Positions 1-64,000 of a stretch of 64,000 nucleotides of DNA are shown here, piece after piece. The notes beneath the pieces are model-generated. The model was not told the origin of the DNA, searched no databases, and was given only the letters and a program-made list of their open reading frames with translations. Location: positions 31,821 through 95,820 of IMG/VR virus record IMGVR_UViG_3300046820_002180; one strand, given 5' to 3'. This stretch comes from a virus. The stretch's first letter is position 1, and every line of letters begins with the position of its first letter. A program made the translations under genes and the position numbers.

Positions 1-1
1 T

Positions 2-139
2 AATGTTGAAATTGAAAGATTGAGAGAGGAGATTAGTAAACTAAAAGAAGAGAATAATAAAATGAACGAAGCGTTAAATAAATTTAACAAGGCAACGTTT
101 ATGAAAAATAGCGATTTGAATACACTTTATGGCGAATAA
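2..139 (+). CDS. 3' end of an unknown coiled-coil protein (partial)
   Basis: An open frame enters from the left edge and stops at 137-139. The visible 45 residues are rich in Glu, Lys, Asn and Leu with a heptad-like pattern, which suggests a coiled coil. It overlaps the ATG of the next gene by 11 bases in another frame, so the two are probably co-translated. The function cannot be judged from this fragment. Confidence 0.6.
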   Translation, partial: NVEIERLREEISKLKEENNKMNEALNKFNKATFMKNSDLNTLYGE

Positions 140-1370
140 GTTTAACATTGGATTTATTGGTTTAGGTAAATTAGGTTTACCCTGTGCATTAGCAATTGAT
201 AACAAAGGTCACCAAGTATGGGGATATGATATTGATAAAAATGTTGTTGAAATACTCGAAAAAAAGAAATTAACATACCTTGAGGAGGGTGCAGATGAAT
301 TATTAAAAACACATAACATTAACTTCGGTGGTATTAGTGAAGTCGTTAAAAATAGTGATATCATATTTGTACCAATTCAAACCCCACACGATTATAAATT
401 TGAAGGGTGTACAAGAATACCCGAAGAAAGAGCTGATTTTGATTACGAACCTTTAAAAAGAGGTATTGAATCACTATCAACCGAGATACGAAAACAATCT
501 AATGAAAAGATTGTGGTAATAATATCAACGGTTTTACCTGGTACAATCGAAAGAGAAATTTATCCAATCATTAAAGATAATTTCAACTTTATATTATGTT
601 ATAATCCATATTTTATTGCTATGGGTACCACCATTCAAGACTTCTTAAATCCTGAATTTATTTTGTTTGGTTCTGAAGATAAAAGAGCATCGAAATTACT
701 TAAGAATTTTTATGAAACTATACACGATAAACCTTTTTATCAGACATCTATTAAAAATGCGGAATTAATTAAAGTTTCATATAATACTTTTATTGGTATG
801 AAGATAGTCTTCACCAATACCATTATGGAAATATGTCACAAAACGGGAGCAAATGTGGATGAAGTGATGGGTGGATTGAAGTTGGCAAATAACAGATTAA
901 TTTCTACCAAATATTTAAATGGAGGAATGGGAGATGGAGGAGGATGTCACCCAAGAGACAATATTGCAATGAGTTGGTTGGCGAATAAATTAAATCTATC
1001 CCACAATTTTTTTGAAGACATTATGGAAGCAAGAGAAGAACAAACAGAATTCTTAATTGAATTATTAACACAACAACCAGGACCTTATACCATCTTGGGT
1101 AAAACATTTAAAGAAAATACGAATTTAATATTGGGTTCACCTTCGATGTTGTTAGCAAATATGTTAACAGAGCAAGGAATTAAATTTAATCATTACGACC
1201 CATTCGTTGATGAGGTTGAACCATATTTTGAAAAGGGTACCTACATAGTTACAGTTCCACACGAACAATTCAGAACCTTTGGTTTTCCTGATGGGTCAAT
1301 CGTTATTGATGTGTGGAGAGTAATGGAAATTAATAACCCTAATGTTACACACATTAAAGTAGGTAATTAA
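129..1370 (+). CDS. UDP-glucose/GDP-mannose dehydrogenase family protein
   Basis: This 413-residue protein looks like a nucleotide-sugar dehydrogenase, which oxidises the C6 hydroxyl of an NDP-hexose to a uronic acid with NAD. The N-terminus has a Rossmann dinucleotide motif (GFIGLGKLGLP, about residues 8-18). The middle has STVLPGT and the AELIKVSYNTF helix (about 210-225) typical of the family. A GGGCHPRD segment near residue 275 carries the Cys expected as catalytic nucleophile, and the C-terminal third resembles the UDP-binding domain. Length is close to the family norm. It probably supplies a sugar acid to the glycan island further downstream; the exact substrate is unknown. Confidence 0.85.
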   Translation: MANKFNIGFIGLGKLGLPCALAIDNKGHQVWGYDIDKNVVEILEKKKLTYLEEGADELLKTHNINFGGISEVVKNSDIIFVPIQTPHDYKFEGCTRIPEERADFDYEPLKRGIESLSTEIRKQSNEKIVVIISTVLPGTIEREIYPIIKDNFNFILCYNPYFIAMGTTIQDFLNPEFILFGSEDKRASKLLKNFYETIHDKPFYQTSIKNAELIKVSYNTFIGMKIVFTNTIMEICHKTGANVDEVMGGLKLANNRLISTKYLNGGMGDGGGCHPRDNIAMSWLANKLNLSHNFFEDIMEAREEQTEFLIELLTQQPGPYTILGKTFKENTNLILGSPSMLLANMLTEQGIKFNHYDPFVDEVEPYFEKGTYIVTVPHEQFRTFGFPDGSIVIDVWRVMEINNPNVTHIKVGN

Positions 1371-1371
1371 T

Positions 1372-1402
1372 TTTGATTTATCCATTTTTTTAGTTATATT
1401 TT
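1372..1402 (+). promoter_or_regulatory. Bacteroidota-type promoter upstream of 1422
   Basis: TTTG at 1372-1375 and TATATTTT at 1395-1402 are separated by 19 bases. This matches the Bacteroidota primary-sigma pattern TTTG-N19/20-TANNTTTG. The start codon at 1422 lies 19 bases beyond the -7 box, and the same geometry recurs elsewhere in the window. Confidence 0.65.
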
Positions 1403-1421
1403 TATAACAAAGAAAATCATT

Positions 1422-1733
1422 ATGGATAAACTTATTTTATGGGCTTTCGCGGCATATGGAATGACCTCAATCTTAGTTTGGGGTTCAATATTTGAATCAA
1501 CAAGAGAATTCATTAAAAGAAAATCTAAATTTTTTGGAGACCTAATCAGTTGTACATTATGTACAAGCACTTGGGTAGGTTTCTTTATGTCAATTGTATT
1601 AGGTGGACTAATCGGACCTATTTTCGGAATAGATTGGTTTGTCGGGATTTTTTTTGACGGTATGTTTACCGCAGGTATTGTATGGGCAATTAACTCAATT
1701 ATCGAATTCTTCGAAGAGAGTAGATTAAAGTAA
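1422..1733 (+). CDS. Small membrane protein with CxxC motif, DUF1360-like
   Basis: This is a 103-residue protein with hydrophobic stretches at about residues 5-22, 48-68 and 72-95, so probably two or three membrane segments. A CTLCTSTWVG motif near residue 45 matches the CxxCxxxWVG signature I associate with DUF1360-type membrane proteins of phages and Gram-positive bacteria. It has its own promoter and sits ahead of the HNH gene with a 3-base gap. The function is unknown; the family assignment is from memory of the motif. Confidence 0.6.
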   Translation: MDKLILWAFAAYGMTSILVWGSIFESTREFIKRKSKFFGDLISCTLCTSTWVGFFMSIVLGGLIGPIFGIDWFVGIFFDGMFTAGIVWAINSIIEFFEESRLK

Positions 1734-1736
1734 TCT

Positions 1737-2696
1737 ATGAATTTAAAAAAAGTTGGTTATAGGGTTTTTGATTATTCGGTACCCAAGGAATTATATTACT
1801 ACGTAACTAAAGAATATTATTTACGAGAACCAAAACTATTTGAATCTTTAAAAATCAAAAGTGGTAACGATAAAAAGAATGCTACCTATGTTGAAGTTAT
1901 TAAAGGTGATAAAGATAGTTTCTTTGATTTAACACCAACCAGAAAAGAGGAGTGGGATAATGTTGTTGAGTACTTAAATGAAAAGTACGAATCACATATA
2001 AAACCACCGAAAGAAGATAAGGTTGGTGATGAAGACAAAAGAGTAAAGTTTTTTAAGAACTTAGAAAAAAACGCCAAATCAAATTCTATCTTAGGTAGAC
2101 TCCTACATTTTAATCCAATCAATGAAGAAGGTGTTAGTGAATTAATAACTTTTGATGAGATTAAAAAACATCCTGATTTCGGTAAAACCAATAAAGACGA
2201 TAGTTGTATCCCAAACAACGGTACAGGTTGGAACAGAACAGTTGAGAAGTATTTTAAATTTACATTAGTTAGAGATAAAGGGAAAACGGTAGCATTTAAA
2301 TTTGATGGATATAATTTCGACTATTCACATAAAAATCGATATATTCGTAAAGATATTAGAAAGGCGTTAGAACACGGTAGATGTTCTCATTGTGGTGTGA
2401 AGGGAAAGAAAATGGAGATAGACCACAAAAATGGTAGGTACAATGACGAGAATGTTTTGAGTTCTGACACACAAAACCTATCCGACTTTCAACCATTATG
2501 TGGTAATTGTAATAAATTAAAAAGAAGTGCTTGTAAAAAGTGCAAAGAGACAGGACTTAGGTATGATGCACAATTCTTAGGTTATCCGTTCTCACAATTG
2601 GAAGGTGACGCAGTTTATAACGATGAGTTAGGTTGTTCAGGATGTTACCTTTTTGATTGTATGGTTTGGAAATTCAATTGTGTAAAAAATAATTAA
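1737..2696 (+). CDS. HNH endonuclease, restriction-enzyme-like
   Basis: This 319-residue protein has an HNH domain in its C-terminal third. CSHC (C216, C219) and a later CGNC form a structural zinc site around MEIDHKNGRY, which carries the catalytic His/Asn type residues. More Cys pairs follow (CKKCKETG and CSGCYLFDC). The pattern IDHKNGRY-N-LxDFQPLCxxCN resembles stand-alone type II HNH restriction endonucleases more than the short homing HNH enzymes. The N-terminal 200 residues are not recognised. No cognate methylase is adjacent; the D12-class adenine methylase at 16922 is the nearest candidate. Exact target and role are unknown. Confidence 0.7.
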   Translation: MNLKKVGYRVFDYSVPKELYYYVTKEYYLREPKLFESLKIKSGNDKKNATYVEVIKGDKDSFFDLTPTRKEEWDNVVEYLNEKYESHIKPPKEDKVGDEDKRVKFFKNLEKNAKSNSILGRLLHFNPINEEGVSELITFDEIKKHPDFGKTNKDDSCIPNNGTGWNRTVEKYFKFTLVRDKGKTVAFKFDGYNFDYSHKNRYIRKDIRKALEHGRCSHCGVKGKKMEIDHKNGRYNDENVLSSDTQNLSDFQPLCGNCNKLKRSACKKCKETGLRYDAQFLGYPFSQLEGDAVYNDELGCSGCYLFDCMVWKFNCVKNN

Positions 2697-2697
2697 T

Positions 2698-5034
2698 ATG
2701 GCAAATCCGTTTATTAAAGTAGAGTGGGAAGACACACCAGAAAATCTTACCCAAGAAAGAATCAAGAGAGTTAAAAGTTATTTCGAAAAGAAATACAACT
2801 CCACTAATGTTAAGATTGTAACAAAGATTGTTTCGAACGTTCTCCATACACAATTGAGGACACTCGAAGCAACAGATAGTATTTTGGACCATCAATATCA
2901 AAAGAATATTGTTAAAGAGTTCGTTACTGAGAATGACCTTAACGTTAAGTGGGATTTACTTAATAGGTTAGATGATAAGGTAAATGCTGAAGTAGATAAG
3001 TCAAATCAAAACAAAGTACGTTATAATAAGTGGTTCATTAAAAAAGTAGAGTTCTCTAACTTTTTATCTTTTGGTGAAGATAATGTAATTGAATTCGATA
3101 ACTTAGATGGAATCACAGTAATCGAATCAACACCGAGAAACTTTGGAGGTAAATCTACGGCAACTGTCGATTTATTAATGTTCTTATTTTTTAACACAAC
3201 AACTAAGACTAAAACTAATATTGAAGTATTCAATAAATTTAGTGACAAGGACGAAGTAAAAGTAAAAGGTTATGTAACTATCGATGGTGAAAATTATATA
3301 ATTTCAAGAAGTGTAACAAGAAAGAAAACTAAAGCGGGTGAGTACACAGTTAAGAGTGATTTGGAATTCTTTAAAGTAAGTGAAGATGGAACGGTATCGA
3401 ATTTAGCTGGTGAACAAAGAAGAGAAACAGAAACATTTATATCCTCGGCAATTGGAAGTCAGGAAGATTTCCTATCAACAATATTAACGACAGGATATAA
3501 CTTAGAAGAATTAATCGAATCTAAACCAACTGCTAGAGGTCAAATCCTTACAAAGTTTTTAGGGTTGGAGAGTTTAAAACAGAAAGAAGATATCTGTAAA
3601 GAAATGTACAGTGATTGGTCTAAGAAATTAGTATCAAACACATACAACGTAAAAGATTTGGAAGATACGAATGTTACATTACAGGAAAGTATTTCTAATT
3701 CAGAGAATGAAATTGTAAGGTTAACAACTTTTTTAGAGGAAACAGAAAAGTCACTGAAAAAATTAGAAGAGAAACGTGACGAAAAATTAAGTTCTAAGAA
3801 TAACGACGTTGACCAAGAACTAATAAGAACGAATCCTACTTTACTAAGAGGTGAAATCGACGCATTAGTTCTTAAAAGAAATCAAAGTCAATCAGGTGCC
3901 GATGGTGTAGACGTAAAAGAACCGTCAACATATTATCACGAAGACCAACATAAGGAACTTAAGAGTGAAATGTCCAAACTTCAAGGAGTTGAATTTGCTC
4001 TCAAGTATGAGAAATCAGAAAAAGAAAAGTTAATTAAACAATTAACTGAAGGAACCATTTGTCCAACCTGTAAAAGAGCATTGGATGAAGTTGACCATAC
4101 TGACGAGATTGAAGAAATTAAAAAACAAATTGAACAAATTGATAAAGACCTCGAAACCAATCAAACTGAGTTTACAACACTGAAAGAACAATCAGATGGT
4201 TTAGAATCTCTTAAAAATGAATTTGACAATTACGAAAGAAATAAACTTCGTAAAGCGAGATTTGAATTGGAAGTTGAACAAAGACAACTTGAAATTGATT
4301 CAAAACAAGCGAAGTTGAATAACTACGATAACAACAAAAAGAAGTTAGACGAGAATCAAAGAATTGATATTGAGGTTACAGGATTAAGAACTAAAATTGA
4401 AACAGCAAATGCAGACATTAGAGTTACCAATCAATCAATTGAAAGACATAATGGAAACATCACATTATCTACCGAGAAGATTGGGGTTAACAACGAACTA
4501 ATCAAAAAGATTAAAAGTGAAGAGGAATTAATCTATGTGTTTAAAACTTACTTAACTATATTTGGTAAGAACGGAATTTCAAAAGTGATTATTAAAAATA
4601 TGATTCCATTATTGAATCAAGAACTTTATAGATTACTATCTGATAGTTGTTACTTCACTTTAGAATTAAACATCAATGATAAGAATGAATTGGAGTTCTT
4701 AATGATTGATAATGAAACAAGAGTGGTTAAACCATTATCAAGTGGTTCAGGATATGAAAGAACAATATCGTCTTTGGCCATTAGAAGTGTATTGACCAAA
4801 ATATCATCATTACCTAAACCTAATATTGTAGTAATGGACGAGGTGTTTGGTAAGATAGCGGATGACAACCTCGAGATGGTAGGGGAATTCTTCAAGAAAA
4901 TCAAAAATTATTTTGAACATATATTAGTTATTTCTCATAACCCACTGATAAGGAACTGGTCTGACAATATCATTATGGTTAAAAAAGATGACAATATATC
5001 CTCTGTTGAATTTATCACCACTAAAATTTCTTAA
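2698..5034 (+). CDS. SbcC/Rad50 (T4 gp46-like) recombination ATPase
   Basis: This 778-residue SMC-type protein probably forms the ATPase half of a gp46/gp47 (Rad50/Mre11) nuclease for DNA end processing and recombination-dependent replication. After a 110-residue N-terminal extension come KKVEFSNFLSFG and a P-loop region (about 145-154), a long coiled coil, a CPTC zinc hook at C455-C458, a second coiled coil, LSSGSGYERT as ABC signature, VVMDEVFG as Walker B (about 710) and an ISHN switch. The P-loop is degenerate (PRNFGGKST instead of GxNGxGKST). The Mre11/gp47 partner is not in the window and may lie upstream. Confidence 0.85.
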   Translation: MANPFIKVEWEDTPENLTQERIKRVKSYFEKKYNSTNVKIVTKIVSNVLHTQLRTLEATDSILDHQYQKNIVKEFVTENDLNVKWDLLNRLDDKVNAEVDKSNQNKVRYNKWFIKKVEFSNFLSFGEDNVIEFDNLDGITVIESTPRNFGGKSTATVDLLMFLFFNTTTKTKTNIEVFNKFSDKDEVKVKGYVTIDGENYIISRSVTRKKTKAGEYTVKSDLEFFKVSEDGTVSNLAGEQRRETETFISSAIGSQEDFLSTILTTGYNLEELIESKPTARGQILTKFLGLESLKQKEDICKEMYSDWSKKLVSNTYNVKDLEDTNVTLQESISNSENEIVRLTTFLEETEKSLKKLEEKRDEKLSSKNNDVDQELIRTNPTLLRGEIDALVLKRNQSQSGADGVDVKEPSTYYHEDQHKELKSEMSKLQGVEFALKYEKSEKEKLIKQLTEGTICPTCKRALDEVDHTDEIEEIKKQIEQIDKDLETNQTEFTTLKEQSDGLESLKNEFDNYERNKLRKARFELEVEQRQLEIDSKQAKLNNYDNNKKKLDENQRIDIEVTGLRTKIETANADIRVTNQSIERHNGNITLSTEKIGVNNELIKKIKSEEELIYVFKTYLTIFGKNGISKVIIKNMIPLLNQELYRLLSDSCYFTLELNINDKNELEFLMIDNETRVVKPLSSGSGYERTISSLAIRSVLTKISSLPKPNIVVMDEVFGKIADDNLEMVGEFFKKIKNYFEHILVISHNPLIRNWSDNIIMVKKDDNISSVEFITTKIS

Positions 5035-5072
5035 TTTCGTTTAAATTTCTTAATTTTATAAAAAAACTTATT

Positions 5073-5750
5073 ATGACTCCGAAGGAATACAACAGCTTTG
5101 GTCTATACGCAAAAGACCGTGGGATTAGCTCACTAACATTACACAATTTCAATAAAGGAATTGAAAACAGTTTAACTCCTTATATTTTGGAGGAGAGACA
5201 AATGAACGTAACCGCTATGGATGTGTTCTCTCGTTTAATGATGGAACGTATCATTTGGGTAGCTGGAGAGGTAAATGACCATATGTCAACCGTTGTACAA
5301 GCTCAATTAATGTTCTTGGACAGTATCGACCACAATGACATCACAATGCACATTGACAGTCCTGGTGGGTCTGTAAAGTCAGGTTTATCAATGGTAAACG
5401 TTATGGATTATATTAAGTCAGATATTAGAACTATTTGTACGGGTATGGCTGCGTCTATGGGTTCAGTTCTATTAGGTGCTGGTACTAAAGGTAAACGTAG
5501 TTCATTGGAAGATTCTGAGATTATGTTACACCAATCATCAGGAGGTGCTGTTGGGAACATCCAAGACGCTGAAATCACTATGGTTTGGTGGAAAAGAAAA
5601 AATGATAGATTATTTGAACTCTTGGGTCAATATTGTGGTAAAACCACAGAACAGGTTAAAACCGATGCCACAAGGGATTTATGGTTATCGGCTCAAGAAG
5701 CACTAGATTACGGACTAATCGATGAGGTAGTCAAAAAGAAACAAAAGTAA
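5073..5750 (+). CDS. clpP: ClpP-like serine protease
   Basis: This 225-residue protein matches the ClpP peptidase family. The catalytic triad is visible: Ser128 in GMAASMGS, His153 in MLHQSSGG and Asp202 in ATRDLWLS. The oxyanion glycines are in IDSPGGSV (about 95-101). A 35-residue N-terminal extension precedes the domain. Phages may use such proteins as accessory ClpP subunits or as prohead maturation proteases; nothing here decides between them, because no capsid gene is nearby. It is the last gene before a strong terminator. Confidence 0.88.
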   Translation: MTPKEYNSFGLYAKDRGISSLTLHNFNKGIENSLTPYILEERQMNVTAMDVFSRLMMERIIWVAGEVNDHMSTVVQAQLMFLDSIDHNDITMHIDSPGGSVKSGLSMVNVMDYIKSDIRTICTGMAASMGSVLLGAGTKGKRSSLEDSEIMLHQSSGGAVGNIQDAEITMVWWKRKNDRLFELLGQYCGKTTEQVKTDATRDLWLSAQEALDYGLIDEVVKKKQK

Positions 5751-5755
5751 TGTAA

Positions 5756-5780
5756 AAGGGGACTAATAGTCCCCTTCTTC
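5756..5780 (+). terminator. Intrinsic terminator after clpP
   Basis: A perfect 9-bp stem (5756-5764 with 5768-5776) closes a 3-base loop and contains four G-C pairs in a row. A short pyrimidine-rich tract follows. It separates the clpP operon from the next unit, whose promoter-like motif begins immediately after. Confidence 0.75.
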
Positions 5781-5790
5781 ATATTTATAG
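5781..5790 (+). promoter_or_regulatory. RTATTTATA motif, candidate late promoter
   Basis: ATATTTATAG lies directly after the terminator and 12 bases before the ATG at 5803. The same 8-9 base core recurs in front of most structural operons in the window. Confidence 0.4.
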
Positions 5791-5802
5791 TAAAAGAATA
5801 AT

Positions 5803-6147
5803 ATGAAGATTAATAAGACCGACATTCTATTGATTTTAATCGTAATTCTGGCGGGTTATAGTATCTTTCAAATGAAAGGGATTAAAACTGACGTTGCAGG
5901 GTATAACGCTAAAATCGATTCAATCCAAAATGAGATTGATTCCGTTCAGTTAGAAAATGTAAAAATATCTGAACAAATTGTTACCATCGATAAGGAAATC
6001 GACGTGGTTGACAAGAACATAAACAATGTTACAAAAAACATAACAATCATTAAAAAACAAACCGATGAAAAAATTGATTCTGTTAACAATTATAACTTTA
6101 GTGACCTTGAAAAGTTTTTCACAGACCGTTACAAAGACAAATATTGA
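5803..6147 (+). CDS. Membrane-anchored coiled-coil protein, i-spanin-like
   Basis: This 114-residue protein has one N-terminal transmembrane helix (about residues 8-24) followed by a long heptad-rich region (about 30-95). Its last 83 bases are overlapped out of frame by the start of the next gene. The topology and the out-of-frame overlap recall inner-membrane spanins (Rz), which act in the last step of lysis of Gram-negative hosts. There is no direct homology evidence, so a generic envelope coiled-coil protein is the alternative. Confidence 0.55.
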   Translation: MKINKTDILLILIVILAGYSIFQMKGIKTDVAGYNAKIDSIQNEIDSVQLENVKISEQIVTIDKEIDVVDKNINNVTKNITIIKKQTDEKIDSVNNYNFSDLEKFFTDRYKDKY

Positions 6148-6481
6148 TACTTTGGTACCTTTAAAAGTACCCGTGGCTAAACTTGTAATTAAAGACCTAA
6201 TCAAAGGTGACGGTGCTGCTATTGAAATAAACGAACTCAACAAGGTTATCGGACTTAAAGATGAACAAATCAATTTGTTTAAACAAAAAGATACTCTTAA
6301 AGACCAAAAGATTTCTAATCTTGAATTAATAATAACCAAAAAAGACCAACAATTCGATTTGGAACGTGCGAAATCTGAAAGTCTATTAAAAGAACTTAAA
6401 GGTCAAAGAAGAAAGACATTTCTTTTTAAAGTCGGTTCATTTGTTGGTGTAATAGCAACATCGATGCTTTTATTAAAGTAA
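6065..6481 (+). CDS. Secreted coiled-coil protein with C-terminal membrane segment
   Basis: This 138-residue protein begins with a signal peptide (MKKLILLTIITLVTLKSFSQ), whose FSQ end is typical of Bacteroidota exported proteins. A coiled coil follows at about 60-115, then a C-terminal hydrophobic segment (about 120-137). The first 83 bases lie inside the preceding gene in the +1 frame. It has no lipobox, so it is not a classical o-spanin, although the arrangement resembles Rz/Rz1. A lysis role is inference only. Confidence 0.55.
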   Translation: MKKLILLTIITLVTLKSFSQTVTKTNIDTLVPLKVPVAKLVIKDLIKGDGAAIEINELNKVIGLKDEQINLFKQKDTLKDQKISNLELIITKKDQQFDLERAKSESLLKELKGQRRKTFLFKVGSFVGVIATSMLLLK

Positions 6482-6482
6482 A

Positions 6483-7124
6483 ATGAAGAAACATCTTAAC
6501 GCCAAGAATTTTATAATTGTTATTCTAATAATTTTATTATTCTTGGCATTTTTTAATCCCGGCGGACATCTACCCAACAGAACAGTTTTAAAATTAGACT
6601 CAATACCCTATGCGGTTTCTGATACAGTTACCATTGATAGTTTAGTTGAAGTTGAGGTAGAGATAGAAGTTCCTGTTGAGATTGAAGTCGAGAAAAGAAT
6701 TGAAGTACCTGTTTTAACACCGGTAGACACAAATGAAATATTGAAAGTATATTTTGCAAAAATAGAACACAAAGAAGTTTTAACATTACCAAATAACGTA
6801 GGTACAGTAACCATAACCGATACCATCTCAAAAAATAGTATTGTAAACCGAAAATTCATTAGTGATATAAAGCAAATGATTGTTAAGGATACCATTTATA
6901 CTAAGGAACCTAAGAAAGGTCAAATGTTTTTTGGATTTAATGGTGGTTTAAATAAGAGTAATGTGGTATCACACATTGGGACAGGGTTAATGTACAAAAC
7001 AAAAGAAGATAAGATATTCCACGTTGGGTTAGGAGTTGCTAATCGACTTTTAGATGGTACAAGTGGTCAATTCACACCTTACGTAGACGGTGGAGTTTAT
7101 TGGAAAATTAAATTAAAAAAGTAA
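6483..7124 (+). CDS. Membrane-anchored protein with Val/Glu repeat and beta-rich tail
   Basis: This 213-residue protein has an N-terminal transmembrane helix (about 9-24). A very regular alternating Val/Glu/Ile stretch follows at about 55-80, repeating EVEIEVPVEIEVE-like units. The C-terminal 70 residues are glycine- and aromatic-rich (FFGFNGG, IGTGLMY, VGLGVANR, VDGGVYW) and look like short beta strands of an outer-membrane-type fold. It lies 2 bases after the previous gene and is probably part of the same envelope or lysis unit. The function is not recognised. Confidence 0.55.
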   Translation: MKKHLNAKNFIIVILIILLFLAFFNPGGHLPNRTVLKLDSIPYAVSDTVTIDSLVEVEVEIEVPVEIEVEKRIEVPVLTPVDTNEILKVYFAKIEHKEVLTLPNNVGTVTITDTISKNSIVNRKFISDIKQMIVKDTIYTKEPKKGQMFFGFNGGLNKSNVVSHIGTGLMYKTKEDKIFHVGLGVANRLLDGTSGQFTPYVDGGVYWKIKLKK

Positions 7125-7142
7125 AACTTTTATTTGTTTATA

Positions 7143-7598
7143 ATGAATACCTATATTTTATTTGTATATGGTAATTTTGAGGACCGCGAAGATATTGAGT
7201 TCTTCTGTTCCGACGTATTCCCAAGTGAATCAATCCTTTCAGTAAAATATATTATAGAAAATAATCAAAATATTATTATTATTTTTGATTCATATAAAGA
7301 AAAATTAGAATTAGCTAAAGAATTATATTCCTTTTTAACTCCAGAATTTGTTAAGTTTTATTTTCTTTTTGAGAGAGAAAAATTGGTAACTGCACACATA
7401 CCTGAGAGTATGAAGGATTTTATCTTTAAACCCGTGGAAAACGAGGAAATTAACATTATGAAGGTGGATTTCTATAGACCCAAAAAAGACGAAACCCCCT
7501 CCTTTACATTAGACGATATATTGGACAAAATTGAAAAAATGGGTGTATCCTCATTAACACCCGAGGAAAAAAACTTTCTAGATAATTTTGAAAATTAA
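7143..7598 (+). CDS. Unknown protein with DUF6576-like C-terminus
   Basis: I chose the ATG at 7143 (151 residues) over an in-frame TTG three codons upstream. The N-terminal two thirds are unrecognised, with beta-rich segments such as TYILFVYG and NIIIIFD. The last 35 residues (TLDDILDKIEKMGVSSLTPEEKNFLDNF) closely resemble the short C-terminal DUF6576-type tail found on Bacteroidota rhomboid proteases and related proteins. That supports a Bacteroidota host. It precedes the sigma-factor gene. Confidence 0.6.
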   Translation: MNTYILFVYGNFEDREDIEFFCSDVFPSESILSVKYIIENNQNIIIIFDSYKEKLELAKELYSFLTPEFVKFYFLFEREKLVTAHIPESMKDFIFKPVENEEINIMKVDFYRPKKDETPSFTLDDILDKIEKMGVSSLTPEEKNFLDNFEN

Positions 7599-7617
7599 AA
7601 TATTTTAGTTATCTTTA
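7587..7617 (+). promoter_or_regulatory. Bacteroidota-type promoter of the sigma-factor gene
   Basis: TTTG at 7587-7590 and TATCTTTA at 7610-7617 are separated by exactly 19 bases, matching the 1372 promoter including the shared TAGTTAT context. The promoter overlaps the end of the preceding gene. The ATG at 7638 is 20 bases beyond the -7 box. Confidence 0.7.
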
Positions 7618-7637
7618 GAGTATCTAAACTTACTCTA

Positions 7638-8447
7638 ATGGCCAAAAAACACATCATCATTAACACCGAGGAAATCCAACAGTATCTTAAAGATTTAAAA
7701 AAGATACCAGTAATTACACACCAAAGACAAGACGAAATTTTTGAACAACTAATAAAGAAAGAACTTCCCAAAGAAGAACTTGAGGCTATGAAAGAAGAGT
7801 TAGTTGTTGGTAATTTACGATTCGTCGTTTCAGTTTCTAAATCGTATCAAAATCAAGGATTAGATTTATTAGACATTATTTCTGAAGGAAATATTGGACT
7901 ATTGAAAGCAATTGAAAGATTTGACCCCACATCAGGAGTTAAGTTTATTTCGTATGCCGTATGGTGGGTAAAACAATCCATTATGGCGTCCTTAAATGAG
8001 AATGCAAGAACTATTAGAATTCCTTCTAACCTTGTTCAGGAAGCACAAAAAGCTAAGAAAGAATATAATGACGAAGAAAGTTATTATATCAAATATACAG
8101 ATGAACCAACAAGTAGTAGTCTACCATATTGTGTTGGGTTATATGACGAAATTAATGATGAGGGTGACCAATTAATTGATGTAATTAAAAATCCGAATCA
8201 AGATAACCCCGAAGACATTCTTAACACTAAAGAAGAAATTAGAAAAAGGGTTGAAAGAGTATTGAGTGTTTTAGATGATAGAGAGAAAGTAATTATTGAA
8301 AAATATTTTGGTTTAAACGGTATTGAATCCAATTTAGAAGACCTTGGAGAAGAGTTTAATTGTACTAAAGAAAGAATTAGACAACTTAAAGACAAGGCCA
8401 TAAAGAAACTCAGAAACGAGAGTTATTCGTTAATAAACTATTTATAA
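7638..8447 (+). CDS. RNA polymerase sigma-70 family factor
   Basis: This 269-residue sigma factor is built like a trimmed Bacteroidota RpoD. Region 2 (about 53-125) is strongly conserved: VVGNLRFVVSVSKSYQNQGL for core binding, then FDPTSGVKFISYAVWWVKQSI and ARTIRIPSN for -10 melting and region 3.0. Region 4 (about 205-262) has LDDREKVIIEKYFGL and the helix-turn-helix FNCTKERIRQLKDKAIKKLR. Region 1.1 is missing and region 3 is short. It probably redirects host RNA polymerase to phage promoters, as gp55 does in T4, although gp55 is far more divergent. Its own promoter is host-type, consistent with early or middle expression. Confidence 0.9.
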   Translation: MAKKHIIINTEEIQQYLKDLKKIPVITHQRQDEIFEQLIKKELPKEELEAMKEELVVGNLRFVVSVSKSYQNQGLDLLDIISEGNIGLLKAIERFDPTSGVKFISYAVWWVKQSIMASLNENARTIRIPSNLVQEAQKAKKEYNDEESYYIKYTDEPTSSSLPYCVGLYDEINDEGDQLIDVIKNPNQDNPEDILNTKEEIRKRVERVLSVLDDREKVIIEKYFGLNGIESNLEDLGEEFNCTKERIRQLKDKAIKKLRNESYSLINYL

Positions 8448-8457
8448 ATTATAAAAA

Positions 8458-8739
8458 ATGAAAAAGTTCGTAGAAAATAATTTCACTGTTATTGTGTTAG
8501 TAATTGCATTATTGACATTTTTTAAAGGTTGTAGTGATAGTCGTGAATTGTCAAAAACAAGAAAAGACATCCAATCAATTAAAGATTCGACATACACAAA
8601 ACAGGAATTGAATGTAGAATTAAAAATTATGGGTTTAGAGGCTGAAAAGAGAATGATTCAAGCCACAGATAGAAAAATGTTAGATGTACAAAGACAAACT
8701 CAAATTGAGGAAGAAATAAAAAAACTTAGACAACGATAA
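8458..8739 (+). CDS. Small membrane-anchored coiled-coil protein
   Basis: This 93-residue protein has one N-terminal hydrophobic helix (about 8-23) ending at KGCSDSR, then charged helical sequence with heptads. The Cys after the helix might be a lipid site, but the preceding residues do not make a convincing lipobox. Its stop codon is immediately followed by the next ATG, so the two are probably co-translated. The function is unknown. Confidence 0.55.
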   Translation: MKKFVENNFTVIVLVIALLTFFKGCSDSRELSKTRKDIQSIKDSTYTKQELNVELKIMGLEAEKRMIQATDRKMLDVQRQTQIEEEIKKLRQR

Positions 8740-10164
8740 ATGAAACATTGGATTAATAAAAATTATAAGACATTAATTATTACTGCGTTTTTAATACCAA
8801 TTATTACCGTGGCGATTGTTTCAATCTCCCACGTAACTAAATGGTACGGAATTTCAAATCCGGTAACTTGGTCGGTTTACTTATCAATTGGTATTGAAAT
8901 TGCTGCATTATCAGCATTAGCTGCTATTTCGGCTAATATGGGAAAGAAGGTTTATTTTCCTTTCTTAATCGTTACCATAATCCAATTTATCGGTAACATA
9001 TTTTTTGCATACTCATACATCGACATCAACAGTCAACCATTTAAAGATTGGGTTGGTTTAGTTTCACCACTTGTGGAATTTATGGGAGTAGAACCAACTG
9101 ATTTTGTTGGACACAAAAGATTTTTAGCATTTTTTGCTGGTGGTATGTTACCAATCATATCTTTATCATTCTTACATATGTTGGTTAAATTCACCGAAGA
9201 AGATAGACTTAAAGAAGTTAAAGAAGATGTTAAAGATACCATCGACCCAAGTGAAATTGCAAGAGTACATTTATCAGATGCAGATTTAAAAATTTTGGAG
9301 GAGGCGTTATTAAAACCACAAGAACCAAATGAAAAATTAAAAGAAGCCGCTAAAAGATATAGTGAAAAAGTTAGAGAAAACCACACACACATCCAAGATT
9401 TCGATGTTGAGGTCAAAGTTGAAAATCCGTCAATATTTCCTAAAGAGGTTGAATATGATGAGGAATATACTCGTCCCGTTTACACTAATGAATTTAAAGA
9501 ACAACAAAAGGATATTTTGGAGGAAATGATGAAGAATGACCAAGAGTTAGGTTTATATGATGAACCATTCGATAACCCAATGATTAAAGAACCTGTTGTT
9601 AGTGATGATTTTACAATTGGACCTGACGGGGCATTTGAAATGACTGAAGAATTACCTGATGATAATATTTCAGATTGGGATGTGACCCTAATGGACGGAT
9701 TGGAAGACGAAGAAATTTTCCAAGAAGAACCAACAGAAGAAGATATTCAGGAAAATTTTTCCACTATAACCCCTGAAACGGAGAATATTTTCCAACAAGA
9801 TGAATATATTCCATCATTATCTGATGAAGAAATTATGGAAATGAATCAAAATGAGTACGAGAGACTTTTAGATAGTGATGAGTTTTTAACAGACGCAATA
9901 AATGAGTTCAATCAACAATCAATTGAAGATGAGGTTGAGGAATCATTTGACATTTCGGTAAATGTGGTAAGTGATGAACCTGTTTATCAATCTGATAATA
10001 AAGAAATTGACGACATAAATAAGATAATGGAAGACGCAATGTCTTTAATTAATGTCCCTCCTTTAATTGAAGAGGTACAAGTTTCCAACGATTGGATTGA
10101 ACCAACTCCCGAAATCCCTTCTCAAGATGAAGAGGAGTTAAAAAAAAAAGTTCAGGAGAGTTAG
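8740..10164 (+). CDS. Four-helix membrane protein with acidic tail, frameshift-prone end
   Basis: This 474-residue protein has four predicted transmembrane segments (about 11-31, 44-67, 71-94 and 127-150) followed by a 300-residue cytoplasmic tail rich in Glu and Asp. The frame ends at 10164, just after a run of ten A residues (10140-10149). Shifting -1 on that run opens a further 85 codons of the same acidic, low-complexity character, ending at 10406 with a basic RRNVGNSRRRNSR tail. The long form would be about 555 residues. Either programmed slippage or a homopolymer indel explains this. The function is not recognised. Confidence 0.6.
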   Translation: MKHWINKNYKTLIITAFLIPIITVAIVSISHVTKWYGISNPVTWSVYLSIGIEIAALSALAAISANMGKKVYFPFLIVTIIQFIGNIFFAYSYIDINSQPFKDWVGLVSPLVEFMGVEPTDFVGHKRFLAFFAGGMLPIISLSFLHMLVKFTEEDRLKEVKEDVKDTIDPSEIARVHLSDADLKILEEALLKPQEPNEKLKEAAKRYSEKVRENHTHIQDFDVEVKVENPSIFPKEVEYDEEYTRPVYTNEFKEQQKDILEEMMKNDQELGLYDEPFDNPMIKEPVVSDDFTIGPDGAFEMTEELPDDNISDWDVTLMDGLEDEEIFQEEPTEEDIQENFSTITPETENIFQQDEYIPSLSDEEIMEMNQNEYERLLDSDEFLTDAINEFNQQSIEDEVEESFDISVNVVSDEPVYQSDNKEIDDINKIMEDAMSLINVPPLIEEVQVSNDWIEPTPEIPSQDEEELKKKVQES

Positions 10165-10406
10165 AAGAAGAGTCGGAAACCACATTTTTATCGACACCAT
10201 CCCCTACGACCTCGGAGGAATTTGATGAACTCTATTTAGAGTCGGATGAGACCAACCCTCTCCAAATAATATATGATTTAGATAACGATAGAGTAATTGT
10301 CCCAACATCAGACGATGATTCAATTATTGAAGAACAGACCCTAAATCCTGCTAGAAAAACATTCAGAAGAAATGTCGGAAATTCAAGACGTAGAAATTCT
10401 CGATAA
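10149..10406 (+). other. -1 frame continuation of the 8740 gene
   Basis: Reading from 10149 in the -1 frame gives 85 codons with no stop until 10404-10406. The composition (SGELEEESE, TSEEFDELYLESDE, PTSDDDSIIEEQ) continues the acidic tail of the upstream gene and ends in an Arg-rich stretch. The frame has no ATG near its start. The end overlaps the amidase start at 10372. The A10 run provides a slippery A-AAA-AAA site in the zero frame. Confidence 0.6.
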
Positions 10407-10989
10407 GAGTAAGTTAAACATTGTAAGAAAACGTAGTAAAAAAACACAAATTCTATTATACGACACCAAAAGAAGAGTGGACAATTTCATTTTGAAATTA
10501 AAACACAGGAAAAATGGTAAGTATGAAGACATCCCACACTTCATTATAACCAAAATGGGGGTAGTTTATCAGTTGTTTGATACAAAGTATAGCTCAAACA
10601 CTTTTAACGACTCTAACGTCGATAAGAAACAGATTAAGATAGCAATGGAGAATCTCGGATGGTTGAACAAAAACACCATCACGGGATTTCTTAATAATTG
10701 GATTGGTGACCCATACAGAACCGACCCTCATATAAGAAATTGGAGAAACCATTATTTTTGGGATAAGTACACCGAAGAACAAAAATCGGCACTTGTTAAC
10801 CTATGTTCAGTACTATGTGACGAACATAACATCCCCTACCATACCGTACCATCGCAGGGTTATATCGAAAACTTAACAAAATTCAAAGGAATTGTATGTA
10901 AATCCAACTTTCTGAATATTTATACAGATATAAACCCATCATTCGATTTTAGAATATTTTATAGCGATGCAAAAGAAACCAACAAATAG
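10372..10989 (+). CDS. N-acetylmuramoyl-L-alanine amidase-like endolysin
   Basis: This 205-residue protein resembles the Amidase_2/PGRP fold that cuts the amide between muramic acid and L-Ala. The strand IPHFIITKMGVVYQLFDTKYSSNTF (His56 as a possible zinc ligand), ENLGWLN, RNWRNHYFWDKYTEEQKSALVNL and TDINPSFDF (Asp187 at the position of the usual DPGPxFDW) follow the order of the family. The usual GH near the C-terminal side appears as GIVCKSN, with Cys176 instead of His, so the zinc site is altered or I have misaligned it. No signal peptide is visible. Lysis or cell-wall penetration is the likely job. Confidence 0.6.
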   Translation: MSEIQDVEILDKSKLNIVRKRSKKTQILLYDTKRRVDNFILKLKHRKNGKYEDIPHFIITKMGVVYQLFDTKYSSNTFNDSNVDKKQIKIAMENLGWLNKNTITGFLNNWIGDPYRTDPHIRNWRNHYFWDKYTEEQKSALVNLCSVLCDEHNIPYHTVPSQGYIENLTKFKGIVCKSNFLNIYTDINPSFDFRIFYSDAKETNK

Positions 10990-11506
10990 TTACGATGAGA
11001 TAAAAGGTATGTTGAATACTATGAGAAAATTCAACAACCCAACCTCAAATAGAAACCTTAGAGAACAAGCCGAATTAGGTACTAACCCTACCCCAACCAA
11101 TCCGCAACCACAACAAGGTGGGGGTGATGAGAAGAAGGACTTCACAATTGTGAATGGTGTCGAAGTACGTTTCAATTCTACCGATACCCAAGATTTACAA
11201 ATGAAAGATGATGAGAAGACCAAAGTTTCTGCTCTTATCGATGCGTTTCGTAATGAGGTTTCAGAAATTGCTGAACTTGGTCAAATGATGGTTTATCCTG
11301 ATAGTGTAAAATTAGAAGGTGTTATTGGTAATTTCAATATAAATTTCACATTGTCAGCCGGTGACGATAATGGTGTATACGTTTCAAATGCTTCATTATT
11401 GAAGTTAAGTGATGAGGTTATGGAGATTTTAAATAAACTCAAGAGGTTTGAAATGAAATTCACCGATGAAATGAATAACTTAATTTTAACAAGAAGACAA
11501 AACTAA
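10967..11506 (+). CDS. Unknown protein, possible virion or scaffold component
   Basis: This 179-residue protein overlaps the amidase end by 23 bases. It has a polar N-terminus with a Pro/Gln/Gly linker (about 35-55) followed by a compact mixed domain. It begins a run of four tightly packed genes (to 14365) whose later members carry motifs I associate with phage structural or prohead-core proteins. No domain is recognised. Confidence 0.5.
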   Translation: MQKKPTNSYDEIKGMLNTMRKFNNPTSNRNLREQAELGTNPTPTNPQPQQGGGDEKKDFTIVNGVEVRFNSTDTQDLQMKDDEKTKVSALIDAFRNEVSEIAELGQMMVYPDSVKLEGVIGNFNINFTLSAGDDNGVYVSNASLLKLSDEVMEILNKLKRFEMKFTDEMNNLILTRRQN

Positions 11507-11507
11507 T

Positions 11508-11747
11508 ATGCCACTTACAGCAGCAGACAAGGCCGAAGTAGAAAGAATTGCGAGAAAAGAGATGAAAGACTTTCTTGATACGACTCAGGCTCACAATATA
11601 GTTATCAAAGTCATCCAAAAAGAATTGGGTACCAAAAAAATTGACGATAAAATCGTCGACCTATCAACTAAGGTTGTGGTTGAATTATTCAAGACTCTAT
11701 GGCAAAGAAAGTCTTTTTGGGAATCATCATTAAAAAATGTTAGATAA
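11508..11747 (+). CDS. Small helical phage protein
   Basis: This 79-residue mostly helical protein ends in VVELFKTLWQRKSFWESSLKN. Short proteins with this ending (LYKTLWxRRxFWxxxL) recur near structural genes of large marine phages, as far as I recall. It starts 2 bases after the previous stop and overlaps the next ATG by 11 bases. The function is unknown. Confidence 0.55.
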   Translation: MPLTAADKAEVERIARKEMKDFLDTTQAHNIVIKVIQKELGTKKIDDKIVDLSTKVVVELFKTLWQRKSFWESSLKNVR

Positions 11748-12807
11748 ATTAAAATATAGAAAACCCAACTTCAACCGAGAATGGTTAGAAGCTAACAGAT
11801 ATCCGGAATTTCAAGATATTGGGAAATCAGGATGGTTAGAACTTGCACCAAATGGAAGTGTTGTAAGATATTCAAACATTAAGGATGTTCTAGGGAATGT
11901 TAATTTAGATTTTGATTCATTAGAAAAAGATAAAAAACAGAGATTTATTGAGGATTATAAAACAGGTGTAATTGAAGTACCTATTGCCGTTAAATTTAAT
12001 GATTTTGAATATGATTTATTGGGTGGTAACACCAGATTAGCGGGATTAATTAGAATAGGTCACGACCCTAAGATTTGGGTAGTCCAAGCACCCGGTTGGG
12101 ATTATAATGATACGGAAGAGTTAAGTGAAGATTTGAGAAGATGGTTTAAAGAGAAATGGGTAGATGTTAGTAAAAAGGTAGACGGTAAACACCCACCTTG
12201 TGGTAGAAAAGATGCTGACGGTAAATCATATCCAAAATGTAGACCATCGAAAAAGGTTTCTAAAGACACCCCTAAAGTTGCGTCTTCATATGATAAAGAT
12301 GAAAAGAAAGCAATGACCCAACAAAAAAGAAGAGCTGAGAAAGAAGAACCTAAAGTTGGAAAGGGTAACAAACCTACAATGACTCACTTTGATGAAATGA
12401 CGGGAGCAGCATCAGCAGGAGCATTTTCAGCACCAATGTCTTTTACTAAAAAAGACGTTCAAGAAGCTATGGACGCAGGTATCTCAGCAGCGGCGGCTTT
12501 CGATGTACCATTGTTTGGTGCAACAACCAAAGGTGGTAGAAAGGACCCACTTAAGATTGATGGCCCTGAAAGTATTGGTAAGAGTAGAGCGGTTAAGGAT
12601 AAATCATTCCCGAAGTTCGGAGGACCTGGTGGAATTTTTATAAAAATTAAGGATAAGTGTAAAAAGTTTCCATATTGTAATCAAGGAGACATAAATGCAA
12701 TTGAAATACTGAGAGAAACTATAGAAGATACCGCAAAAAAACACGGATTACCTATCGGTGAGGTTGAAAAAATTGTATTAAAAGGAATTAAAGATATATT
12801 TATTTAG
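11737..12807 (+). CDS. ParB/sulfiredoxin-like domain protein with CG..YPKCRP motif
   Basis: This 356-residue protein has a ParB N-terminal-like segment (about 72-115): IEVPIAVKFNDFEYDLLGGNTRLAGLI, similar to the VDGxHRLAAA strand-helix of that fold. It continues with a Cys motif (PPCGRK and YPKCRPSKKVS, about 149-171), a basic linker, then TGAASAGAFSAPM near 223, a motif seen in phage structural proteins, and a further CKKFPYC near 303. The mixture resembles uncharacterised proteins of large viruses (DUF5872/DUF6321-like, from memory). A virion-internal or DNA-binding role is possible. Confidence 0.5.
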   Translation: MLDKLKYRKPNFNREWLEANRYPEFQDIGKSGWLELAPNGSVVRYSNIKDVLGNVNLDFDSLEKDKKQRFIEDYKTGVIEVPIAVKFNDFEYDLLGGNTRLAGLIRIGHDPKIWVVQAPGWDYNDTEELSEDLRRWFKEKWVDVSKKVDGKHPPCGRKDADGKSYPKCRPSKKVSKDTPKVASSYDKDEKKAMTQQKRRAEKEEPKVGKGNKPTMTHFDEMTGAASAGAFSAPMSFTKKDVQEAMDAGISAAAAFDVPLFGATTKGGRKDPLKIDGPESIGKSRAVKDKSFPKFGGPGGIFIKIKDKCKKFPYCNQGDINAIEILRETIEDTAKKHGLPIGEVEKIVLKGIKDIFI

Positions 12808-12808
12808 T

Positions 12809-14365
12809 ATGAAAACAACAGAAATTAGAAATATCATTGATGAGGTTTTAAACGAAGAAGTTAAAAACGCCATCACAAACGAAGGAGGAACAACTAAAAG
12901 AGTAAAATACCACGTTACTTGTGAAGGTGAACCATTAGCAACATTCGATACCCTCGATGAAGCTAAGGACTATTGTGAAAAGAATAAAGATGGTGAGCTA
13001 AAAGGTAAAAAGAAATTACTTATTGATAAAAAAACTTACGGGTCATATCAAGAGATGATAGACCATCTTGATGAAATTGCACAATCATTAGAAGAAAAAG
13101 AAAGTTCTGAAGAATCTCTTGATGAAGAAATTGCAATTGAAGAGGATTGTTGGGATGGATATAAACAAGTTGGTGGTAAAATGAAGAACGGTAAAATGGT
13201 TCCTAATTGTGTTCCGACTAATGAGGCAAGTAGTCCTGCACAACAGGCGGCAATTGCTATTAATATGAAAGAGAAAGGAATTGAACCTAAGAACGAATCC
13301 ACAGAAGAAATAAATGAAGGTGAAAACCAACCAACAAACCCATCATTATGGTCAAGAGCAAAATCTTTAGCCAAATCAAAATTTGATGTGTATCCAAGTG
13401 CTTACGCTAACGGATGGGCTGCTAAATGGTATAAATCAAAAGGCGGAGGATGGAAGAAGAAAAAGAAAACCAAGAACGAATCTACAGAATTAAAAGAAAC
13501 AGAAAATATGGAAAATCAACAACCAATGGAAGGTAATGGATACATCAAAGCAATGTTAGATGCAAAAGAAAAGGGAGAAGACACATTTGATTTTGATGGA
13601 GAAACTCACGACGTTAAAGAAGTGTATAGTCAATTAGAGGAAGAAGAAGGTATGTGTGAAGGAAGTGGATGTTCGGGCGAAATAAATGAAGGTTCAGAAA
13701 TATGTGAACAATGTGGAAATACATTAATGGAAGATGGTAGTTGTAATGAATGTTCAAAGCAAATGAATGAATCAAAAAAGAAAAAAGTAAGATTAACTGA
13801 AAAAGAATTAACCGACTTAATTGGTAAATTAGTTTTAGAATCAATACCAGGTTTAGAAGCGTTGAAAAAGTCACACGGACAAGCATCGGGACAAGATTTA
13901 AAAGATAGCACAAAAAAGATTGCCGATTATTTAAAGTTTTCAGGTAACACAAATCCTGAATTCCCTAATCAAATGGGTGTTGAAGAAGATAAAGAAGCGT
14001 ACAGAAACACTAGTGATGAAGAAGAATTTGTTGACACTTACAGAGGTAAGGGTTTACAAGATTTAGATTACGATAACAAACCTTCTAAAGAGTTTATCGA
14101 TAGATTGAGAATGGCGTTGGAAGGTGATTCTAAAATGGGTAATGGTCAAAAAGACACAGCAAACACCACACCAAGTAAAGTTGGTGAGAAAATTTTTAAA
14201 TCAATAGATAAAGAAAAGAAAACAAGAAAGGCAGAACCTATGTATAAAAAGGACCCTGCACCGACTACTGAAGTAAACGAATCTAAAAAAATGTCAAAAA
14301 GTTTAGTATCTGAAGAAATTCAGAGAATGAAAAATATGACAAACTACAATAAGAAAACTCAGTAA
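12809..14365 (+). CDS. Modular Cys-containing protein, probable structural or core protein
   Basis: This 518-residue, highly charged protein is built from short modules. They are CWDGYKQVGGKMKNGKMVPNC (about 112-133), YPSAYANGWAAKWYKSKGGGW (about 195-215), and three Cys pairs (C-x4-C, then CEQC and CNEC, about 280-312) that look like a double zinc ribbon. RLTEKELTDLIGKLV and a C-terminal LVSEEIQRMKNMTNYN follow. The CWDGYxxVG and SEEIxRMK motifs recur in structural or prohead-core proteins of T4-like marine phages, from memory. Disordered linkers separate the modules. The role is not established. Confidence 0.5.
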   Translation: MKTTEIRNIIDEVLNEEVKNAITNEGGTTKRVKYHVTCEGEPLATFDTLDEAKDYCEKNKDGELKGKKKLLIDKKTYGSYQEMIDHLDEIAQSLEEKESSEESLDEEIAIEEDCWDGYKQVGGKMKNGKMVPNCVPTNEASSPAQQAAIAINMKEKGIEPKNESTEEINEGENQPTNPSLWSRAKSLAKSKFDVYPSAYANGWAAKWYKSKGGGWKKKKKTKNESTELKETENMENQQPMEGNGYIKAMLDAKEKGEDTFDFDGETHDVKEVYSQLEEEEGMCEGSGCSGEINEGSEICEQCGNTLMEDGSCNECSKQMNESKKKKVRLTEKELTDLIGKLVLESIPGLEALKKSHGQASGQDLKDSTKKIADYLKFSGNTNPEFPNQMGVEEDKEAYRNTSDEEEFVDTYRGKGLQDLDYDNKPSKEFIDRLRMALEGDSKMGNGQKDTANTTPSKVGEKIFKSIDKEKKTRKAEPMYKKDPAPTTEVNESKKMSKSLVSEEIQRMKNMTNYNKKTQ

Positions 14366-14395
14366 TTTACTTTTTTTTCTATTCTTTTATCTTTA
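14366..14395 (+). promoter_or_regulatory. Promoter-like element upstream of 14416
   Basis: TATCTTTA at 14388-14395 matches the -7 box used at 7610, with the ATG 20 bases downstream. The upstream element is weak (TTTA at 14366-14369, 18 bases away), so the call rests mainly on the -7 box and its spacing to the start codon. Confidence 0.45.
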
Positions 14396-14415
14396 TATTT
14401 TAATGTAGTAAAGAT

Positions 14416-14871
14416 ATGGAGAATACAGAAGGGTATATTGAGTTTGTCACATCTGAAAGTAACAAGAATCAATTAGATATTTGGTATAAAGCTTATAATA
14501 TAACTCTGGAAAAAACAGAGTTATATTATGATTTTTTAATATCGTTATTAGATATAATTGAAGAAACTTATTTGGGTAATGATGTCTTATTATCACAACA
14601 AGACATACAGAATCACTTCACTTGGTGTTTCGATAAACTCATAACAAATTTCCAAAAAGAAAATATTATTTTTAAAGAAAGAGGTCCTCACTATGAATAC
14701 CTATGGTTATTCTTTTATGAGGCGTTCTATATCACTGATTCTGAAGGTGGTATAATAAGAATACGTGAATACTTTTATAAGTTATTCAATTTTAACTACA
14801 GAAAAACAAGGTCGGAATTAGATATGTTGACCGAGTTTTATAAAATGTTAGACCAAAACTTGAAAAAGTGA
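14416..14871 (+). CDS. Unknown 151-residue protein
   Basis: A soluble, aromatic-rich, mostly helical protein with no motif I recognise (segments such as YHFDFLISLLDIIEE-like helices and EYLWLFFYEAFYI). It has its own promoter-like element and is followed by another promoter, so it may be a monocistronic unit. The coding assignment rests on length and clean flanking promoters. Confidence 0.5.
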   Translation: MENTEGYIEFVTSESNKNQLDIWYKAYNITLEKTELYYDFLISLLDIIEETYLGNDVLLSQQDIQNHFTWCFDKLITNFQKENIIFKERGPHYEYLWLFFYEAFYITDSEGGIIRIREYFYKLFNFNYRKTRSELDMLTEFYKMLDQNLKK

Positions 14872-14890
14872 ATTTTTTCCTCTATATTAG
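14859..14890 (+). promoter_or_regulatory. Promoter of the histone-like gene
   Basis: CTTG at 14859-14862, 20 bases, then TATATTAG at 14883-14890. The ATG at 14912 lies 21 bases beyond the -7 box, the same geometry as the other promoters. Confidence 0.55.
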
Positions 14891-14911
14891 TATTAAAAAC
14901 CGAATAATAAT

Positions 14912-15100
14912 ATGGAGACTTTAAAAAAAATCAAAGACTTGGTTGAAAAAATGTCTGTTGATACCCAAAAAGTTTACGAAAAGGGTAATCGAAGTGCGTC
15001 TATTCGAGCAAGGAAATATGCACAAGAAATCAAACAATTGATTGGTGTGTATAGAAGAGAAGTTTTAGAAGAAATTAAAAAGTATGATGATAAAAATTGA
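14912..15100 (+). CDS. Histone H1-like (Hc1-type) DNA-binding protein
   Basis: This 62-residue protein resembles the Hc1/histone H1-like proteins common in Bacteroidota. The central YEKGNRSASIRARKYAQEIKQL matches the KGNxxAxxRARKxxxEI signature, flanked by helical Lys/Glu segments. Such proteins bind and compact DNA; a phage copy could act in the virion or in host nucleoid remodelling. The gene has its own promoter and overlaps the next ATG by 17 bases. Confidence 0.75.
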   Translation: METLKKIKDLVEKMSVDTQKVYEKGNRSASIRARKYAQEIKQLIGVYRREVLEEIKKYDDKN

Positions 15101-15275
15101 GTTATTTCTCCTCGTGTTAAGTTTGGTGTTCACTTTAAAATTTGTGTTTGAGTTTATCTTAACACTTAAAGAGGATGACCCTGAACCGATGAACATTTCT
15201 AAAACAAATCAAGTGTTTTTATATTTTGCTGTGTCATATATACTAACATCGATAATAAACATTTTCATAAATTAA
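15084..15275 (+). CDS. Small two-helix membrane protein
   Basis: This 63-residue protein has hydrophobic helices at about residues 5-28 and 44-62, joined by a polar loop (KEDDPEPMNISKTNQ). It starts inside the end of the histone-like gene in another frame. Its size and topology would fit a holin or an envelope modulator, but nothing decides this. Confidence 0.55.
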   Translation: MMIKIELFLLVLSLVFTLKFVFEFILTLKEDDPEPMNISKTNQVFLYFAVSYILTSIINIFIN

Positions 15276-15281
15276 AATTTA

Positions 15282-15737
15282 GTGTACGAAAATATAAAAG
15301 GATTAAGACCGTATTTCTTTTCACTACGTGAAATTGATAATAACGTTAGTTTAGATATTAAATTTCCACTAAGTTGGAAGTATGAACAAATTATATCACA
15401 ATATAAGTTGGTAAAGGCAAAGGTACAAGATAAAAATGATAAGTTTCATTTGGTATCTTTGATTTCCACAGCAACGCAAGAAGGGTATGATGTGGTTTTT
15501 GCTTGCGCAAATGAGGTTGTTGTAATTAACAAAGAGGAAGAGGAAAAACAAAGACTATTCCATTCAAAAGTAAAAGAACTACAGGCGTTATTCCAAAATC
15601 AATCATTAGATAAATTAAAAGAAATAAGCTTTATTGATACTTATGGACAAGAAGATTCAACAGGGATTAGAGTGGTTGGAGAAAGAGCAGACGAAGGACT
15701 TGAAGGAGATACAGGAGCACAAGAAGAAGATGATTAA
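15282..15737 (+). CDS. Unknown protein, GTG start
   Basis: This 151-residue protein appears to start with GTG at 15282, since there is no nearby in-frame ATG. It has an N-terminal mixed domain (about 1-85) and a charged helical C-terminus ending in an acidic tail (GAQEEDD). The last 95 bases overlap the next gene in another frame. No family is recognised. Confidence 0.5.
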   Translation: MYENIKGLRPYFFSLREIDNNVSLDIKFPLSWKYEQIISQYKLVKAKVQDKNDKFHLVSLISTATQEGYDVVFACANEVVVINKEEEEKQRLFHSKVKELQALFQNQSLDKLKEISFIDTYGQEDSTGIRVVGERADEGLEGDTGAQEEDD

Positions 15738-15846
15738 GGAAATAACATCTTTCGATAAGTCCAAAATGTTCGAACCGAAACCAAAAAATAAAACATCGTT
15801 CTTTAAAAAAATACTAACGGTATTAGGTTATGGAAAAAAAAGGTAA
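15643..15846 (+). CDS. Small basic helical protein
   Basis: This 67-residue protein starts at the ATG at 15643; an in-frame TTG at 15634 is a less likely start. It is Lys-rich with helix-forming sequence (LEWLEKEQTKDLKEIQEHKKKMIKEI) and ends FFKKILTVLGYGKKR. It overlaps both neighbours out of frame, which is typical of compact phage operons. The function is unknown. Confidence 0.45.
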   Translation: MDKKIQQGLEWLEKEQTKDLKEIQEHKKKMIKEITSFDKSKMFEPKPKNKTSFFKKILTVLGYGKKR

Positions 15847-16063
15847 TTTTTTTAATCAAATTGCGATAATATCAGACTTATTAGAAAAAATAAATTTAGA
15901 ATCGGAATCAAGAACAGTAATCTTTGAATTAAAAGAAGATGAGTTCAATAGAATATTTAACTTAAACGTAGAGAAAACAAAACAAAAAATTAGTCCTGTC
16001 ACTAATAAATTCTCAATTAAAATCGGTGATGTAGATGTTGTGTTTAGTAAGAGTAATGTCTAA
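15830..16063 (+). CDS. Unknown 77-residue protein
   Basis: A small mixed protein (helix at about 8-20, then strands FELKEDEFNRIFN and FSIKIGDVDVVFS). It starts inside the previous gene by 17 bases and converges with the minus-strand gene, overlapping it by about 20 bases. No recognisable domain. Confidence 0.45.
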   Translation: MEKKGNFFNQIAIISDLLEKINLESESRTVIFELKEDEFNRIFNLNVEKTKQKISPVTNKFSIKIGDVDVVFSKSNV

Positions 16064-16682
16064 ACAGCTCGGTTCTTTTATAACCTTTAGCCACTAACAA
16101 ATCATATAACATCCTTCTTTGGTGTGTTGTAACGTCCTTAACGAAAATAAAATTATTTTTCTTTCTTTTCAACAAATCTTCACGAATAATATTAAATAAA
16201 CGAATCGAATCGTCTATATTTTTATTCCCAAACATTCTCACATCATTATCAACCTGAACAAATATTTTATTATTCAGTGTGAATACCTGTGCAACGTCAG
16301 TTACTTTTAAAACGTACTCAATCATCTCGTGATAACGAATTCTTTTTTTGTTGTCAAAGTCGTATATCAACTCCTCAATCCAATATGGGATTATCTCTTT
16401 AACTCTCTCTTTGTCGTTACTTAAAATAACTTCCTCGTTTCTACCTAATTCATCTTTAACATAGGTCTTTGTTGACCATCTAGTCTTAGGATAAATTAAC
16501 GCCAATTCATATTTGGTATTGGTTCTTTTTTTCCCCGAGTTGGTCTTTATGTACGGTGGTTTTTTCTGAGTTTTTAACTCCTGCCAAATTTCGGTGATTG
16601 TACTTCTCTTTGCAGATTTGTGTATTAGTTTTTTTCTCTTTCTATTACAAAAAAGTACTATGAAGTATTTGTAATTAATCAT
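16044..16682 (-). CDS. Unknown 212-residue minus-strand protein
   Basis: A basic protein with no recognised domain. It contains KKPPYIKTNSGKKRTNTKYELALIYP near the N-terminus and ends with an alpha/beta segment (NNFIFVKDVTTHQRRMLYDLLVAKGYKRTELF). Its ATG overlaps the stop codon of the upstream 50-residue ORF (ATGA), so the two form a minus-strand operon driven by the promoter at 16835-16866. It is the only minus-strand transcription unit before the sugar island. Confidence 0.55.
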   Translation of the reverse strand: MINYKYFIVLFCNRKRKKLIHKSAKRSTITEIWQELKTQKKPPYIKTNSGKKRTNTKYELALIYPKTRWSTKTYVKDELGRNEEVILSNDKERVKEIIPYWIEELIYDFDNKKRIRYHEMIEYVLKVTDVAQVFTLNNKIFVQVDNDVRMFGNKNIDDSIRLFNIIREDLLKRKKNNFIFVKDVTTHQRRMLYDLLVAKGYKRTELFRHYSY

Positions 16683-16831
16683 AACAAGAATCTGATTAAG
16701 GACACCAACCCATAAATAGCAAGACCTCCTACTATGATTAAACCAATAAAAACCGTCTTAGCGATTTTATCAGTTTCATCATAATACTTTTTATCCTCCT
16801 CACGTATTTTTTTACATTCTGAACAAGCCAT
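16679..16831 (-). CDS. 50-residue CxxC membrane microprotein
   Basis: Reading the minus strand from 16831 gives MACSECKKIREEDKKYYDE, then a single hydrophobic helix (TVFIGLIIVGGLAIYGLVSLI, split here from its flanks) and a stop at 16679-16681. The N-terminal CxxC could bind metal or be redox-active on the cytoplasmic face. It overlaps the following gene by ATGA and has an excellent promoter 3 bases upstream. Its length is below the usual ORF cut-off. Confidence 0.6.
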   Translation of the reverse strand: MACSECKKIREEDKKYYDETDKIAKTVFIGLIIVGGLAIYGLVSLIRFLL

Positions 16832-16834
16832 ATT

Positions 16835-16866
16835 AAAATATAACTATTTCCAAGATAAAAATCAAA
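16835..16866 (-). promoter_or_regulatory. Near-perfect Bacteroidota promoter, minus strand
   Basis: On the minus strand TTTG (complement of 16863-16866) is followed after 20 bases by TATATTTT (complement of 16835-16842). The TAGTTATATTTT context repeats that at 1391. The ATG at 16831 is only 3 bases beyond the box, predicting a leaderless transcript. Confidence 0.7.
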
Positions 16867-16870
16867 CCCA

Positions 16871-16902
16871 TTTCTTTTTCTCATTTTTTTTATTTATATT
16901 TT
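16871..16902 (+). promoter_or_regulatory. Divergent promoter for the adenine methylase
   Basis: TATATTTT at 16895-16902 lies 20 bases after TTTC (16871-16874) and 19 bases before the ATG at 16922. It is back to back with the minus-strand promoter. Confidence 0.5.
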
Positions 16903-16921
16903 TTTTATAACCTAAATTTTT

Positions 16922-17758
16922 ATGATATCGTATATTGGAGGAAAAGCAAGAATTGGTAAGTGGATAAAGGAATACATCCCAAAGGACATTGAAACCTATG
17001 TAGAGGGGTTTTCAGGTATGTTTTGGGTGTTTTTTAATATGGACTTAAAAGAGTACCCTAACCTTAAGACTGTCGTTTATAATGACTATAACAGGTTAAA
17101 TTATAACTTGATGAAATGGGCCAAGAACTACGATGTTCTATGGAATGCGTTGTCACAATACCCTTGTCAACAATTAGGTGTTGTTGATACTCCTGTTGAA
17201 TATGGACAAATGTTTGCTCAATATCAACAAGAGATATTCGATGAGAACTTATTCATCACAGATGAGAATAGTTTGGAGATTGCGTGTAAGTACGTTTATG
17301 TATTGGGACAAGTATTCTCAGGCTCAAAACCTGAAACCGCGTCTTATATGGATTACAAAGGAAAATATCGTTGTAAGGTATTAGTCTTTATGGATAAGTT
17401 AAAGAATCCAAAATATAGAGAACATTTCGATAAAATTACTTTTGTTGAGAATACCGATTTCCAACAAGTAGTCGAAAAATACGACTCACCAACAACATAT
17501 TTCTATATGGACCCACCATATTGGAAAACTGAAAATTACTATTCAAATCACGATTTCGATGTGAATGACCATTTGAGATTAGCAGATTGTATTAAAGGTA
17601 TACAAGGTAAATTTAGTCTATCATATTACGATTTTCCGCAATTATCAGAGTGGTTCCCAAAAGAAGATTATCGTTGGGAACAGAAAGATTTCAGTAAAGC
17701 GGCGTCCACCAAGAAAGAAAAGAACGTGGGAACTGAACTCCTAATAATGAACTATTAG
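16922..17758 (+). CDS. D12-class DNA adenine-N6 methyltransferase
   Basis: This 278-residue protein methylates adenine in DNA using SAM. The N-terminal ISYIGGKARIGKWI (about 2-15) and YVEGFSGMFWVFF (about 26-38) give the SAM-binding motifs of the Dam/D12 class, and DPPY at 197-200 is the catalytic motif IV. The FSLSYYDFPQL segment belongs to the target-recognition part. It could protect phage DNA from restriction, including from the HNH enzyme at 1737 if that is a restriction enzyme. Target sequence unknown. Confidence 0.88.
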   Translation: MISYIGGKARIGKWIKEYIPKDIETYVEGFSGMFWVFFNMDLKEYPNLKTVVYNDYNRLNYNLMKWAKNYDVLWNALSQYPCQQLGVVDTPVEYGQMFAQYQQEIFDENLFITDENSLEIACKYVYVLGQVFSGSKPETASYMDYKGKYRCKVLVFMDKLKNPKYREHFDKITFVENTDFQQVVEKYDSPTTYFYMDPPYWKTENYYSNHDFDVNDHLRLADCIKGIQGKFSLSYYDFPQLSEWFPKEDYRWEQKDFSKAASTKKEKNVGTELLIMNY

Positions 17759-17761
17759 TTC

Positions 17762-17770
17762 ATATTTATA
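17762..17770 (+). promoter_or_regulatory. RTATTTATA motif upstream of nusG
   Basis: ATATTTATA lies just after the methylase stop and 14 bases before the ATG at 17785. It matches the motif in front of the fibre genes. Confidence 0.35.
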
Positions 17771-17784
17771 AAAATAATTTAATT

Positions 17785-18309
17785 ATGAGTACAAGTTGGT
17801 ATGTGGTAAAAGTTTTACCGGGTAAGGAAAGACAATTAACCGAACAATATAATAAGGAAATTTCTTTGGGTAGTATTAAAAACATCCTTAGATTTGTGTG
17901 TCCTCTTGAGAAAAACTTAGTTGTTGTAAAAAACAAAAAAGTAATTAGAGAAAAAGTTCTTTACAGTGGATATCTTTATTTCGAAACCAAACAAAAATTG
18001 AATGATGATGACCTTAAAGTGATTGCTCATCAACAATCAATTATGGGAATACTTGGGGATAAAACACCTATACTTTTAAGAGAAAGTGATGTTGCAAGAA
18101 TTTTAAAAGATGAAGTTCTTGATGAACATATACAATCTAAAAAAATTACATTAAACAGCGGCGACATTGTTTCAATATCTGACGGTGCATTTAATGGATT
18201 TAATGGTGTGATATCATCAGTTAAAGGAGACAAAGTGGATGTTGAGGTTAAGATATTTGGTAGAGGAACGATTGTTACCGTTGGTATTGAGCACGTAGAA
18301 AAAGTATAA
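17785..18309 (+). CDS. nusG: NusG-like transcription antitermination factor
   Basis: This 174-residue protein has the full NusG layout. An NGN domain (about 3-110, starting SWYVVKVLPGKERQLTEQY) binds RNA polymerase, and a KOW domain (about 123-174: LNSGDIVSISDGAFNGFNGVISSVKGDKVDVEVKIFGRGTIVTV, split across the domain) is close to the bacterial consensus. It could act as a NusG/RfaH paralogue that keeps host polymerase processive on phage operons or uncouples it from Rho. The next gene starts at its stop codon. Confidence 0.88.
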   Translation: MSTSWYVVKVLPGKERQLTEQYNKEISLGSIKNILRFVCPLEKNLVVVKNKKVIREKVLYSGYLYFETKQKLNDDDLKVIAHQQSIMGILGDKTPILLRESDVARILKDEVLDEHIQSKKITLNSGDIVSISDGAFNGFNGVISSVKGDKVDVEVKIFGRGTIVTVGIEHVEKV

Positions 18310-18590
18310 TGAATTATAAACCTGAAGTTTTAATTTATTTAAATCAAATCAAATCCTTTTTATCAAAAAATGAAGAGGCTCGTTCTTATTTTATGTCAAG
18401 TGTAAACCCTGACATTTTTTATGATGAGCTGTGTAAAATATCCGAAAAAAATTTCGATTCCCTCGGTGAACCAAACTTAACACAAGAACAGTTTGAGGAA
18501 TTGAAAAAAAATATTATCACCAAACAAACAGAAAGAAAAGTACTCAACCCAATTGTATCTACAAAATTCGGTACTTACTCTTTGAATTAA
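18309..18590 (+). CDS. Unknown 93-residue protein
   Basis: A small, mostly helical, soluble protein starting at the base where nusG ends (TAATG), so it is probably translationally coupled to nusG. No motif is recognised. Confidence 0.5.
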   Translation: MNYKPEVLIYLNQIKSFLSKNEEARSYFMSSVNPDIFYDELCKISEKNFDSLGEPNLTQEQFEELKKNIITKQTERKVLNPIVSTKFGTYSLN

Positions 18591-18591
18591 C

Positions 18592-18622
18592 TTTTCTATT
18601 AAACAATTTTTAATTATCTTTC
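18592..18622 (+). promoter_or_regulatory. Promoter of the AAA+ gene
   Basis: TTTT at 18592-18595, 19 bases, then TATCTTTC at 18615-18622. The ATG at 18627 follows after only 4 bases, suggesting a leaderless transcript. Confidence 0.5.
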
Positions 18623-18626
18623 TATT

Positions 18627-19697
18627 ATGAAAAGAATCCTACCTTCAGAACTGAAGTTATATGACTCAGTATATTCGAACGACTTCCCCGATAGTCAATA
18701 CTTCATTGTGTTGTTTGGTGATATGCCGTCGAAGTATAGTAATAGAACATATTACGACCCTAAAGTTCTTGAATATTTTAAACGAGAAGGTTATTTGGTA
18801 ACTCATAAGATTGAGAATACAAAAAAGAACTATGATATTGCGATTGAGAGTCTATTAATCCATAATGAAAAACAAATTATGGTTCGAGCTGACCTTTCAA
18901 CCGAGAAAAAAACTGAAATCATAACTCTTGATATTCTTTACAACTTAAAGAATGGTGAAATAAATGCTCAAATTGATTTTGATGAAATAAATAAATTCGT
19001 CAAAGAAAAGAAGAGAGCAAACATTCAATTAGTTAAAAGTGAAATGGGTCACTTGGATACTGAAGAATATGATTTACCGGTTCCTGATATGGATTTAGAA
19101 TTAAATTACGGTTCTGAATTTAAAAAGATTCACGATATCATTATTAAAAGACTAAATAAAACTAACGATAAGGGAATTATTTTATTACACGGAGACCCTG
19201 GTACAGGTAAGACCTCCTACTTAAAATATTTGACCAAATACGTTCAAGACAAAGATATTTTATTCATCCCACCATCAATGGCTGAGATGTTATCTGAACC
19301 ATCGATTATACCATTCTTGATGGAAAAGAAAAATAGTATTTTAATTATTGAAGATGCTGAACGTGTTATATCAGATAGAGAAGGTAATGGTTCACCTGCA
19401 GGTGTGTCAAATATTTTAAACCTAACTGATGGTATATTAGGTGATTGTTTAAATATACAAGTAATTGCCACCTTCAATATGAAAAGAGAAAGAATCGACC
19501 AAGCGTTACTTCGAAAAGGTAGATTAATCGCCGAACATAAGTTTGAAAAACTACCATTGGACGAAACAAATAAATTGTTAGACCATTTAGGTAAAAATCA
19601 TAAATCAAATGAACCAATGAGTTTGGCTGATATATATAATGTAGACTCCGATGAAGTCAGAATAACAAAAGAAAAAAAATCAATAGGATTCCAATGA
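18627..19697 (+). CDS. AAA+ ATPase (Bcs1/FtsH-like)
   Basis: This 356-residue protein has an N-terminal unknown domain (about 1-150) and an AAA+ module. The Walker A motif is GDPGTGKT (189-196), Walker B is ILIIEDAE (about 238-245), sensor 1 is ATFN (281-284) and LLRKGRLIAEHKF (about 295-307) holds the arginine finger region. The sequence resembles Bcs1-type and related remodelling ATPases. Substrate unknown; it overlaps thioredoxin by ATGA, so the two are co-translated. Confidence 0.8.
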   Translation: MKRILPSELKLYDSVYSNDFPDSQYFIVLFGDMPSKYSNRTYYDPKVLEYFKREGYLVTHKIENTKKNYDIAIESLLIHNEKQIMVRADLSTEKKTEIITLDILYNLKNGEINAQIDFDEINKFVKEKKRANIQLVKSEMGHLDTEEYDLPVPDMDLELNYGSEFKKIHDIIIKRLNKTNDKGIILLHGDPGTGKTSYLKYLTKYVQDKDILFIPPSMAEMLSEPSIIPFLMEKKNSILIIEDAERVISDREGNGSPAGVSNILNLTDGILGDCLNIQVIATFNMKRERIDQALLRKGRLIAEHKFEKLPLDETNKLLDHLGKNHKSNEPMSLADIYNVDSDEVRITKEKKSIGFQ

Positions 19698-20008
19698 GAC
19701 AATTAACAACAGAACAATTAACAGAAAAATTAAATAATAATGAGAAAGTATTGGTAGACTTTTTTGCCACTTGGTGTGGACCTTGTAAGGCTTTAGTACC
19801 AACTTTAGAATCAATTCAAAACAATTACGAGGGAGTTGAATTTGTAAAGTTAGATGTTGACCAAAATACGGACTTAGCAATGCAGATGGGAGTTAGAAGT
19901 GTTCCTACGGTTATTTTATTTGAGGGTAAGAAAGAGGTATTCAGAGCAACAGGAGCAAACACTAAAAATTTCTATGATAAAGTGATAACTGAATCATTTA
20001 ATTTGTAG
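19694..20008 (+). CDS. trxA: Thioredoxin
   Basis: A 104-residue complete thioredoxin with active site WCGPC (Cys28, Cys31), FVKLDVDQN and the cis-proline region VRSVPTV. It reduces disulfides, for example of ribonucleotide reductase, and phages often carry it for nucleotide metabolism. It starts within the AAA+ stop codon and is followed one base later by glutaredoxin. Confidence 0.92.
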   Translation: MRQLTTEQLTEKLNNNEKVLVDFFATWCGPCKALVPTLESIQNNYEGVEFVKLDVDQNTDLAMQMGVRSVPTVILFEGKKEVFRATGANTKNFYDKVITESFNL

Positions 20009-20009
20009 T

Positions 20010-20282
20010 ATGAGTAACACAATTATTATTTTTACTTTAAAAACTTGTGGACATTGTGCTAGTTTAAAAGAAAAATTAACAGAATTATCAATTCCGTATG
20101 AAGAATTGGAAATAAATCAGAATCGACCTATATGGGACCAAGTAGTTAGTCAAACAGGTCATAATTTATTACCTACGATATTCATAAAGAAGGAAAACGA
20201 TGACACAGGACCTATTTTTATACCCGGCCGTGACTTCCAAAATCACGATGAAGCGGTTGAAATAATCAAAAATTACGTTTAA
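20010..20282 (+). CDS. Glutaredoxin
   Basis: A 90-residue glutaredoxin-fold protein with CGHC (Cys13, Cys16) and the cis-proline segment HNLLPTIFI, followed by GRDF. It is paired with thioredoxin in one operon, suggesting a redox supply to ribonucleotide reductase or another phage enzyme outside the window. Confidence 0.85.
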   Translation: MSNTIIIFTLKTCGHCASLKEKLTELSIPYEELEINQNRPIWDQVVSQTGHNLLPTIFIKKENDDTGPIFIPGRDFQNHDEAVEIIKNYV

Positions 20283-20285
20283 AAT

Positions 20286-20314
20286 AAAAAGGGATTAAAA
20301 AAATCCCTTTTTTT
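20286..20314 (+). terminator. Intrinsic terminator after glutaredoxin
   Basis: An 11-bp stem (20286-20296 with 20302-20312) with core GGGATT/AATCCC and a 5-base A loop, ending in a T-tract to 20314. It separates the redox operon from the fibre genes. Confidence 0.88.
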
Positions 20315-20336
20315 ATGCTGACATCTGAAATAAAAA

Positions 20337-20345
20337 GTATTTATG
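20337..20345 (+). promoter_or_regulatory. GTATTTAT motif, candidate late promoter of the fibre region
   Basis: GTATTTATG lies between the terminator and the ATG at 20365 (about 20 bases). No TTTG element lies at the expected -33 position, unlike the host-type promoters. Confidence 0.4.
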
Positions 20346-20364
20346 TAAAAGACTTTACATTTCA

Positions 20365-21135
20365 ATGGCGTTACAACGGATTAATTGGTTACAAATTGAC
20401 ACAGAGTACGTTCCTTCAGGTTCTGAAGTGAACTTAGGTGCCGTCTCAGGTTCTCTAAATTCAATTTATGCCGACCATATATACATTTCTGGACAATTAT
20501 TATCAAATAGTGATGAGTTAAATTATTGGTCAGCGTCGATTAAAGAAGCAATTGAGACCACAGGTTCAAATCTAACCGTAAAGGGTAATTTAATTGTTAA
20601 AGGTACAACAACAGCAGTAGAATCGAATGTTGTTACTATTGGTGACAATATTGTTGAATTAAACGGAACTGCAGCGGCGTTTGGTGGTTTATTAGTTAAA
20701 GACCCTACAGCTCCAAATACTATTTCAGGTTCATTACTTTGGGACACACTCAATGATAAGTGGATTGGAGGTCCTTTAGGTGACGAGGAAGGGTTTATAC
20801 AAGACACACAATTCACAAATTTTTCTAGTTCAGTTGCAATAGCAATCGAGGAGAGTGGTATATGGAGACCAACAGGTTCATATTATGCAACAACAAACGA
20901 TTTACAGGTTACAGGTTCTATGAGAATTAAGGGTGATTTATTAGTCGAAGGTAAAACAACATTAGTTCAAAAATTGGACCCAAATGTCGAGTCACTTGTG
21001 GTTTCTGGTGCTATGAACGTTGTTCAAAATCAAATAAATGCACAGGTTATCGCTGCATCTCTTAAAATAAAAGGATTGGGTGAAATGGCGGACGTAAGCA
21101 AATTTGCTGTTATTGACTGTGGTGGATTTTTCTAA
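20365..21135 (+). CDS. Fibre-type structural protein with shared DNIVELN module
   Basis: This 256-residue protein is rich in Gly, Ser, Thr and short beta repeats typical of phage fibres. Around residues 82-140 it has the module IGDNIVELN ... FGGLLVKD ... SGSLLWDTLNDKWI, which returns in three larger downstream fibre proteins. It may be a short fibre or an adapter. No N-terminal baseplate motif is recognised. Confidence 0.7.
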   Translation: MALQRINWLQIDTEYVPSGSEVNLGAVSGSLNSIYADHIYISGQLLSNSDELNYWSASIKEAIETTGSNLTVKGNLIVKGTTTAVESNVVTIGDNIVELNGTAAAFGGLLVKDPTAPNTISGSLLWDTLNDKWIGGPLGDEEGFIQDTQFTNFSSSVAIAIEESGIWRPTGSYYATTNDLQVTGSMRIKGDLLVEGKTTLVQKLDPNVESLVVSGAMNVVQNQINAQVIAASLKIKGLGEMADVSKFAVIDCGGFF

Positions 21136-21146
21136 TTAAAAATAAA

Positions 21147-21155
21147 GTATTTATA
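21147..21155 (+). promoter_or_regulatory. GTATTTATA motif upstream of the 662-residue fibre
   Basis: GTATTTATA is 21 bases before the ATG at 21177, with AAAG before it and TAAAAG after it, as at 20337. Confidence 0.4.
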
Positions 21156-21176
21156 TAAAAGAATTAAAATTACAAT

Positions 21177-23165
21177 ATGGCACAAATTATTAAACACAGA
21201 AGAGGTGGTATCGGGACACTAAAAGATGTAACCGCTAGAGTCGGTGAATTAGTGATGACCACAGGTTCGATTAGCGACCTAAACGGACCGATGGTATTCA
21301 TTGGTGAAACTGAAGGTGTTGCAGGAGCTTATAGACCCGTATCTAAGATATTCCAAGGTTCTGTTGCTCCAACAATATCAGTTGGTTCTTACGGCTCGGT
21401 AATCGATGGTACACCGTTCTACGCTTCAGGTAATAAATCTCTTTACGTTTTAAGTAAAGATGGTAATAATAGACTTGATTTAACAGGTAATATTGAAGGA
21501 AACACAATCAGTGGATTAACCATTAACAGATTAAATGGTAATTTAGGACTTAATGGTGACCTTTCAATTACAGGTAACACAAGTCAAACAGGTTCTATTG
21601 ATTTAACAGGAAATGTAACTTTAGGTGGAAACATATTCATTGGTAATCAAACAAGTGATTTGGTTGTCTTCCAAGGTGAAGTTAGTTCATCAATTTTACC
21701 TGAAGTTAATAATGCATTTGATATAGGTTCGGGAGCACAATCTTGGAGAAATTTATATGTTTCAGGAACTGCGAATGTTGGTATATTAAACGCGGGAACA
21801 ATTAGTTTGAGTGGTATCACAGTATTTGAAGATTTAGTAGTTCAAGGAGACACTTATTTAGGTAATGGTGCTGGTGATGAAGTTTTTATCACAGGTAACA
21901 CATATATAGGTAACTTAACACAAAATAGAGTTACAGTTGCAGGTGCTAACGGATTATTAACAGATTATAGTGGATTAACATTTGACTCACAAAGATTAAA
22001 AGTTGGTGCGGGTAATTTCGAAGTTGGCATCGATGGAGGTACTAGAACTTCAGGTTCACTACAAGTTGGTGCGGGTAATTTCGAAGTTACTGGTAATAAT
22101 GGAAATGTTAGAGCTTCGGGTTCCTTAACAGTTAAAGGTGGTGGAAATATTAACGGTAACACATATATAGGTGGAGACACTAAGGTTACAGGTTCATTAG
22201 AAACCGTGGGAGGAGTTAGTTTTTATAATACACTTGACGTAACTGGTTCTACAAGATTCCGCTCAACAATTGATGTTGACTCAACTGCAACAGTTTCATC
22301 TTCAATAGTTGAAGATTTGAATCAAAATAGAATTGTCTTTGTTGCTCCAGGCGGTAGATTGACTGATGATATTAATTTCCAATATAATGGTTCAGAATTA
22401 AAAATTGGACAAGGTGCATTTGAAGTTGATGATAATGATGGAGACATTAGAGCGTCGGGTTCACTCTTAGTTCAAGGTTCTACAACTATTAACGATAAAT
22501 TAGACGTTACAGGTGATTTAACAATCACAGGAAATACAAGTTTATTATCTAACCTTTATGTATCAGGAACGTTAGAAGTTCTTGGTTCATTAACTCAAGT
22601 TAATATTCAATCAACAACAGTAAACATTGATGATAATATTATCAGATTAAATGCTTATTCACCATTTGAAAGATATGCAGGTTTCGAAGTTATGGATTCT
22701 GGTTCTGCAGGTGTGTCAGCATCTATGGTATGGGATTCATTAAATGATTATTGGATGTTTGTTTCGGCAAGTGGACAATCAAGTAAATTTGTAGGAACAA
22801 CACCTGGAACATACGGTTCTGAAGTTAGTTTAACTACAAACACAATACCAAAAGCGACAGGGTTAAATAACATTGGGAATAGTTTATTAACTGATAACGG
22901 TACAACTTTATCATATAACACAAATAAATTCCAAGTTACAGCATCGAATGGTAATACCACAATTGCGGGTAATGTAACATTATCTTTCTCAGGTGGTACA
23001 GATAACGGAACTAAAACATCTGCGGTAGTTTTTAAAAATAACTCAAATGTTTTAGGTTATGTTTCAACAACAGAATCAACTGATGTTCTTGATGGTATAT
23101 TAGGTTATAAAAATTCTGATGGTACATTGAAATTCTCTACTGTCATCGATGGTGGGGTATATTAA
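21177..23165 (+). CDS. Tail-fibre protein, 662 residues
   Basis: The N-terminus MAQIIKHRRGG followed by GELVMTTG matches the short domain (IxxRRG...GEL) that begins many phage fibres, and it is shared with the gene at 24563. The body is made of beta-helix-like repeats with TGN, SGS and TGS turns. A VGAGNFEV segment occurs twice (about 22001 and 22067) with near-identical DNA. The shared fibre module (VNIDDNIIRLN ... YAGFEVMD ... SMVWDSLNDYW) lies at about residues 480-525. It probably contacts the host surface. Confidence 0.8.
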   Translation: MAQIIKHRRGGIGTLKDVTARVGELVMTTGSISDLNGPMVFIGETEGVAGAYRPVSKIFQGSVAPTISVGSYGSVIDGTPFYASGNKSLYVLSKDGNNRLDLTGNIEGNTISGLTINRLNGNLGLNGDLSITGNTSQTGSIDLTGNVTLGGNIFIGNQTSDLVVFQGEVSSSILPEVNNAFDIGSGAQSWRNLYVSGTANVGILNAGTISLSGITVFEDLVVQGDTYLGNGAGDEVFITGNTYIGNLTQNRVTVAGANGLLTDYSGLTFDSQRLKVGAGNFEVGIDGGTRTSGSLQVGAGNFEVTGNNGNVRASGSLTVKGGGNINGNTYIGGDTKVTGSLETVGGVSFYNTLDVTGSTRFRSTIDVDSTATVSSSIVEDLNQNRIVFVAPGGRLTDDINFQYNGSELKIGQGAFEVDDNDGDIRASGSLLVQGSTTINDKLDVTGDLTITGNTSLLSNLYVSGTLEVLGSLTQVNIQSTTVNIDDNIIRLNAYSPFERYAGFEVMDSGSAGVSASMVWDSLNDYWMFVSASGQSSKFVGTTPGTYGSEVSLTTNTIPKATGLNNIGNSLLTDNGTTLSYNTNKFQVTASNGNTTIAGNVTLSFSGGTDNGTKTSAVVFKNNSNVLGYVSTTESTDVLDGILGYKNSDGTLKFSTVIDGGVY

Positions 23166-23184
23166 ACAAATTGAACATAATATT

Positions 23185-23213
23185 AAAGGGAACTCACAAG
23201 GTTCCCTTTTTTT
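23185..23213 (+). terminator. Intrinsic terminator within the fibre region
   Basis: A 9-bp stem (23185-23193 with 23201-23209, AAAGGGAAC/GTTCCCTTT) with a 7-base loop and a T7 tract. The next unit begins with a GTATTTATA motif immediately after. Confidence 0.88.
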
Positions 23214-23215
23214 AT

Positions 23216-23224
23216 GTATTTATA
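23216..23224 (+). promoter_or_regulatory. GTATTTATA motif upstream of the 40-residue ORF
   Basis: GTATTTATA follows the terminator tract and stands 3 bases before the small ORF start at 23228. Confidence 0.4.
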
Positions 23225-23227
23225 GAT

Positions 23228-23350
23228 ATGGCGATAACAATGACCGAAGGATTTATTTTAACAATAACAGAAGTTAACGGATTATTATTAACCGAAGATA
23301 ATGTTATTATAATAAGTCAAGATGATGAACAATTACAACCTAACGAATAA
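23228..23350 (+). CDS. 40-residue ORF coupled to a fibre gene
   Basis: ATG at 23228 opens a 40-residue frame (MAITMTEGFILTITEVNGLL then LTEDNVIIISQDDEQLQPNE) ending at 23350. The stop overlaps the next ATG (TAATG), a typical coupling arrangement. It might be a genuine small structural or chaperone peptide, or just a leader ORF. No homology is recognised. Confidence 0.45.
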   Translation: MAITMTEGFILTITEVNGLLLTEDNVIIISQDDEQLQPNE

Positions 23351-24450
23351 TGGGAAATAGAAAAATAGACCAATTACCACAATTTAGTGGAGACACCAGT
23401 GGTGTTCACATTGTGATTAATAACCCAAGTAACACAACAACACATACAGTAACAAAAGAAATTTTACTTGATGGTAATAATACATTTCACGGTAACCAAG
23501 TGATTAGTGGTTCTTTAGAAATTACGGGAACAACCACATTGGGTGGAAATATTGTTCCAAAAACAGCAAGAGGAGCAACATTGGGAACTTTATCAAATCC
23601 ATTTGCGGATATATATGTTTCATCAGGTTCTATTAATATTGCGGGTGTTCCGGGGCAACCAAATACAACATTATCAAACGTAAGTGGAAACATCTTAATA
23701 TCTGCGGGTGGTATGCAATTGGTTGGTTCAGGTGCGTTCAATGCGGCAACAGGTTCATTCCAATTTATTTCAGGTAGTATGGAACAGATTGGTAATTACA
23801 CACAAACGGGTAATTACGTAATGAATGGTAATAAAACTATTACAGGTTCGTTAAAAATCACAGGTAGTGGATTTATTAATTCACACAGAATATTAACAGA
23901 TTTAGATAGTGGCTCATTTAATGTAACAATTAGTGGAAATACAAATGATAATGTATTAACCGCAACTGGCCAGGCTAATACACTACAAGGAGAATCAAAT
24001 TTAAAATTTGATGGTACAAACTTAAATTTAACGGGTTCTGCAATTGTTAATGGTAATGTAAATGTAACAGGTTCAGCAATTGTCAATGGTAATGTAATTG
24101 TTACGGGTTCTCTTATTATGGACAGTACCTTACAAACAAACATTTCACACACGGTGACAAACCCTTCAAACTATGTGTTACATCAATTTTTAACATCATC
24201 ATATCACGGAGCAACATATGCATTTTCAGCACACAATGATAGTACGGGTAAAGTGACGGTTTATAGTAATTACATAGTTGCTCAGGGAGCAAATTCAATC
24301 AATTCAAATATTGGAGGTGATTCAAAAGTTACTTCGGGTGGTGGTGCACCAAATCCGGCATTTGCTGTGGGTTTTAGTGGGAGTTATGCACAATTTAAAG
24401 TGACAGACACTGGAACGTTTACATATAGAGGAATAGTTCAACTATATTAA
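23350..24450 (+). CDS. Tail-fibre protein, 366 residues
   Basis: Gly/Ser/Thr/Asn-rich protein with ITGSL, NGNV and TLGG turns through residues 40-260. Two near-identical GSAIVNGNV units lie at about 240-262. A distinct C-terminal domain (about 265-366) is rich in aromatic and small residues and may be the receptor-binding head. Unlike its neighbours it lacks the MAQI-RR N-terminus and the DNI module, so it may attach at a different place. Confidence 0.7.
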   Translation: MGNRKIDQLPQFSGDTSGVHIVINNPSNTTTHTVTKEILLDGNNTFHGNQVISGSLEITGTTTLGGNIVPKTARGATLGTLSNPFADIYVSSGSINIAGVPGQPNTTLSNVSGNILISAGGMQLVGSGAFNAATGSFQFISGSMEQIGNYTQTGNYVMNGNKTITGSLKITGSGFINSHRILTDLDSGSFNVTISGNTNDNVLTATGQANTLQGESNLKFDGTNLNLTGSAIVNGNVNVTGSAIVNGNVIVTGSLIMDSTLQTNISHTVTNPSNYVLHQFLTSSYHGATYAFSAHNDSTGKVTVYSNYIVAQGANSINSNIGGDSKVTSGGGAPNPAFAVGFSGSYAQFKVTDTGTFTYRGIVQLY

Positions 24451-24488
24451 ATTTATTTCTTTTTCGTTTATTTAATCTTAATTTTTAT

Positions 24489-24497
24489 GTATTTATA
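24489..24497 (+). promoter_or_regulatory. GTATTTATA motif upstream of the 1075-residue fibre
   Basis: GTATTTATA lies 65 bases before the ATG at 24563, leaving the longest leader among these units. Confidence 0.4.
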
Positions 24498-24500
24498 AGA

Positions 24501-24570
24501 AGACCTACATAGGTCTAATTAACCGTGGTATATACCACAAAACATAGGAGAGAACCATATATATGGCACA
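24501..24570 (+). promoter_or_regulatory. Structured 5' leader with two hairpins and an SD-like site
   Basis: The leader holds AGACCTACATAGGTCT (24501-24516, 6-7 bp stem) and the perfect palindrome GTGGTATATACCAC (24525-24538). An AGGAGAG stretch at 24546-24552 and the palindrome CCATATATATGG over the start codon follow. Most genes here have no Shine-Dalgarno, so this leader is unusual and may control translation of the fibre. Confidence 0.5.
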
Positions 24571-27500
24571 AATAGTAAAACTGCGTAGGAGTAGTGTATC
24601 CGGTCAAAAACCCACTAACTCAAATTTACAATTAGGTGAATTAGCATTAAACACTACCGATGGTAAGGTTTATATGGCAGTTTCAGGTTCTCTCGGACCA
24701 TCAGTTGAGGAATTAATATCAACAAACACGGTTAATACAGGTTCAATACATCTTGTTGGTAATGTAACAGCATCACATTTTTCAGGTTCATTTATTGGTG
24801 ATGGTACAAATCTATATAACATACCTGCAAGTGGTGTTACGGGATTAAATTTAACAAGAATTGCTGACGGTAATGCGACCGCATCGATATCAAATTCCCA
24901 AGGTTTAAAAATTAACACAAATACCGAAATCACGGGTTCGTTAATTGTGTCTTCAGGTTCTGCGGTGTTTGATGCCTCTTTACAATTAACAGAAAATAGT
25001 TCATTAATATTAAACAGTGGTAGTAATCTCTATGTTTATGACGGTGGTATTATTAGTGGAACATTTAAAGGTAATGGTGCATTATTAACTGACTTACCTT
25101 ACGCGACTACCGGGTCAAATCAATTTAATGGTAACCAAACAATCACAGGTTCCCTTACCATCACTCAAAATTTAAGAGTATTAGGGTCATCTTCAATTGT
25201 TTATTCAACTGCATCACAATTAATTGTTGAAGATAACATTATCGTAGTGAATGCTTCATATCCTGCTGCAAGATTTTCAGGTTTGGAGGTACACGATTCG
25301 GGTTCAAATGGAAACATTACCGCTTCGTTTTTATGGGACGGATTACATAATAGATGGATTTATCAAAATAGTTCGGAAGCCCATTATGGTGGTGCGATGT
25401 TTATTGCGGGACCAAGAAATACAGGTTCATTAGGTGATGAACAAACATTAACAAGTGGTAGAATACCAAAATCAATTGGTGGTGACCACATAGGTGATTC
25501 ATTAATATCTGAAACAGGCACAACAATTACAATTGCTGGTAATTTAATTGTAAATTCACTAACTGGTTCGATTAATTATAATAACCTAACAAATGTACCA
25601 ACATTGGTATCAGGTTCACCACAAATTGAAATCACGGGAACAACAGGATATTCAGATTATAGTTCAAGTATATCAACATCAATAGGTTCTTTAAGTTCAT
25701 CAATTGCAACAACAACAAACGATTTAGATGGTAGATTAGATTCAATAGAATTAACGACGGGTTCGTTAAATACTTACACTAGTTCTAACACCACTAATAT
25801 CAATGCGATTCATACCGCAACGAGTAGTTTAAATTCATTTACCACATCATATAGTACGGGTTCATTTACAGGTTCATTTATTGGTAATGGTATTGGTTTA
25901 TATAATATTCCTGCGACAGGTGTTACAGGATTACAATTAGATAAAATTGTTAGTGGTAATGCAAGTGCTTCCATTAATAATAATGGTTTTTATGTTAATA
26001 GAGATGTTTATGTTGATGGTACAATTACAGCAAAAGAAATTCATACAGATTATGTAACATCTTCAGTTTTATTCCAAAGTGGTAGTACTAAATTTGGTAA
26101 CACAAGTGACGACACACATCAATTTACAGGTTCAGTATATATTACAGGCTCTATTGTTTCTAGTGATACACCATTAGTGTCAGGCTCATCACAAATAGAC
26201 ATCACCAACACCACAGGATACTCAACATTTAGTAGTTCGATAAAAAATAGTATTGATGATGTAACAGGCTCAATTGCTAATTTATCTTCCTCAGTAAAGG
26301 TTAGAATAGATGATGTTACGGGTTCTATCACAGCATTATCATCTTCAGTAAAAGTTAGAATTGATGATGTGACCGGTTCAATTACCGCATTGTCTTCGTC
26401 TGTGAAGGTTAGAATTGATGATGTTACAGGTTCTATAACAGCATTATCTTCCTCAGTAAAGGTTAGAATAGATGATGTCACTGGTTCTATAACAACATTA
26501 TCTTCCTCAGTAAAAAATAGTCTAGATACTGTAACAGGTTCTATCACAGTATTATCTTCCTCAGTAAAAAATAGTATAGATACTGTAACAGGTTCTATCA
26601 CTAGTTTATCATCATCTGTTAAGAATAGTTTTGATACCATCACAGGGTCAATTACAAGTCTATCTTCATCAGTAAAAGTTAGAATAGATAGTTTAACAGG
26701 TTCGATTGATTCATTAAATACATTTAGCTCAAGTGTTGTATTAACATCACAAACATCTTCAATGTCGGTATTAAGTGCGTCATATGCTGTAACCGCAGCA
26801 TTTGCATTAAATGCGGGTGGAGGTGGTGGTCAAGGTACCACATATGTTCATACACAATCATCCGCTTCAACAACTTGGACAGTAACACACAATTTAGGTG
26901 AGAGATATCCTGCAATTGTTGTATTCGACTCATCAGGTAATGTAATTATACCAACAAACATATCAGCACAATCAACAAGTACATTAGTTGTAACATTCTC
27001 ATCTGCACAAACAGGTAAAGTTAGTGCAACTGTTGGTGGTGGACTACCACACATTAGTGCAAGTTATGAAGGAAGAGTTTTAGCGGTTTATAATGATGAA
27101 CCAATATGGAAAGCAGGTATTATTTCAGGTTCACAACAACTTGGTAATTTAGGTTTTGCAACCACAGGTTCAAATACATTTTACGGTAACCAAACCATAA
27201 GTGGAACAACAACTATTAACATTGCAACATTAGGTTCAAAATGTGTGACAATATCAAGTAACACTGCAATATTTGATTTAGGCGACTTTGACGGTGCCAA
27301 TTTTGATTATGTGGTTAAAAACGGCTCAAATATGAGAGCGGGTATGATAATGTCAGCTTGGGACGGTTCAAACTCGGTTTATAATGAAACCTCAACAATG
27401 GATATGGGTTCAACAACGGGAGTTACTTTTACAGTTTCAGGATTAGGTGTGTTAAATGTTAATATCTCTTCAGGAACTTGGGCGGTGGAAGTTTTATATA

Positions 27501-27790
27501 GAGCACTTGGTTGTTCAACAATTAACCCACCATCATCCTCATCATCAACGAATTATCTAATCAGTACAGGGTTTACGGCACCTGATTATTGTAATGGTTT
27601 ATTTGGTACCGACCAAACAGTTTATGGTGATGATTCGGCTTGGACATCCGTTACAAGATTCTATACCAATAGTGGAATGACGACACCATTTAATGGTGGA
27701 AGTTTATGGTACGGAGACTCAACGGCGTACTTTGGAACCACACTACAAATTGATAGTGATGGATATGTAATTGATAGTTATGCTTGTTAA
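24563..27790 (+). CDS. Long tail-fibre protein, 1075 residues, with 18-residue repeats
   Basis: The N-terminus MAQIVKLRRSSVSGQ ... LQLGELALN matches the fibre-start domain of the gene at 21177. The shared module (VEDNIIVVN ... FSGLEVHD ... ASFLWDGLHNRWI) is at about 220-275. Nine tandem 18-residue units (VKxxIDxVTGSIxxLSSS) fill about 560-722 and probably form a trimeric coiled coil. A HNLGxRYPAIVVFD beta domain (about 775-830) follows, then a C-terminal APDYCNGLFG ... DSYAC domain likely to be the tip. It probably reads host receptors. Confidence 0.82.
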   Translation: MAQIVKLRRSSVSGQKPTNSNLQLGELALNTTDGKVYMAVSGSLGPSVEELISTNTVNTGSIHLVGNVTASHFSGSFIGDGTNLYNIPASGVTGLNLTRIADGNATASISNSQGLKINTNTEITGSLIVSSGSAVFDASLQLTENSSLILNSGSNLYVYDGGIISGTFKGNGALLTDLPYATTGSNQFNGNQTITGSLTITQNLRVLGSSSIVYSTASQLIVEDNIIVVNASYPAARFSGLEVHDSGSNGNITASFLWDGLHNRWIYQNSSEAHYGGAMFIAGPRNTGSLGDEQTLTSGRIPKSIGGDHIGDSLISETGTTITIAGNLIVNSLTGSINYNNLTNVPTLVSGSPQIEITGTTGYSDYSSSISTSIGSLSSSIATTTNDLDGRLDSIELTTGSLNTYTSSNTTNINAIHTATSSLNSFTTSYSTGSFTGSFIGNGIGLYNIPATGVTGLQLDKIVSGNASASINNNGFYVNRDVYVDGTITAKEIHTDYVTSSVLFQSGSTKFGNTSDDTHQFTGSVYITGSIVSSDTPLVSGSSQIDITNTTGYSTFSSSIKNSIDDVTGSIANLSSSVKVRIDDVTGSITALSSSVKVRIDDVTGSITALSSSVKVRIDDVTGSITALSSSVKVRIDDVTGSITTLSSSVKNSLDTVTGSITVLSSSVKNSIDTVTGSITSLSSSVKNSFDTITGSITSLSSSVKVRIDSLTGSIDSLNTFSSSVVLTSQTSSMSVLSASYAVTAAFALNAGGGGGQGTTYVHTQSSASTTWTVTHNLGERYPAIVVFDSSGNVIIPTNISAQSTSTLVVTFSSAQTGKVSATVGGGLPHISASYEGRVLAVYNDEPIWKAGIISGSQQLGNLGFATTGSNTFYGNQTISGTTTINIATLGSKCVTISSNTAIFDLGDFDGANFDYVVKNGSNMRAGMIMSAWDGSNSVYNETSTMDMGSTTGVTFTVSGLGVLNVNISSGTWAVEVLYRALGCSTINPPSSSSSTNYLISTGFTAPDYCNGLFGTDQTVYGDDSAWTSVTRFYTNSGMTTPFNGGSLWYGDSTAYFGTTLQIDSDGYVIDSYAC
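26240..26730 (+). repeat. Nine 54-bp tandem repeats in a fibre gene
   Basis: The DNA repeats with a 54-bp period encoding VKVRIDDVTGSITALSSS and variants. The middle copies are nearly identical at the protein level but differ at synonymous positions, while outer copies (KNSIDTV, KNSFDTI) diverge more. This is a coiled-coil length module that could change copy number by recombination. Confidence 0.85.
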
Positions 27791-27809
27791 AATATAATCA
27801 CAATTTATA

Positions 27810-27818
27810 GTATTTATT
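27810..27818 (+). promoter_or_regulatory. GTATTTATT motif upstream of the 1687-residue fibre
   Basis: GTATTTATT lies 35 bases before the ATG at 27854 in an otherwise featureless spacer. Confidence 0.35.
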
Positions 27819-27853
27819 AGTAACACATTAGTGGACAGTGAAACTAATAAATT

Positions 27854-30800
27854 ATGGCAAACGAATTTAAAATCAAGAATGGTCTTGTCGTGTCAGGCTC
27901 AGCCGACTTTGAACAAGACCTAACCGTCCGAGGGAGACTTACCGCAGATGAATTACACATATCAATTGTTAGTTCTTCAGTCCTTTTCGAGTCAGGTTCT
28001 ACCCAATTTGGTAACTCAATAACAGATACCCACAAAGTTACGGGTTCGTTATCTATAACAGGTTCGATGAGCCTGAACGGTCAACCTATCGGTACGGGTA
28101 AGTTGGATGAAACAACTTTCCAATTGTATACTGCTAGTATCGACCCAAGAATCGCTAATTTGGAGACAAGTACGGGTAGTATTAATGGTTTCACGTCAAG
28201 TACTAATTTAAGATTAACATCGTTAGAAACTTCCACAGGAAGTATCAATACATATACAGCATCCAATACCACAAATATTGATGCAATTCACACATCCACA
28301 TCAAGTTTAAACACATTCACATCAAGTGCTAATGGACGTTTAAATTCAATAGAAGGTGTAACAGGTTCCATATCTTCTTTGAACACTTACACAGGTTCAA
28401 ACAACACAATTATCGGAACTTTACAAACTTCGACAGGTAGTTTAAATACATTTACTTCAAGTGCTGCCGGTAGATTAAATTCTATTGAAACATCGACTGG
28501 TAGTTTGAATTCATATACTGCATCTAATACTACCAATATCAACGCAATTCATACCTCAACTTCAAGTTTGAATACGTTTACTTCAAGTGCAAATGGTAGA
28601 CTAAGTTCCATCGAAACATCGACTGGTAGTTTAAATTTATATACAAGTTCTAATACTACGAATATAAATGCAATTCACACAGCAACAAGTTCGTTAAATT
28701 CGTACACAAGTAGTAACACGACTGCGGTAAATGCGTTGAATACCTCAACCGCGAGTTTGAATTCTTATACGAGTAGTAACAACACAGTAATTAATGCATT
28801 AAATTCGTATACAAGTAGTAACACGACAAACATAAGTGCTATTCATACTGCAACAAGTTCGTTAAATTCGTACACAAGTAGTAACACGACTGCGGTAAAT
28901 GCGTTGAATACCTCAACAGCAAGTTTAAATTCATATACAAGTTCTAATACTACGAATATAAATGCTATTCATACCACAACAGGTAGTTTAAATTCATATA
29001 CAAGTTCTAATACTACGAATATAAATGCTATTCATACTGCAACAGGTAGTTTAAATGCATTCACTTCAAGTGCATCTGGTAGGTTAACATCATTAGAATC
29101 TGCTAGTTCGAGTATTAGAACAGATTTTAATAGTTTTACAAGTTCTAACAATACTGTTGAGTCTACACAAAACAGTAGGTTAACTTCATTAGAAACAACT
29201 ACAGGTAGTTTGAATTCATATACATCATCTAATACCACAAATATTAATGCAATTCATACTGCTACTGGTAGTTTAAATTCCTATACGTCTAGTAATAATA
29301 CTAGATTGGGTATTATTGAAACTGCGACATCAAGTTTAAATTCTTATACGTCTAGTAATAATACCAAATTAGGTATTATAGAAACTGCAACAAGTAGTTT
29401 GAATAGCTTTACATCTTCTATTAATACAACAATTAAGAATAGATTAAACACCGAAGGTGTTGTTTCAGGGTCAGTACAGGTTACATTATCTAGTACGACT
29501 GGTTATAGTACTTTTAGTTCATCATTAGCAACCACAGACTTAGGTCAAGACAATAGATTAACATCTTTAGAAGGTAAAACAGGTAGTTATGCAACAACAG
29601 GAAGTAATGTCTTCCAAGGTAGTCAAATAATAACAGGTTCATTATTTATTTCACAGGATTTAATAGTTGCCGGTTCATCATCTATTCAACACATTAGTTC
29701 ATCAGTAGTAAACATCGCCGATAATATTATCACAGTTAACGCACAAAACCCAAGTATTAGATTTGGTGGTCTTGCAGTAATTGATAGTGGTTCATCACCA
29801 CAAATATCGGGGTCTATATTATTTGACTCGGTAAATGACCAATGGATATTTGTTCACCAAAATCAAACAACGGTTACATCGTCAATATTGTTGATGGGAC
29901 CTCAAACTTTTAATAACTTAGGTAACGAGACGTCCCCAACAAATAACAGATTACTTAAGTCTGTTAATGCGGAACATTTAGGTGATAGTAACATTAGTGA
30001 CACAGGAACGAAAGTAAGTGTTAATTCAAATACCGAAATTACAGGTTCATTAATTGTTGCGGGTGGAAATAAAATAACAGTAAACGCAACAGGTGGAGAT
30101 GAAGGAGGTGAAATTTTATTAGGTAAAGCGGTAACCAACACAACACTTTCAGGTGAAGGTGTCACAATTGATGTTTGGCAAAATAGACTAAGAATTTTCG
30201 AACAAGGAGGAAATGCAAGAGGTGCGTATCTCGATATATCAACATTAGCAAATGGTGTTGGAACTAATTTATTGGGTACCGTAGCAACAGCATCATATGT
30301 TGAGTTTTCTAATGTTGCAAATAAACCTTCATTAGTTTCAGGTTCATCACAAATATCATTCAATGGTATAACAGATAAACCAACATTAGTTTCAGGTTCT
30401 GCACAAATTTCATTTAATAGTATAACAGATAAACCAACATTAGTTTCAGGTTCGTCACAAATTACTTTCTTAAGTATTAGTAGTATACCCGCAGGACTTG
30501 TTTCAGGTTCTTCACAAGTATTAAATGGAAGTGGAGTATGGTCAGGTTCCGCACAATTACCTGCAGGAACAGTGTCAGGTTCTTCACAAGTATTAAATGG
30601 AAGTGGTGTTTGGAGTGGTAGTGCACAATTACCATCAGGTGTTGTATCGGGCTCAAGTCAAATTACATATTCATCTATTAGTAGTATTCCCGCGGGTATC
30701 GTGTCAGGTTCCGCACAAGTAATATCACTTTTACCTTCAGGTACTGTTTCGGGTAGTTCTCAAGTACTTGCAGGAACAACAATACACTCAGGTGCATTCT

Positions 30801-32917
30801 TCAATGGTATAAGTGTTGTTTCAGGTTCCGCACAGATTTCATTCAATGGTATAACGGATAAACCGGCATTAGTGTCTGGTTCATCTCAAATCACATTTGG
30901 TAGCATTACTGGTGTTCCTTCAGGTTTAGTATCTGGCTCTTCACAAATCACTTTCTTAAGTATTAGTAGTATACCGAGTGGTTTAGTATCAGGTTCGTCA
31001 CAAGTTGCATTTAGTTCATTGAGTGGACTTCCTTCAGGTATTGTATCGGGTTCATCACAAATATCTTTCGGTAGTATTAGTGGAGTACCTTCAGGATTAG
31101 TATCGGGCTCCTCTCAAATAACATATGGTTCGTTAAGTGGAATTCCGTCAGGTATTGTTTCTGGTTCATCACAAATATCATTTGGTTCAATATCAGGAAT
31201 TCCTTCAGGTTTAGTATCTGGTTCATCTCAAATTACATTTAGTGGAATATCATCAAAACCTACTACAATTAGTGGTTATGGTATAACAGATGCTATCACA
31301 ACAGGTAATATTGGTTCACAAACGGTGGCATCTGCCGGCAACTCAACAACGGTTGGAGGTTTAACACCTATTCAGTTCTTTAATAATATGGGTGATAATC
31401 ACTCAACAAGAACTAGTTTTGATGCGTCAACACCATCATATGGTTTTGGATTTAGATTTGTACAAGGAAATACAAATGGACCTGCAACAGGAGGTGGAGG
31501 TCAGTTTTATTCTTGGTATATTGGTCTTGGTAATGATTATCCGGCTACCGGTGGTGGTTCATATGGTATGCAAGTTGCAATTCCTAGAACGGCAACGACT
31601 CCATATATGAGTATAAGATATAATGAAAATAATAGCTTAGGCTCTTGGTTAAAAATTGCGGCAGGATATGCGGATACCGCTGGTAGTGCCACCACTGCAG
31701 GTTCATTAAGTAGTATGAACATATCTCAGTTCACAAATAACACTGGTTATATAACAGGTATATCTTTTGCAAACGTTTCATCGAAACCAACAACAATATC
31801 GGGATATGGAATCACGGATGCTATTACAACTGGTAATATTGGTTCACAATCTGTATCGTACGCAACAACAGCAGGTTCATTAACATCAATGAATATATCT
31901 CAATTCACTAATAACAGTGGATATATAACAGGTATAGCATTCTCAAGCGTTTCATCAAAACCAACAACACTTAGTGGATACGGAATTACCGATTCATTAT
32001 ATCAAGATAGAGCAACAGTTGATGTTAACGCATTTAACACCACAGGATTATATAGAGGTTCAACATCAGGTTGGTCTAATAGACCAACAGTTGTTCACAA
32101 CGGTGGTGCATTATTACAAATAGACACCCATCCAGGAAACTATCACTCACAATTATTTTTTGATACGGGTGGTAACAGATTATATATGAGGTCGGCAGAT
32201 GCTGGTTCTTGGGGTAGTTGGGTGACGATGTATCATTCAGGTAATTTAACTAACCTTAACCAATTAACAAACGGTCCTGGTTACATTACAGGTATATCTT
32301 TCGCAAACGTTTCATCGAAACCAACAACAATATCGGGGTATGGAATTACAGATGCAATTACCACGAGTAATATTGGTTCACAATCTGTATCATATGCATC
32401 AAGTGCGGGAAGTGCACCTAACGGAACTAATCAAAATTCGGTCTATAACGTAACACCTGGTGAAGGTAATGGATTGAGATTTTGGTCTGAAGACAACTAT
32501 AAAATTAGTATGGGTGTTAGTAGTGTTTACCAATATGGAACTGTTAACGATTATTCAATTAAAACCCAAATGAATTCCGGAGATGCGGGAAGAGGATTTA
32601 CTTGGGGAAGAATTGGTGTTGTTCCAATTGCATCATTAAACGCAACGTCAGGTAATATGCAACTTGCGGGGTCATTAACAACAGGTGGAAGTATATTACC
32701 ATTAAGTAATAATTCAGTGAATTTAGGTTCGGTATCTTTAGGTTGGGCAAACGTTTATACGAACGACTTACATTTAAGTAATATGAATAAACCTGAAGGA
32801 AATGATATTGATGGAACAAAAGGCACGTGGACTATTCAGGAAGGTGAAGAAAATTTGTATATTATCAATAATAATAACGGAAAGAAATTTAAGATTAGTT
32901 TAGAAGAGATTATATAA
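27854..32917 (+). CDS. Giant tail-fibre protein, 1687 residues, multi-repeat
   Basis: The N-terminus (MANEFKIKNGLVVSGSADF) is a common fibre start. Residues about 95-530 are 21-residue units (SLNSYTSSNTTNINAIHTATS-type). The shared DNI module is at about 615-675. About 825-1130 is a VSGSSQ-x-PSGL repeat array. GYGITDAI and TNNxGYITGI repeats follow, with two knob-like domains (YSWYIGLGNDYP; LYRGSTSGWSNRP ... SQLFFDTGGNRLYMRS, similar to pyocin-knob receptor domains). The end (GTWTIQEGEENLYIINNNNG) is a conserved phage-fibre C-terminus. It is probably the main long fibre. Confidence 0.85.
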   Translation: MANEFKIKNGLVVSGSADFEQDLTVRGRLTADELHISIVSSSVLFESGSTQFGNSITDTHKVTGSLSITGSMSLNGQPIGTGKLDETTFQLYTASIDPRIANLETSTGSINGFTSSTNLRLTSLETSTGSINTYTASNTTNIDAIHTSTSSLNTFTSSANGRLNSIEGVTGSISSLNTYTGSNNTIIGTLQTSTGSLNTFTSSAAGRLNSIETSTGSLNSYTASNTTNINAIHTSTSSLNTFTSSANGRLSSIETSTGSLNLYTSSNTTNINAIHTATSSLNSYTSSNTTAVNALNTSTASLNSYTSSNNTVINALNSYTSSNTTNISAIHTATSSLNSYTSSNTTAVNALNTSTASLNSYTSSNTTNINAIHTTTGSLNSYTSSNTTNINAIHTATGSLNAFTSSASGRLTSLESASSSIRTDFNSFTSSNNTVESTQNSRLTSLETTTGSLNSYTSSNTTNINAIHTATGSLNSYTSSNNTRLGIIETATSSLNSYTSSNNTKLGIIETATSSLNSFTSSINTTIKNRLNTEGVVSGSVQVTLSSTTGYSTFSSSLATTDLGQDNRLTSLEGKTGSYATTGSNVFQGSQIITGSLFISQDLIVAGSSSIQHISSSVVNIADNIITVNAQNPSIRFGGLAVIDSGSSPQISGSILFDSVNDQWIFVHQNQTTVTSSILLMGPQTFNNLGNETSPTNNRLLKSVNAEHLGDSNISDTGTKVSVNSNTEITGSLIVAGGNKITVNATGGDEGGEILLGKAVTNTTLSGEGVTIDVWQNRLRIFEQGGNARGAYLDISTLANGVGTNLLGTVATASYVEFSNVANKPSLVSGSSQISFNGITDKPTLVSGSAQISFNSITDKPTLVSGSSQITFLSISSIPAGLVSGSSQVLNGSGVWSGSAQLPAGTVSGSSQVLNGSGVWSGSAQLPSGVVSGSSQITYSSISSIPAGIVSGSAQVISLLPSGTVSGSSQVLAGTTIHSGAFFNGISVVSGSAQISFNGITDKPALVSGSSQITFGSITGVPSGLVSGSSQITFLSISSIPSGLVSGSSQVAFSSLSGLPSGIVSGSSQISFGSISGVPSGLVSGSSQITYGSLSGIPSGIVSGSSQISFGSISGIPSGLVSGSSQITFSGISSKPTTISGYGITDAITTGNIGSQTVASAGNSTTVGGLTPIQFFNNMGDNHSTRTSFDASTPSYGFGFRFVQGNTNGPATGGGGQFYSWYIGLGNDYPATGGGSYGMQVAIPRTATTPYMSIRYNENNSLGSWLKIAAGYADTAGSATTAGSLSSMNISQFTNNTGYITGISFANVSSKPTTISGYGITDAITTGNIGSQSVSYATTAGSLTSMNISQFTNNSGYITGIAFSSVSSKPTTLSGYGITDSLYQDRATVDVNAFNTTGLYRGSTSGWSNRPTVVHNGGALLQIDTHPGNYHSQLFFDTGGNRLYMRSADAGSWGSWVTMYHSGNLTNLNQLTNGPGYITGISFANVSSKPTTISGYGITDAITTSNIGSQSVSYASSAGSAPNGTNQNSVYNVTPGEGNGLRFWSEDNYKISMGVSSVYQYGTVNDYSIKTQMNSGDAGRGFTWGRIGVVPIASLNATSGNMQLAGSLTTGGSILPLSNNSVNLGSVSLGWANVYTNDLHLSNMNKPEGNDIDGTKGTWTIQEGEENLYIINNNNGKKFKISLEEII
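28150..29430 (+). repeat. 63-bp (21-residue) repeat array in the giant fibre
   Basis: Many copies of a 21-residue unit with consensus SLNSYTSSNTTNINAIHTAT occur in tandem. A 68-base stretch at 28682-28749 recurs exactly at 28850-28917 (168-base offset), and two adjacent units near 28925 and 28988 are almost identical. This points to recent duplication within the array. Confidence 0.85.
30330..31250 (+). repeat. VSGSSQ repeat array in the giant fibre
   Basis: About sixteen units of the form VSGSSQ-I-x-F-x-S-I-S-x-P-S-G-L follow each other with a period near 18-21 residues and two longer variants (LNGSGVWSGSAQLP). Such arrays form extended beta structure in fibre shafts. Confidence 0.75.
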
Positions 32918-32918
32918 G

Positions 32919-33692
32919 ATGCCATTAAATGTAAAGAATCACATAATAAGTTCAAATGACATCACGAGTGCAGGAATTTTTAGAACAAAAATAAATCGTG
33001 ATAGTCTAATATTACATTTAGATGCTGGTGATGTTGATTCATATCCGGGCAGTGGTTCTGATTGGTATGATTTAAGTGGTAATGGTTATAACTTTGTTAT
33101 AAACGCTTCCGCATATAATTCGTCAGGACCAAAATATATGGATTTTAATGGTTCATATGGTTGTGCAAAGAAAACGAGTACTGATGTCCCATTATCGGGT
33201 AATGTCACGTGTATTTGTTGGACAAGAGTTAAGAATAGTACATCTGAATGGAGAACATTATTAAGAGGTTTAAGTTCAGGAGCTGACCACCAAGTTATTA
33301 TTCAATCGGGTGCTTGGGGTATGGGTATGTACGATAATACGAATGGTACAGGATTTAATAGTAGTGGATTTAGTCAACAAAGTTTACCCGCTTATGGTAC
33401 GTCAAATTGGGATATGTTAGTATGGAGATGGTATAATACGGCATCACCATATCATTTATTTGGATATAATGACACCGCAGGATTATTAAGAGGTCAGATT
33501 GCTAGCATCAATTCAAGATTTAAACACGGGTTTTGTTCAATTGGTGCTTATAATAACGGAGACCAAAATAATCCAAATGCTTCGAGTCAACCTTGGGGGG
33601 ACATTGGATTAATAAGTTTGTATAATAGAGTTTTAAATCCTTTTGAAATCTCAGAATATTATCAAGCAACAAGAAATAGATTTGGTAGATAA
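32919..33692 (+). CDS. LamG/concanavalin-like fibre-associated protein
   Basis: This 257-residue protein carries one LamG-type jelly roll: SLILHLDAGDVDSYPGSGSDWYDLSGNGYN (split over about 30-60), a beta sandwich with SxWRTLLRG, then GLISLYNRVLNPFEISEYYQATRNRF at the end, the usual LamG closing strand-helix. Phages use such lectin-like domains to bind host glycans. It begins one base after the giant fibre and is probably part of the adhesion complex. Confidence 0.75.
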   Translation: MPLNVKNHIISSNDITSAGIFRTKINRDSLILHLDAGDVDSYPGSGSDWYDLSGNGYNFVINASAYNSSGPKYMDFNGSYGCAKKTSTDVPLSGNVTCICWTRVKNSTSEWRTLLRGLSSGADHQVIIQSGAWGMGMYDNTNGTGFNSSGFSQQSLPAYGTSNWDMLVWRWYNTASPYHLFGYNDTAGLLRGQIASINSRFKHGFCSIGAYNNGDQNNPNASSQPWGDIGLISLYNRVLNPFEISEYYQATRNRFGR

Positions 33693-33701
33693 AATAATTT
33701 T

Positions 33702-34475
33702 ATGGGAATAATATTAGGAGGAAATAATTTATCGGGAACAAATTTCAACACACAAGGAGAAATCCCAACAACACCAACCGTAGTAACAGATGGGTTAGTG
33801 TTGTGGTTGGATGCAGGAAATTTGGATTCTTTTATAAACACATCCGCCAACTATTATGATTGTGGATACGGATATCAATATTACGTTTCAAATCCTGGTT
33901 GTACTGTTGCAAGTACAAAATGGTTTGATATTAGTGGATATGGTAATGATTGGTCAGCGGTAGGAACTTTTGAGGGTGATTATTTTAGATTTAATAGTCA
34001 ACAATCATCAAGAGGGTACTCAAGTGATTGGGCGACTACATCTGAAAGAACAATAGATACTTGGTTTTATCCACCATCTGGTGGAATTCATACTGGATGT
34101 TGTGAAACTATATTTGGTCAATATTGGTTCAGATTTTTTATGATTGGGCAAAGCATTTATACTATGATTGGTTTTGCAACTGGAGGCACATACACCTATC
34201 AACACCCAGCATATTCAATATCATATGACACTTGGCATCATATTGTTGGTATGAGAAGAAATAATCGATATATTATATGGATTAATGGTGTTGAAATGTA
34301 TAATACGGATTTTGGTACAGGTTTAAACCTTTATGACCCAACAGGGACTTATTATATAAGTGCGACTTCACATACTAATGTTCGAGTTTCGAGCGTAAAA
34401 ATATATAATAGAGGATTAACAGATGCAGAAATCCTTAATAATTTTAATGTTGGTAGACAAAGATTTGGAGTATGA
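33702..34475 (+). CDS. LamG/concanavalin-like protein, paralogue of the previous gene
   Basis: A 257-residue protein with the same plan: GLVLWLDAGNLDSF, WFDISGYGNDW, TIDTWFYPP, YDTWHHIVGMRRNNRYIIWINGVEM (split across strands) and SSVKIYNRGLTDAEILNNFNVGRQRFG. It has extra Cys residues (about 57-70 and 128-129), which is unusual for cytosolic proteins but common in virion tips. It probably duplicates or diversifies glycan binding. Confidence 0.75.
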   Translation: MGIILGGNNLSGTNFNTQGEIPTTPTVVTDGLVLWLDAGNLDSFINTSANYYDCGYGYQYYVSNPGCTVASTKWFDISGYGNDWSAVGTFEGDYFRFNSQQSSRGYSSDWATTSERTIDTWFYPPSGGIHTGCCETIFGQYWFRFFMIGQSIYTMIGFATGGTYTYQHPAYSISYDTWHHIVGMRRNNRYIIWINGVEMYNTDFGTGLNLYDPTGTYYISATSHTNVRVSSVKIYNRGLTDAEILNNFNVGRQRFGV

Positions 34476-34648
34476 TTAATTTAACAATTGTTGAAATCCC
34501 CACAGATGAAATTAATGTAGATGACCCAACTTGCATTTTAAATGCTTTTCCATTTATGGTGGAAGATGAAAATGGTGCTAGGTGGTTTGGTGCACAAACA
34601 TTTAAAGAATGTGAAGAATACATAACAAAACATTTAACTCAAGAGTAA
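34472..34648 (+). CDS. 58-residue ORF between fibre genes
   Basis: Starts at the ATG at 34472 inside the previous stop (ATGA) and ends at 34648, overlapping the next ATG (TAATG). The 58 residues are acidic (VEIPTDEINVDDPTC, FKECEEYITKHL). Its strict coupling on both sides and position suggest a fibre-assembly helper or a small virion protein. No homology recognised. Confidence 0.55.
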   Translation: MINLTIVEIPTDEINVDDPTCILNAFPFMVEDENGARWFGAQTFKECEEYITKHLTQE

Positions 34649-36306
34649 TGCCGATATTATTTAGAAAAACAAATATTTTAGACCCATATTCTTGGACCAC
34701 AGGTTCGGGTGGTATTGGTTCATTTAGTCAAAATGGTAGTACTGATGAGAATGAAAGAGTAATTGGTACAGACCCTTTTGGTAATAGTTCTGTTTTATGG
34801 GAAACAAGAGCAAACGGTTCCGCGGCTGATGACGGTGGTTGGAATCATAGTTCCTTTTCTGTTGATAATACTAAATTATATAGAATGTCTGTTTGGGTTA
34901 GAAGGACATCAAGCTCCGCAGGTGGAACGTTTTATTTAGGTACAAATGGTGGAGGACAATGTGTACTTAGGTTATCTGATTTTGGTGAAGAATGTAATCC
35001 GTATTGGGACTGTGTCGGTACTGGTGCGCTTACACAAAACGTATGGTATTTAGTTGTTGGTCACGTTTTTCCACACACTTATCCAAATTCTAATCAACAC
35101 GCAGATACGGGCAGGTGGACAATTAGTGGTGGAAAAGTTGCAGGAATTAATGGTTGTAATGTTGGAAATGATATGAAATTCGGACCTAGTACAACGTCAT
35201 TAAATCATAGAACATATCATTATTATTGTGGTGATAACACTACAAGATTACAATTTTTTGAACCGAGAGTTGATTTATGTGACGGTTCAGAACCGAGAAT
35301 TACTGATTTATTAAATAACACAAGGAACAAATTAGATTCAACATCGGCAACCATTGAAGGTGCTTCATTTCGAAATCAAAAAATTATTGCAACAGGTGGT
35401 GTTATAACAGAATCGGGAGATTGGAGAATTCATCGTTTTAATAGTTCAGGTACATTTACATTATCATCATTAATTGGTTCATCACTACACGTTGAATATT
35501 TGATTGTAGGTGGTGGCGGTGGTGGTGGAATGGATATGGGTGGCGGTGGAGGGGGCGGTGGTTTCCTAAGTGGGAAACACGTATTAACACCCGGTTCATA
35601 TACAATTACTGTAGGTGCGGGTGGAACAGGTGCTCCTGCTGCAGGAACAAACGGACAACCGGGAGGTCACCAATACACAATACCCGCAACTGCAGGTGGT
35701 AACTCATCATTTAATGGATTAACATCTATAGGTGGTGGTTTTGGTGGTAGTTCTTATAGAGGATATACGCCAGGTATTGCCGGTGGTAGTGGAGGTTCAG
35801 GAGGGGGTGCTAGTGGTTATAATGACAACGCAGGAACATTTAACGGAGGTTCAGGTACTTCAGGTCAAGGATTTAGAGGAGGAAACTCAACAGCAGCATA
35901 TTATTCGGGCGGAGGTGGAGGTGCGGCAGCACAAGGAACTGATTCAACAGCAAGAGCAAATGGTGGTGCGGGTAAACTATCAACAATATTAGGTAGACCA
36001 TTTTATTGGGCAGGTGGTGGAGGTGGTGCGGGTTATTCCACATTTGGTGGTTCGGGAGGAAGAGGCGGTGGAGGTGCAGGTGCACCAAATGAATTTGCAA
36101 ACAACTACGCAACAGGAGGAAGAGATTCTATTGAGTGGGGTAGAGATACTTTAAATGGTTGTACAGGATGTTGGACTAATCTACCTGGTGGAGACGGAGG
36201 AACGAACACAGGTGGTGGAGGTGGAGGAGGAGCTCACTACAATTCAAATAATAAAGGAGGTAACGGTGGTTCAGGTATCGTTATCATTAGATATAAAAAG
36301 AAATAA
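34648..36306 (+). CDS. Glycine-rich adhesin-like tip protein
   Basis: This 552-residue protein has an N-terminal jelly-roll-like half (about 1-215, with YRMSVWVRR and GRWTISGGKVAG, carbohydrate-binding-module-like). The C-terminal half (about 280-550) is packed with Gly runs (GGGGGGGMDMGG, GGSGGSGGGAS, GGAGYSTFGGSGGRGGGG) and ends GSGIVIIRYKK. Glycine-rich polyglycine-II sandwiches with a LIVGGGGGGG start and GIVIIRY end are known from T-even gp38-like adhesins and many phage fibres. It probably binds the receptor. Confidence 0.75.
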   Translation: MPILFRKTNILDPYSWTTGSGGIGSFSQNGSTDENERVIGTDPFGNSSVLWETRANGSAADDGGWNHSSFSVDNTKLYRMSVWVRRTSSSAGGTFYLGTNGGGQCVLRLSDFGEECNPYWDCVGTGALTQNVWYLVVGHVFPHTYPNSNQHADTGRWTISGGKVAGINGCNVGNDMKFGPSTTSLNHRTYHYYCGDNTTRLQFFEPRVDLCDGSEPRITDLLNNTRNKLDSTSATIEGASFRNQKIIATGGVITESGDWRIHRFNSSGTFTLSSLIGSSLHVEYLIVGGGGGGGMDMGGGGGGGGFLSGKHVLTPGSYTITVGAGGTGAPAAGTNGQPGGHQYTIPATAGGNSSFNGLTSIGGGFGGSSYRGYTPGIAGGSGGSGGGASGYNDNAGTFNGGSGTSGQGFRGGNSTAAYYSGGGGGAAAQGTDSTARANGGAGKLSTILGRPFYWAGGGGGAGYSTFGGSGGRGGGGAGAPNEFANNYATGGRDSIEWGRDTLNGCTGCWTNLPGGDGGTNTGGGGGGGAHYNSNNKGGNGGSGIVIIRYKKK

Positions 36307-36307
36307 G

Positions 36308-36682
36308 ATGGCACATTTTGCACAAATAGACGAAAATAATATTGTACAACAAATATTAGTTGTTCCCGACGACCAACAACACAGAGGTAATAATTACCTA
36401 TCAATAGATTTAGGATTGGGAGGTGAATGGATTCAAACATCCTATAATGGCAATATTAGAAAAATGTTTGCAGGTTTGGGATACTCCTATAACAGAGAAC
36501 TTGACATTTTTTTACCGCCTAAACCATTCAATTCTTGGGTTTTAAATGAGACATTAGGACAATGGGACCCACCTGTTGAACGACCTGAAGTTGAAGAAGG
36601 TATGGTTGCAATTTGGAATGAAGAATCATTAGGTTGGAATATCGAAGAATTACCAAAAATAGAAGGTTATGACAACAATTAG
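36308..36682 (+). CDS. Conserved phage fibre-associated protein (MAHFAQ family)
   Basis: I take the ATG at 36308 (124 residues) instead of an upstream frame that only shadows the Gly-rich gene. The sequence MAHFAQIDENNIVQQILVVP, GEWIQTSYNGNIRKMFAGLGYSY (split), FLPPKPFNSWVLNE and WDPP fits a family found beside fibre genes in many T4-like marine phages, from memory. The role is unknown, possibly a fibre tip or assembly factor. Confidence 0.75.
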   Translation: MAHFAQIDENNIVQQILVVPDDQQHRGNNYLSIDLGLGGEWIQTSYNGNIRKMFAGLGYSYNRELDIFLPPKPFNSWVLNETLGQWDPPVERPEVEEGMVAIWNEESLGWNIEELPKIEGYDNN

Positions 36683-36815
36683 TGATATAGAAATTTACAT
36701 AGAAAACACTTGCTGGTATGTAAAATACATACAGGATGGTGAAACAATTGTGAGTAATCCATTTATGGAAGAACAACACGCAATTAATTATAGTAATAAT
36801 TTAAAAAAGATTTAA
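36669..36815 (+). CDS. 48-residue ORF at the end of the fibre region
   Basis: Starts at 36669 inside the previous gene and ends at 36815. The sequence MTTISDIEIYIENTCWYVKY then IQDGETIVSNPFMEEQHAIN is balanced and plausible for a small folded protein. It closes the fibre operon. No homology recognised. Confidence 0.45.
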   Translation: MTTISDIEIYIENTCWYVKYIQDGETIVSNPFMEEQHAINYSNNLKKI

Positions 36816-36852
36816 ACTCCACAATCTTAAGATTTTTATTTAAATTTTACCT

Positions 36853-37596
36853 ATGAATAACATAGGTTTTGGAATTTTTTGTTTTGGTGAAGAGTACTAT
36901 TTTAATGGTACATTTGATAAAATACGAAATATACTTAATGAGGGGTATCATTGTTACATCTTAACAGATATCCCTGAAAAATTTACAACAAAATATTCAT
37001 CATCACTTTTACATATAATCCAATACGATAGAACATTTAAATCGTACGCGGATAAGATGATATTACCAAAATATATTTTAGATAAACACAACATTTCAAT
37101 ACTACTTGACGCCGATACACACGTTACAGATTTTTCATTTTTGAAAGATTTAAAAACGTATGAATTTAACGACGGCATTAGTTATATTGACACATTGTTA
37201 AACCATAAATCAAAGAGAAAATACATTAAAGAATTAATTAGTATTGATAGAGATGAGTGGAACAAGTATTATGGTTACGCAAATAAAATATGTCCTAATT
37301 TCACAGAGTATGAAACGATTTGGGAATATTTTTTAATTATAAATAAGAATGGATTTAACCAAGAAAGATTTTACCATTATTATGAAAAATTACAAATAGC
37401 AAAAGAATTTTGTGACATCGGTTTAAATAAAGAAGTCAATGGTGCGGGTGAAGGTATATCAGTAAGAATTAGTGCTAAACTATCTGAAACTAAAATCGAG
37501 CAAGATTTAACATTGTATGAAATGTTAAAAGATAAAATGATAAGTGTTAGTAAAAGATATACACCAAAACCACTTTGGCCTGATTGGATGAAATGA
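36853..37596 (+). CDS. GT-A-like glycosyltransferase
   Basis: This 247-residue protein resembles a GT-A fold. It has an N-terminal strand GFGIFCFGEEYYFNG, then YADKMILPKYILDKHNISILLDADTHVTD with a DAD metal motif near residue 88, and a C-terminal region with GAGEGISVRIS. It probably transfers a sugar from an NDP donor. It is a distant relative of the gene at 60784. A weak TAAATTTT box at 36841-36848 lies 4 bases before its ATG. Donor and acceptor are unknown. Confidence 0.55.
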   Translation: MNNIGFGIFCFGEEYYFNGTFDKIRNILNEGYHCYILTDIPEKFTTKYSSSLLHIIQYDRTFKSYADKMILPKYILDKHNISILLDADTHVTDFSFLKDLKTYEFNDGISYIDTLLNHKSKRKYIKELISIDRDEWNKYYGYANKICPNFTEYETIWEYFLIINKNGFNQERFYHYYEKLQIAKEFCDIGLNKEVNGAGEGISVRISAKLSETKIEQDLTLYEMLKDKMISVSKRYTPKPLWPDWMK

Positions 37597-38324
37597 TAAG
37601 TAACAACGACTATATTAAAAAATTCATTACCAACAATGACGATACACCAGTTCCATATCGATGGACACACGGTGCAACTGATTTACATATAGGAGATGGA
37701 ATTCTTGTTTACTCAATCATCCAACATATGAGAGCCAAGAATTGTGTCTGTATTGGTTCGGGAGGTGGATTTATTCCACGTATTATGACACAAGCAAGAA
37801 TTGATTTACATAAACAAAATATATTTGAAGGAAATGGAGACTATAATTGGGGTGACATTGGTGTTACTTACGTTGTCGATGCTTGTAATGGTGTTGGCGG
37901 GCCTAACGATTTGGATAATGAAGAGTCATTCTATCGTAAGAATTTTTATCCGAGATTTATTAAATCGACTTCTTTCGACGCGTATTATGATTTTTTTGTT
38001 AGACAGGATATTAAAATAGACGTTCTCTTCATTGATGGTGACCATTCATATGAAGGTGTTAAACAAGACTTTGAACTTTATTCACAAATATTATCTGATA
38101 ATGGTATAATCTTTATACACGACACAGACAGCAGTTACGAAGAAACTTTAATCGTTTCTGAAGATTCTAAAAAAGACCATTATCGATTCGATGGTCCGGC
38201 AAAATTCATTAAAGAACTACAAGAAAATCCCGAGTGGAACTTGATTAATCTTTTTAATTTTCGTATATTATCAACAAAACCATCCTCTAGTGGGATAACG
38301 TTGATAAATCGAAAAAATGATTAG
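37584..38324 (+). CDS. SAM-dependent methyltransferase, Methyltransf_24-like
   Basis: This 246-residue protein has a Rossmann-type layout. NCVCIGSGGGFIPRIM (about 50-65) is the SAM-binding strand-loop. VLFIDGDHSYEGVKQDFELY then LSDNGIIFIHDTDSSYEE (about 145-190) matches Methyltransf_24 and CmcI-like enzymes, in which the His/Asp residues can bind metal. It overlaps the previous gene by 13 bases and the next by 8. It probably O-methylates a sugar. Confidence 0.75.
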   Translation: MDEMISNNDYIKKFITNNDDTPVPYRWTHGATDLHIGDGILVYSIIQHMRAKNCVCIGSGGGFIPRIMTQARIDLHKQNIFEGNGDYNWGDIGVTYVVDACNGVGGPNDLDNEESFYRKNFYPRFIKSTSFDAYYDFFVRQDIKIDVLFIDGDHSYEGVKQDFELYSQILSDNGIIFIHDTDSSYEETLIVSEDSKKDHYRFDGPAKFIKELQENPEWNLINLFNFRILSTKPSSSGITLINRKND

Positions 38325-39174
38325 ATTACTAACAGTTATAGGTCACGGGACAAATCTCATTGTGCATCACATCAAACATTATTCTAAGTATGTTGATGAG
38401 ATAAACTATATTGTATACAATACAGACGAAAGACCAAAACTACACGAAGAAGTACAAGACATTATCAAAGGTTATGACAATGTTAAAATTGTTAAAACAC
38501 AATATGATAGAATATTTGATTGGGAAAGAGTTACACAACTTTACAATTTTGTCAAATCAAAAAAACCGAATGATTGGTGGGTGATTGCAGATATTGATGA
38601 ATTTCATTTATATCCTGAAGATACTTTAAATTTACTAATATCTGATTGTGATAGAAATAATTGGGATATTGTTAGAGGTGGGTTTATTGATAGGATAGGG
38701 AGAGGAGGTGATTTTGTAGAATTAAAATCAAACGAAAGTATTTGGGAACAGTTCCCAAACGCAGGATTTTTTAGATATCCAATGAGTAATGCTTGTCCTA
38801 ATAAAATATGTGTTGTGAAAGGTTATGTTGAAATAACAAGTGGCCAACATTATGCTAAAATAAATGGTCAAACAACTTGGAGATGGCAAGGATGGAACCA
38901 CCCATTAATTGCACCAATTGAAACACATTCAGTCCAAGTCCATCATTTTAAATGGGACTCATCATCAATAAAAAGAATTAAAAGTGTTGCTGATTTAAAA
39001 CAAGATTATTCATATTCAACTGAGTATGAATTAATGTATAATGAATTGAAAAAAACCAAATTCAAAATAAACGTAACTAAGGAGGAATTTCATTTTGAAT
39101 TAGGAATGATTCAACCCGAATATCAAGGATACCGTAATTGGAATAAATTAATAAAACAAATAATATCAATATGA
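38317..39174 (+). CDS. GT92/Glyco_tranf_2_4-like glycosyltransferase
   Basis: This 285-residue protein begins MIRLLTVIGHGTNLIVHHIKHYSKYVDEINYIVYN-like (split), the entry pattern of transferases that start with ENxxLxxHIxHY. It has WWVIADIDEF (about 87-96) with an acidic metal motif. A later HHFKWD may be the acceptor-side motif. The family acts on surface glycans. It overlaps both neighbours by a few bases. Confidence 0.65.
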   Translation: MIRLLTVIGHGTNLIVHHIKHYSKYVDEINYIVYNTDERPKLHEEVQDIIKGYDNVKIVKTQYDRIFDWERVTQLYNFVKSKKPNDWWVIADIDEFHLYPEDTLNLLISDCDRNNWDIVRGGFIDRIGRGGDFVELKSNESIWEQFPNAGFFRYPMSNACPNKICVVKGYVEITSGQHYAKINGQTTWRWQGWNHPLIAPIETHSVQVHHFKWDSSSIKRIKSVADLKQDYSYSTEYELMYNELKKTKFKINVTKEEFHFELGMIQPEYQGYRNWNKLIKQIISI

Positions 39175-39383
39175 GCGAAACAACAAAAAAAGACAACCAA
39201 CAAGAAATGTTGGACCTTGAAAAAAAGAAAGTTAAAGCACTTGAAAAAATTGCAAACTCACTTGACGCATTAACCATTTGGTTTGAAGAAGTGGATAAAG
39301 AAGAATGGAGTAATAGAATTCAATATTACTTAACTGAATTCCATAATAAGTTTGTTAAGTCTAACGATGTCGAAAAAAAGTAA
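39171..39383 (+). CDS. Small charged helical protein
   Basis: This 70-residue, Lys/Glu-rich, probably helical protein starts by ATGA overlap with the previous gene and overlaps the next gene's true ATG (39367) by 17 bases. No domain is recognised. A small partner subunit or regulator is possible. Confidence 0.5.
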   Translation: MSETTKKDNQQEMLDLEKKKVKALEKIANSLDALTIWFEEVDKEEWSNRIQYYLTEFHNKFVKSNDVEKK

Positions 39384-40791
39384 AAAACTTGGTATAATAG
39401 TTCCGTATAGAAACAGACCGGAACAACTTGAATTATTCAAAAAGAGAATAACGAAATATCTTAATAGACATTCAATTCCTTTTGAATTAATCATCGTTAA
39501 TCAAGACGATGCGAAGTTGTTTAATAGAGGTATGCTTTTAAACATCGGATTCAAATATGCTGAGGAACTTGATTGTGATTATGTGGTATTTCACGATATA
39601 GATATGATACCACTTCACGTCGACTATTCGTATTCCGATTTTCCTGTCCATTTAGCGACAGGATTTAAAGAAAATAAAGACGAAAAACCAAGAGATATTT
39701 TTGATGAATATTTCGGAGGAGTTACATTATTCCCAATGAAAGATTTCAAGAAAATTAATGGTTATTCAAACAAGTATTGGGGTTGGGGATATGAGGATGA
39801 TGACTTAAGACTTCGTTGTATTAAGAAAGAAATTGACCTTGACGAGTTAGTAATTAAGAATGTCGGTATTGATGGACAAAAACTAAAATTCAATGGAGTT
39901 GATGCATACGTTGAATGTCCTAACTTAATTAACACAAATCAAATACTAACGATTTTCGTTTCATTCTTCCCCGATGAATTAACGTGTAATCACGAAAAAG
40001 AAACCGATGATTATACTATATTCTCGATACCTGGTTACGACTTCTCAATTTCTTACAATTCGTTCTCAAGATATAATGTTTGTTTCTTTGATAAAGACAA
40101 ACAAGCGTTATATGTTAACTCAAATATTAAACCGAATTATCAAACCAATATTTGTGTAACGATTGACCCAACAGAACGAATTATTAATGTTTATCAAGAC
40201 GGAGAATATATTGGTTCACCTGACACCTTTGGTAAGTTACACCCATACGCAAAAGAAAAACATTTTTACATAGGTGCTGCGAACCCAAAAAGAGAAGAGA
40301 AACAAAATTTTTTTAAAGGTTACTTCGACAAATTCGTTGTCTTTAATGACATACTAACTGAAGAAGAAATCTATAGAATTTCAAACCATCATAATGAAGG
40401 AATTATGAAAGATTTTGGAAAAAATAATAATATGGTGCTTTATTATAATTCTAAATTTATTGACGGATACAGATTGGCAGATTTGACTGGTTCACAAAAC
40501 TATGGTATGATAAGTAATTGTGAGATAGTTGACTTGGAATTGAATAAATCAAGAAAAGTAAAAGTACCACACAGAAAAGAATCGACATTTATTTCTTTAC
40601 CACACGAAGAGAATGGATTCTATCAAAATAAATGGAAACACCAAGCAACAAGGTGGAACCAATTAAGATTCTATAACGAAGTTTCAAAAAATGATGAACT
40701 ACTCGAAAACGACGGTTTATCGGATTTAGATTTTATTCTTTATGGAAAAATAGTAGAAAATAATATAACACACATTAACGTTGGAATATGA
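39367..40791 (+). CDS. GT7 galactosyltransferase-like enzyme with inserted LamG domain
   Basis: I take the ATG at 39367 (474 residues), not the TTG at 39352. The N-terminal half is a GT7/beta-1,4-galactosyltransferase domain: GIIVPYRNRPEQL, LFNRGMLLNIGF, HDIDM (Asp77/79, DxD), and YFGGV ... INGYSNKYWGWGYEDDDL (about 120-150). A LamG-like sandwich follows (about 171-345; VYQDGEYIG, FYIGAANP, GYFDKFVVFNDILTEEEIY). Residues about 395-474 then resume GT7 features: LPHEENGF as metal His and NQLRFYNEV ... DGLSDLDF ... HINVGI. The LamG therefore appears inserted in the catalytic domain. It probably adds a hexose to a glycan. Confidence 0.8.
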   Translation: MSKKSKKLGIIVPYRNRPEQLELFKKRITKYLNRHSIPFELIIVNQDDAKLFNRGMLLNIGFKYAEELDCDYVVFHDIDMIPLHVDYSYSDFPVHLATGFKENKDEKPRDIFDEYFGGVTLFPMKDFKKINGYSNKYWGWGYEDDDLRLRCIKKEIDLDELVIKNVGIDGQKLKFNGVDAYVECPNLINTNQILTIFVSFFPDELTCNHEKETDDYTIFSIPGYDFSISYNSFSRYNVCFFDKDKQALYVNSNIKPNYQTNICVTIDPTERIINVYQDGEYIGSPDTFGKLHPYAKEKHFYIGAANPKREEKQNFFKGYFDKFVVFNDILTEEEIYRISNHHNEGIMKDFGKNNNMVLYYNSKFIDGYRLADLTGSQNYGMISNCEIVDLELNKSRKVKVPHRKESTFISLPHEENGFYQNKWKHQATRWNQLRFYNEVSKNDELLENDGLSDLDFILYGKIVENNITHINVGI

Positions 40792-42233
40792 GTCACAAAT
40801 TAGGAATTTGTATCCCTTATCGAAATAGAAAGGAACACATTGAAAGATTAATCCCTCACTTATCAAAGTATCTAACAAGTCAAAATATTGACCACAAATT
40901 TTATGTCGGTCATCAGGTTGATGATAAACTTTTTAATAGAGGTGCAATGAAAAACATTGCCGCTCATTACGCGTTCAATGATGGATGTGATTACATTGCT
41001 TGGCACGATGTGGATATGTTGGTATATGATAAAGACGGTGTGTTCGCGGACTATTCATATCCTGAAGACAATCCGATGCACATTGCAACTAAGTTATCCA
41101 AATACAATTATGGATTGGGATATGACCAATACTTTGGTGGTGTTGTGTTATTCACGAAAGAACAAGCATATCAAACCAATGGTTACTCAAATGATTATTG
41201 GGATTGGGGACAAGAAGATGATGACTTATTTTGGAGATGTTATTTTGAAGGTTTAACCACTGGTAAAATCATTCAAAAATATGAAAGTAAAAAGTATGCT
41301 AAATTTAACGGAAAAACATCTGCGGTTGAAATACCAACAAGTAGAGAAATAAGTTCTTGTTTTACATCAGACCACACCATTTCAATATTGTTTAATGCCG
41401 AACAACAACAAGATGTGGTTCCTATTTGGTTAGTTGGTGACCAACAAAATAGATTCTTAGAATACCCAATATTAAGAAAAGAAGGTATGTGGACTTGGGG
41501 TGTTTCATTTAACAATTCAAGAGCAGTATCGATGGTTGTCTTCGATAGAAATAGCCAACATCATTATTTTTGGGCGAAACGATTTGAGAACTTATGGACT
41601 TGGGTAACAATTTCTTACTCACAAGAGGAAAATAAATTGTACCTTTATATTAATGATGAATTGGAGAGAAACGTTAGAGGTATTAGAGAAAAATTACCTT
41701 TTGATGCAAAATATGAAATTGCCAGAATGGATGCGGTAAAACCATTTGTTTTAGGTAATTGTCCTCACCAAAGAACATACTATAAAGGTAAAATCGGTGA
41801 AGTGAAAATTTTTAAAAAGTGTTTCAAACCAAATGAAATCAATCAAGTGTTTACAACCACAGAAGATGAAGATTTGGTTTTACATTATGACTTCGAAGAT
41901 GGGTTCACTAACAAGGTAAATGGTTCAATGGCAGTTGTTAAAGATTCAACGATTGGTGAAGAAGATATTGAAATTGTTAAAAACGTTTTACCATTTAGAA
42001 AAGAAGGTCAATTCTATTGTTTACCACACATCGATGAAGGTTTTGTGAATGGTAAATGGGCTAAAGGTGAAACTACCGCAAGAAATGAAAAACGATTTGT
42101 TACCGAAATGCAACAAAAGAAAATAAATTACAAAGACGAGGGTCTTAACAAAATAACCGAGGTAACTGAGATTGTTAATTTAGATGAGACGTTGTATCCT
42201 AAAACGATGTTCATCAATACAAAAATGAAATGA
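40788..42233 (+). CDS. Second GT7-LamG glycosyltransferase (tandem paralogue)
   Basis: This 481-residue paralogue overlaps the previous gene by ATGA. It shows GICIPYRNRKEHI, LFNRGAMKNIAAHYAF, AWHDVDM (about 73), YFGGVVLF, NGYSNDYWDWGQEDDDLFW (about 133-150). LamG-like strands follow (about 166-365: LWTWVTISYS, KLYLYINDELER, YYKGKIGEVKIFKKCFKPNEIN), with FDFEDG-like VLHYDFEDGF. The C-terminal GT7 part is LPHIDEGF and ARNEKRFVTEM ... DEGLNKI ... MFINTKM. Same insertion as its neighbour, with enough divergence to suggest a different donor or acceptor. Confidence 0.8.
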   Translation: MSHKLGICIPYRNRKEHIERLIPHLSKYLTSQNIDHKFYVGHQVDDKLFNRGAMKNIAAHYAFNDGCDYIAWHDVDMLVYDKDGVFADYSYPEDNPMHIATKLSKYNYGLGYDQYFGGVVLFTKEQAYQTNGYSNDYWDWGQEDDDLFWRCYFEGLTTGKIIQKYESKKYAKFNGKTSAVEIPTSREISSCFTSDHTISILFNAEQQQDVVPIWLVGDQQNRFLEYPILRKEGMWTWGVSFNNSRAVSMVVFDRNSQHHYFWAKRFENLWTWVTISYSQEENKLYLYINDELERNVRGIREKLPFDAKYEIARMDAVKPFVLGNCPHQRTYYKGKIGEVKIFKKCFKPNEINQVFTTTEDEDLVLHYDFEDGFTNKVNGSMAVVKDSTIGEEDIEIVKNVLPFRKEGQFYCLPHIDEGFVNGKWAKGETTARNEKRFVTEMQQKKINYKDEGLNKITEVTEIVNLDETLYPKTMFINTKMK

Positions 42234-43648
42234 TAGATTTTAACATAACAAAAGATAAGTTAAATGGTGTTGGTTGTGGTTTCTGTTTGGCAAAATGGAC
42301 ACAAGTGACAATGCATTTACACAATGGTACAACTCACTCTTGTCACCACCCTTCTCCACACAAAGTACCTTTAGAGGAGATTGAAAGAAACTACACGGCA
42401 TTACATAATAGTAATGTTAAAAAGTATGCAAGGAAGGAAATGTTAAACGGTCAACGACCAAAGGAGTGTGGATATTGTTGGAATGTTGAAGATAATTCTA
42501 ATTCATTTTCAGATAGAATTTTTAAAAGTGCTGAACCTTGGTCAGAACCATATTTTGATGAAATATCAAAGTCACATTGGAGAGCAGATTTTAATCCAAA
42601 GTATGTTGAGGTAAACTTTTCAAACACTTGTAATTTCAAATGTGCCTATTGTGGTCCCGAATATTCAACCAAATGGATGGAGGAGATTAATCAGTTTGGA
42701 GGATATAAACTATCAACCGAATACAATAGTACTCATCAAATGGATGAGAATAAAACAAGACCGTATAAACAAACCGAACACAACCCTTATGTTGCAGCAT
42801 TTTGGGAATGGTGGCCTGAATTATACACCACATTAGATACGTTTAGAATTACTGGTGGAGAACCCCTATTATCAAAAGATACTTGGAGAGTATTAGAAAA
42901 TATCATTGAAACGGAAGAACCCAACCGACAATTAAAACTATCAATCAATAGTAATCTTGGAGTTAACGATGAATTGATTGATAAATTAATTGTAAAATTA
43001 GAAAAGATTATTAGTGAAGAAAGAGTAAAAGAAGTTATCATATTCACGTCTTGCGATGCTTATGGTAAACAAGCAGAATATGTTAGATACGGATTAGAAT
43101 TCGACAGACTATTCAGTAACATTGATAAAATTCTAACAGTACTCCCTAAAGTAACTGTCGTCATAATGTCGACGTTTAACATATTCAGTATCTTCTCATA
43201 TGAGTCTTTAATTAAAAAAGTCTATGATTTAAAACTTAAACATTTTAACACTGAACGATATTGGAATTCAGCACTCATATTAGACACATCGTATCTAAGA
43301 TATCCTGACTTTTTAGGGTTCAGAGTATTGAAAGATTATTTGGATGTAGAATACTTTAATCGATGTGAGAAGTTTATGAAATTCTATTCAACATATAGGA
43401 GTTTAAATTTCTATGAACAACAATCAATCGAAGATGTTGGATTCTCAACCAAGGAGATTGAAAAAATAACAAGAATAAAAGAAATATTCATAACAGACTC
43501 CAATTCTGATATCTCATTCGAAAAAGAGAAAAAAGATTTTGTTAAGTTTATTGACGAATATAAAATAAGAAGAGGGATGGATTGCGAAGAATACTATCCT
43601 GAATTAACTCAATTTATAAAAAACATCAGAGATGAGAATAAAGTATAA
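42230..43648 (+). CDS. Radical SAM protein, twitch-type
   Basis: This 472-residue protein has the [4Fe-4S] radical SAM motif CNFKCAYC (Cys134, Cys138, Cys141) in PKYVEVNFSNTCNFKCAYCG (split), then RITGGEPLLSKDTW and SINSNLG of the TIM barrel. An N-terminal Cys-rich segment (GFCLAKW, SCHHPSP, ECGYCWNVED; about 18-85) could bind a further cluster or zinc. It is related to twitch-domain radical SAM proteins common in large phages. It probably modifies a sugar, peptide or nucleotide; the reaction is unknown. It overlaps the GT7 gene by ATGA. Confidence 0.82.
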   Translation: MIDFNITKDKLNGVGCGFCLAKWTQVTMHLHNGTTHSCHHPSPHKVPLEEIERNYTALHNSNVKKYARKEMLNGQRPKECGYCWNVEDNSNSFSDRIFKSAEPWSEPYFDEISKSHWRADFNPKYVEVNFSNTCNFKCAYCGPEYSTKWMEEINQFGGYKLSTEYNSTHQMDENKTRPYKQTEHNPYVAAFWEWWPELYTTLDTFRITGGEPLLSKDTWRVLENIIETEEPNRQLKLSINSNLGVNDELIDKLIVKLEKIISEERVKEVIIFTSCDAYGKQAEYVRYGLEFDRLFSNIDKILTVLPKVTVVIMSTFNIFSIFSYESLIKKVYDLKLKHFNTERYWNSALILDTSYLRYPDFLGFRVLKDYLDVEYFNRCEKFMKFYSTYRSLNFYEQQSIEDVGFSTKEIEKITRIKEIFITDSNSDISFEKEKKDFVKFIDEYKIRRGMDCEEYYPELTQFIKNIRDENKV

Positions 43649-44375
43649 AGAACCTTATTGGGTAATGTATAAGTGGGATTTAGATACTCACCACGATAAT
43701 CAATATGTAACTCAATTCAACAAAACTGACATCGAGGAAATAAAAACTTTTCTCTATGAGGATTCGTACATAATTACCGCAGAAATTAGATTATTAGACC
43801 TTTATAGAAGAGACCCCATTTGTACTTTATTTGGTAAACCCGGTAAAAACATAGGTGTAACTTATAATAATGAAAGTAAAATTCTTGCATTTGAATTTTG
43901 GACAAAGGGTGATGATGATACTTGGGATGATTTTAATTTTGTATCATTCAACGGATTAAATCATACCGACTTAAACAGACCGGTTAAAATCTCAATCGCA
44001 AGACAAGGAAACACATTTACTTTATATGTTAATTTCGAAGTATCAAATAAAATTAAATTTAAGAATAATTTAATCGACGACTACCAACATAGTGGTTTAT
44101 TCTTAGGATGTGCAAACCCTGGTTCACCTGTAGAAGAACATAGACATCACGGAGAATATGACATATATCATTTTTCAATTGTAAGAGGAACTTCAGACAT
44201 TAAAGTGGCGAAATCAATTTATGAAACTCAAGGAGAGAAACTAATATCTAATCCAAATTACAAAGACATTCTTTGTTTGTACAACTTTAATACTATTAAT
44301 AACATCGGAATTATTTTCGATGAATCTAAAAATAATAATTTCTTGGAAAAAGTACCTGAAAAATTCGTTTTATAA
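43632..44375 (+). CDS. LamG/concanavalin-like protein
   Basis: This 247-residue protein carries a LamG-type sandwich without a fused enzyme. YIITAEIRLLDLYRRD, VKISIARQGNTFTLYVNFEVSN (split), HSGLFLGCANPGS, YDIYHFSIVRG and CLYNFNT ... DESKNNNF follow the strand order of the inserts in the GT7 enzymes. It lies between two radical SAM paralogues and overlaps the first by 17 bases. It may be a glycan-binding partner or a free-standing version of the insert. Confidence 0.6.
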   Translation: MRIKYKEPYWVMYKWDLDTHHDNQYVTQFNKTDIEEIKTFLYEDSYIITAEIRLLDLYRRDPICTLFGKPGKNIGVTYNNESKILAFEFWTKGDDDTWDDFNFVSFNGLNHTDLNRPVKISIARQGNTFTLYVNFEVSNKIKFKNNLIDDYQHSGLFLGCANPGSPVEEHRHHGEYDIYHFSIVRGTSDIKVAKSIYETQGEKLISNPNYKDILCLYNFNTINNIGIIFDESKNNNFLEKVPEKFVL

Positions 44376-44394
44376 GATTTTTTCCGTATATTAT
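44364..44394 (+). promoter_or_regulatory. Promoter inside the sugar island
   Basis: TTCG at 44364-44367, 19 bases, then TATATTAT at 44387-44394. The ATG at 44412 lies 17 bases beyond. It would start a sub-operon with the second radical SAM gene. Confidence 0.5.
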
Positions 44395-44411
44395 AATTAA
44401 AAACCAAAAAT

Positions 44412-45866
44412 ATGTCCGACGAACTAAGAGAATGGAGGAATAAAAATCTAAACTGTATTAGTAAAAGTTTTTGTGCTGCTAAGTGGTACAACGCTAGTTT
44501 ACATTTAGGACACGGATACACAAATTCCTGTCACCTTCCTTTACCACACCCAATTGATTTAGAAGAGATTAAAACAAATCCTTCAGCACTACATAATACT
44601 CGACACAAGAAGATTGCAAGACGAATGATGTTAACAGGTATTAGACCTGCTGAATGTTCATATTGTTGGAAGATTGAAGATATTGGTCGTGATAACATTT
44701 CTGATAGAGTTTATAAGAGTTTAATTTACACCGAAGAAGAAATTGCAGCACTTAAGGATGTTCCTTGGGAAGAAGATATATTATTAAAAACTGTTGAGGT
44801 TAGTTTTGACCGTACTTGTAATTTTGCTTGTAGTTACTGTAACTCAGGTTATAGTACAACTTGGGCAAAAGACATCAAAGATAACGGAGCATATCAAAAA
44901 TTCAAGACGAGTAGTGCAGGTGCGTATTATGCCGATGGTTCTTGGTCTGAAAAATTTGGTAAACACAATGAAAACAATCCATACGTACAAGCATTTTTAG
45001 AATGGTGGCCTGAATTATCTAAAACACTACAAGAGATTAGAGTTACTGGTGGTGAACCATCACAAAGTCGTAACTTTTGGAATTTCATTGAAGTAATGAA
45101 ACAATACCCATCAGAAAACTTAAGACTTGCGGTTAACTCAAATCTTGGATTAAATGAAGCAACATTGTTTAAGTTAATTAGTATCTCTCACGAATTACCA
45201 ATTAAAGAATTTGATTTGTACACAAGTAATGAATCATTTGGTGTTCACGCTGACTACATCAGAGACGGTTTAAAATATGACATTTGGAGAGCTAATATGG
45301 TTAAGTTCATTGAGAATGCTAAGTTCCGTTCATTAACCATTATGATGACAATTAATAGTCTTTGTTTGTTCAGTATAACTGAATTCTTAGATGATATGAT
45401 AGTATTAAAAGAGAAGTACGGACCAAATAGACCAAACGTTGATTTCAATATCCTAAGATGGCCATCATTTATGTCACCATTATCATTACCTGATAATATC
45501 AAATCTAAGTTACATCTTAAGTTAAAGAATTGGTACACTGAACATAAAGAGAGTCCTTTATTTAGTATTCACGAGAAGGCACAAATCGAAAGATTGATTG
45601 ACTATATCGAAGTTGTTGAAAGAGGTCATAATCAAACAGAATTGGATAAAGACAAACAATGGCACGACTTCAAGAGTTTCTACGAACAATATGATGTTAG
45701 AAGAAATAAAGATTTCAGAGCAACGTTCAATGACCCTGAACTAATCGAATGGTACGATTCAATCAAAGTCGATTATTCAATACCTAATGTTCAAGTTACG
45801 GATGGTGCAATAACACACTTCGAACCTGGTGAGTACGTTTCAGATGTTAAACCCAATATTATTTAA
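44412..45866 (+). CDS. Radical SAM protein, paralogue of 42230
   Basis: This 484-residue protein has CNFACSYC (Cys136, Cys140, Cys143) after VEVSFDRT, RVTGGEPSQSRNFW and LAVNSNLG. The N-terminal Cys-rich part is the same as in its paralogue (SFCAAKWYNASLHLG, SCHLPLPHP, ECSYCWKIED). Both share a C-terminal YDVRRNKDF/YKIRRGMD element. The two copies flank the LamG gene and may act on different positions or substrates. It has its own promoter. Confidence 0.82.
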   Translation: MSDELREWRNKNLNCISKSFCAAKWYNASLHLGHGYTNSCHLPLPHPIDLEEIKTNPSALHNTRHKKIARRMMLTGIRPAECSYCWKIEDIGRDNISDRVYKSLIYTEEEIAALKDVPWEEDILLKTVEVSFDRTCNFACSYCNSGYSTTWAKDIKDNGAYQKFKTSSAGAYYADGSWSEKFGKHNENNPYVQAFLEWWPELSKTLQEIRVTGGEPSQSRNFWNFIEVMKQYPSENLRLAVNSNLGLNEATLFKLISISHELPIKEFDLYTSNESFGVHADYIRDGLKYDIWRANMVKFIENAKFRSLTIMMTINSLCLFSITEFLDDMIVLKEKYGPNRPNVDFNILRWPSFMSPLSLPDNIKSKLHLKLKNWYTEHKESPLFSIHEKAQIERLIDYIEVVERGHNQTELDKDKQWHDFKSFYEQYDVRRNKDFRATFNDPELIEWYDSIKVDYSIPNVQVTDGAITHFEPGEYVSDVKPNII

Positions 45867-47149
45867 TGAAATTAGTTTTTGAAGATATTGAAAACTTACA
45901 CAACTTTACAAGTTGTCCTGATGTAAATCCGTCAGGTATAAAGAGATTTACATATGCTCCGTTGATTAATGCAACGAATATGTATTTTGGGTTTACACAT
46001 AAAGAATCCTTTTTACAATTTTTGAAATTGAATAACGATGTGGAAAACTATGTTATTCCTGCAGCAGTTAATCACAGTCCTGAAGATTGGACAGGATACA
46101 CATCAAGGGTTAAGAGTTTGTTTGAATATCTTAACCCAAAATACTTGAGTGATTTAAGAAACAAGAAAGCATTACTTTTATTAGACCAAAGTTTCGAAGG
46201 GTACCAATCAAGATGGTTATGGGATTTTTTCCATACACATTGTAAGAAGTATAAAGTACCACCATCAAGTATTGTATATGTCACTGGTAATATGATTGCC
46301 GATGAGATTTATGATAAGTGGTGTATTGAAAATAAAATTAAAGAAAAATTAAAAGTAATCCCATACGCACATTTTGAATTAGATGTTGGGATGACCTGTT
46401 ACCATTTTGATAGAGAAGGAAAACTACCAGATTTCGATACTCATTTAGAATACAAGAAAAAGAACAAAAAGAATATTAAAAGTTTTTCTTGTTTGAATAA
46501 AAGAATAAGACCACATAGAGTTTGGTTTTATCGTTATATGTTTGATAATGATATTCTAAAAGATGGTTTGGTTAGTATGAATCAATTTCCTAAACATCAG
46601 TATCCATTTGAAGGTGAATATATGTCAGATGAGGTTGTTGATAAAATATATGAACCATTACCATTGTTAATATATGAGAAACCCAATAATGAATTTGACG
46701 ACAACTACTACATTAGGAGATTAAATGAACAGATTTGTTTAGATAGTTGGGTTAGTGTTGTAAGTGAAGCACATTGTGGTGATGGTGACGAAACGATGTT
46801 CTTAAGTGAAAAACTTTATAAACCGATTGCTTGTAGACATCCTTGGATGGTGATGGGTAATAAAGATAGTCTTGCAATGATGAAGAAAATGGGATATAAA
46901 ACATTCTCTGAATTCTTAGACGAAGACTACGATAGTTTACCAACACACGAGAGAATGAAAGCAATTATTGAAAGTGTTAAAAAGACAATTTCAGTTAAAA
47001 ATAAAATGGAATGGTTCAAGTCAATGAGAGAAGTTGTTGAACATAACCATTCAAATCTAATAAATAAATTATATCGATTACCTGATTCCTTTGTAGAATT
47101 TCAAAAGTATCATAATCAATATTTTAACATCAAACAGAATTTAATATGA
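45866..47149 (+). CDS. Member 1 of a three-paralogue GT-B-like family
   Basis: This 427-residue protein has FSCLNKRIRPHRVWFYRYMF (about 208-227) and a C-terminal signature SVVSEAHCGDGDETMFLSEKLYKPIACRHPW (about 290-320, split) followed by GYKTFSEFLDEDYD. The FLSEKLYKPI element recalls the donor-binding YLSEKxFxxL motif of GT10-like GT-B transferases. Two more copies lie at 52502 and 55996. It probably transfers a sugar, but this is inferred from a short motif and context. It begins at the stop of the radical SAM gene. Confidence 0.6.
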   Translation: MKLVFEDIENLHNFTSCPDVNPSGIKRFTYAPLINATNMYFGFTHKESFLQFLKLNNDVENYVIPAAVNHSPEDWTGYTSRVKSLFEYLNPKYLSDLRNKKALLLLDQSFEGYQSRWLWDFFHTHCKKYKVPPSSIVYVTGNMIADEIYDKWCIENKIKEKLKVIPYAHFELDVGMTCYHFDREGKLPDFDTHLEYKKKNKKNIKSFSCLNKRIRPHRVWFYRYMFDNDILKDGLVSMNQFPKHQYPFEGEYMSDEVVDKIYEPLPLLIYEKPNNEFDDNYYIRRLNEQICLDSWVSVVSEAHCGDGDETMFLSEKLYKPIACRHPWMVMGNKDSLAMMKKMGYKTFSEFLDEDYDSLPTHERMKAIIESVKKTISVKNKMEWFKSMREVVEHNHSNLINKLYRLPDSFVEFQKYHNQYFNIKQNLI

Positions 47150-47550
47150 GTGAAAGAAAATATCTACCAACATTGGCGGAATTAGTCGACAGGTTGAGTA
47201 TATCACAATTAAAAGAAGTTTTTATTACGGAGCACAAAGAAGAATATGGTCAGGAAATTAGTGACATTTTACACGACATTCAATTACTACTTGATGACAA
47301 TGATGGGAAAATTACCGCCGAAACTATTAGAGCTATTGTTGTTTTATCTCAGATGAATTTACATATTTGGCACAACGAATCAAACTATCGTAAAGGAATA
47401 AAAGAAGGTAATCAATTAGAACTAACACACGGATTGAATGGTATTAGAAATACCGCTAAAAACAAAATACAAGAAATTGTAGGTGGTAGAAAAGATTACA
47501 AAATTGATTGTTTAGCTGCGGAATTTAAAGATTGGGAAATTAGTTGGTAA
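47146..47550 (+). CDS. Conserved phage protein of unknown function
   Basis: This 134-residue helical protein starts by ATGA overlap with the previous gene. YLPTLAELVDRLSISQLKEVF, ILHDIQLLLDD, MNLHIWHNESNYRKG and LTHGLNGIRNTAKNKI form a pattern I have seen in other large-phage hypothetical proteins near sugar genes. No enzymatic motif stands out. Confidence 0.6.
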   Translation: MSERKYLPTLAELVDRLSISQLKEVFITEHKEEYGQEISDILHDIQLLLDDNDGKITAETIRAIVVLSQMNLHIWHNESNYRKGIKEGNQLELTHGLNGIRNTAKNKIQEIVGGRKDYKIDCLAAEFKDWEISW

Positions 47551-47597
47551 CATTTACTAATAGATAAAAAATAAATAAATTATACAAAAAGAAAACT

Positions 47598-48374
47598 ATG
47601 TTCAAACATTTAACAGAATTAGAAATCCAACAAATGACATTTGATTGGAGATACAAAGGTTGGACAGTATTGGAATTGTTAACCGAAGACGAATGTGATG
47701 CGGTTAATGATGAATTGGACCGATTAAGAAATGAAAGGTCTAAAACTACAACTGAAGATGGTAAAGAGTGGGGTGAGTGGGACCCATTTGCCTACCCACA
47801 TAAAATTTCACCAATGATTGAAAAATTATTCTGTCATCCTAAAGTATTAGAAGCTTGTGAGTTTCTTATGGAAGGTAGAACAGTGGGATTACAAACTTGG
47901 TGTTATTTCAAACCACCGGGACAATTAGGTAGAGATATGCACCAAAACGCATTCTACACTGGTTGTAAACACAATGAGATTATTAACACTGCTATTGCGT
48001 TAGATAACCACGACCCTGAGAACGGTGCGGTATGGAATTACGAAGGTTCACATAGATTACCTACATTAGGAATTGAAGTTGACGAAGAAAGAACTAAAAC
48101 CAATCCAACATTTTGGAGAAACGAAAGAGGTAAACCTTGTGTAATGCCTGAAGGACACGATTTCAAAAAAGTTGAAGGTTTTTTAAGAAAAGGTCAAGTA
48201 GTGTTGTTACACTCACACGTTGTTCACGGCTCTGAACCTAACAATTCAAATAGAATGAGAAGAAACTTATTGGGTGGATATCTTAAACAAGGTGCACACT
48301 TCAATCAAGGAGGTCATATGAAAAGAGAACCAATTGATTTACAAGAATTACGTAAAAAACATTGGGGAGAGTAA
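47598..48374 (+). CDS. PhyH-like Fe(II)/2-oxoglutarate dioxygenase
   Basis: This 258-residue protein matches the phytanoyl-CoA dioxygenase fold, which hydroxylates or oxidises small substrates with Fe(II) and 2-oxoglutarate. YKGWTVLELLTEDECDAVNDEL is the usual N-terminus. The first iron motif reads MHQNAFYTG (His115-Gln-Asn117) where the family normally has HxD. The distal His is in HSHVVHGSEPN (about 208-213) and the 2OG Arg in NRMRRNLLGGYL. The Asn is a notable change. A terminator follows and the next genes are on the other strand. Confidence 0.75.
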   Translation: MFKHLTELEIQQMTFDWRYKGWTVLELLTEDECDAVNDELDRLRNERSKTTTEDGKEWGEWDPFAYPHKISPMIEKLFCHPKVLEACEFLMEGRTVGLQTWCYFKPPGQLGRDMHQNAFYTGCKHNEIINTAIALDNHDPENGAVWNYEGSHRLPTLGIEVDEERTKTNPTFWRNERGKPCVMPEGHDFKKVEGFLRKGQVVLLHSHVVHGSEPNNSNRMRRNLLGGYLKQGAHFNQGGHMKREPIDLQELRKKHWGE

Positions 48375-48377
48375 AAT

Positions 48378-48405
48378 AAAAAAGGGACTTATGGTCCCTT
48401 TTTTT
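48378..48405. terminator. Bidirectional terminator between convergent operons
   Basis: A stem centred on GGGAC/GTCCC (48384-48388 with 48394-48398) extended by A-T pairs on both sides closes a 5-base loop. A-rich flank on one side and T-rich on the other let it end transcripts from both strands. It overlaps the stop codon of the minus-strand gene. Confidence 0.88.
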
Positions 48406-48952
48406 ATGCTTCGTAATATAATTCAGGATATTCTACAATAACGGATATTCCACCCTTTTCATATACCGTTTTGTAGGTCTCTTCAATATCTTTCCACGAC
48501 CTTAAATCATAGAATTTAATATTTGGACACATCATCTCATATGATGCTAAATAACTACCTCTATGTTGATGACCAGGGTCTAATGGTTTATCGGAACCCT
48601 TACCTAATCGAATAATCATATTAGGATTCCATTCGTGGTTACTCATCAGTTTAATCTTATCTACGTGATTTACCAATTGATTAGTTGCACAAATTAAAAA
48701 ATCCCATCGAGGATAAAATGTAATAACAGTTTTACCAGCCATTGACATACCTAAACTCATTCCCATTTGTGATTCTTCCATAACAGGAAGTTCAATTAAC
48801 TTATCTTTTGGAACTTCTCCGATAGTTGTACTCATTGGATTACCGTGCCAAAGGATTTGCTGACCCAAGAAGACTGTATCTTCTTGTTGACCAAGGTAAG
48901 TCATTGATTTAGTTAAAGCGTCCTTATATGGGGTGTATTGTGGTGAACTCAT
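48404..48952 (-). CDS. E1 beta-like thiamine-diphosphate enzyme subunit (Pyr domain)
   Basis: This 182-residue protein corresponds to the N-terminal pyrimidine-binding domain of E1 beta or transketolase-type enzymes. ELPVMEESQMGMSLGMSMAGKTVITFYPRWDFL (split) holds the Glu that activates thiamine diphosphate (about 64-95). GQQILWHGNPMSTT and DKPLDPGHQHRG fit the surrounding loops. The C-terminal transketolase_C domain is missing, so the protein is about half the usual length. Its partner is the E1 alpha-like gene at 53770. Together they could form a ThDP site acting on a 2-keto sugar or keto acid. Confidence 0.72.
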   Translation of the reverse strand: MSSPQYTPYKDALTKSMTYLGQQEDTVFLGQQILWHGNPMSTTIGEVPKDKLIELPVMEESQMGMSLGMSMAGKTVITFYPRWDFLICATNQLVNHVDKIKLMSNHEWNPNMIIRLGKGSDKPLDPGHQHRGSYLASYEMMCPNIKFYDLRSWKDIEETYKTVYEKGGISVIVEYPELYYEA

Positions 48953-49758
48953 AATGATTCTATTTTTTTGATTACAGCATCTGCAATTATTCTATGACAT
49001 TTTTTGGATGGGTGAGAATCTTTCGGTGGATGTTCTCCTAATTCGTCAAAATCATCTCTAACGGTTAAACCATTATTAAGTCTCATCATATAATCGATAT
49101 TTGTATATTCAGTACCGTTATAATTTAGATAGACCATTCTGTCGTGTAAATAAGGGTCTTCCTTAACATACTTAACATAGTCATCTTGCCAATTAACAAT
49201 TATACATTTGATACCCTTACTCTCCAAAAGTTCAAACATTTCTTTAATTTTTTTAACTTGTTGTTTACAATGTTCAACATACCATTCAGGAAAACCACCA
49301 ATACCATTTTCTTCCATCCACTCAAAGAAGATTCTTTGGATTCCTTGAGATGAACCAATCCAATTCATTTTGTGGTCATTTCCCTTATGTGTAAATGTAA
49401 ACGAACATCTACCTGGTTGACTGGTTTGAAAAACTGCATATCCTATCTCTTCATATGAAAATTTCTCCTCAAGTAAGTGTGTTAATCCGTTTCTATTGGT
49501 AAAAATGTAATCTAAAAACAATAACGATTCATCCTCACTACCACCATTTTCTTTTTTAACAATTTCAAATGTTTCAAAATGATTTGCAACTAATCTTGGA
49601 AATCTTAAAGTTGCCATAAAACGTTTGTGAGCATCCGTTACTAATTTTTGTTCATATTGTTCGGGTGCCGGTTCCTTAACAGTCTCCATTTTTGAATAAT
49701 AATAAAGACCTTGACCCCAAGTAAATGAACAACCAGCAAATACTATTCCCTTTTTCAT
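48949..49758 (-). CDS. SGNH/GDSL-like hydrolase
   Basis: This 269-residue protein begins MKKGIVFAGCSFTWGQGLYY, with the block I Ser in GCSFTWG. It ends with DSHPSKKCHRIIADAVIKKI (block V Asp-x-His, about 250-252). The middle is IIVNWQDDYVKYV. This layout matches SGNH hydrolases that remove or add acyl groups on glycans. It overlaps both neighbours by 1-4 bases. A relative lies at 57260. Confidence 0.65.
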   Translation of the reverse strand: MKKGIVFAGCSFTWGQGLYYYSKMETVKEPAPEQYEQKLVTDAHKRFMATLRFPRLVANHFETFEIVKKENGGSEDESLLFLDYIFTNRNGLTHLLEEKFSYEEIGYAVFQTSQPGRCSFTFTHKGNDHKMNWIGSSQGIQRIFFEWMEENGIGGFPEWYVEHCKQQVKKIKEMFELLESKGIKCIIVNWQDDYVKYVKEDPYLHDRMVYLNYNGTEYTNIDYMMRLNNGLTVRDDFDELGEHPPKDSHPSKKCHRIIADAVIKKIESL

Positions 49759-50732
49759 TAATTAAATTCGTTTTTGTTTTCGTTATACCATTCATAGGCT
49801 TTTTCTAAACCTTCAGATAATGAAGTTTTAGCCTCCCAACCTAATTTATCTTTTATTTTATTTGAATCAATTTTTCTTGTTGGAATCATTGAAGGTTTCC
49901 CACTAATAAACTCAGTAGGGGCATCATAGTTTGCAATTTTCTTCATCTCATCTAAAACCTCAAGTACCGAATAAACTTTATTTGAACCAACGTTATATAC
50001 TTGGAACATTTCAGTTTCATTTTCCATCACAACTTGTAACGACTCAACAAAATCTTCAACATATAGTAAGTCTCTTAATTCAGTACCATCACCCCAAACA
50101 GGAATTGGATTTAATTGGTCGGCAACTTTACGAATAGTTGCAGGTGTTACGTGACACTTATTGAAATCGTACTTATCGTGAGGGCCAAACAAATTGGCTG
50201 GTCTGATGACCGTGCATTTCATTGTTCGTGGTAAGTATTTTGCATACAATTCACATTGAACCTCAGCGTATCGTTTCATCCAACCAACGGGGAAATAAAC
50301 GGGGTAAGGTTCATCAAATAAGAAATCAGTCTCAACTACAGGTTCATCACCTTTAGGTGGATACACAGTGTTCGATGAAATAAATACATAATGTTTAACG
50401 TTATTTCTCCAAGCAGCATCAATTAAAAAATTATTCATTGCAACATTTGGAGTTACGTGAGCTAATGGGTCATTGACAGTATCAACAGCGTTTGAAGTAG
50501 ATGCGGCACAATGAAAAACAACATCAACATCTTTGGTAATAGTTTTACAACCCTCTTGTGTTTGTAAATCAGAATACCAATACTCTACATCCATATGTTT
50601 TATTCTTGGTTCTCTAGCGTGTAAAGAAACTCTTATGTTGTTGTATCCTTCGGACACTAATCTATTTGTTAAGTTTTGCCCAACCAAACCAGAACCACCG
50701 GTTATTAAAATTTTTGAATTTTTATTTATCAT
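49758..50732 (-). CDS. SDR epimerase, GDP-fucose-synthase-like
   Basis: This 324-residue extended SDR has the NAD(P) motif GGSGLVGQNL (about 12-21), FHCAAST, VFISSNTVYPP and PANLFGPHDKYDF, which follow GDP-L-fucose synthase closely. The active-site Lys is in PVGWMKRYAEVQ, but the residue four positions earlier, normally Tyr, is Val. The nearest Tyr is seven positions before the Lys. It may make a deoxy or epimerised NDP-sugar with changed chemistry, or be only partly active. Confidence 0.8.
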   Translation of the reverse strand: MINKNSKILITGGSGLVGQNLTNRLVSEGYNNIRVSLHAREPRIKHMDVEYWYSDLQTQEGCKTITKDVDVVFHCAASTSNAVDTVNDPLAHVTPNVAMNNFLIDAAWRNNVKHYVFISSNTVYPPKGDEPVVETDFLFDEPYPVYFPVGWMKRYAEVQCELYAKYLPRTMKCTVIRPANLFGPHDKYDFNKCHVTPATIRKVADQLNPIPVWGDGTELRDLLYVEDFVESLQVVMENETEMFQVYNVGSNKVYSVLEVLDEMKKIANYDAPTEFISGKPSMIPTRKIDSNKIKDKLGWEAKTSLSEGLEKAYEWYNENKNEFN

Positions 50733-52501
50733 ATTAAACTTTTTTTAATTTTTTTTACATCATTAGTTTGTGGTATATGAAATGGGTTACCATAACATAC
50801 ATCGGTATCTGGTTCCCACACTTCTTCTATTTTTTCAGTACCATTATATCTTGCAGGTGGTGAATACGGTCTAACTTGAATGAAATTAATGTATGTAAAT
50901 CTTTTAAAATCATTCTTAACCATTTCAACTGCGTGATTTGAATTATTTTTTGAGAAATCTAACATTGCAAAATTTAAATGGATTGGAATTACTTCATCAT
51001 AATACCCCTTATCTTGTAATATTAATTTTCCTCCACCATCAATATAGTCTTTTTCGTGTGATAAGTAAATTAATACCACACAATATCTATCAGGATTTTG
51101 ACCATCAATATGAGGTTCAATAAAGTCACCATTTTCATAAATGGTTATACCGTCATTATGCCCAATATTCCATTCTTTTACTTCAGGATATATCTTATGA
51201 ACAAATCTTGATACCTTATCTCTAAAATAGAATATATCATCATTGAAATTTCCATCACTATCCCTCAACTCCCACCAACGTTGAACAATGTCCCAACCTT
51301 TTTCGGCAACGAATTTTTCTCTTTCTTCTATCTCATCTGCAGGTATTGTCCTAACGTAATCAAATCCTTTTTCGGAGTAATCATTTGGTACTCTAAATTC
51401 AAAACGATATCCATAACCTTTCTTATCTTCAGATTTTTTTCTAATATTTTCTAATCTTTTTAGATAATCATCCCACTCGTGTTTTTTGATGAATTCTTTA
51501 ACTTTACCAACATAAAATCCTTTTTCAAGAAACTCATCAATGTCCATATCCAATTCAAGTTTACCATAATGTTTTTCATAGTAACTATATGTTCTTCTAA
51601 GTGCTTCTTTAAATCCTACAAAAGGTAATAGTTGGTAACCGTTCTGAAGACTCGTATCCATTTGTCTACGCATATCTCCATTTGGTTTAGTTTTATCCCA
51701 TTTAATGGTTAAATTTTTACCACTAATTTTAATAACCTCTTCAATCATTGATTGAATCGTTATTGTTTCGCCAGAACCTAAATTAACAACATCATTTACC
51801 CTATTCTTATAACAATTTAAAATTGCAACTGCAACATCATTAGCATAAATAAAATCTCTAACAGGTGTACCATCCCCCCAAGCTTCAATCTCACCACCAT
51901 CCTCAGCTTCATATACTTTCTTAATGATACTTGAGATTACTGTACCATTACCACTCCAATCATCATATTCACCAAATATGTTAGCGGGTCTAACAATGGT
52001 CCATTTCTTATATCCATATTGTTTTCTATACGCACCTACCAATAACTCACCAATTCTTTTTGACCAAGCAGGAAACCAATCATTTTCAGAAGGTAATGTC
52101 TTCCACACATCAGTCTCTAAGAATTTCTCAGCAGGAGAGTAAACACCAACAGAACTTACAAAAACTAACCAAACGTTATTTTTGGCACATTGGTGAATTA
52201 TTTCAGTATTGATTTTTTGTGATGGATATAGAAAGTCCACCGGTTGAGTTTTAGCTTTTAATGGTGAACCCTTAACACCGAAGCAGTTGAATACTGCATC
52301 TGGTTTTTCTTCCTCAAAAAGTTTTGTGACATTCTCCTCATTCATAAGGTCTAACTCATAAAACTTAAACCTATCAGATTCTGGTAAATGGTCCGATTTT
52401 ACTTTGTCGACACCAATAACTAAATGGTTTCTCATAATCGATTCCTTAACCAAATGAACACCGACTAAACCTGAACAACCTGTAATTAAAATTTTTTTCA
52501 T
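50729..52501 (-). CDS. Fusion of SDR epimerase and 2OG-Fe(II) oxygenase
   Basis: This 590-residue fusion has an N-terminal extended SDR (about 1-300): GCSGLVGVHLVKE, VFVSSVGVYSP, PAWSKRIGELL, RPANIFGEYD, with Pro where the YxxxK Tyr is expected. A helical linker follows (about 310-390). The C-terminal prolyl-4-hydroxylase-like domain has PHIDG (His about 464, Asp about 466), a distal His in SNHAVEMV (about 523) and the 2OG Arg in FKRFTYINF. One polypeptide could reduce or epimerise and then hydroxylate a sugar nucleotide. Confidence 0.78.
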   Translation of the reverse strand: MKKILITGCSGLVGVHLVKESIMRNHLVIGVDKVKSDHLPESDRFKFYELDLMNEENVTKLFEEEKPDAVFNCFGVKGSPLKAKTQPVDFLYPSQKINTEIIHQCAKNNVWLVFVSSVGVYSPAEKFLETDVWKTLPSENDWFPAWSKRIGELLVGAYRKQYGYKKWTIVRPANIFGEYDDWSGNGTVISSIIKKVYEAEDGGEIEAWGDGTPVRDFIYANDVAVAILNCYKNRVNDVVNLGSGETITIQSMIEEVIKISGKNLTIKWDKTKPNGDMRRQMDTSLQNGYQLLPFVGFKEALRRTYSYYEKHYGKLELDMDIDEFLEKGFYVGKVKEFIKKHEWDDYLKRLENIRKKSEDKKGYGYRFEFRVPNDYSEKGFDYVRTIPADEIEEREKFVAEKGWDIVQRWWELRDSDGNFNDDIFYFRDKVSRFVHKIYPEVKEWNIGHNDGITIYENGDFIEPHIDGQNPDRYCVVLIYLSHEKDYIDGGGKLILQDKGYYDEVIPIHLNFAMLDFSKNNSNHAVEMVKNDFKRFTYINFIQVRPYSPPARYNGTEKIEEVWEPDTDVCYGNPFHIPQTNDVKKIKKSLI

Positions 52502-53785
52502 TTATTTTTTCTTATTTTCGATTAGTGATGTGAAAAATTCCACATCATCTTTGTTATTTAATAATTCTATCACTAACTTTTTATTATTCTCAAATCTATC
52601 TTTTAGATTGATATAATTTGAAATGAAATTATCTTTATTTTTATATATCCTTTTTACCTCATCAAACAGTTTAAATAATCGTTTTCTTTGGTCCAATTCA
52701 GAATCGTATGAATGGTCTAATATATCTTCAAACACATCAAACCCATAAACATTTTTAACCGTTTTTACGTGGTCCATACTTGCAACATAAAGTGGATATT
52801 GATTAAAGAAAAGAGGTTTGAATGTTTTCTCACTTAAATGGACAACATTATCTCTCTTAAAACAAGATTCCGTAGTTATGTTAACATATGAGTTCTCATA
52901 TGTTTGCTTCTCATAAACTCGATTCCATTCAATGTGAAACGGAAGACTCTTTACGTGACTATCCCAATCCTTGTCAAACCAATCAATATTATCCTCATAT
53001 CTACTTTTTTTAATATCAATCTCTTCAAAAAAATCAATCTCAGATTTCATTTTTTGAATTTCCTTTTCAGTGAATAATTCGTGATAAAAAGTGGTTATGG
53101 TTGTATGTTTCATATCCATTTTATGATTCCACCCCATCACCAAAGACCAATCAACCTCTTGTAATAATTTGTTCTTTTTAAGTAAAACTAAAAGCGCGTA
53201 TCTATGAACTTTTGGAGTCCTATTATGTGAAACAAAAAATTCAGATTGTTTATCAGTTATGAAATCAGTATCGTGCATATCTAATTCCTTAGCAACTTTG
53301 ATTGGTAAGAATTTAATTGTATGAACGTTCAAACTTAAATTGTTATCCTCTTTGTACTTCTTTAAATTGTAATTGTTGTTGATAACATATATTTGTTTTG
53401 GGTCTATTCCTTTATCTATTACCCATTTCTCAATTCCAATAACGGTTTCTTCGGTTTCCACCTCGTGTTCATTTAAAAAAATAACATAGAGGTTTGGATT
53501 TTCTTTCAGATGTTTAATTACCTTGGTTGGTAATGGTAATATGTTATGTGCTTTTAGTGCGTGACCAATCTCGTGAATATGACCGATGATATAATAGAAA
53601 TTTTCATCAGGATAATTCTTAACCTCAGTTATCCTAAATCTTTTGAAATTTTTAAATTCATAAAAATTCAATAAACCATCGAATCTTCTGAAATTATTTG
53701 CGCCAAATTCTTTCTCACCATTAATATTTGGATGAGTTGCATTGTGATGCCAATCGTCATAAACTAAATTTAAAAAATTACCCAT
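52502..53785 (-). CDS. Member 2 of the three-paralogue GT-B-like family
   Basis: This 427-residue protein shares FFVSHNRTPKVHRYALLVLL (about 195-214) and a C-terminal VNITTESCFKRDNVVHLSEKTFKPLFF (about 300-326) followed by YGFDVFEDILDHSYDSELDQRKR with the copies at 45866 and 55996. It is the most divergent copy. Its role is inferred as a glycosyltransferase from the SEKxxKP motif and the neighbourhood. It ends directly at the next gene's start. Confidence 0.55.
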   Translation of the reverse strand: MGNFLNLVYDDWHHNATHPNINGEKEFGANNFRRFDGLLNFYEFKNFKRFRITEVKNYPDENFYYIIGHIHEIGHALKAHNILPLPTKVIKHLKENPNLYVIFLNEHEVETEETVIGIEKWVIDKGIDPKQIYVINNNYNLKKYKEDNNLSLNVHTIKFLPIKVAKELDMHDTDFITDKQSEFFVSHNRTPKVHRYALLVLLKKNKLLQEVDWSLVMGWNHKMDMKHTTITTFYHELFTEKEIQKMKSEIDFFEEIDIKKSRYEDNIDWFDKDWDSHVKSLPFHIEWNRVYEKQTYENSYVNITTESCFKRDNVVHLSEKTFKPLFFNQYPLYVASMDHVKTVKNVYGFDVFEDILDHSYDSELDQRKRLFKLFDEVKRIYKNKDNFISNYINLKDRFENNKKLVIELLNNKDDVEFFTSLIENKKK

Positions 53786-54402
53786 TTACCTGTTCCGTAG
53801 TGCGGCCATTGTTTAATATAATTATACCAAATTACACCCTCAGGCGCTTCAGTTTTTACTTTCCAAGTTTCAATTGTTGGAGTATTAGTTGATACACCAT
53901 TATCCTCAACCACAAATTGAATTGGGAGGTCAAAGTTCTTGGCATATTTGTAGTTTTCCATAAAACCACCAGTCTCGAAAGCCATATCACCAACGAAACA
54001 CCACACCTTATCAGTACTACCTTGTTGTTTCAAAGCCATTGCAACACCAACAGCAATTGGTATAGTACCACCAACAATTGCTGATGAATAAAACTTCTCC
54101 TCTTTATTCACAATTGTAATTGACCTACCTGCTAATATCTCCTCTTCTAACCATTCAGAAGGTACACCTTTTAATAATGCGTGATAATGAGACCTCCAAG
54201 TTGAGAAAACCCAATCTGTTGTTTTAACTCTTTTGAAAATTTCAATTAATTCATCCTCATTACCACCACTTAAATGGATTGGTCCACGAACTCTACCAGC
54301 TTCCCAATGGTCGGCCATTTTTCTTTCAAACTGTATAAGTCCTTCTTTATCCCATAACATCTCCCTAACAATTGGTAGATGGTCATCTAAATTTTTTATC
54401 AT
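53770..54402 (-). CDS. E1 alpha-like thiamine-diphosphate enzyme subunit (PP domain)
   Basis: This 210-residue protein matches the pyrophosphate-binding half of E1 alpha subunits. STWRSHYHALLKGV, SSAIVGGTIPIAVGVAMALK and GDMAFETGGFMENYKYAKNFDLPIQFVVEDN (split; about 140-170) form the GDx-N motif for Mg and diphosphate, with Met in place of the usual Gly. It is shorter than the usual 330-360 residues. Its Pyr-domain partner is at 48404, five genes away in the same operon. It overlaps the next gene by ATGA. Confidence 0.75.
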   Translation of the reverse strand: MIKNLDDHLPIVREMLWDKEGLIQFERKMADHWEAGRVRGPIHLSGGNEDELIEIFKRVKTTDWVFSTWRSHYHALLKGVPSEWLEEEILAGRSITIVNKEEKFYSSAIVGGTIPIAVGVAMALKQQGSTDKVWCFVGDMAFETGGFMENYKYAKNFDLPIQFVVEDNGVSTNTPTIETWKVKTEAPEGVIWYNYIKQWPHYGTGKWVIF

Positions 54403-54944
54403 CTGTCTCTTTTTTGTAATATTGGTTTATCTGTCGGCCATTCCATTTGATACTCAGGGTCATTCCATTTAACTACACCTTGTTCATTTGCATCTACATA
54501 ACCATCTTTATAGAATAGATTATAGTGAAACATACAATCAGTTAGTGCGTAATGTCCGTTTGCAAAACCTGGTGGAACTAATACTTGGTTTCTATCTTTC
54601 TCAGTAATCATAAATGATTCCCAATCACCATATGTCGGTGATGATGGTCTCATATCTAATACAACCAAGTAAATGTCACCAACAGCCGCCTGAACTAATT
54701 TCCAAGTTTTAGTATCGTAATGTAATCCTCTTAGAACACCCTTATATGATTTTGAAAATCTTCCGTGAATTGAGATTTCACTTTTATCATAATGAATGTG
54801 TCTCATCACAGGATGTTCTTCACTATGAAATGTTGTAAAAATTTCACCCCTATATTCTCTATAAATCGAAGGAGTGAAAATTGGTACTTGATAACCAAAA
54901 ACTTTTGATGGAGTTTCAACAAACTCATCCCATTTATTACTCAT
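54399..54944 (-). CDS. RmlC-like dTDP-sugar 3,5-epimerase
   Basis: This 181-residue cupin has the RmlC pattern. SFSKSYKGVLRGLHYDTKTWKLVQAAVGDIYLVVLDMR (split) includes the catalytic His in RGLHY (about 72). VPPGFANGHYALTDCMFHYNLFY is the second conserved block. It would invert C3 and C5 of a dTDP-4-keto-hexose. The N-terminus carries an extra 45 residues. It sits between the SDR at 54946 and the E1 alpha gene. Confidence 0.82.
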   Translation of the reverse strand: MSNKWDEFVETPSKVFGYQVPIFTPSIYREYRGEIFTTFHSEEHPVMRHIHYDKSEISIHGRFSKSYKGVLRGLHYDTKTWKLVQAAVGDIYLVVLDMRPSSPTYGDWESFMITEKDRNQVLVPPGFANGHYALTDCMFHYNLFYKDGYVDANEQGVVKWNDPEYQMEWPTDKPILQKRDR

Positions 54945-54945
54945 A

Positions 54946-55914
54946 TTATGTATTGTTTGCGTATCCTAATGGGAATCCATTTCTAAATTCCGATGTCATT
55001 TTTGGTATTAGTACTTGGTATGTTTTCATTAGTTCTTTAATACCATCATCCAAAGACCACTTTGGTTTCCATCCTGTCTTTTCAATCTTTTCATTTGAAA
55101 CTATGTAATCTCTTTTGTCAGGGTCTTCATAGAAATCTGAGTAAGTAATTGCAAAATCAGGAATGTATAATTTTATTTTTTCTAATAATTCTTGTTTACT
55201 TAAGTTAGCATCACTTAACCCGACATTGTAAACGTTCTCTTTCATTGTTTCATAATTTTCGAGAGCGAATGTAAACACATCACCAACATCTTGAATATGA
55301 ATGAAGTTACGTTTGAAATGTTTTTCAAATACAACAATGTATTTGTCGGTCATTGCTTTATAAACAAACTCATTTACCAACAAATCAGTTCTCATTCTTG
55401 GAGAAGAACCAAATACGGTTGCTAATCTAAAACAAGTTGCATTGGTGTAATTAAGTAAATGTCTTTCCGCTGCACATTTAGTTTCACCATATACCGATAT
55501 TGGATTTAATGGTGATTCTTCAGTACAAAATTTATCATCTTTACCAACACCATATCCACTATTTGTATTTGGATAGATAATCATTTGATTTGGACTAATG
55601 AAGTTCATCAAATTAATGATTTGATTATAGTTGATTTGTGTTGCTAATTCAGGGTCTTTTTTACAAGCAGGGAACCCGACAATTGCTGCTAATGGAATTA
55701 TAACATCGTGAGATTTAACTTCCCTTTCGAACAGGGTTAGATTTCTAACGTCACCATAAATGAAGTTATAATTTGGATTGTAAGTAAATTGGAGTGGGGA
55801 AATCTGATTGAACAATAACGTGTCAATTACAGTCACTTTATGACCCAAATCGAGTAGTTTTTTTGTTATCACTGAACCTAAGTATCCAGCACCTCCTGTG
55901 ATTAAAATTTTCAT
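54946..55914 (-). CDS. SDR NAD-dependent epimerase/dehydratase
   Basis: I take the ATG at 55914 (322 residues), because an upstream extension would begin with TTG inside the promoter. MKILITGGAGYLGSVITKKLL is the Rossmann motif. IIYPNTNSGYG and ISVYGETKCAAERH give the Ser/Thr and YxxxK residues, canonical here and unlike the other two SDRs of this operon. RLATVFGSSPRMR follows. It is probably a UDP- or GDP-sugar epimerase or dehydratase and is the first gene of the minus-strand operon. Confidence 0.85.
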   Translation of the reverse strand: MKILITGGAGYLGSVITKKLLDLGHKVTVIDTLLFNQISPLQFTYNPNYNFIYGDVRNLTLFEREVKSHDVIIPLAAIVGFPACKKDPELATQINYNQIINLMNFISPNQMIIYPNTNSGYGVGKDDKFCTEESPLNPISVYGETKCAAERHLLNYTNATCFRLATVFGSSPRMRTDLLVNEFVYKAMTDKYIVVFEKHFKRNFIHIQDVGDVFTFALENYETMKENVYNVGLSDANLSKQELLEKIKLYIPDFAITYSDFYEDPDKRDYIVSNEKIEKTGWKPKWSLDDGIKELMKTYQVLIPKMTSEFRNGFPLGYANNT

Positions 55915-55925
55915 ATCTGTAAACA

Positions 55926-55957
55926 CTAATTTAAATAATTTTTTATCAATAGTCAAC
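55926..55957 (-). promoter_or_regulatory. Promoter of the minus-strand sugar operon
   Basis: On the minus strand GTTG (complement of 55954-55957) is followed after 20 bases by TAAATTAG (complement of 55926-55933). The start codon at 55914 is 11 bases downstream. Confidence 0.5.
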
Positions 55958-55960
55958 CAC

Positions 55961-55991
55961 TTTAAATTTAAGAAAAAATTTTTTATATTTA
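55961..55991 (+). promoter_or_regulatory. Divergent promoter for the 55996 gene
   Basis: TTTA at 55961-55964, 19 bases, then TATATTTA at 55984-55991. The GTG start at 55996 follows after 4 bases, predicting a leaderless transcript. Confidence 0.45.
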
Positions 55992-55995
55992 AACT

Positions 55996-57267
55996 GTGGA
56001 AGAAAAAATTATTTGCAGTTTAGAGGATTGGGACAGTATTCTAAACTATTATAGACCAAACGGTTCGTCCAAAACCTGGTACATTAAGGAGTTAAAAAGA
56101 TTGGCAATACCACATATGTGGGGTCAATGGAATGTGTACACCGAACAAGGTGAGATGTTCCAAGACGGACATATGAGAAATTCCATCACTCCAACCCATA
56201 GTAGTCTGATAAAATATACCCCAAAAGAGGAGATTGGTGATTCCAAACACATATACATAATCAATGTGTATAGTCACGATTTTTTCACACTTAACAATGA
56301 GATTGGGTTAAAGTGTATATCTCCCGAGTACATCGAAGATATTAGAAATGGTAAGTGTAAAATATTGATGTTCTTCATTTATGAGGGATACTCAGGCATC
56401 CAAAACAACTATGATTTTGAAATGATTGAAAAGTGGAGATTACAGATGAATTTTCCTGTAAATTCAATTTACTATGTCTGCGGTAATCTTTTATCTGAAC
56501 AAATTGTTAAAAACAAAGGTCTTGGATACCAAGCTAGAGGTATTCACTATTTTGAACCGTGGAACCAATATAAAGGACCAATGGTGGACTTTAAACCAAG
56601 TGATGACAAATACCTATTTCTATCCTATAATCGTCAACCTAGACACCATAGATTACGTTTTATGATTGATTTATATGAAAAGGGGTTGATATATGATGGT
56701 TTAATAAGTTTAGATAAAATCGTACATCCATTACCTTATTCCGTACCACCTGAAGTCTATCACTTTTTTTACAACAACACACCATTTATGATTGATAGTA
56801 TGCCAGAACTACGATTCAATCTTGCGTGTAACATAACCACTGAAGATTTTGAAAGAACTTTTGTTTCAGTTGTTACTGAAACATTGGTAGATACGGGTAC
56901 ATTATTCTTTTCAGAAAAGATATGGAAACCAATTATGGTTGGACATCCATTCTTATTATATGGTAATGAAGGTTCATTAAAGTATTTAAAATCAATTGGT
57001 TACAAAACTTTTGATAGATGGTGGGATGAAAGTTATGATAGTGAACCTGATAGAGATAAGAGAAGTAAAATGATAGTTGATGAGCTATTAAAATTGAAGC
57101 AGAAATCAAAAGAAGAGTTAATTAAAATTAGAGAGGAGATACAAGAGGTATTGGTTCACAATAAAGAAAACTATAATCGAATTTATAAAGAGAAGTATAG
57201 TGAAAGTGACCAATCATCAACAATAAGGGAAGTTTTATTAGAAATGTGGAATGAATTAAATGGGTAG
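55996..57267 (+). CDS. Member 3 of the three-paralogue GT-B-like family
   Basis: This 423-residue protein begins with GTG, since there is no closer ATG. It has YLFLSYNRQPRHHRLRFMI (about 209-227) and FVSVVTETLVDTGTLFFSEKIWKPIMVGHPF (about 293-323, split) then IGYKTFDRWWDESYDSEPDRDKR. These line up with the copies at 45866 and 52502. It is inferred to be a glycosyltransferase of GT-B type. It overlaps the next gene by 8 bases. Confidence 0.6.
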   Translation: MEEKIICSLEDWDSILNYYRPNGSSKTWYIKELKRLAIPHMWGQWNVYTEQGEMFQDGHMRNSITPTHSSLIKYTPKEEIGDSKHIYIINVYSHDFFTLNNEIGLKCISPEYIEDIRNGKCKILMFFIYEGYSGIQNNYDFEMIEKWRLQMNFPVNSIYYVCGNLLSEQIVKNKGLGYQARGIHYFEPWNQYKGPMVDFKPSDDKYLFLSYNRQPRHHRLRFMIDLYEKGLIYDGLISLDKIVHPLPYSVPPEVYHFFYNNTPFMIDSMPELRFNLACNITTEDFERTFVSVVTETLVDTGTLFFSEKIWKPIMVGHPFLLYGNEGSLKYLKSIGYKTFDRWWDESYDSEPDRDKRSKMIVDELLKLKQKSKEELIKIREEIQEVLVHNKENYNRIYKEKYSESDQSSTIREVLLEMWNELNG

Positions 57268-58000
57268 ACTTTTTACATTTGGTTGTAGTTTCACGAGTTA
57301 TATTTGGCCTACGTGGGCAGATTTTGTTGCTCTAAATTTTGACATTCATCAAAATTGGGCAAATGCTGGTGCCGGTAACTACTTTATATCATCAAGATTA
57401 TACGAATGTAATTCCGTAAATAAATTAACGAAGGATGATACTGTATTATTGATGTTTAGTCAATATTTCAGAAATGATATGATTGACAAAAATTCCAATT
57501 GGATAAACGCGGGTAATCTCTACAATCAAACTTTATATGGTCACGATTTTGTTACCAAATATTGGACCGATGAACACGGATATTTTATGAGTTGGTACAA
57601 CATATTGAGTGTGAAGTACTTATTAGATAGTATTGGTTGTAAGTATAAGTTTATGTCTGCATTTGACATATCATTACAAAAAGGGTCGTTAGAAAACACA
57701 CCAAAAAGAATGGTTAATTGTAGTAACGAACTACAAAAAATACTAACCGTCGATAATTTAATGGATTTTAATGAAGGTAAACCACAATATAACTTTATTG
57801 ATGAGTTTGATTCACACCCAACAATAACAACCCATTTGAATTGGGTAAAGACAAGGTTACCTGAGTATTATACTGAAAGTATGGATATGGTTGCGGAAAA
57901 ATGGGAGTCATTGGTTGAAAAAGACAAAAAAAATACATATATTAACTTCAAACAAATAGTTGAAAAAAGTAGAGATTTCTCTGACTTTAAAAGTATATGA
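57260..58000 (+). CDS. SGNH-like hydrolase, second copy
   Basis: This 246-residue protein starts MGRLFTFGCSFTSYIWPTW (block I Ser in GCSFT). It has NWANAGAGNYFISSRL (block II/III Gly and Asn) and DEFDSHPTITTHLNWV (block V DxHP, about 175-178). The fold matches SGNH hydrolases of the kind seen near glycan genes, which act as acyl-esterases or acyltransferases. It overlaps both neighbours by 4-8 bases. Confidence 0.6.
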   Translation: MGRLFTFGCSFTSYIWPTWADFVALNFDIHQNWANAGAGNYFISSRLYECNSVNKLTKDDTVLLMFSQYFRNDMIDKNSNWINAGNLYNQTLYGHDFVTKYWTDEHGYFMSWYNILSVKYLLDSIGCKYKFMSAFDISLQKGSLENTPKRMVNCSNELQKILTVDNLMDFNEGKPQYNFIDEFDSHPTITTHLNWVKTRLPEYYTESMDMVAEKWESLVEKDKKNTYINFKQIVEKSRDFSDFKSI

Positions 58001-59022
58001 AAATAGTACACACATACATACAAACAGGAAATAGCGGTCCATTAAATAAGAATATATTTTATTTAATGTCATTATCTCTATTGTTAGCTAAAAGACATTA
58101 TGGGTATGTTGTGTTGTATACAAATCAAGAGGTAGGTGATATCGTTAAAAAGATAGGTTTACCTTATGATGAAATCAATACTGATGTTTTAAAAGACGTA
58201 AACGTTAAAACCTTTTCGGTGCCTAAATTAGTTGTTTATTCACAACAAACCGAACCTTACATTCACATTGATTTAGATACTTTTATTTTTAAAAAGATAT
58301 TCTTCAACGATTTTGAAAACATTTACTCCACCTTTGCTGAAGGTAGCGGAGACATACTTAACTTTGAAAGAACAAATACTTCTTTTTATACAACGTACGT
58401 TAAAAGAAGTTTTGAAATTCAAAGTAAATTACCCGAAGAGTTTTTAAAATACGTTAAGTTCAATAATGTTCCGAATATGTCAGTATTTGGTGGACATAAC
58501 TTTGAATTGATTAAAGAATCTTCAAAATATTGTTTAGAACTATACCAAAACCATACTGACTTTTTCGATTCAAATTATTATAACGCTTGTATCATTGAAC
58601 AACTATTCATTCCTGCAGCGATGAGAATGATAAAGGGTGACCACAATTTAGAAAACTTCAAATTCCTATTCGAACATAATCCAACATATATTGAGTTTAG
58701 TAAAGGTAAAGATTGGGATTTTCCTTTTGGGATAAGGTCTGGTGAAGATTTAACTATGGTTGATGATTATCACAATTTATTTAAAAGAGTAATGTTTGAC
58801 TTCAATGGATTTTTACATTTGAATGGATATAAAAATTTTGAGGAGATTATTTTCTTAATAAAAGAACGTATCATTGAAGATTTTAATGGTCTAAACTACA
58901 TTGCGATTATTGATAATATGTTTCCTAAACAGACAAAGTCTGATGAAATTAGTTTAATGTACTATAAGTACTTATTATCATTAACCAACAGACTTAATGG
59001 TCTAATAATGAAAACTAAATAA
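57997..59022 (+). CDS. DUF6734-like GT-A-type protein
   Basis: This 341-residue protein has MKIVHTYIQTG, then LVVYSQQTEPYIHIDLDTFIFKK (about 75-100, DLD metal-like motif) and NMSVFGGHNFELI. This fits the DUF6734 group (from memory), which looks like GT-A glycosyltransferases. The gene at 61410 is a related copy. It starts by ATGA overlap with the SGNH gene. Confidence 0.62.
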   Translation: MKIVHTYIQTGNSGPLNKNIFYLMSLSLLLAKRHYGYVVLYTNQEVGDIVKKIGLPYDEINTDVLKDVNVKTFSVPKLVVYSQQTEPYIHIDLDTFIFKKIFFNDFENIYSTFAEGSGDILNFERTNTSFYTTYVKRSFEIQSKLPEEFLKYVKFNNVPNMSVFGGHNFELIKESSKYCLELYQNHTDFFDSNYYNACIIEQLFIPAAMRMIKGDHNLENFKFLFEHNPTYIEFSKGKDWDFPFGIRSGEDLTMVDDYHNLFKRVMFDFNGFLHLNGYKNFEEIIFLIKERIIEDFNGLNYIAIIDNMFPKQTKSDEISLMYYKYLLSLTNRLNGLIMKTK

Positions 59023-59031
59023 TTATAATAG

Positions 59032-60669
59032 ATGTATATTATTGGAGTATCCGCATATTATCACGATTCTTCTGCTTGTCTTTTTAAAGATGGGGAATTA
59101 GTCTTTGCTTGTGAGGAAGAAAAGTTCACTGGAATCAAACACGATAGTTCATTTCCTGAAAAGACTATAGAATACATTTTTAACCACTTCAATTTAAAAA
59201 AATCGGACATCGAGGCGGTTTGTTATTATGAGAATCCAAAACTCAGGTTCAAAAGAAGGAAGTCGTTTTTCACTTCATTAAAAACTAACATCAAAGTTTG
59301 GTGGAATTTAAGAAAGATATCTGATAAGATACATTATACCTCACATCATATGTCACATATGGCTTATTCGTATTTATCATCGAATTTTGATAAGGCGGTT
59401 ATAGTATCTGTTGACGGTGTTGGTGAAACCTCAACAGTTTCATTCGGTAAAGGTATCAATGGGGTGGTTCACAATATTAAGACAATCGAATACCCTGATT
59501 CATTAGGGTTATACTATTCAGCAATGACTGCCTTTCTTGGTTTTAAACCAAACGAAGGTGAGTATAAAGTAATGGGTTTGGCTGCATATGGTGACCCCGA
59601 AAGATTTAGAAGTAAAGTTGCTCAGTTAATTAATTTTGATGGATATAAATTATCCTGTAATATGGATTGTTTCATATGGAATAAATCCGATGACACAATG
59701 TTTAATTACAAATTAGCTGATTTATTAGGTATTGAAAATAGATTACCAAATACCCCTCTTACTGAAGACCACAAAGATTTAGCGGCGTCAGTACAAGAAA
59801 GATATGAAGAGTTGTTTTTCCAATTAATAAAAGATGCGAAATTGTTTTATCATTCAGATAACATTTGTATTGGGGGAGGTTGTGCGTATAATGGATGTGC
59901 TAATGGTAAAATAATTAAAAATGGAATTTTTAAAAAGGTATGGGTACCACCAGCACCTTCTGATGCGGGTTCTTGTATTGGTTCTTGTTTAGATTATTTA
60001 TCTAAAGTTAAAGGTCTTAATGTAAGAGTTACACCAACACCATTTTTAGGTCCTTCTTATAGTCATAATGAAATTCAAAATACATTAAACAAATACGGAC
60101 ATAAAATATTTTATAGAAAACACACAAAAGAAAGATTATATAAAAGGACTGCACAATATCTAAGTATGGGGTTAGTTGTTGGATGGTTTCAAGATAAGAT
60201 TGAATTTGGTGCAAGGGCTTTAGGTAATAGGTCAATATTAGCGAATCCAACAGTGCCAGATATGCAAGAAAGAATTAATAAAGTAATTAAAAAAAGAGAA
60301 GGGTTTAGACCATTTGCACCTATGGTGACGTTCGAACGTCAAAGTGAATTCTTTGATTCAAAAGAATATATCCCATATATGAATCAAGTGGTTAATGTGT
60401 TGAAAAAATATAGAGATAAATTACCGGCAGTTACTCACGTTGATGGTAGTGCGAGAGTACAATCTGTAACACCACACAACCCAATTTACTCATTATTAAA
60501 AGAATTTGAAGAAAGAACTGATTACCCAATATTATTGAATACATCTTTTAATGTTAAAGATAAAACAATGGTTTTAACACCGGAAGATGCTATATTAACA
60601 TATTTGGACACAGCTATGGACATATTGGTGATTGGTGATTATATTATCTATAAAAACGGAAACAAATGA
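59032..60669 (+). CDS. Carbamoyltransferase (NodU/CmcH/TobZ family)
   Basis: This 545-residue protein has the two-part layout of O-carbamoyltransferases. The N-terminal YrdC-independent Kae1-like half begins MYIIGVSAYYHDSSACLF and has SHHMSHMAYSYL (metal His) and VSVDGVGETSTVSFGKG. The C-terminal half has ARALGNRSILANP and REGFRPFAPMV, then PILLNTSFNVKDKTMVLTPEDA. It transfers a carbamoyl group from carbamoyl phosphate via an adenylate to a hydroxyl, probably of a sugar here. Length is normal. Confidence 0.92.
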   Translation: MYIIGVSAYYHDSSACLFKDGELVFACEEEKFTGIKHDSSFPEKTIEYIFNHFNLKKSDIEAVCYYENPKLRFKRRKSFFTSLKTNIKVWWNLRKISDKIHYTSHHMSHMAYSYLSSNFDKAVIVSVDGVGETSTVSFGKGINGVVHNIKTIEYPDSLGLYYSAMTAFLGFKPNEGEYKVMGLAAYGDPERFRSKVAQLINFDGYKLSCNMDCFIWNKSDDTMFNYKLADLLGIENRLPNTPLTEDHKDLAASVQERYEELFFQLIKDAKLFYHSDNICIGGGCAYNGCANGKIIKNGIFKKVWVPPAPSDAGSCIGSCLDYLSKVKGLNVRVTPTPFLGPSYSHNEIQNTLNKYGHKIFYRKHTKERLYKRTAQYLSMGLVVGWFQDKIEFGARALGNRSILANPTVPDMQERINKVIKKREGFRPFAPMVTFERQSEFFDSKEYIPYMNQVVNVLKKYRDKLPAVTHVDGSARVQSVTPHNPIYSLLKEFEERTDYPILLNTSFNVKDKTMVLTPEDAILTYLDTAMDILVIGDYIIYKNGNK

Positions 60670-60782
60670 AAACATTTATTGGATGGTTAACCCACAAATG
60701 GGTTGAATGGAAAAAGAAAAGAGAATTTAAAAAGAAATTAGCTGAACTTAAAAAAAGAGACCCATTCATTTATAAACACTAA
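60666..60782 (+). CDS. 38-residue basic ORF linked to the carbamoyltransferase
   Basis: ATG at 60666 overlaps the carbamoyltransferase stop and opens MKTFIGWLTHKWVEWKKKRE, then FKKKLAELKKRDPFIYKH, ending at 60782. Short basic ORFs ending KKRDPFIYK are a usual companion of carbamoyltransferase genes in phages and bacteria, as I recall. It is amphipathic and may bind membrane or the enzyme. Coupled translation supports it as a real gene. Confidence 0.65.
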   Translation: MKTFIGWLTHKWVEWKKKREFKKKLAELKKRDPFIYKH

Positions 60783-60783
60783 A

Positions 60784-61410
60784 ATGGACGACATTATTGT
60801 ATTAGTGGCGGTTGGTGAGTATTATAACCAAGAAATAAAAGATTATTATTGGGACTTAAAAAACTCAGGTTTTACTATCAAAGTACTAACAGACGAACCA
60901 TCACATTATGATATAAATGATATATCATTATATAATAGACCAATTTTTAATTATTTTGATAAAATACATTTTTCATTAAAAATAGTTGAAGAATATGGTA
61001 ATAATGTCATTTATATGGACGGTACATCTGCATTACCTAAACATATTCTTACAAACATATCATCTCGTTCTGAATCCGACTTCATATACACGTCGAATTG
61101 GCCAAAGGGTAATTTTTATGGATATGAAGACGACCCTTGTTTTAGGTATTTGTTTGAGTATTTTCGTTACAAAAACATACCCATTATCAATTACCCAACA
61201 ATTTTAGAACAGGTTATGGTCTTTAAAAAGACCATTAATTATAAACTGATTAATAAAGAATTACAAATCCTACAAACCGTATTTGATTACATTTCTGTAA
61301 TGAATGATAATACATATATAAGACCATTTGTATTAGGTTCTGCGGAAGGGTTAGCACTTTCAATAGTCTTAACTAATAACGATATTCCATTTACAAAAAT
61401 TGATATATAA
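60784..61410 (+). CDS. GT-A-like glycosyltransferase
   Basis: This 208-residue protein has MDDIIVLVAVGEYYNQEIKDY, FTIKVLTDEPSHYD, NYFDKIHFSLKIVEEYGNNVIYMDGTSALP (split; Asp about 81 in YMDGTS replaces the usual DxD). The overall order of elements is the same as in the gene at 36853, so the two are probably distant paralogues. It starts one base after the small ORF. Confidence 0.5.
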   Translation: MDDIIVLVAVGEYYNQEIKDYYWDLKNSGFTIKVLTDEPSHYDINDISLYNRPIFNYFDKIHFSLKIVEEYGNNVIYMDGTSALPKHILTNISSRSESDFIYTSNWPKGNFYGYEDDPCFRYLFEYFRYKNIPIINYPTILEQVMVFKKTINYKLINKELQILQTVFDYISVMNDNTYIRPFVLGSAEGLALSIVLTNNDIPFTKIDI

Positions 61411-62354
61411 TGAAAATAATTTTTGTAAATTGGACAAAACCATTTTTCCATCGAGACAAATTTAATGGTTACAAAAAAGACATAACAATTGCAGACGAAA
61501 CGGATGATTATAAATTACAACCATACGAGTTGTATATGCAATTAGCGGCAATAACCAGTGCTAAGAAATATGGAGGAGTCCCTATTAAACTGTATACTGA
61601 TACCGTTGGTTATGAATACTACAAGAAGGTAGGGTTTATCGATTTATTTGATGAAATTGATGTTGATGTATTGAATAAATTAGATAAGACATTAATCAAT
61701 CCTGCACAATTTTGGACTAGTGGTAAAATATTTTCAATTTGTCACGAAAAACCACCATTTGTATTTTTAGATTTAGATTTAATAATTAAGACACCATTAC
61801 CTAAGTGGTTATTTAATTATGATGTTGTTCATACACATTGGGAAATGTTGAGGGGACATATGTACATCCACGACTATCAATTAAATGATGTTAAGTTACA
61901 TATGCCTGAGTTTGAGGAAAGGATGGCAATACCAAATACATCATTCTTATTTGTTAATAATAAGTTGTTACTTAACAAGTATCGTGAACTTCATATGAGA
62001 ATTGTAAATAAAACTTATGACAATGTTTTAGATTGGTTATGGTTAATGTCGGACCAAAATATTTTAGGATACACAATCAGACATTTAGACTTGAAGGTAG
62101 GTGATATTGAGAACAGACTTTTCATACAATTTGCCGACCCATACGACAACAGGTTTAAACAAGGGTACATTTCCGATTGGATGGAATATGAAGGTACTGT
62201 AAGGAATACACCCAAAATAGAATATGACCACATATGGTTGAAAAAATCACACATCGTTAATAATGAGGAATATAGGACAGAAAGAATTAACGAATGGACA
62301 CATATTGTGATTACAAACGGATATGAGGACTATTTGAATCTTTTACGGATTTGA
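61410..62354 (+). CDS. DUF6734-like GT-A-type protein, second copy
   Basis: This 314-residue protein has MKIIFVNWTKPFFHRDKFNG, PIKLYTDTVGYEYYKKVGF, PPFVFLDLDLIIKTPLPKW (about 120-138, DLD motif) and AIPNTSFLFVNN. It follows the DUF6734 pattern of the gene at 57997. It probably transfers a sugar. It begins at the stop codon of the previous gene and ends the sub-operon. Confidence 0.62.
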   Translation: MKIIFVNWTKPFFHRDKFNGYKKDITIADETDDYKLQPYELYMQLAAITSAKKYGGVPIKLYTDTVGYEYYKKVGFIDLFDEIDVDVLNKLDKTLINPAQFWTSGKIFSICHEKPPFVFLDLDLIIKTPLPKWLFNYDVVHTHWEMLRGHMYIHDYQLNDVKLHMPEFEERMAIPNTSFLFVNNKLLLNKYRELHMRIVNKTYDNVLDWLWLMSDQNILGYTIRHLDLKVGDIENRLFIQFADPYDNRFKQGYISDWMEYEGTVRNTPKIEYDHIWLKKSHIVNNEEYRTERINEWTHIVITNGYEDYLNLLRI

Positions 62355-62381
62355 CTTTTTAGTTTTTTTTCTTTATATTAT
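62350..62381 (+). promoter_or_regulatory. Promoter of the APS kinase operon
   Basis: TTTG at 62350-62353, 20 bases, then TATATTAT at 62374-62381. The ATG at 62387 is 5 bases beyond the box, again predicting a leaderless transcript. Confidence 0.62.
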
Positions 62382-62386
62382 ATCAT

Positions 62387-62821
62387 ATGATTTATTGGTT
62401 TACAGGGCAACCTGGTGCAGGAAAAACAACCTTAGCTAAAAAGTTAGTTGAGTATTTAAATGTTGGAAACACCATTCACATTGATGGTGATGATTTAAGA
62501 GACATCTTTAAAAATAAAGATTATTCTGAAAATGGAAGACGTGCAAATATTCAAAAGGCTATGGATATTGCATATTTTCTAAATGAAAAAGGATACAATG
62601 TGGTGGCTTCATTAGTGTCACCATATAAAGATTTAAGGGACGACCTTAAAGGTAAATCCGATGCAATTGAAATATACGTTCATACAACTGACATTAGAGG
62701 TAGGGAAAACTTTCACGTTAAGGACTACGAACCCCCGACCGAAAATTATATATCAATTAACACAACTGATACCGAATTAATGGTATCGTACACGGAATTA
62801 ATCAATAAATTATTTTTATGA
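62387..62821 (+). CDS. cysC: Adenylylsulfate kinase-like protein
   Basis: This 144-residue P-loop kinase begins MIYWFTGQPGAGKTTLAKKL (Walker A 7-15). It has TIHIDGDDLRDIF, ENGRRANIQKAMDIAYFLNEKGYNVVASLVSPYKDLR (split) and EIYVHTT, as in APS kinases that make PAPS. It is about 30 residues shorter than CysC at the C-terminus (VKDYEPPTENYI retained), so a different kinase substrate remains possible. It precedes a nucleotidyltransferase and DUF2061 gene. Confidence 0.8.
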   Translation: MIYWFTGQPGAGKTTLAKKLVEYLNVGNTIHIDGDDLRDIFKNKDYSENGRRANIQKAMDIAYFLNEKGYNVVASLVSPYKDLRDDLKGKSDAIEIYVHTTDIRGRENFHVKDYEPPTENYISINTTDTELMVSYTELINKLFL

Positions 62822-63180
62822 GTAAAAAGTATGCACTGTACATCGGAAGATGGCAGAATTGGCACAAAGGACACGAATGGTTAATTAGACAACAATTAGA
62901 CCAAGGTAAAAATGTATGGGTGGCAATTAGAGATGTTGAAGTTGATGAAAACAATCCCAAAACGGCACGAGAAGTGTTTGAAGAATTAATTAAAGAACCT
63001 TTCTTTAATGACAATTTCGATAAGTTATTATTATCAATTATTCCTGACATTGAATCGGTGAATTATGGTAGAGGAGTTGGGTATGAAGTAATCTATCACG
63101 AACCACCTGCAGATGTTGCGGCAATAAGTGGTACTAAAATCCGTAATGGAGAAATAAACAACGATGGTAGTAGAACGTAA
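62818..63180 (+). CDS. HxGH nucleotidyltransferase
   Basis: This 120-residue protein has YALYIGRWQNWHKGHEWLI (His16-Lys-Gly-His19), the nucleotide-binding motif of the cytidylyltransferase/NMNAT superfamily, and DVAAISGTKIRNGEI, matching the ISxTxIR motif. It overlaps the kinase by ATGA, so the two likely act on the same substrate. It could make an activated sulfate, sugar or alcohol precursor. Confidence 0.78.
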   Translation: MSKKYALYIGRWQNWHKGHEWLIRQQLDQGKNVWVAIRDVEVDENNPKTAREVFEELIKEPFFNDNFDKLLLSIIPDIESVNYGRGVGYEVIYHEPPADVAAISGTKIRNGEINNDGSRT

Positions 63181-63385
63181 ACGACATATAGCCAAAACTA
63201 TATCCTACAGAGTTATAAGTACATTAATCGGATTTGTAATTATGTGGTGGGTTAGTGGTGATATTAAAGTCGGAGCTGCATTTGGTATTGCTGAACTTGT
63301 ATATAAACCAATTCAATATTATATTCACGAAAGGATATGGTATAAGTGGATAAAATTTGGATTAAGAAAGGAAAATGACAAATAA
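63164..63385 (+). CDS. DUF2061 small membrane protein
   Basis: This 73-residue protein matches DUF2061. KRHIAKTISYRVISTLIGFVIMWWVSGD (split) gives the first membrane helix, followed by GAAFGIAELVYKPIQYYIHERIWYKW. The KTxSYRxxxT and YYxHERxW signatures are strong. It overlaps the previous gene by 17 bases and the next by 11. The family occurs next to sulfate-assimilation genes in bacteria, from memory. Confidence 0.85.
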   Translation: MVVERKRHIAKTISYRVISTLIGFVIMWWVSGDIKVGAAFGIAELVYKPIQYYIHERIWYKWIKFGLRKENDK

Positions 63386-63923
63386 TGAATTCTACATATT
63401 TGAAAACTTTTTATCAAATGATGAATGTCATTATGTGTTAAACAAGTGTCACAAAGAATTAACATTAGAAACTGCAGGAGTTGCGAACGGAAATCCGAAC
63501 GAAAGAAAATCTTCAGTATCTTGGATTAATGATTTGGGTGATGTTAATATTAGATTAAAAGAAATATTAAGAGAATCTTTTAAATTGAATGGAGCTGAGG
63601 TCACAGGTCTCGGCTCTTTTCAATTTACTGAGTATAAAGTTGGTGAGTATTATGGTTGGCACACCGATAGGGATTCAAATATATTTAAAGAAAGAATTAT
63701 ATCAACTGTTATTCTTTTAAATGATAACTACGAAGGTGGATTTTTAGAAATAAAAGATTCGAAAGGTGACATTGTACCTTCACAAAAAAGAGCAGGTACG
63801 TTATATGTTTTTGAATCAGGTTTAAGACATAGAGTTACTCCTGTTGAATCGGGTACAAGGTACTCATTAGTAAATTGGGTGTCGATTGTTAAGACTACCA
63901 CAAATAAACAAAATCTAATATGA
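63375..63923 (+). CDS. 2OG-Fe(II) oxygenase (prolyl 4-hydroxylase-like)
   Basis: This 182-residue protein has the full facial triad: His96-x-Asp98 in GWHTDRD and His152 in LRHRVTPVESGTRYSLVNW, with Arg162 for 2-oxoglutarate. FYIFENFLSNDECHYVL is the usual start of the P4H-like domain. It hydroxylates a protein or small molecule; an adjacent halogenase suggests a tailoring role. It overlaps the next gene by ATGA. Confidence 0.88.
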   Translation: MTNNEFYIFENFLSNDECHYVLNKCHKELTLETAGVANGNPNERKSSVSWINDLGDVNIRLKEILRESFKLNGAEVTGLGSFQFTEYKVGEYYGWHTDRDSNIFKERIISTVILLNDNYEGGFLEIKDSKGDIVPSQKRAGTLYVFESGLRHRVTPVESGTRYSLVNWVSIVKTTTNKQNLI

Positions 63924-64000
63924 AAAAAGTTGTAATAATTGGAGGTGGTACCGCAGGTTGGTTAACCTCATTGGTGGTAAATAAATTTTGGAAAAACGTT
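63920..64000 (+). CDS. 5' end of a flavin-dependent halogenase-like gene (partial)
   Basis: ATG at 63920 overlaps the previous stop. The 27 visible codons read MKKVVIIGGGTAGWLTSLVV, the GGGTAGW FAD motif with the adjacent Trp that is characteristic of tryptophan-halogenase-type flavoenzymes. The gene runs off the right edge. Substrate unknown. Confidence 0.7.
   Translation, partial: MKKVVIIGGGTAGWLTSLVVNKFWKNV

Follow-up and report, generated by a model that had tools for sequence, protein, structure and literature searches.

A two-piece minimal E1-type thiamine diphosphate enzyme in an apparent heptose-modification operon of large aquatic phages

What would a virus do with the two halves of an E1-type thiamine diphosphate (ThDP) active site, encoded as separate short proteins among sugar enzymes? 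The question is raised by a locus in a 64,000-nucleotide section (the window) of a 160-kb virus record. A preliminary description of this locus had proposed C-C bond chemistry on a sugar, giving a branched-chain or a chain-shortened product. Our comparative genomics and the conservation of residues make formation of a branched-chain sugar the best-supported function, and chain shortening found no support. Large aquatic phages carry this two-piece relative of the pyruvate dehydrogenase (PDH) E1 in gene sets that look built for heptose modification, and the most likely role of the pair is to attach a short carbon unit to a sugar, not to burn fuel.

The operon and its two E1-like subunits

Eight genes lie on the same strand of the window, from 55914 down to 48404, with spacing of 0–1 bp or overlaps of 1–16 bp. 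Because of the common strand and these tiny gaps and overlaps, we regard them as one operon-like block, composed as follows:

54946..55914, minus strand: operon gene 1 (epi1), Cj1427-like SDR (PDB 6vo6/6vo8, 8e-115, 302 residues)
54399..54944, minus strand: operon gene 2, RmlC-like cupin (best PDB matches including 8dcl, 8dco, 7m14 and 8db5, E 1e-33 to 1e-35)
53770..54402, minus strand: E1-alpha-like minimal PP (diphosphate-binding) subunit, 210 aa (Pfam E1_dh 5e-16, above cut-off)
52502..53785, minus strand: putative glycosyltransferase, 427 aa (role assigned by inference; no Pfam or PHROGs match)
50729..52501, minus strand: GDP-fucose-synthase-like SDR (reductase/epimerase) fused to a 2OG-Fe(II) oxygenase domain (NCBIfam and Pfam)
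49758..50732, minus strand: GDP-fucose-synthase-like SDR (NCBIfam GDP-L-fucose synthase 5e-42, below cut-off)
48949..49758, minus strand: SGNH/GDSL-like protein, 269 aa (GCSFTWG motif, recognised by eye; no confident Pfam or PHROGs match)
48404..48952, minus strand: E1-beta-like minimal Pyr (pyrimidine-binding) subunit, 182 aa (Pfam Transket_pyr 2e-6, above cut-off)

The coordinates and Pfam domains confirmed that the ThDP halves reside on separate proteins of 182 and 210 residues, and their genes, described as five apart, have four others in between. For operon gene 1, where the ATG at 55914 is a likelier start codon than the TTG that the ORF finder placed at 55956, 6vo6/6vo8 was the sole PDB match at E<1e-50; we take 6vo6 to be Campylobacter Cj1427, a GDP-heptose C4-dehydrogenase. 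The cupin is nearest to the Campylobacter GDP-4-keto-heptose 3- and 3,5-epimerases, with the dTDP-rhamnose epimerases behind at 1e-23 (PDB), and a Cj1427-like SDR and a Cj1430-like epimerase are thus both present in one operon. The GDP-heptose C4-dehydrogenase function of Cj1427 has been described (PMC10680097). The earlier placement of the E1 genes among epimerases holds as a sugar context, and the neighbours point more specifically to GDP-heptose 4-oxidation and 3,5-epimerisation.

The fused protein matches NCBIfam GDP-L-fucose synthase at 2e-41, below cut-off, and Pfam 2OG-FeII_Oxy_3 at 1e-6. The stand-alone SDR, which matches GDP-fucose synthetase (2e-31) and 7m13 (8e-22) in the PDB, is a candidate for reducing a 4-keto group or an acyl branch. 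Relatives of the 427-aa protein recur in other parts of the glycan region, and its family was found in 32 loci; the SGNH/GDSL-like gene, which shares 4 bp with the start of E1-beta, has homologues in 32 loci.

The E1-alpha ThDP/Mg motif GD(M)...N is formed by G138, D139 and N168, and the active-site histidines are H43, H72 and H201; D139, N168 and the three histidines were invariant in 60/60 minimal E1-alpha relatives. In E1-beta, the catalytic Glu E59 and the active-site His H130 were invariant in 57/57 minimal relatives and align with E411/H473 of TktA and E370/H431 of DXS. Since the profile comparison with DXS gave a weak match, the residue comparison rests on direct alignment. E1-beta also has an invariant R82 and a nearly invariant D84, both not found in the PDH-type, TktA and DXS sequences compared.

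AlphaFold2 single-chain models had pLDDT values of 94.9 for E1-alpha and 92.2 for E1-beta; the best Foldseek matches were human PDH E1-alpha (E 3e-12) and PDH E1-beta (TM 0.86 on the query), respectively. Both subunits are trimmed, as had been proposed. E1-alpha aligns up to residue 175 of 210 only, with residues 15–187 of the 334 in a full-length E1 subunit from a bacterial locus, and E1-beta covers the first 180 of 326 residues of its full-length bacterial counterpart. Because the alignments stop there, alpha is missing its C-terminal part and beta its entire C-terminal domain; E1-beta ends with the Pyr domain and has no domain for dimerisation and E2 docking.

Recurrence of the pair and its genomic partners

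A sequence-pattern search of IMG/VR returned 263 matches, 257 of which encode relatives. As a conserved module the pair occurs in more than 250 IMG/VR contigs, and also in some bacteria and archaea. Sampling of 289 genomes from the phylum of G003 yielded almost no further members, and bacterial members are therefore rare in that phylum. Both subunits were present in 85 examined loci, on the same strand in 83 of them, and the alpha and beta halves are fused in cyanophages S-SM2 and P-TIM68 and in phrog_34187, a family of 405 positions. This recurrence is far beyond chance, and PHROG 34187 is the same family as the window pair.

In two loci (L034 and L036) the four genes epi1-rmlC-E1a-E1b stand alone between unrelated genes, and a third (L030) has the arrangement rmlC-E1a-GMD-E1b. 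In other phages the C4-dehydrogenase is replaced by a 4,6-dehydratase, accompanied in some of them by an RfbH-like C3-dehydratase. Among dereplicated loci, 37 had the C4-dehydrogenase, 13 the 4,6-dehydratase and none both; the naive hypergeometric probability of zero overlap is 1.4e-8, a value computed on loci that are not independent. The two enzymes were swapped at least 4–5 times on the E1-alpha tree. In the swapped clusters, all 17 aligned DegT sequences carry the His that C3-dehydratases have at the position of the PLP-binding Lys, and their matches to RfbH reach 3e-83. A 4-ketosugar-forming enzyme was found in 44 of the 45 E1-beta-seeded loci with long flanks. The reciprocal search from epi1 used a single-sequence query; E1 was missing in 19/59 C4-dehydrogenase loci, and 7 of these 19 had a type of GDP-fucose-synthase-like SDR seen in 0/40 E1-positive loci.

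A candidate reaction and competing readings

We propose that the two proteins would form the two halves of one ThDP site, assembling from the split subunits into a minimal E1-type (alpha-keto-acid dehydrogenase 2-like) enzyme. The pair would decarboxylate a 2-oxo acid, probably pyruvate, and the resulting acyl carbanion would attack a nucleotide-activated sugar at its C4 ketone to give a C4-branched product. The acyl branch, or any ketone left over, may next be reduced by the GDP-fucose-synthase-like SDRs, after which glycosyltransferases encoded in this region may build the sugar into a glycan of the virion or of a surface. We give roughly even odds to the view that this split carboligase branches a 4-keto nucleotide sugar, in the window 4-keto GDP-heptose, at C4. 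The fuller proposal, that phages and a few bacteria make a new C4-branched higher sugar, an acyl-extended GDP-heptose, by a small two-gene carboligase with one Pyr and one PP domain, is plausible but falls somewhat short of even.

The main rival is heptose supply, because every C4-dehydrogenase locus has either E1 or a heptose kinase: among 77 dereplicated loci, 56 had E1, 16 an HldE-type heptose kinase, 5 both and none neither, a pattern that fits supply at least as well as branching and that comprises few changes in an independence-corrected test. The pair would then be a dedicated minimal transketolase-like enzyme that produces the precursor of GDP-heptose (sedoheptulose 7-phosphate or some other higher sugar phosphate), with the phage boosting the supply of heptose. 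In agreement with this, E1 adjoins HddA and HddC in three bacterial loci (L087, L088 and L089) and HldE/GmhB genes in Prochlorococcus (L091) and in cyanophages, and a GHMP kinase is encoded away from the E1 genes in two phages, HddA-like in the one that was checked. However, transketolase is already present in cells, and the pair resembles PDH E1 more closely than transketolase in both sequence and fold. The sequence alignment further revealed that window-type E1-beta is without the sugar-phosphate-binding residues of transketolase (TktA R358 is replaced by K/F/H/I, H461 by R/K and R520 by Y/W), the phosphate-binding residues of DXS are likewise missing, and the third, C-terminal domain of transketolase is absent from the pair. 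Minimal E1-beta of subgroup 2 mostly has Arg/Lys at the R520 position, which favours supply there, and the chemistry therefore need not be common to all members. Among 16 phage records, GmhA and an NTP_transferase-type nucleotidyltransferase were found in 0/16 and a GHMP kinase in 2/16; in the rest of the G000 record (six stretches), tblastn detected no homologue of HddA, HddC, GmhB or HldE, and domains of the SIS_2, GHMP and NTP_transferase families were absent as well. Because the other heptose-supply genes are missing from most phage records, a lone first-step enzyme would be of little use. We consider supply unlikely, with an appreciable minority share of the probability. Gene content does not separate an enzyme that follows a 4-keto sugar from one that follows heptose, since all the 4-keto-forming enzymes could use GDP-heptose. 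As points against branching, the two SDRs of the operon could merely reduce the C4 ketone and leave nothing to branch, and no known branched heptose is tied to these genes.

A different ThDP reaction on glycans would account for the special substrate hinted at by R82 and D84 of E1-beta: the acceptor could be another sugar ketone or aldehyde (C3, C6) or a non-sugar substituent, or the donor could be a longer 2-oxo acid, and the YerE-like enzymes ErwE and MMAR_2332 do use longer hydroxylated donors. No positive evidence favours any one alternative acceptor, however, and the E1-type branching enzymes described so far are restricted to C2 branches; we assign such reactions a small probability. A genuine 2-oxoacid dehydrogenase E1, which would use a host E2 and raise acetyl-CoA output as an auxiliary metabolic gene, is very improbable. 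The pair is nearest to PDH E1 by sequence and fold, but it stays far from the curated cut-offs (91 of 394 bits for E1-alpha on NCBIfam PDH E1 alpha, 5e-26; 34 of 321 bits for E1-beta), its neighbours are sugar-nucleotide enzymes in nearly all loci, and E2 (PF00198) was found in none of the 16 phage records (133–336 kb), with positive controls, although the host may supply an E2. The lack of E2, the missing beta domain and the gene context ruled out central metabolism as the main reading.

Relation to known systems

A literature search that covered few subscription journals returned no report of phage E1-type sugar enzymes. Branching by the pair would give a concrete, testable function to an abundant unnamed phage family (PHROG 34187 and its split relatives, more than 250 IMG/VR contigs), illustrate how far E1-type ThDP enzymes may be reduced in size, and add a virus-borne glycan use to a chemistry that is otherwise known from O-antigens and antibiotic clusters of bacteria. 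Virome genes annotated as 'pyruvate dehydrogenase' or 'transketolase' (e.g. PMC4053976) may in part be sugar-nucleotide enzymes and not central-carbon genes. PHROG 34187 itself is listed with function unknown for a cyanophage 'transketolase central region-containing protein' with fused halves; its cyanophage members form a separate subgroup with other neighbours (Zn-ADH, HldE-like genes).

The pair has its fold, ThDP motif and catalytic Glu and His in common with the E1 of pyruvate and branched-chain 2-oxoacid dehydrogenases, and differs from them in its lack of C-terminal domains and E2, its low scores and its sugar operon. Phage genes 1 and 2 match the C4-dehydrogenase and C3/C3,5-epimerases of the Campylobacter jejuni GDP-heptose set (Cj1427, Cj1430, Cj1428), and the swapped clusters match its C4,6-dehydratase and PLP C3-dehydratase types (PMC10680097). 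In its published form that pathway has a C4-reductase as the last step, and no ThDP enzyme was found in it. YerE, the yersiniose A synthase, resembles the predicted phage reaction in transferring an acyl group from pyruvate onto a 4-keto NDP-sugar, and the RfbH-like 3-dehydratase of some phage clusters recalls the 3,6-dideoxyhexose route; YerE differs, however, in being a single-chain flavoprotein of the decarboxylase superfamily, another ThDP superfamily.

The closest parallels are bacterial E1-alpha/beta pairs that branch 4-ketosugars in the avilamycin, paulomycin and kibdelomycin pathways: AviB1/AviB2, Plm8/Plm9 (Pau11/Pau12) and KbDH-alpha/beta are linked to the transfer of acetyl from pyruvate onto 4-ketosugars or ketone analogues (PMC4802897, PMC4425429, PMC12247030). 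Compared by description, these pairs resemble that of the phage in that alpha and beta are encoded separately, within a gene cluster (for a deoxysugar in the antibiotic producers) that also supplies a 4-ketosugar. The antibiotic enzymes are bacterial and near full length (Pau11, 325 aa; Pau12, 345 aa), whereas the phage pair, at 210 and 182 aa, lacks the C-terminal domains and has GDP-heptose enzymes as its neighbours.

Paired minimal E1 subunits

The putative split thiamine diphosphate (ThDP) enzyme lies within a block of eight minus-strand genes, in which neighbors abut or overlap. In order, the block comprises:

54946-55914 (-), Cj1427-like short-chain dehydrogenase/reductase (SDR)
54399-54944 (-), RmlC-like epimerase
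53770-54402 (-), E1-alpha
(-), 427-aa protein
50729-52501 (-), GDP-fucose-synthase-like SDR fused to a 2OG-Fe(II) oxygenase domain
(-), second SDR
(-), SGNH-like protein
48404-48952 (-), E1-beta

In other loci, the oxygenase partner of the SDR fusion is missing or a separate gene.

E1-alpha (210 aa) and E1-beta (182 aa) matched Pfam E1_dh and Transket_pyr, respectively, above cut-off, and the solved structures closest to both, by sequence and fold, were subunits of pyruvate dehydrogenase (PDH) and branched-chain E1. The AlphaFold2 models were confident (pLDDT 94.9 and 92.2, respectively). Compared with full-length E1, E1-alpha ends ∼40 residues past the ThDP-binding Asn, and E1-beta ends with the Pyr domain. 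With residue roles assigned by alignment with PDH, TktA, and DXS and from general knowledge of ThDP enzymes, Asp-139 and Asn-168 (Mg/ThDP) as well as His-43, His-72, and His-201 of E1-alpha were invariant across 60 relatives, and the catalytic Glu-59 and His-130 of E1-beta across 57.

The two subunits are partners of one another. Both were present in 85 loci, on the same strand in 83 and adjacent in 17; they form a single protein in Synechococcus phage S-SM2, Prochlorococcus phage P-TIM68, and one Prochlorococcus contig, and PHROG 34187 (function unknown in PHROGs) contains both halves. A second E1-alpha/beta pair of about full length (263 and 303 aa) was seen at 14646-16333 of locus L193, where single genes of the Cj1427-like, RmlC-like, and B12-type radical SAM families lie nearby; the beta chain of this pair seemingly has Asp at the catalytic Glu column, and locus L173 carries a related pair.

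GDP-heptose setting and ketosugar-forming partners

Judged by sequence, the operon setting is one of GDP-heptose chemistry. The only PDB matches of its first gene below 1e-50 were 6vo6/6vo8 (E 8e-115), which correspond to Campylobacter Cj1427, a GDP-heptose C4-dehydrogenase, and its second gene was nearest to Campylobacter GDP-4-keto-heptose 3- and 3,5-epimerases; the Campylobacter enzymes and their order are set out in PMC10680097. In two bacterial loci (L088 and L089), the genes adjoining E1 encode a Cj1427-like dehydrogenase, a heptose kinase of the HddA type, and a nucleotidyltransferase of the HddC type. Two phage records (L067 and L077) encode an HddA-like kinase elsewhere; the L077 kinase scored 339 bits against the HddA model, short of the 600-bit cut-off. 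Proteins annotated as phosphoheptose isomerase in S-SM2 and P-TIM68 resemble, by eye, small HAD-type phosphatases and not GmhA, a likely misannotation.

The SDR-epimerase-E1-alpha-E1-beta block stands alone amid unrelated genes in L034 and L036, and L039 and L043 hold these four families without any other classed family. In L030 the order is rmlC-E1-alpha-4,6-dehydratase-E1-beta, the same families recurring in L033 and L059. In a further set of loci the 4,6-dehydratase is accompanied by a DegT-family protein, in all cases with His replacing the PLP lysine and a match to RfbH-type C3-dehydratases. Among dereplicated loci, the C4-dehydrogenase was present in 37 and the 4,6-dehydratase in 13, with no overlap, and five changes between these states are required on the E1-alpha tree.

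A ketone-forming or ketosugar-processing enzyme (C4-dehydrogenase, 4,6-dehydratase, or C3-dehydratase) was found in 44 of 45 long E1-beta-seeded loci, 3 of the 44 showing only the C3-dehydratase within reach. The converse fails, as the dehydrogenase occurred without E1 in 19/59 loci; one GDP-fucose-synthase-like SDR type was present in 7 of these 19 versus 0 of the 40 E1-positive loci. This asymmetry suits an E1 that consumes a 4-keto sugar.

The virus record is 159,820 bases long, the window being its bases 31,821-95,820. The baseplate protein was nearest to those of Flavobacterium and Microcystis myoviruses (<30% identity), and a Bacteroidota host is therefore possible. Downstream of tail-fibre-like genes, an extended glycan region carries genes of the glycosyltransferase, radical-SAM-like, carbamoyltransferase, and sugar-nucleotide types. 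Individual observations in the window were as follows:

39352-42233 (+), two tandem glycosyltransferase-like ORFs, both with C-terminal extensions, the first fusing GT7-type domains to a laminin-G/concanavalin-like domain
47146-47550 (+), 134-aa ORF without a Pfam match; homologues in 48 of the clustered loci very often neighbor a Cj1427-like gene, E1, or heptose kinase
59032-60669 (+), glycan-region carbamoyltransferase, complete with both Pfam domains; homologues in 37 loci of the set
62387-63180 (+), small overlapping adenylyl-sulfate-kinase-like and nicotinamide-nucleotide-adenylyltransferase-like genes

Candidate reactions and precedents

A dehydrogenase role is unlikely, because a search of 16 phage records yielded no E2 gene and E1-beta lacks the E2-docking domain. 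The pair might instead be a dedicated transketolase helping to supply heptose. All 77 dereplicated dehydrogenase loci carry E1, an HldE-type heptose kinase, or both, as expected if E1 had that task; independent changes are too few for a proper test, and we retain this reading, improbable as we judge it, because the pattern fits. However, window-type E1-beta aligns other residues with TktA Arg-358, His-461, and Arg-520 and likewise lacks DXS Arg-398 and Arg-478. Arg/Lys does occupy the TktA Arg-520 column in most members of the other, deeper subgroup (cyanophages, L090, L092, and L093); by sequence, the two groups may differ in chemistry, and the deeper one may catalyze a different reaction. 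Its members (L090, L092, L093, L004, L002 of S-SM2, L003 of P-TIM68, and L091) are either split beside radical SAM genes or fused beside Zn-alcohol dehydrogenase and HldE/HldD-like genes.

We place about even confidence in a minimal carboligase. The fold and general reaction are already known; the literature searched yielded no report of the truncated form, the phage setting, or the heptose context. By analogy with AviB1/B2, Plm8/9 (= Pau11/12), and KbDH-alpha/beta, the predicted reaction of the phage pair is the branching of a 4-keto GDP-heptose, with donor, acceptor, and product all putative. Those E1-type pairs are tied to acetyl transfer from pyruvate to a 4-ketosugar, and for KbDH coupling onto a ketone was seen in vitro (PMC12247030, PMC4802897, PMC4425429).
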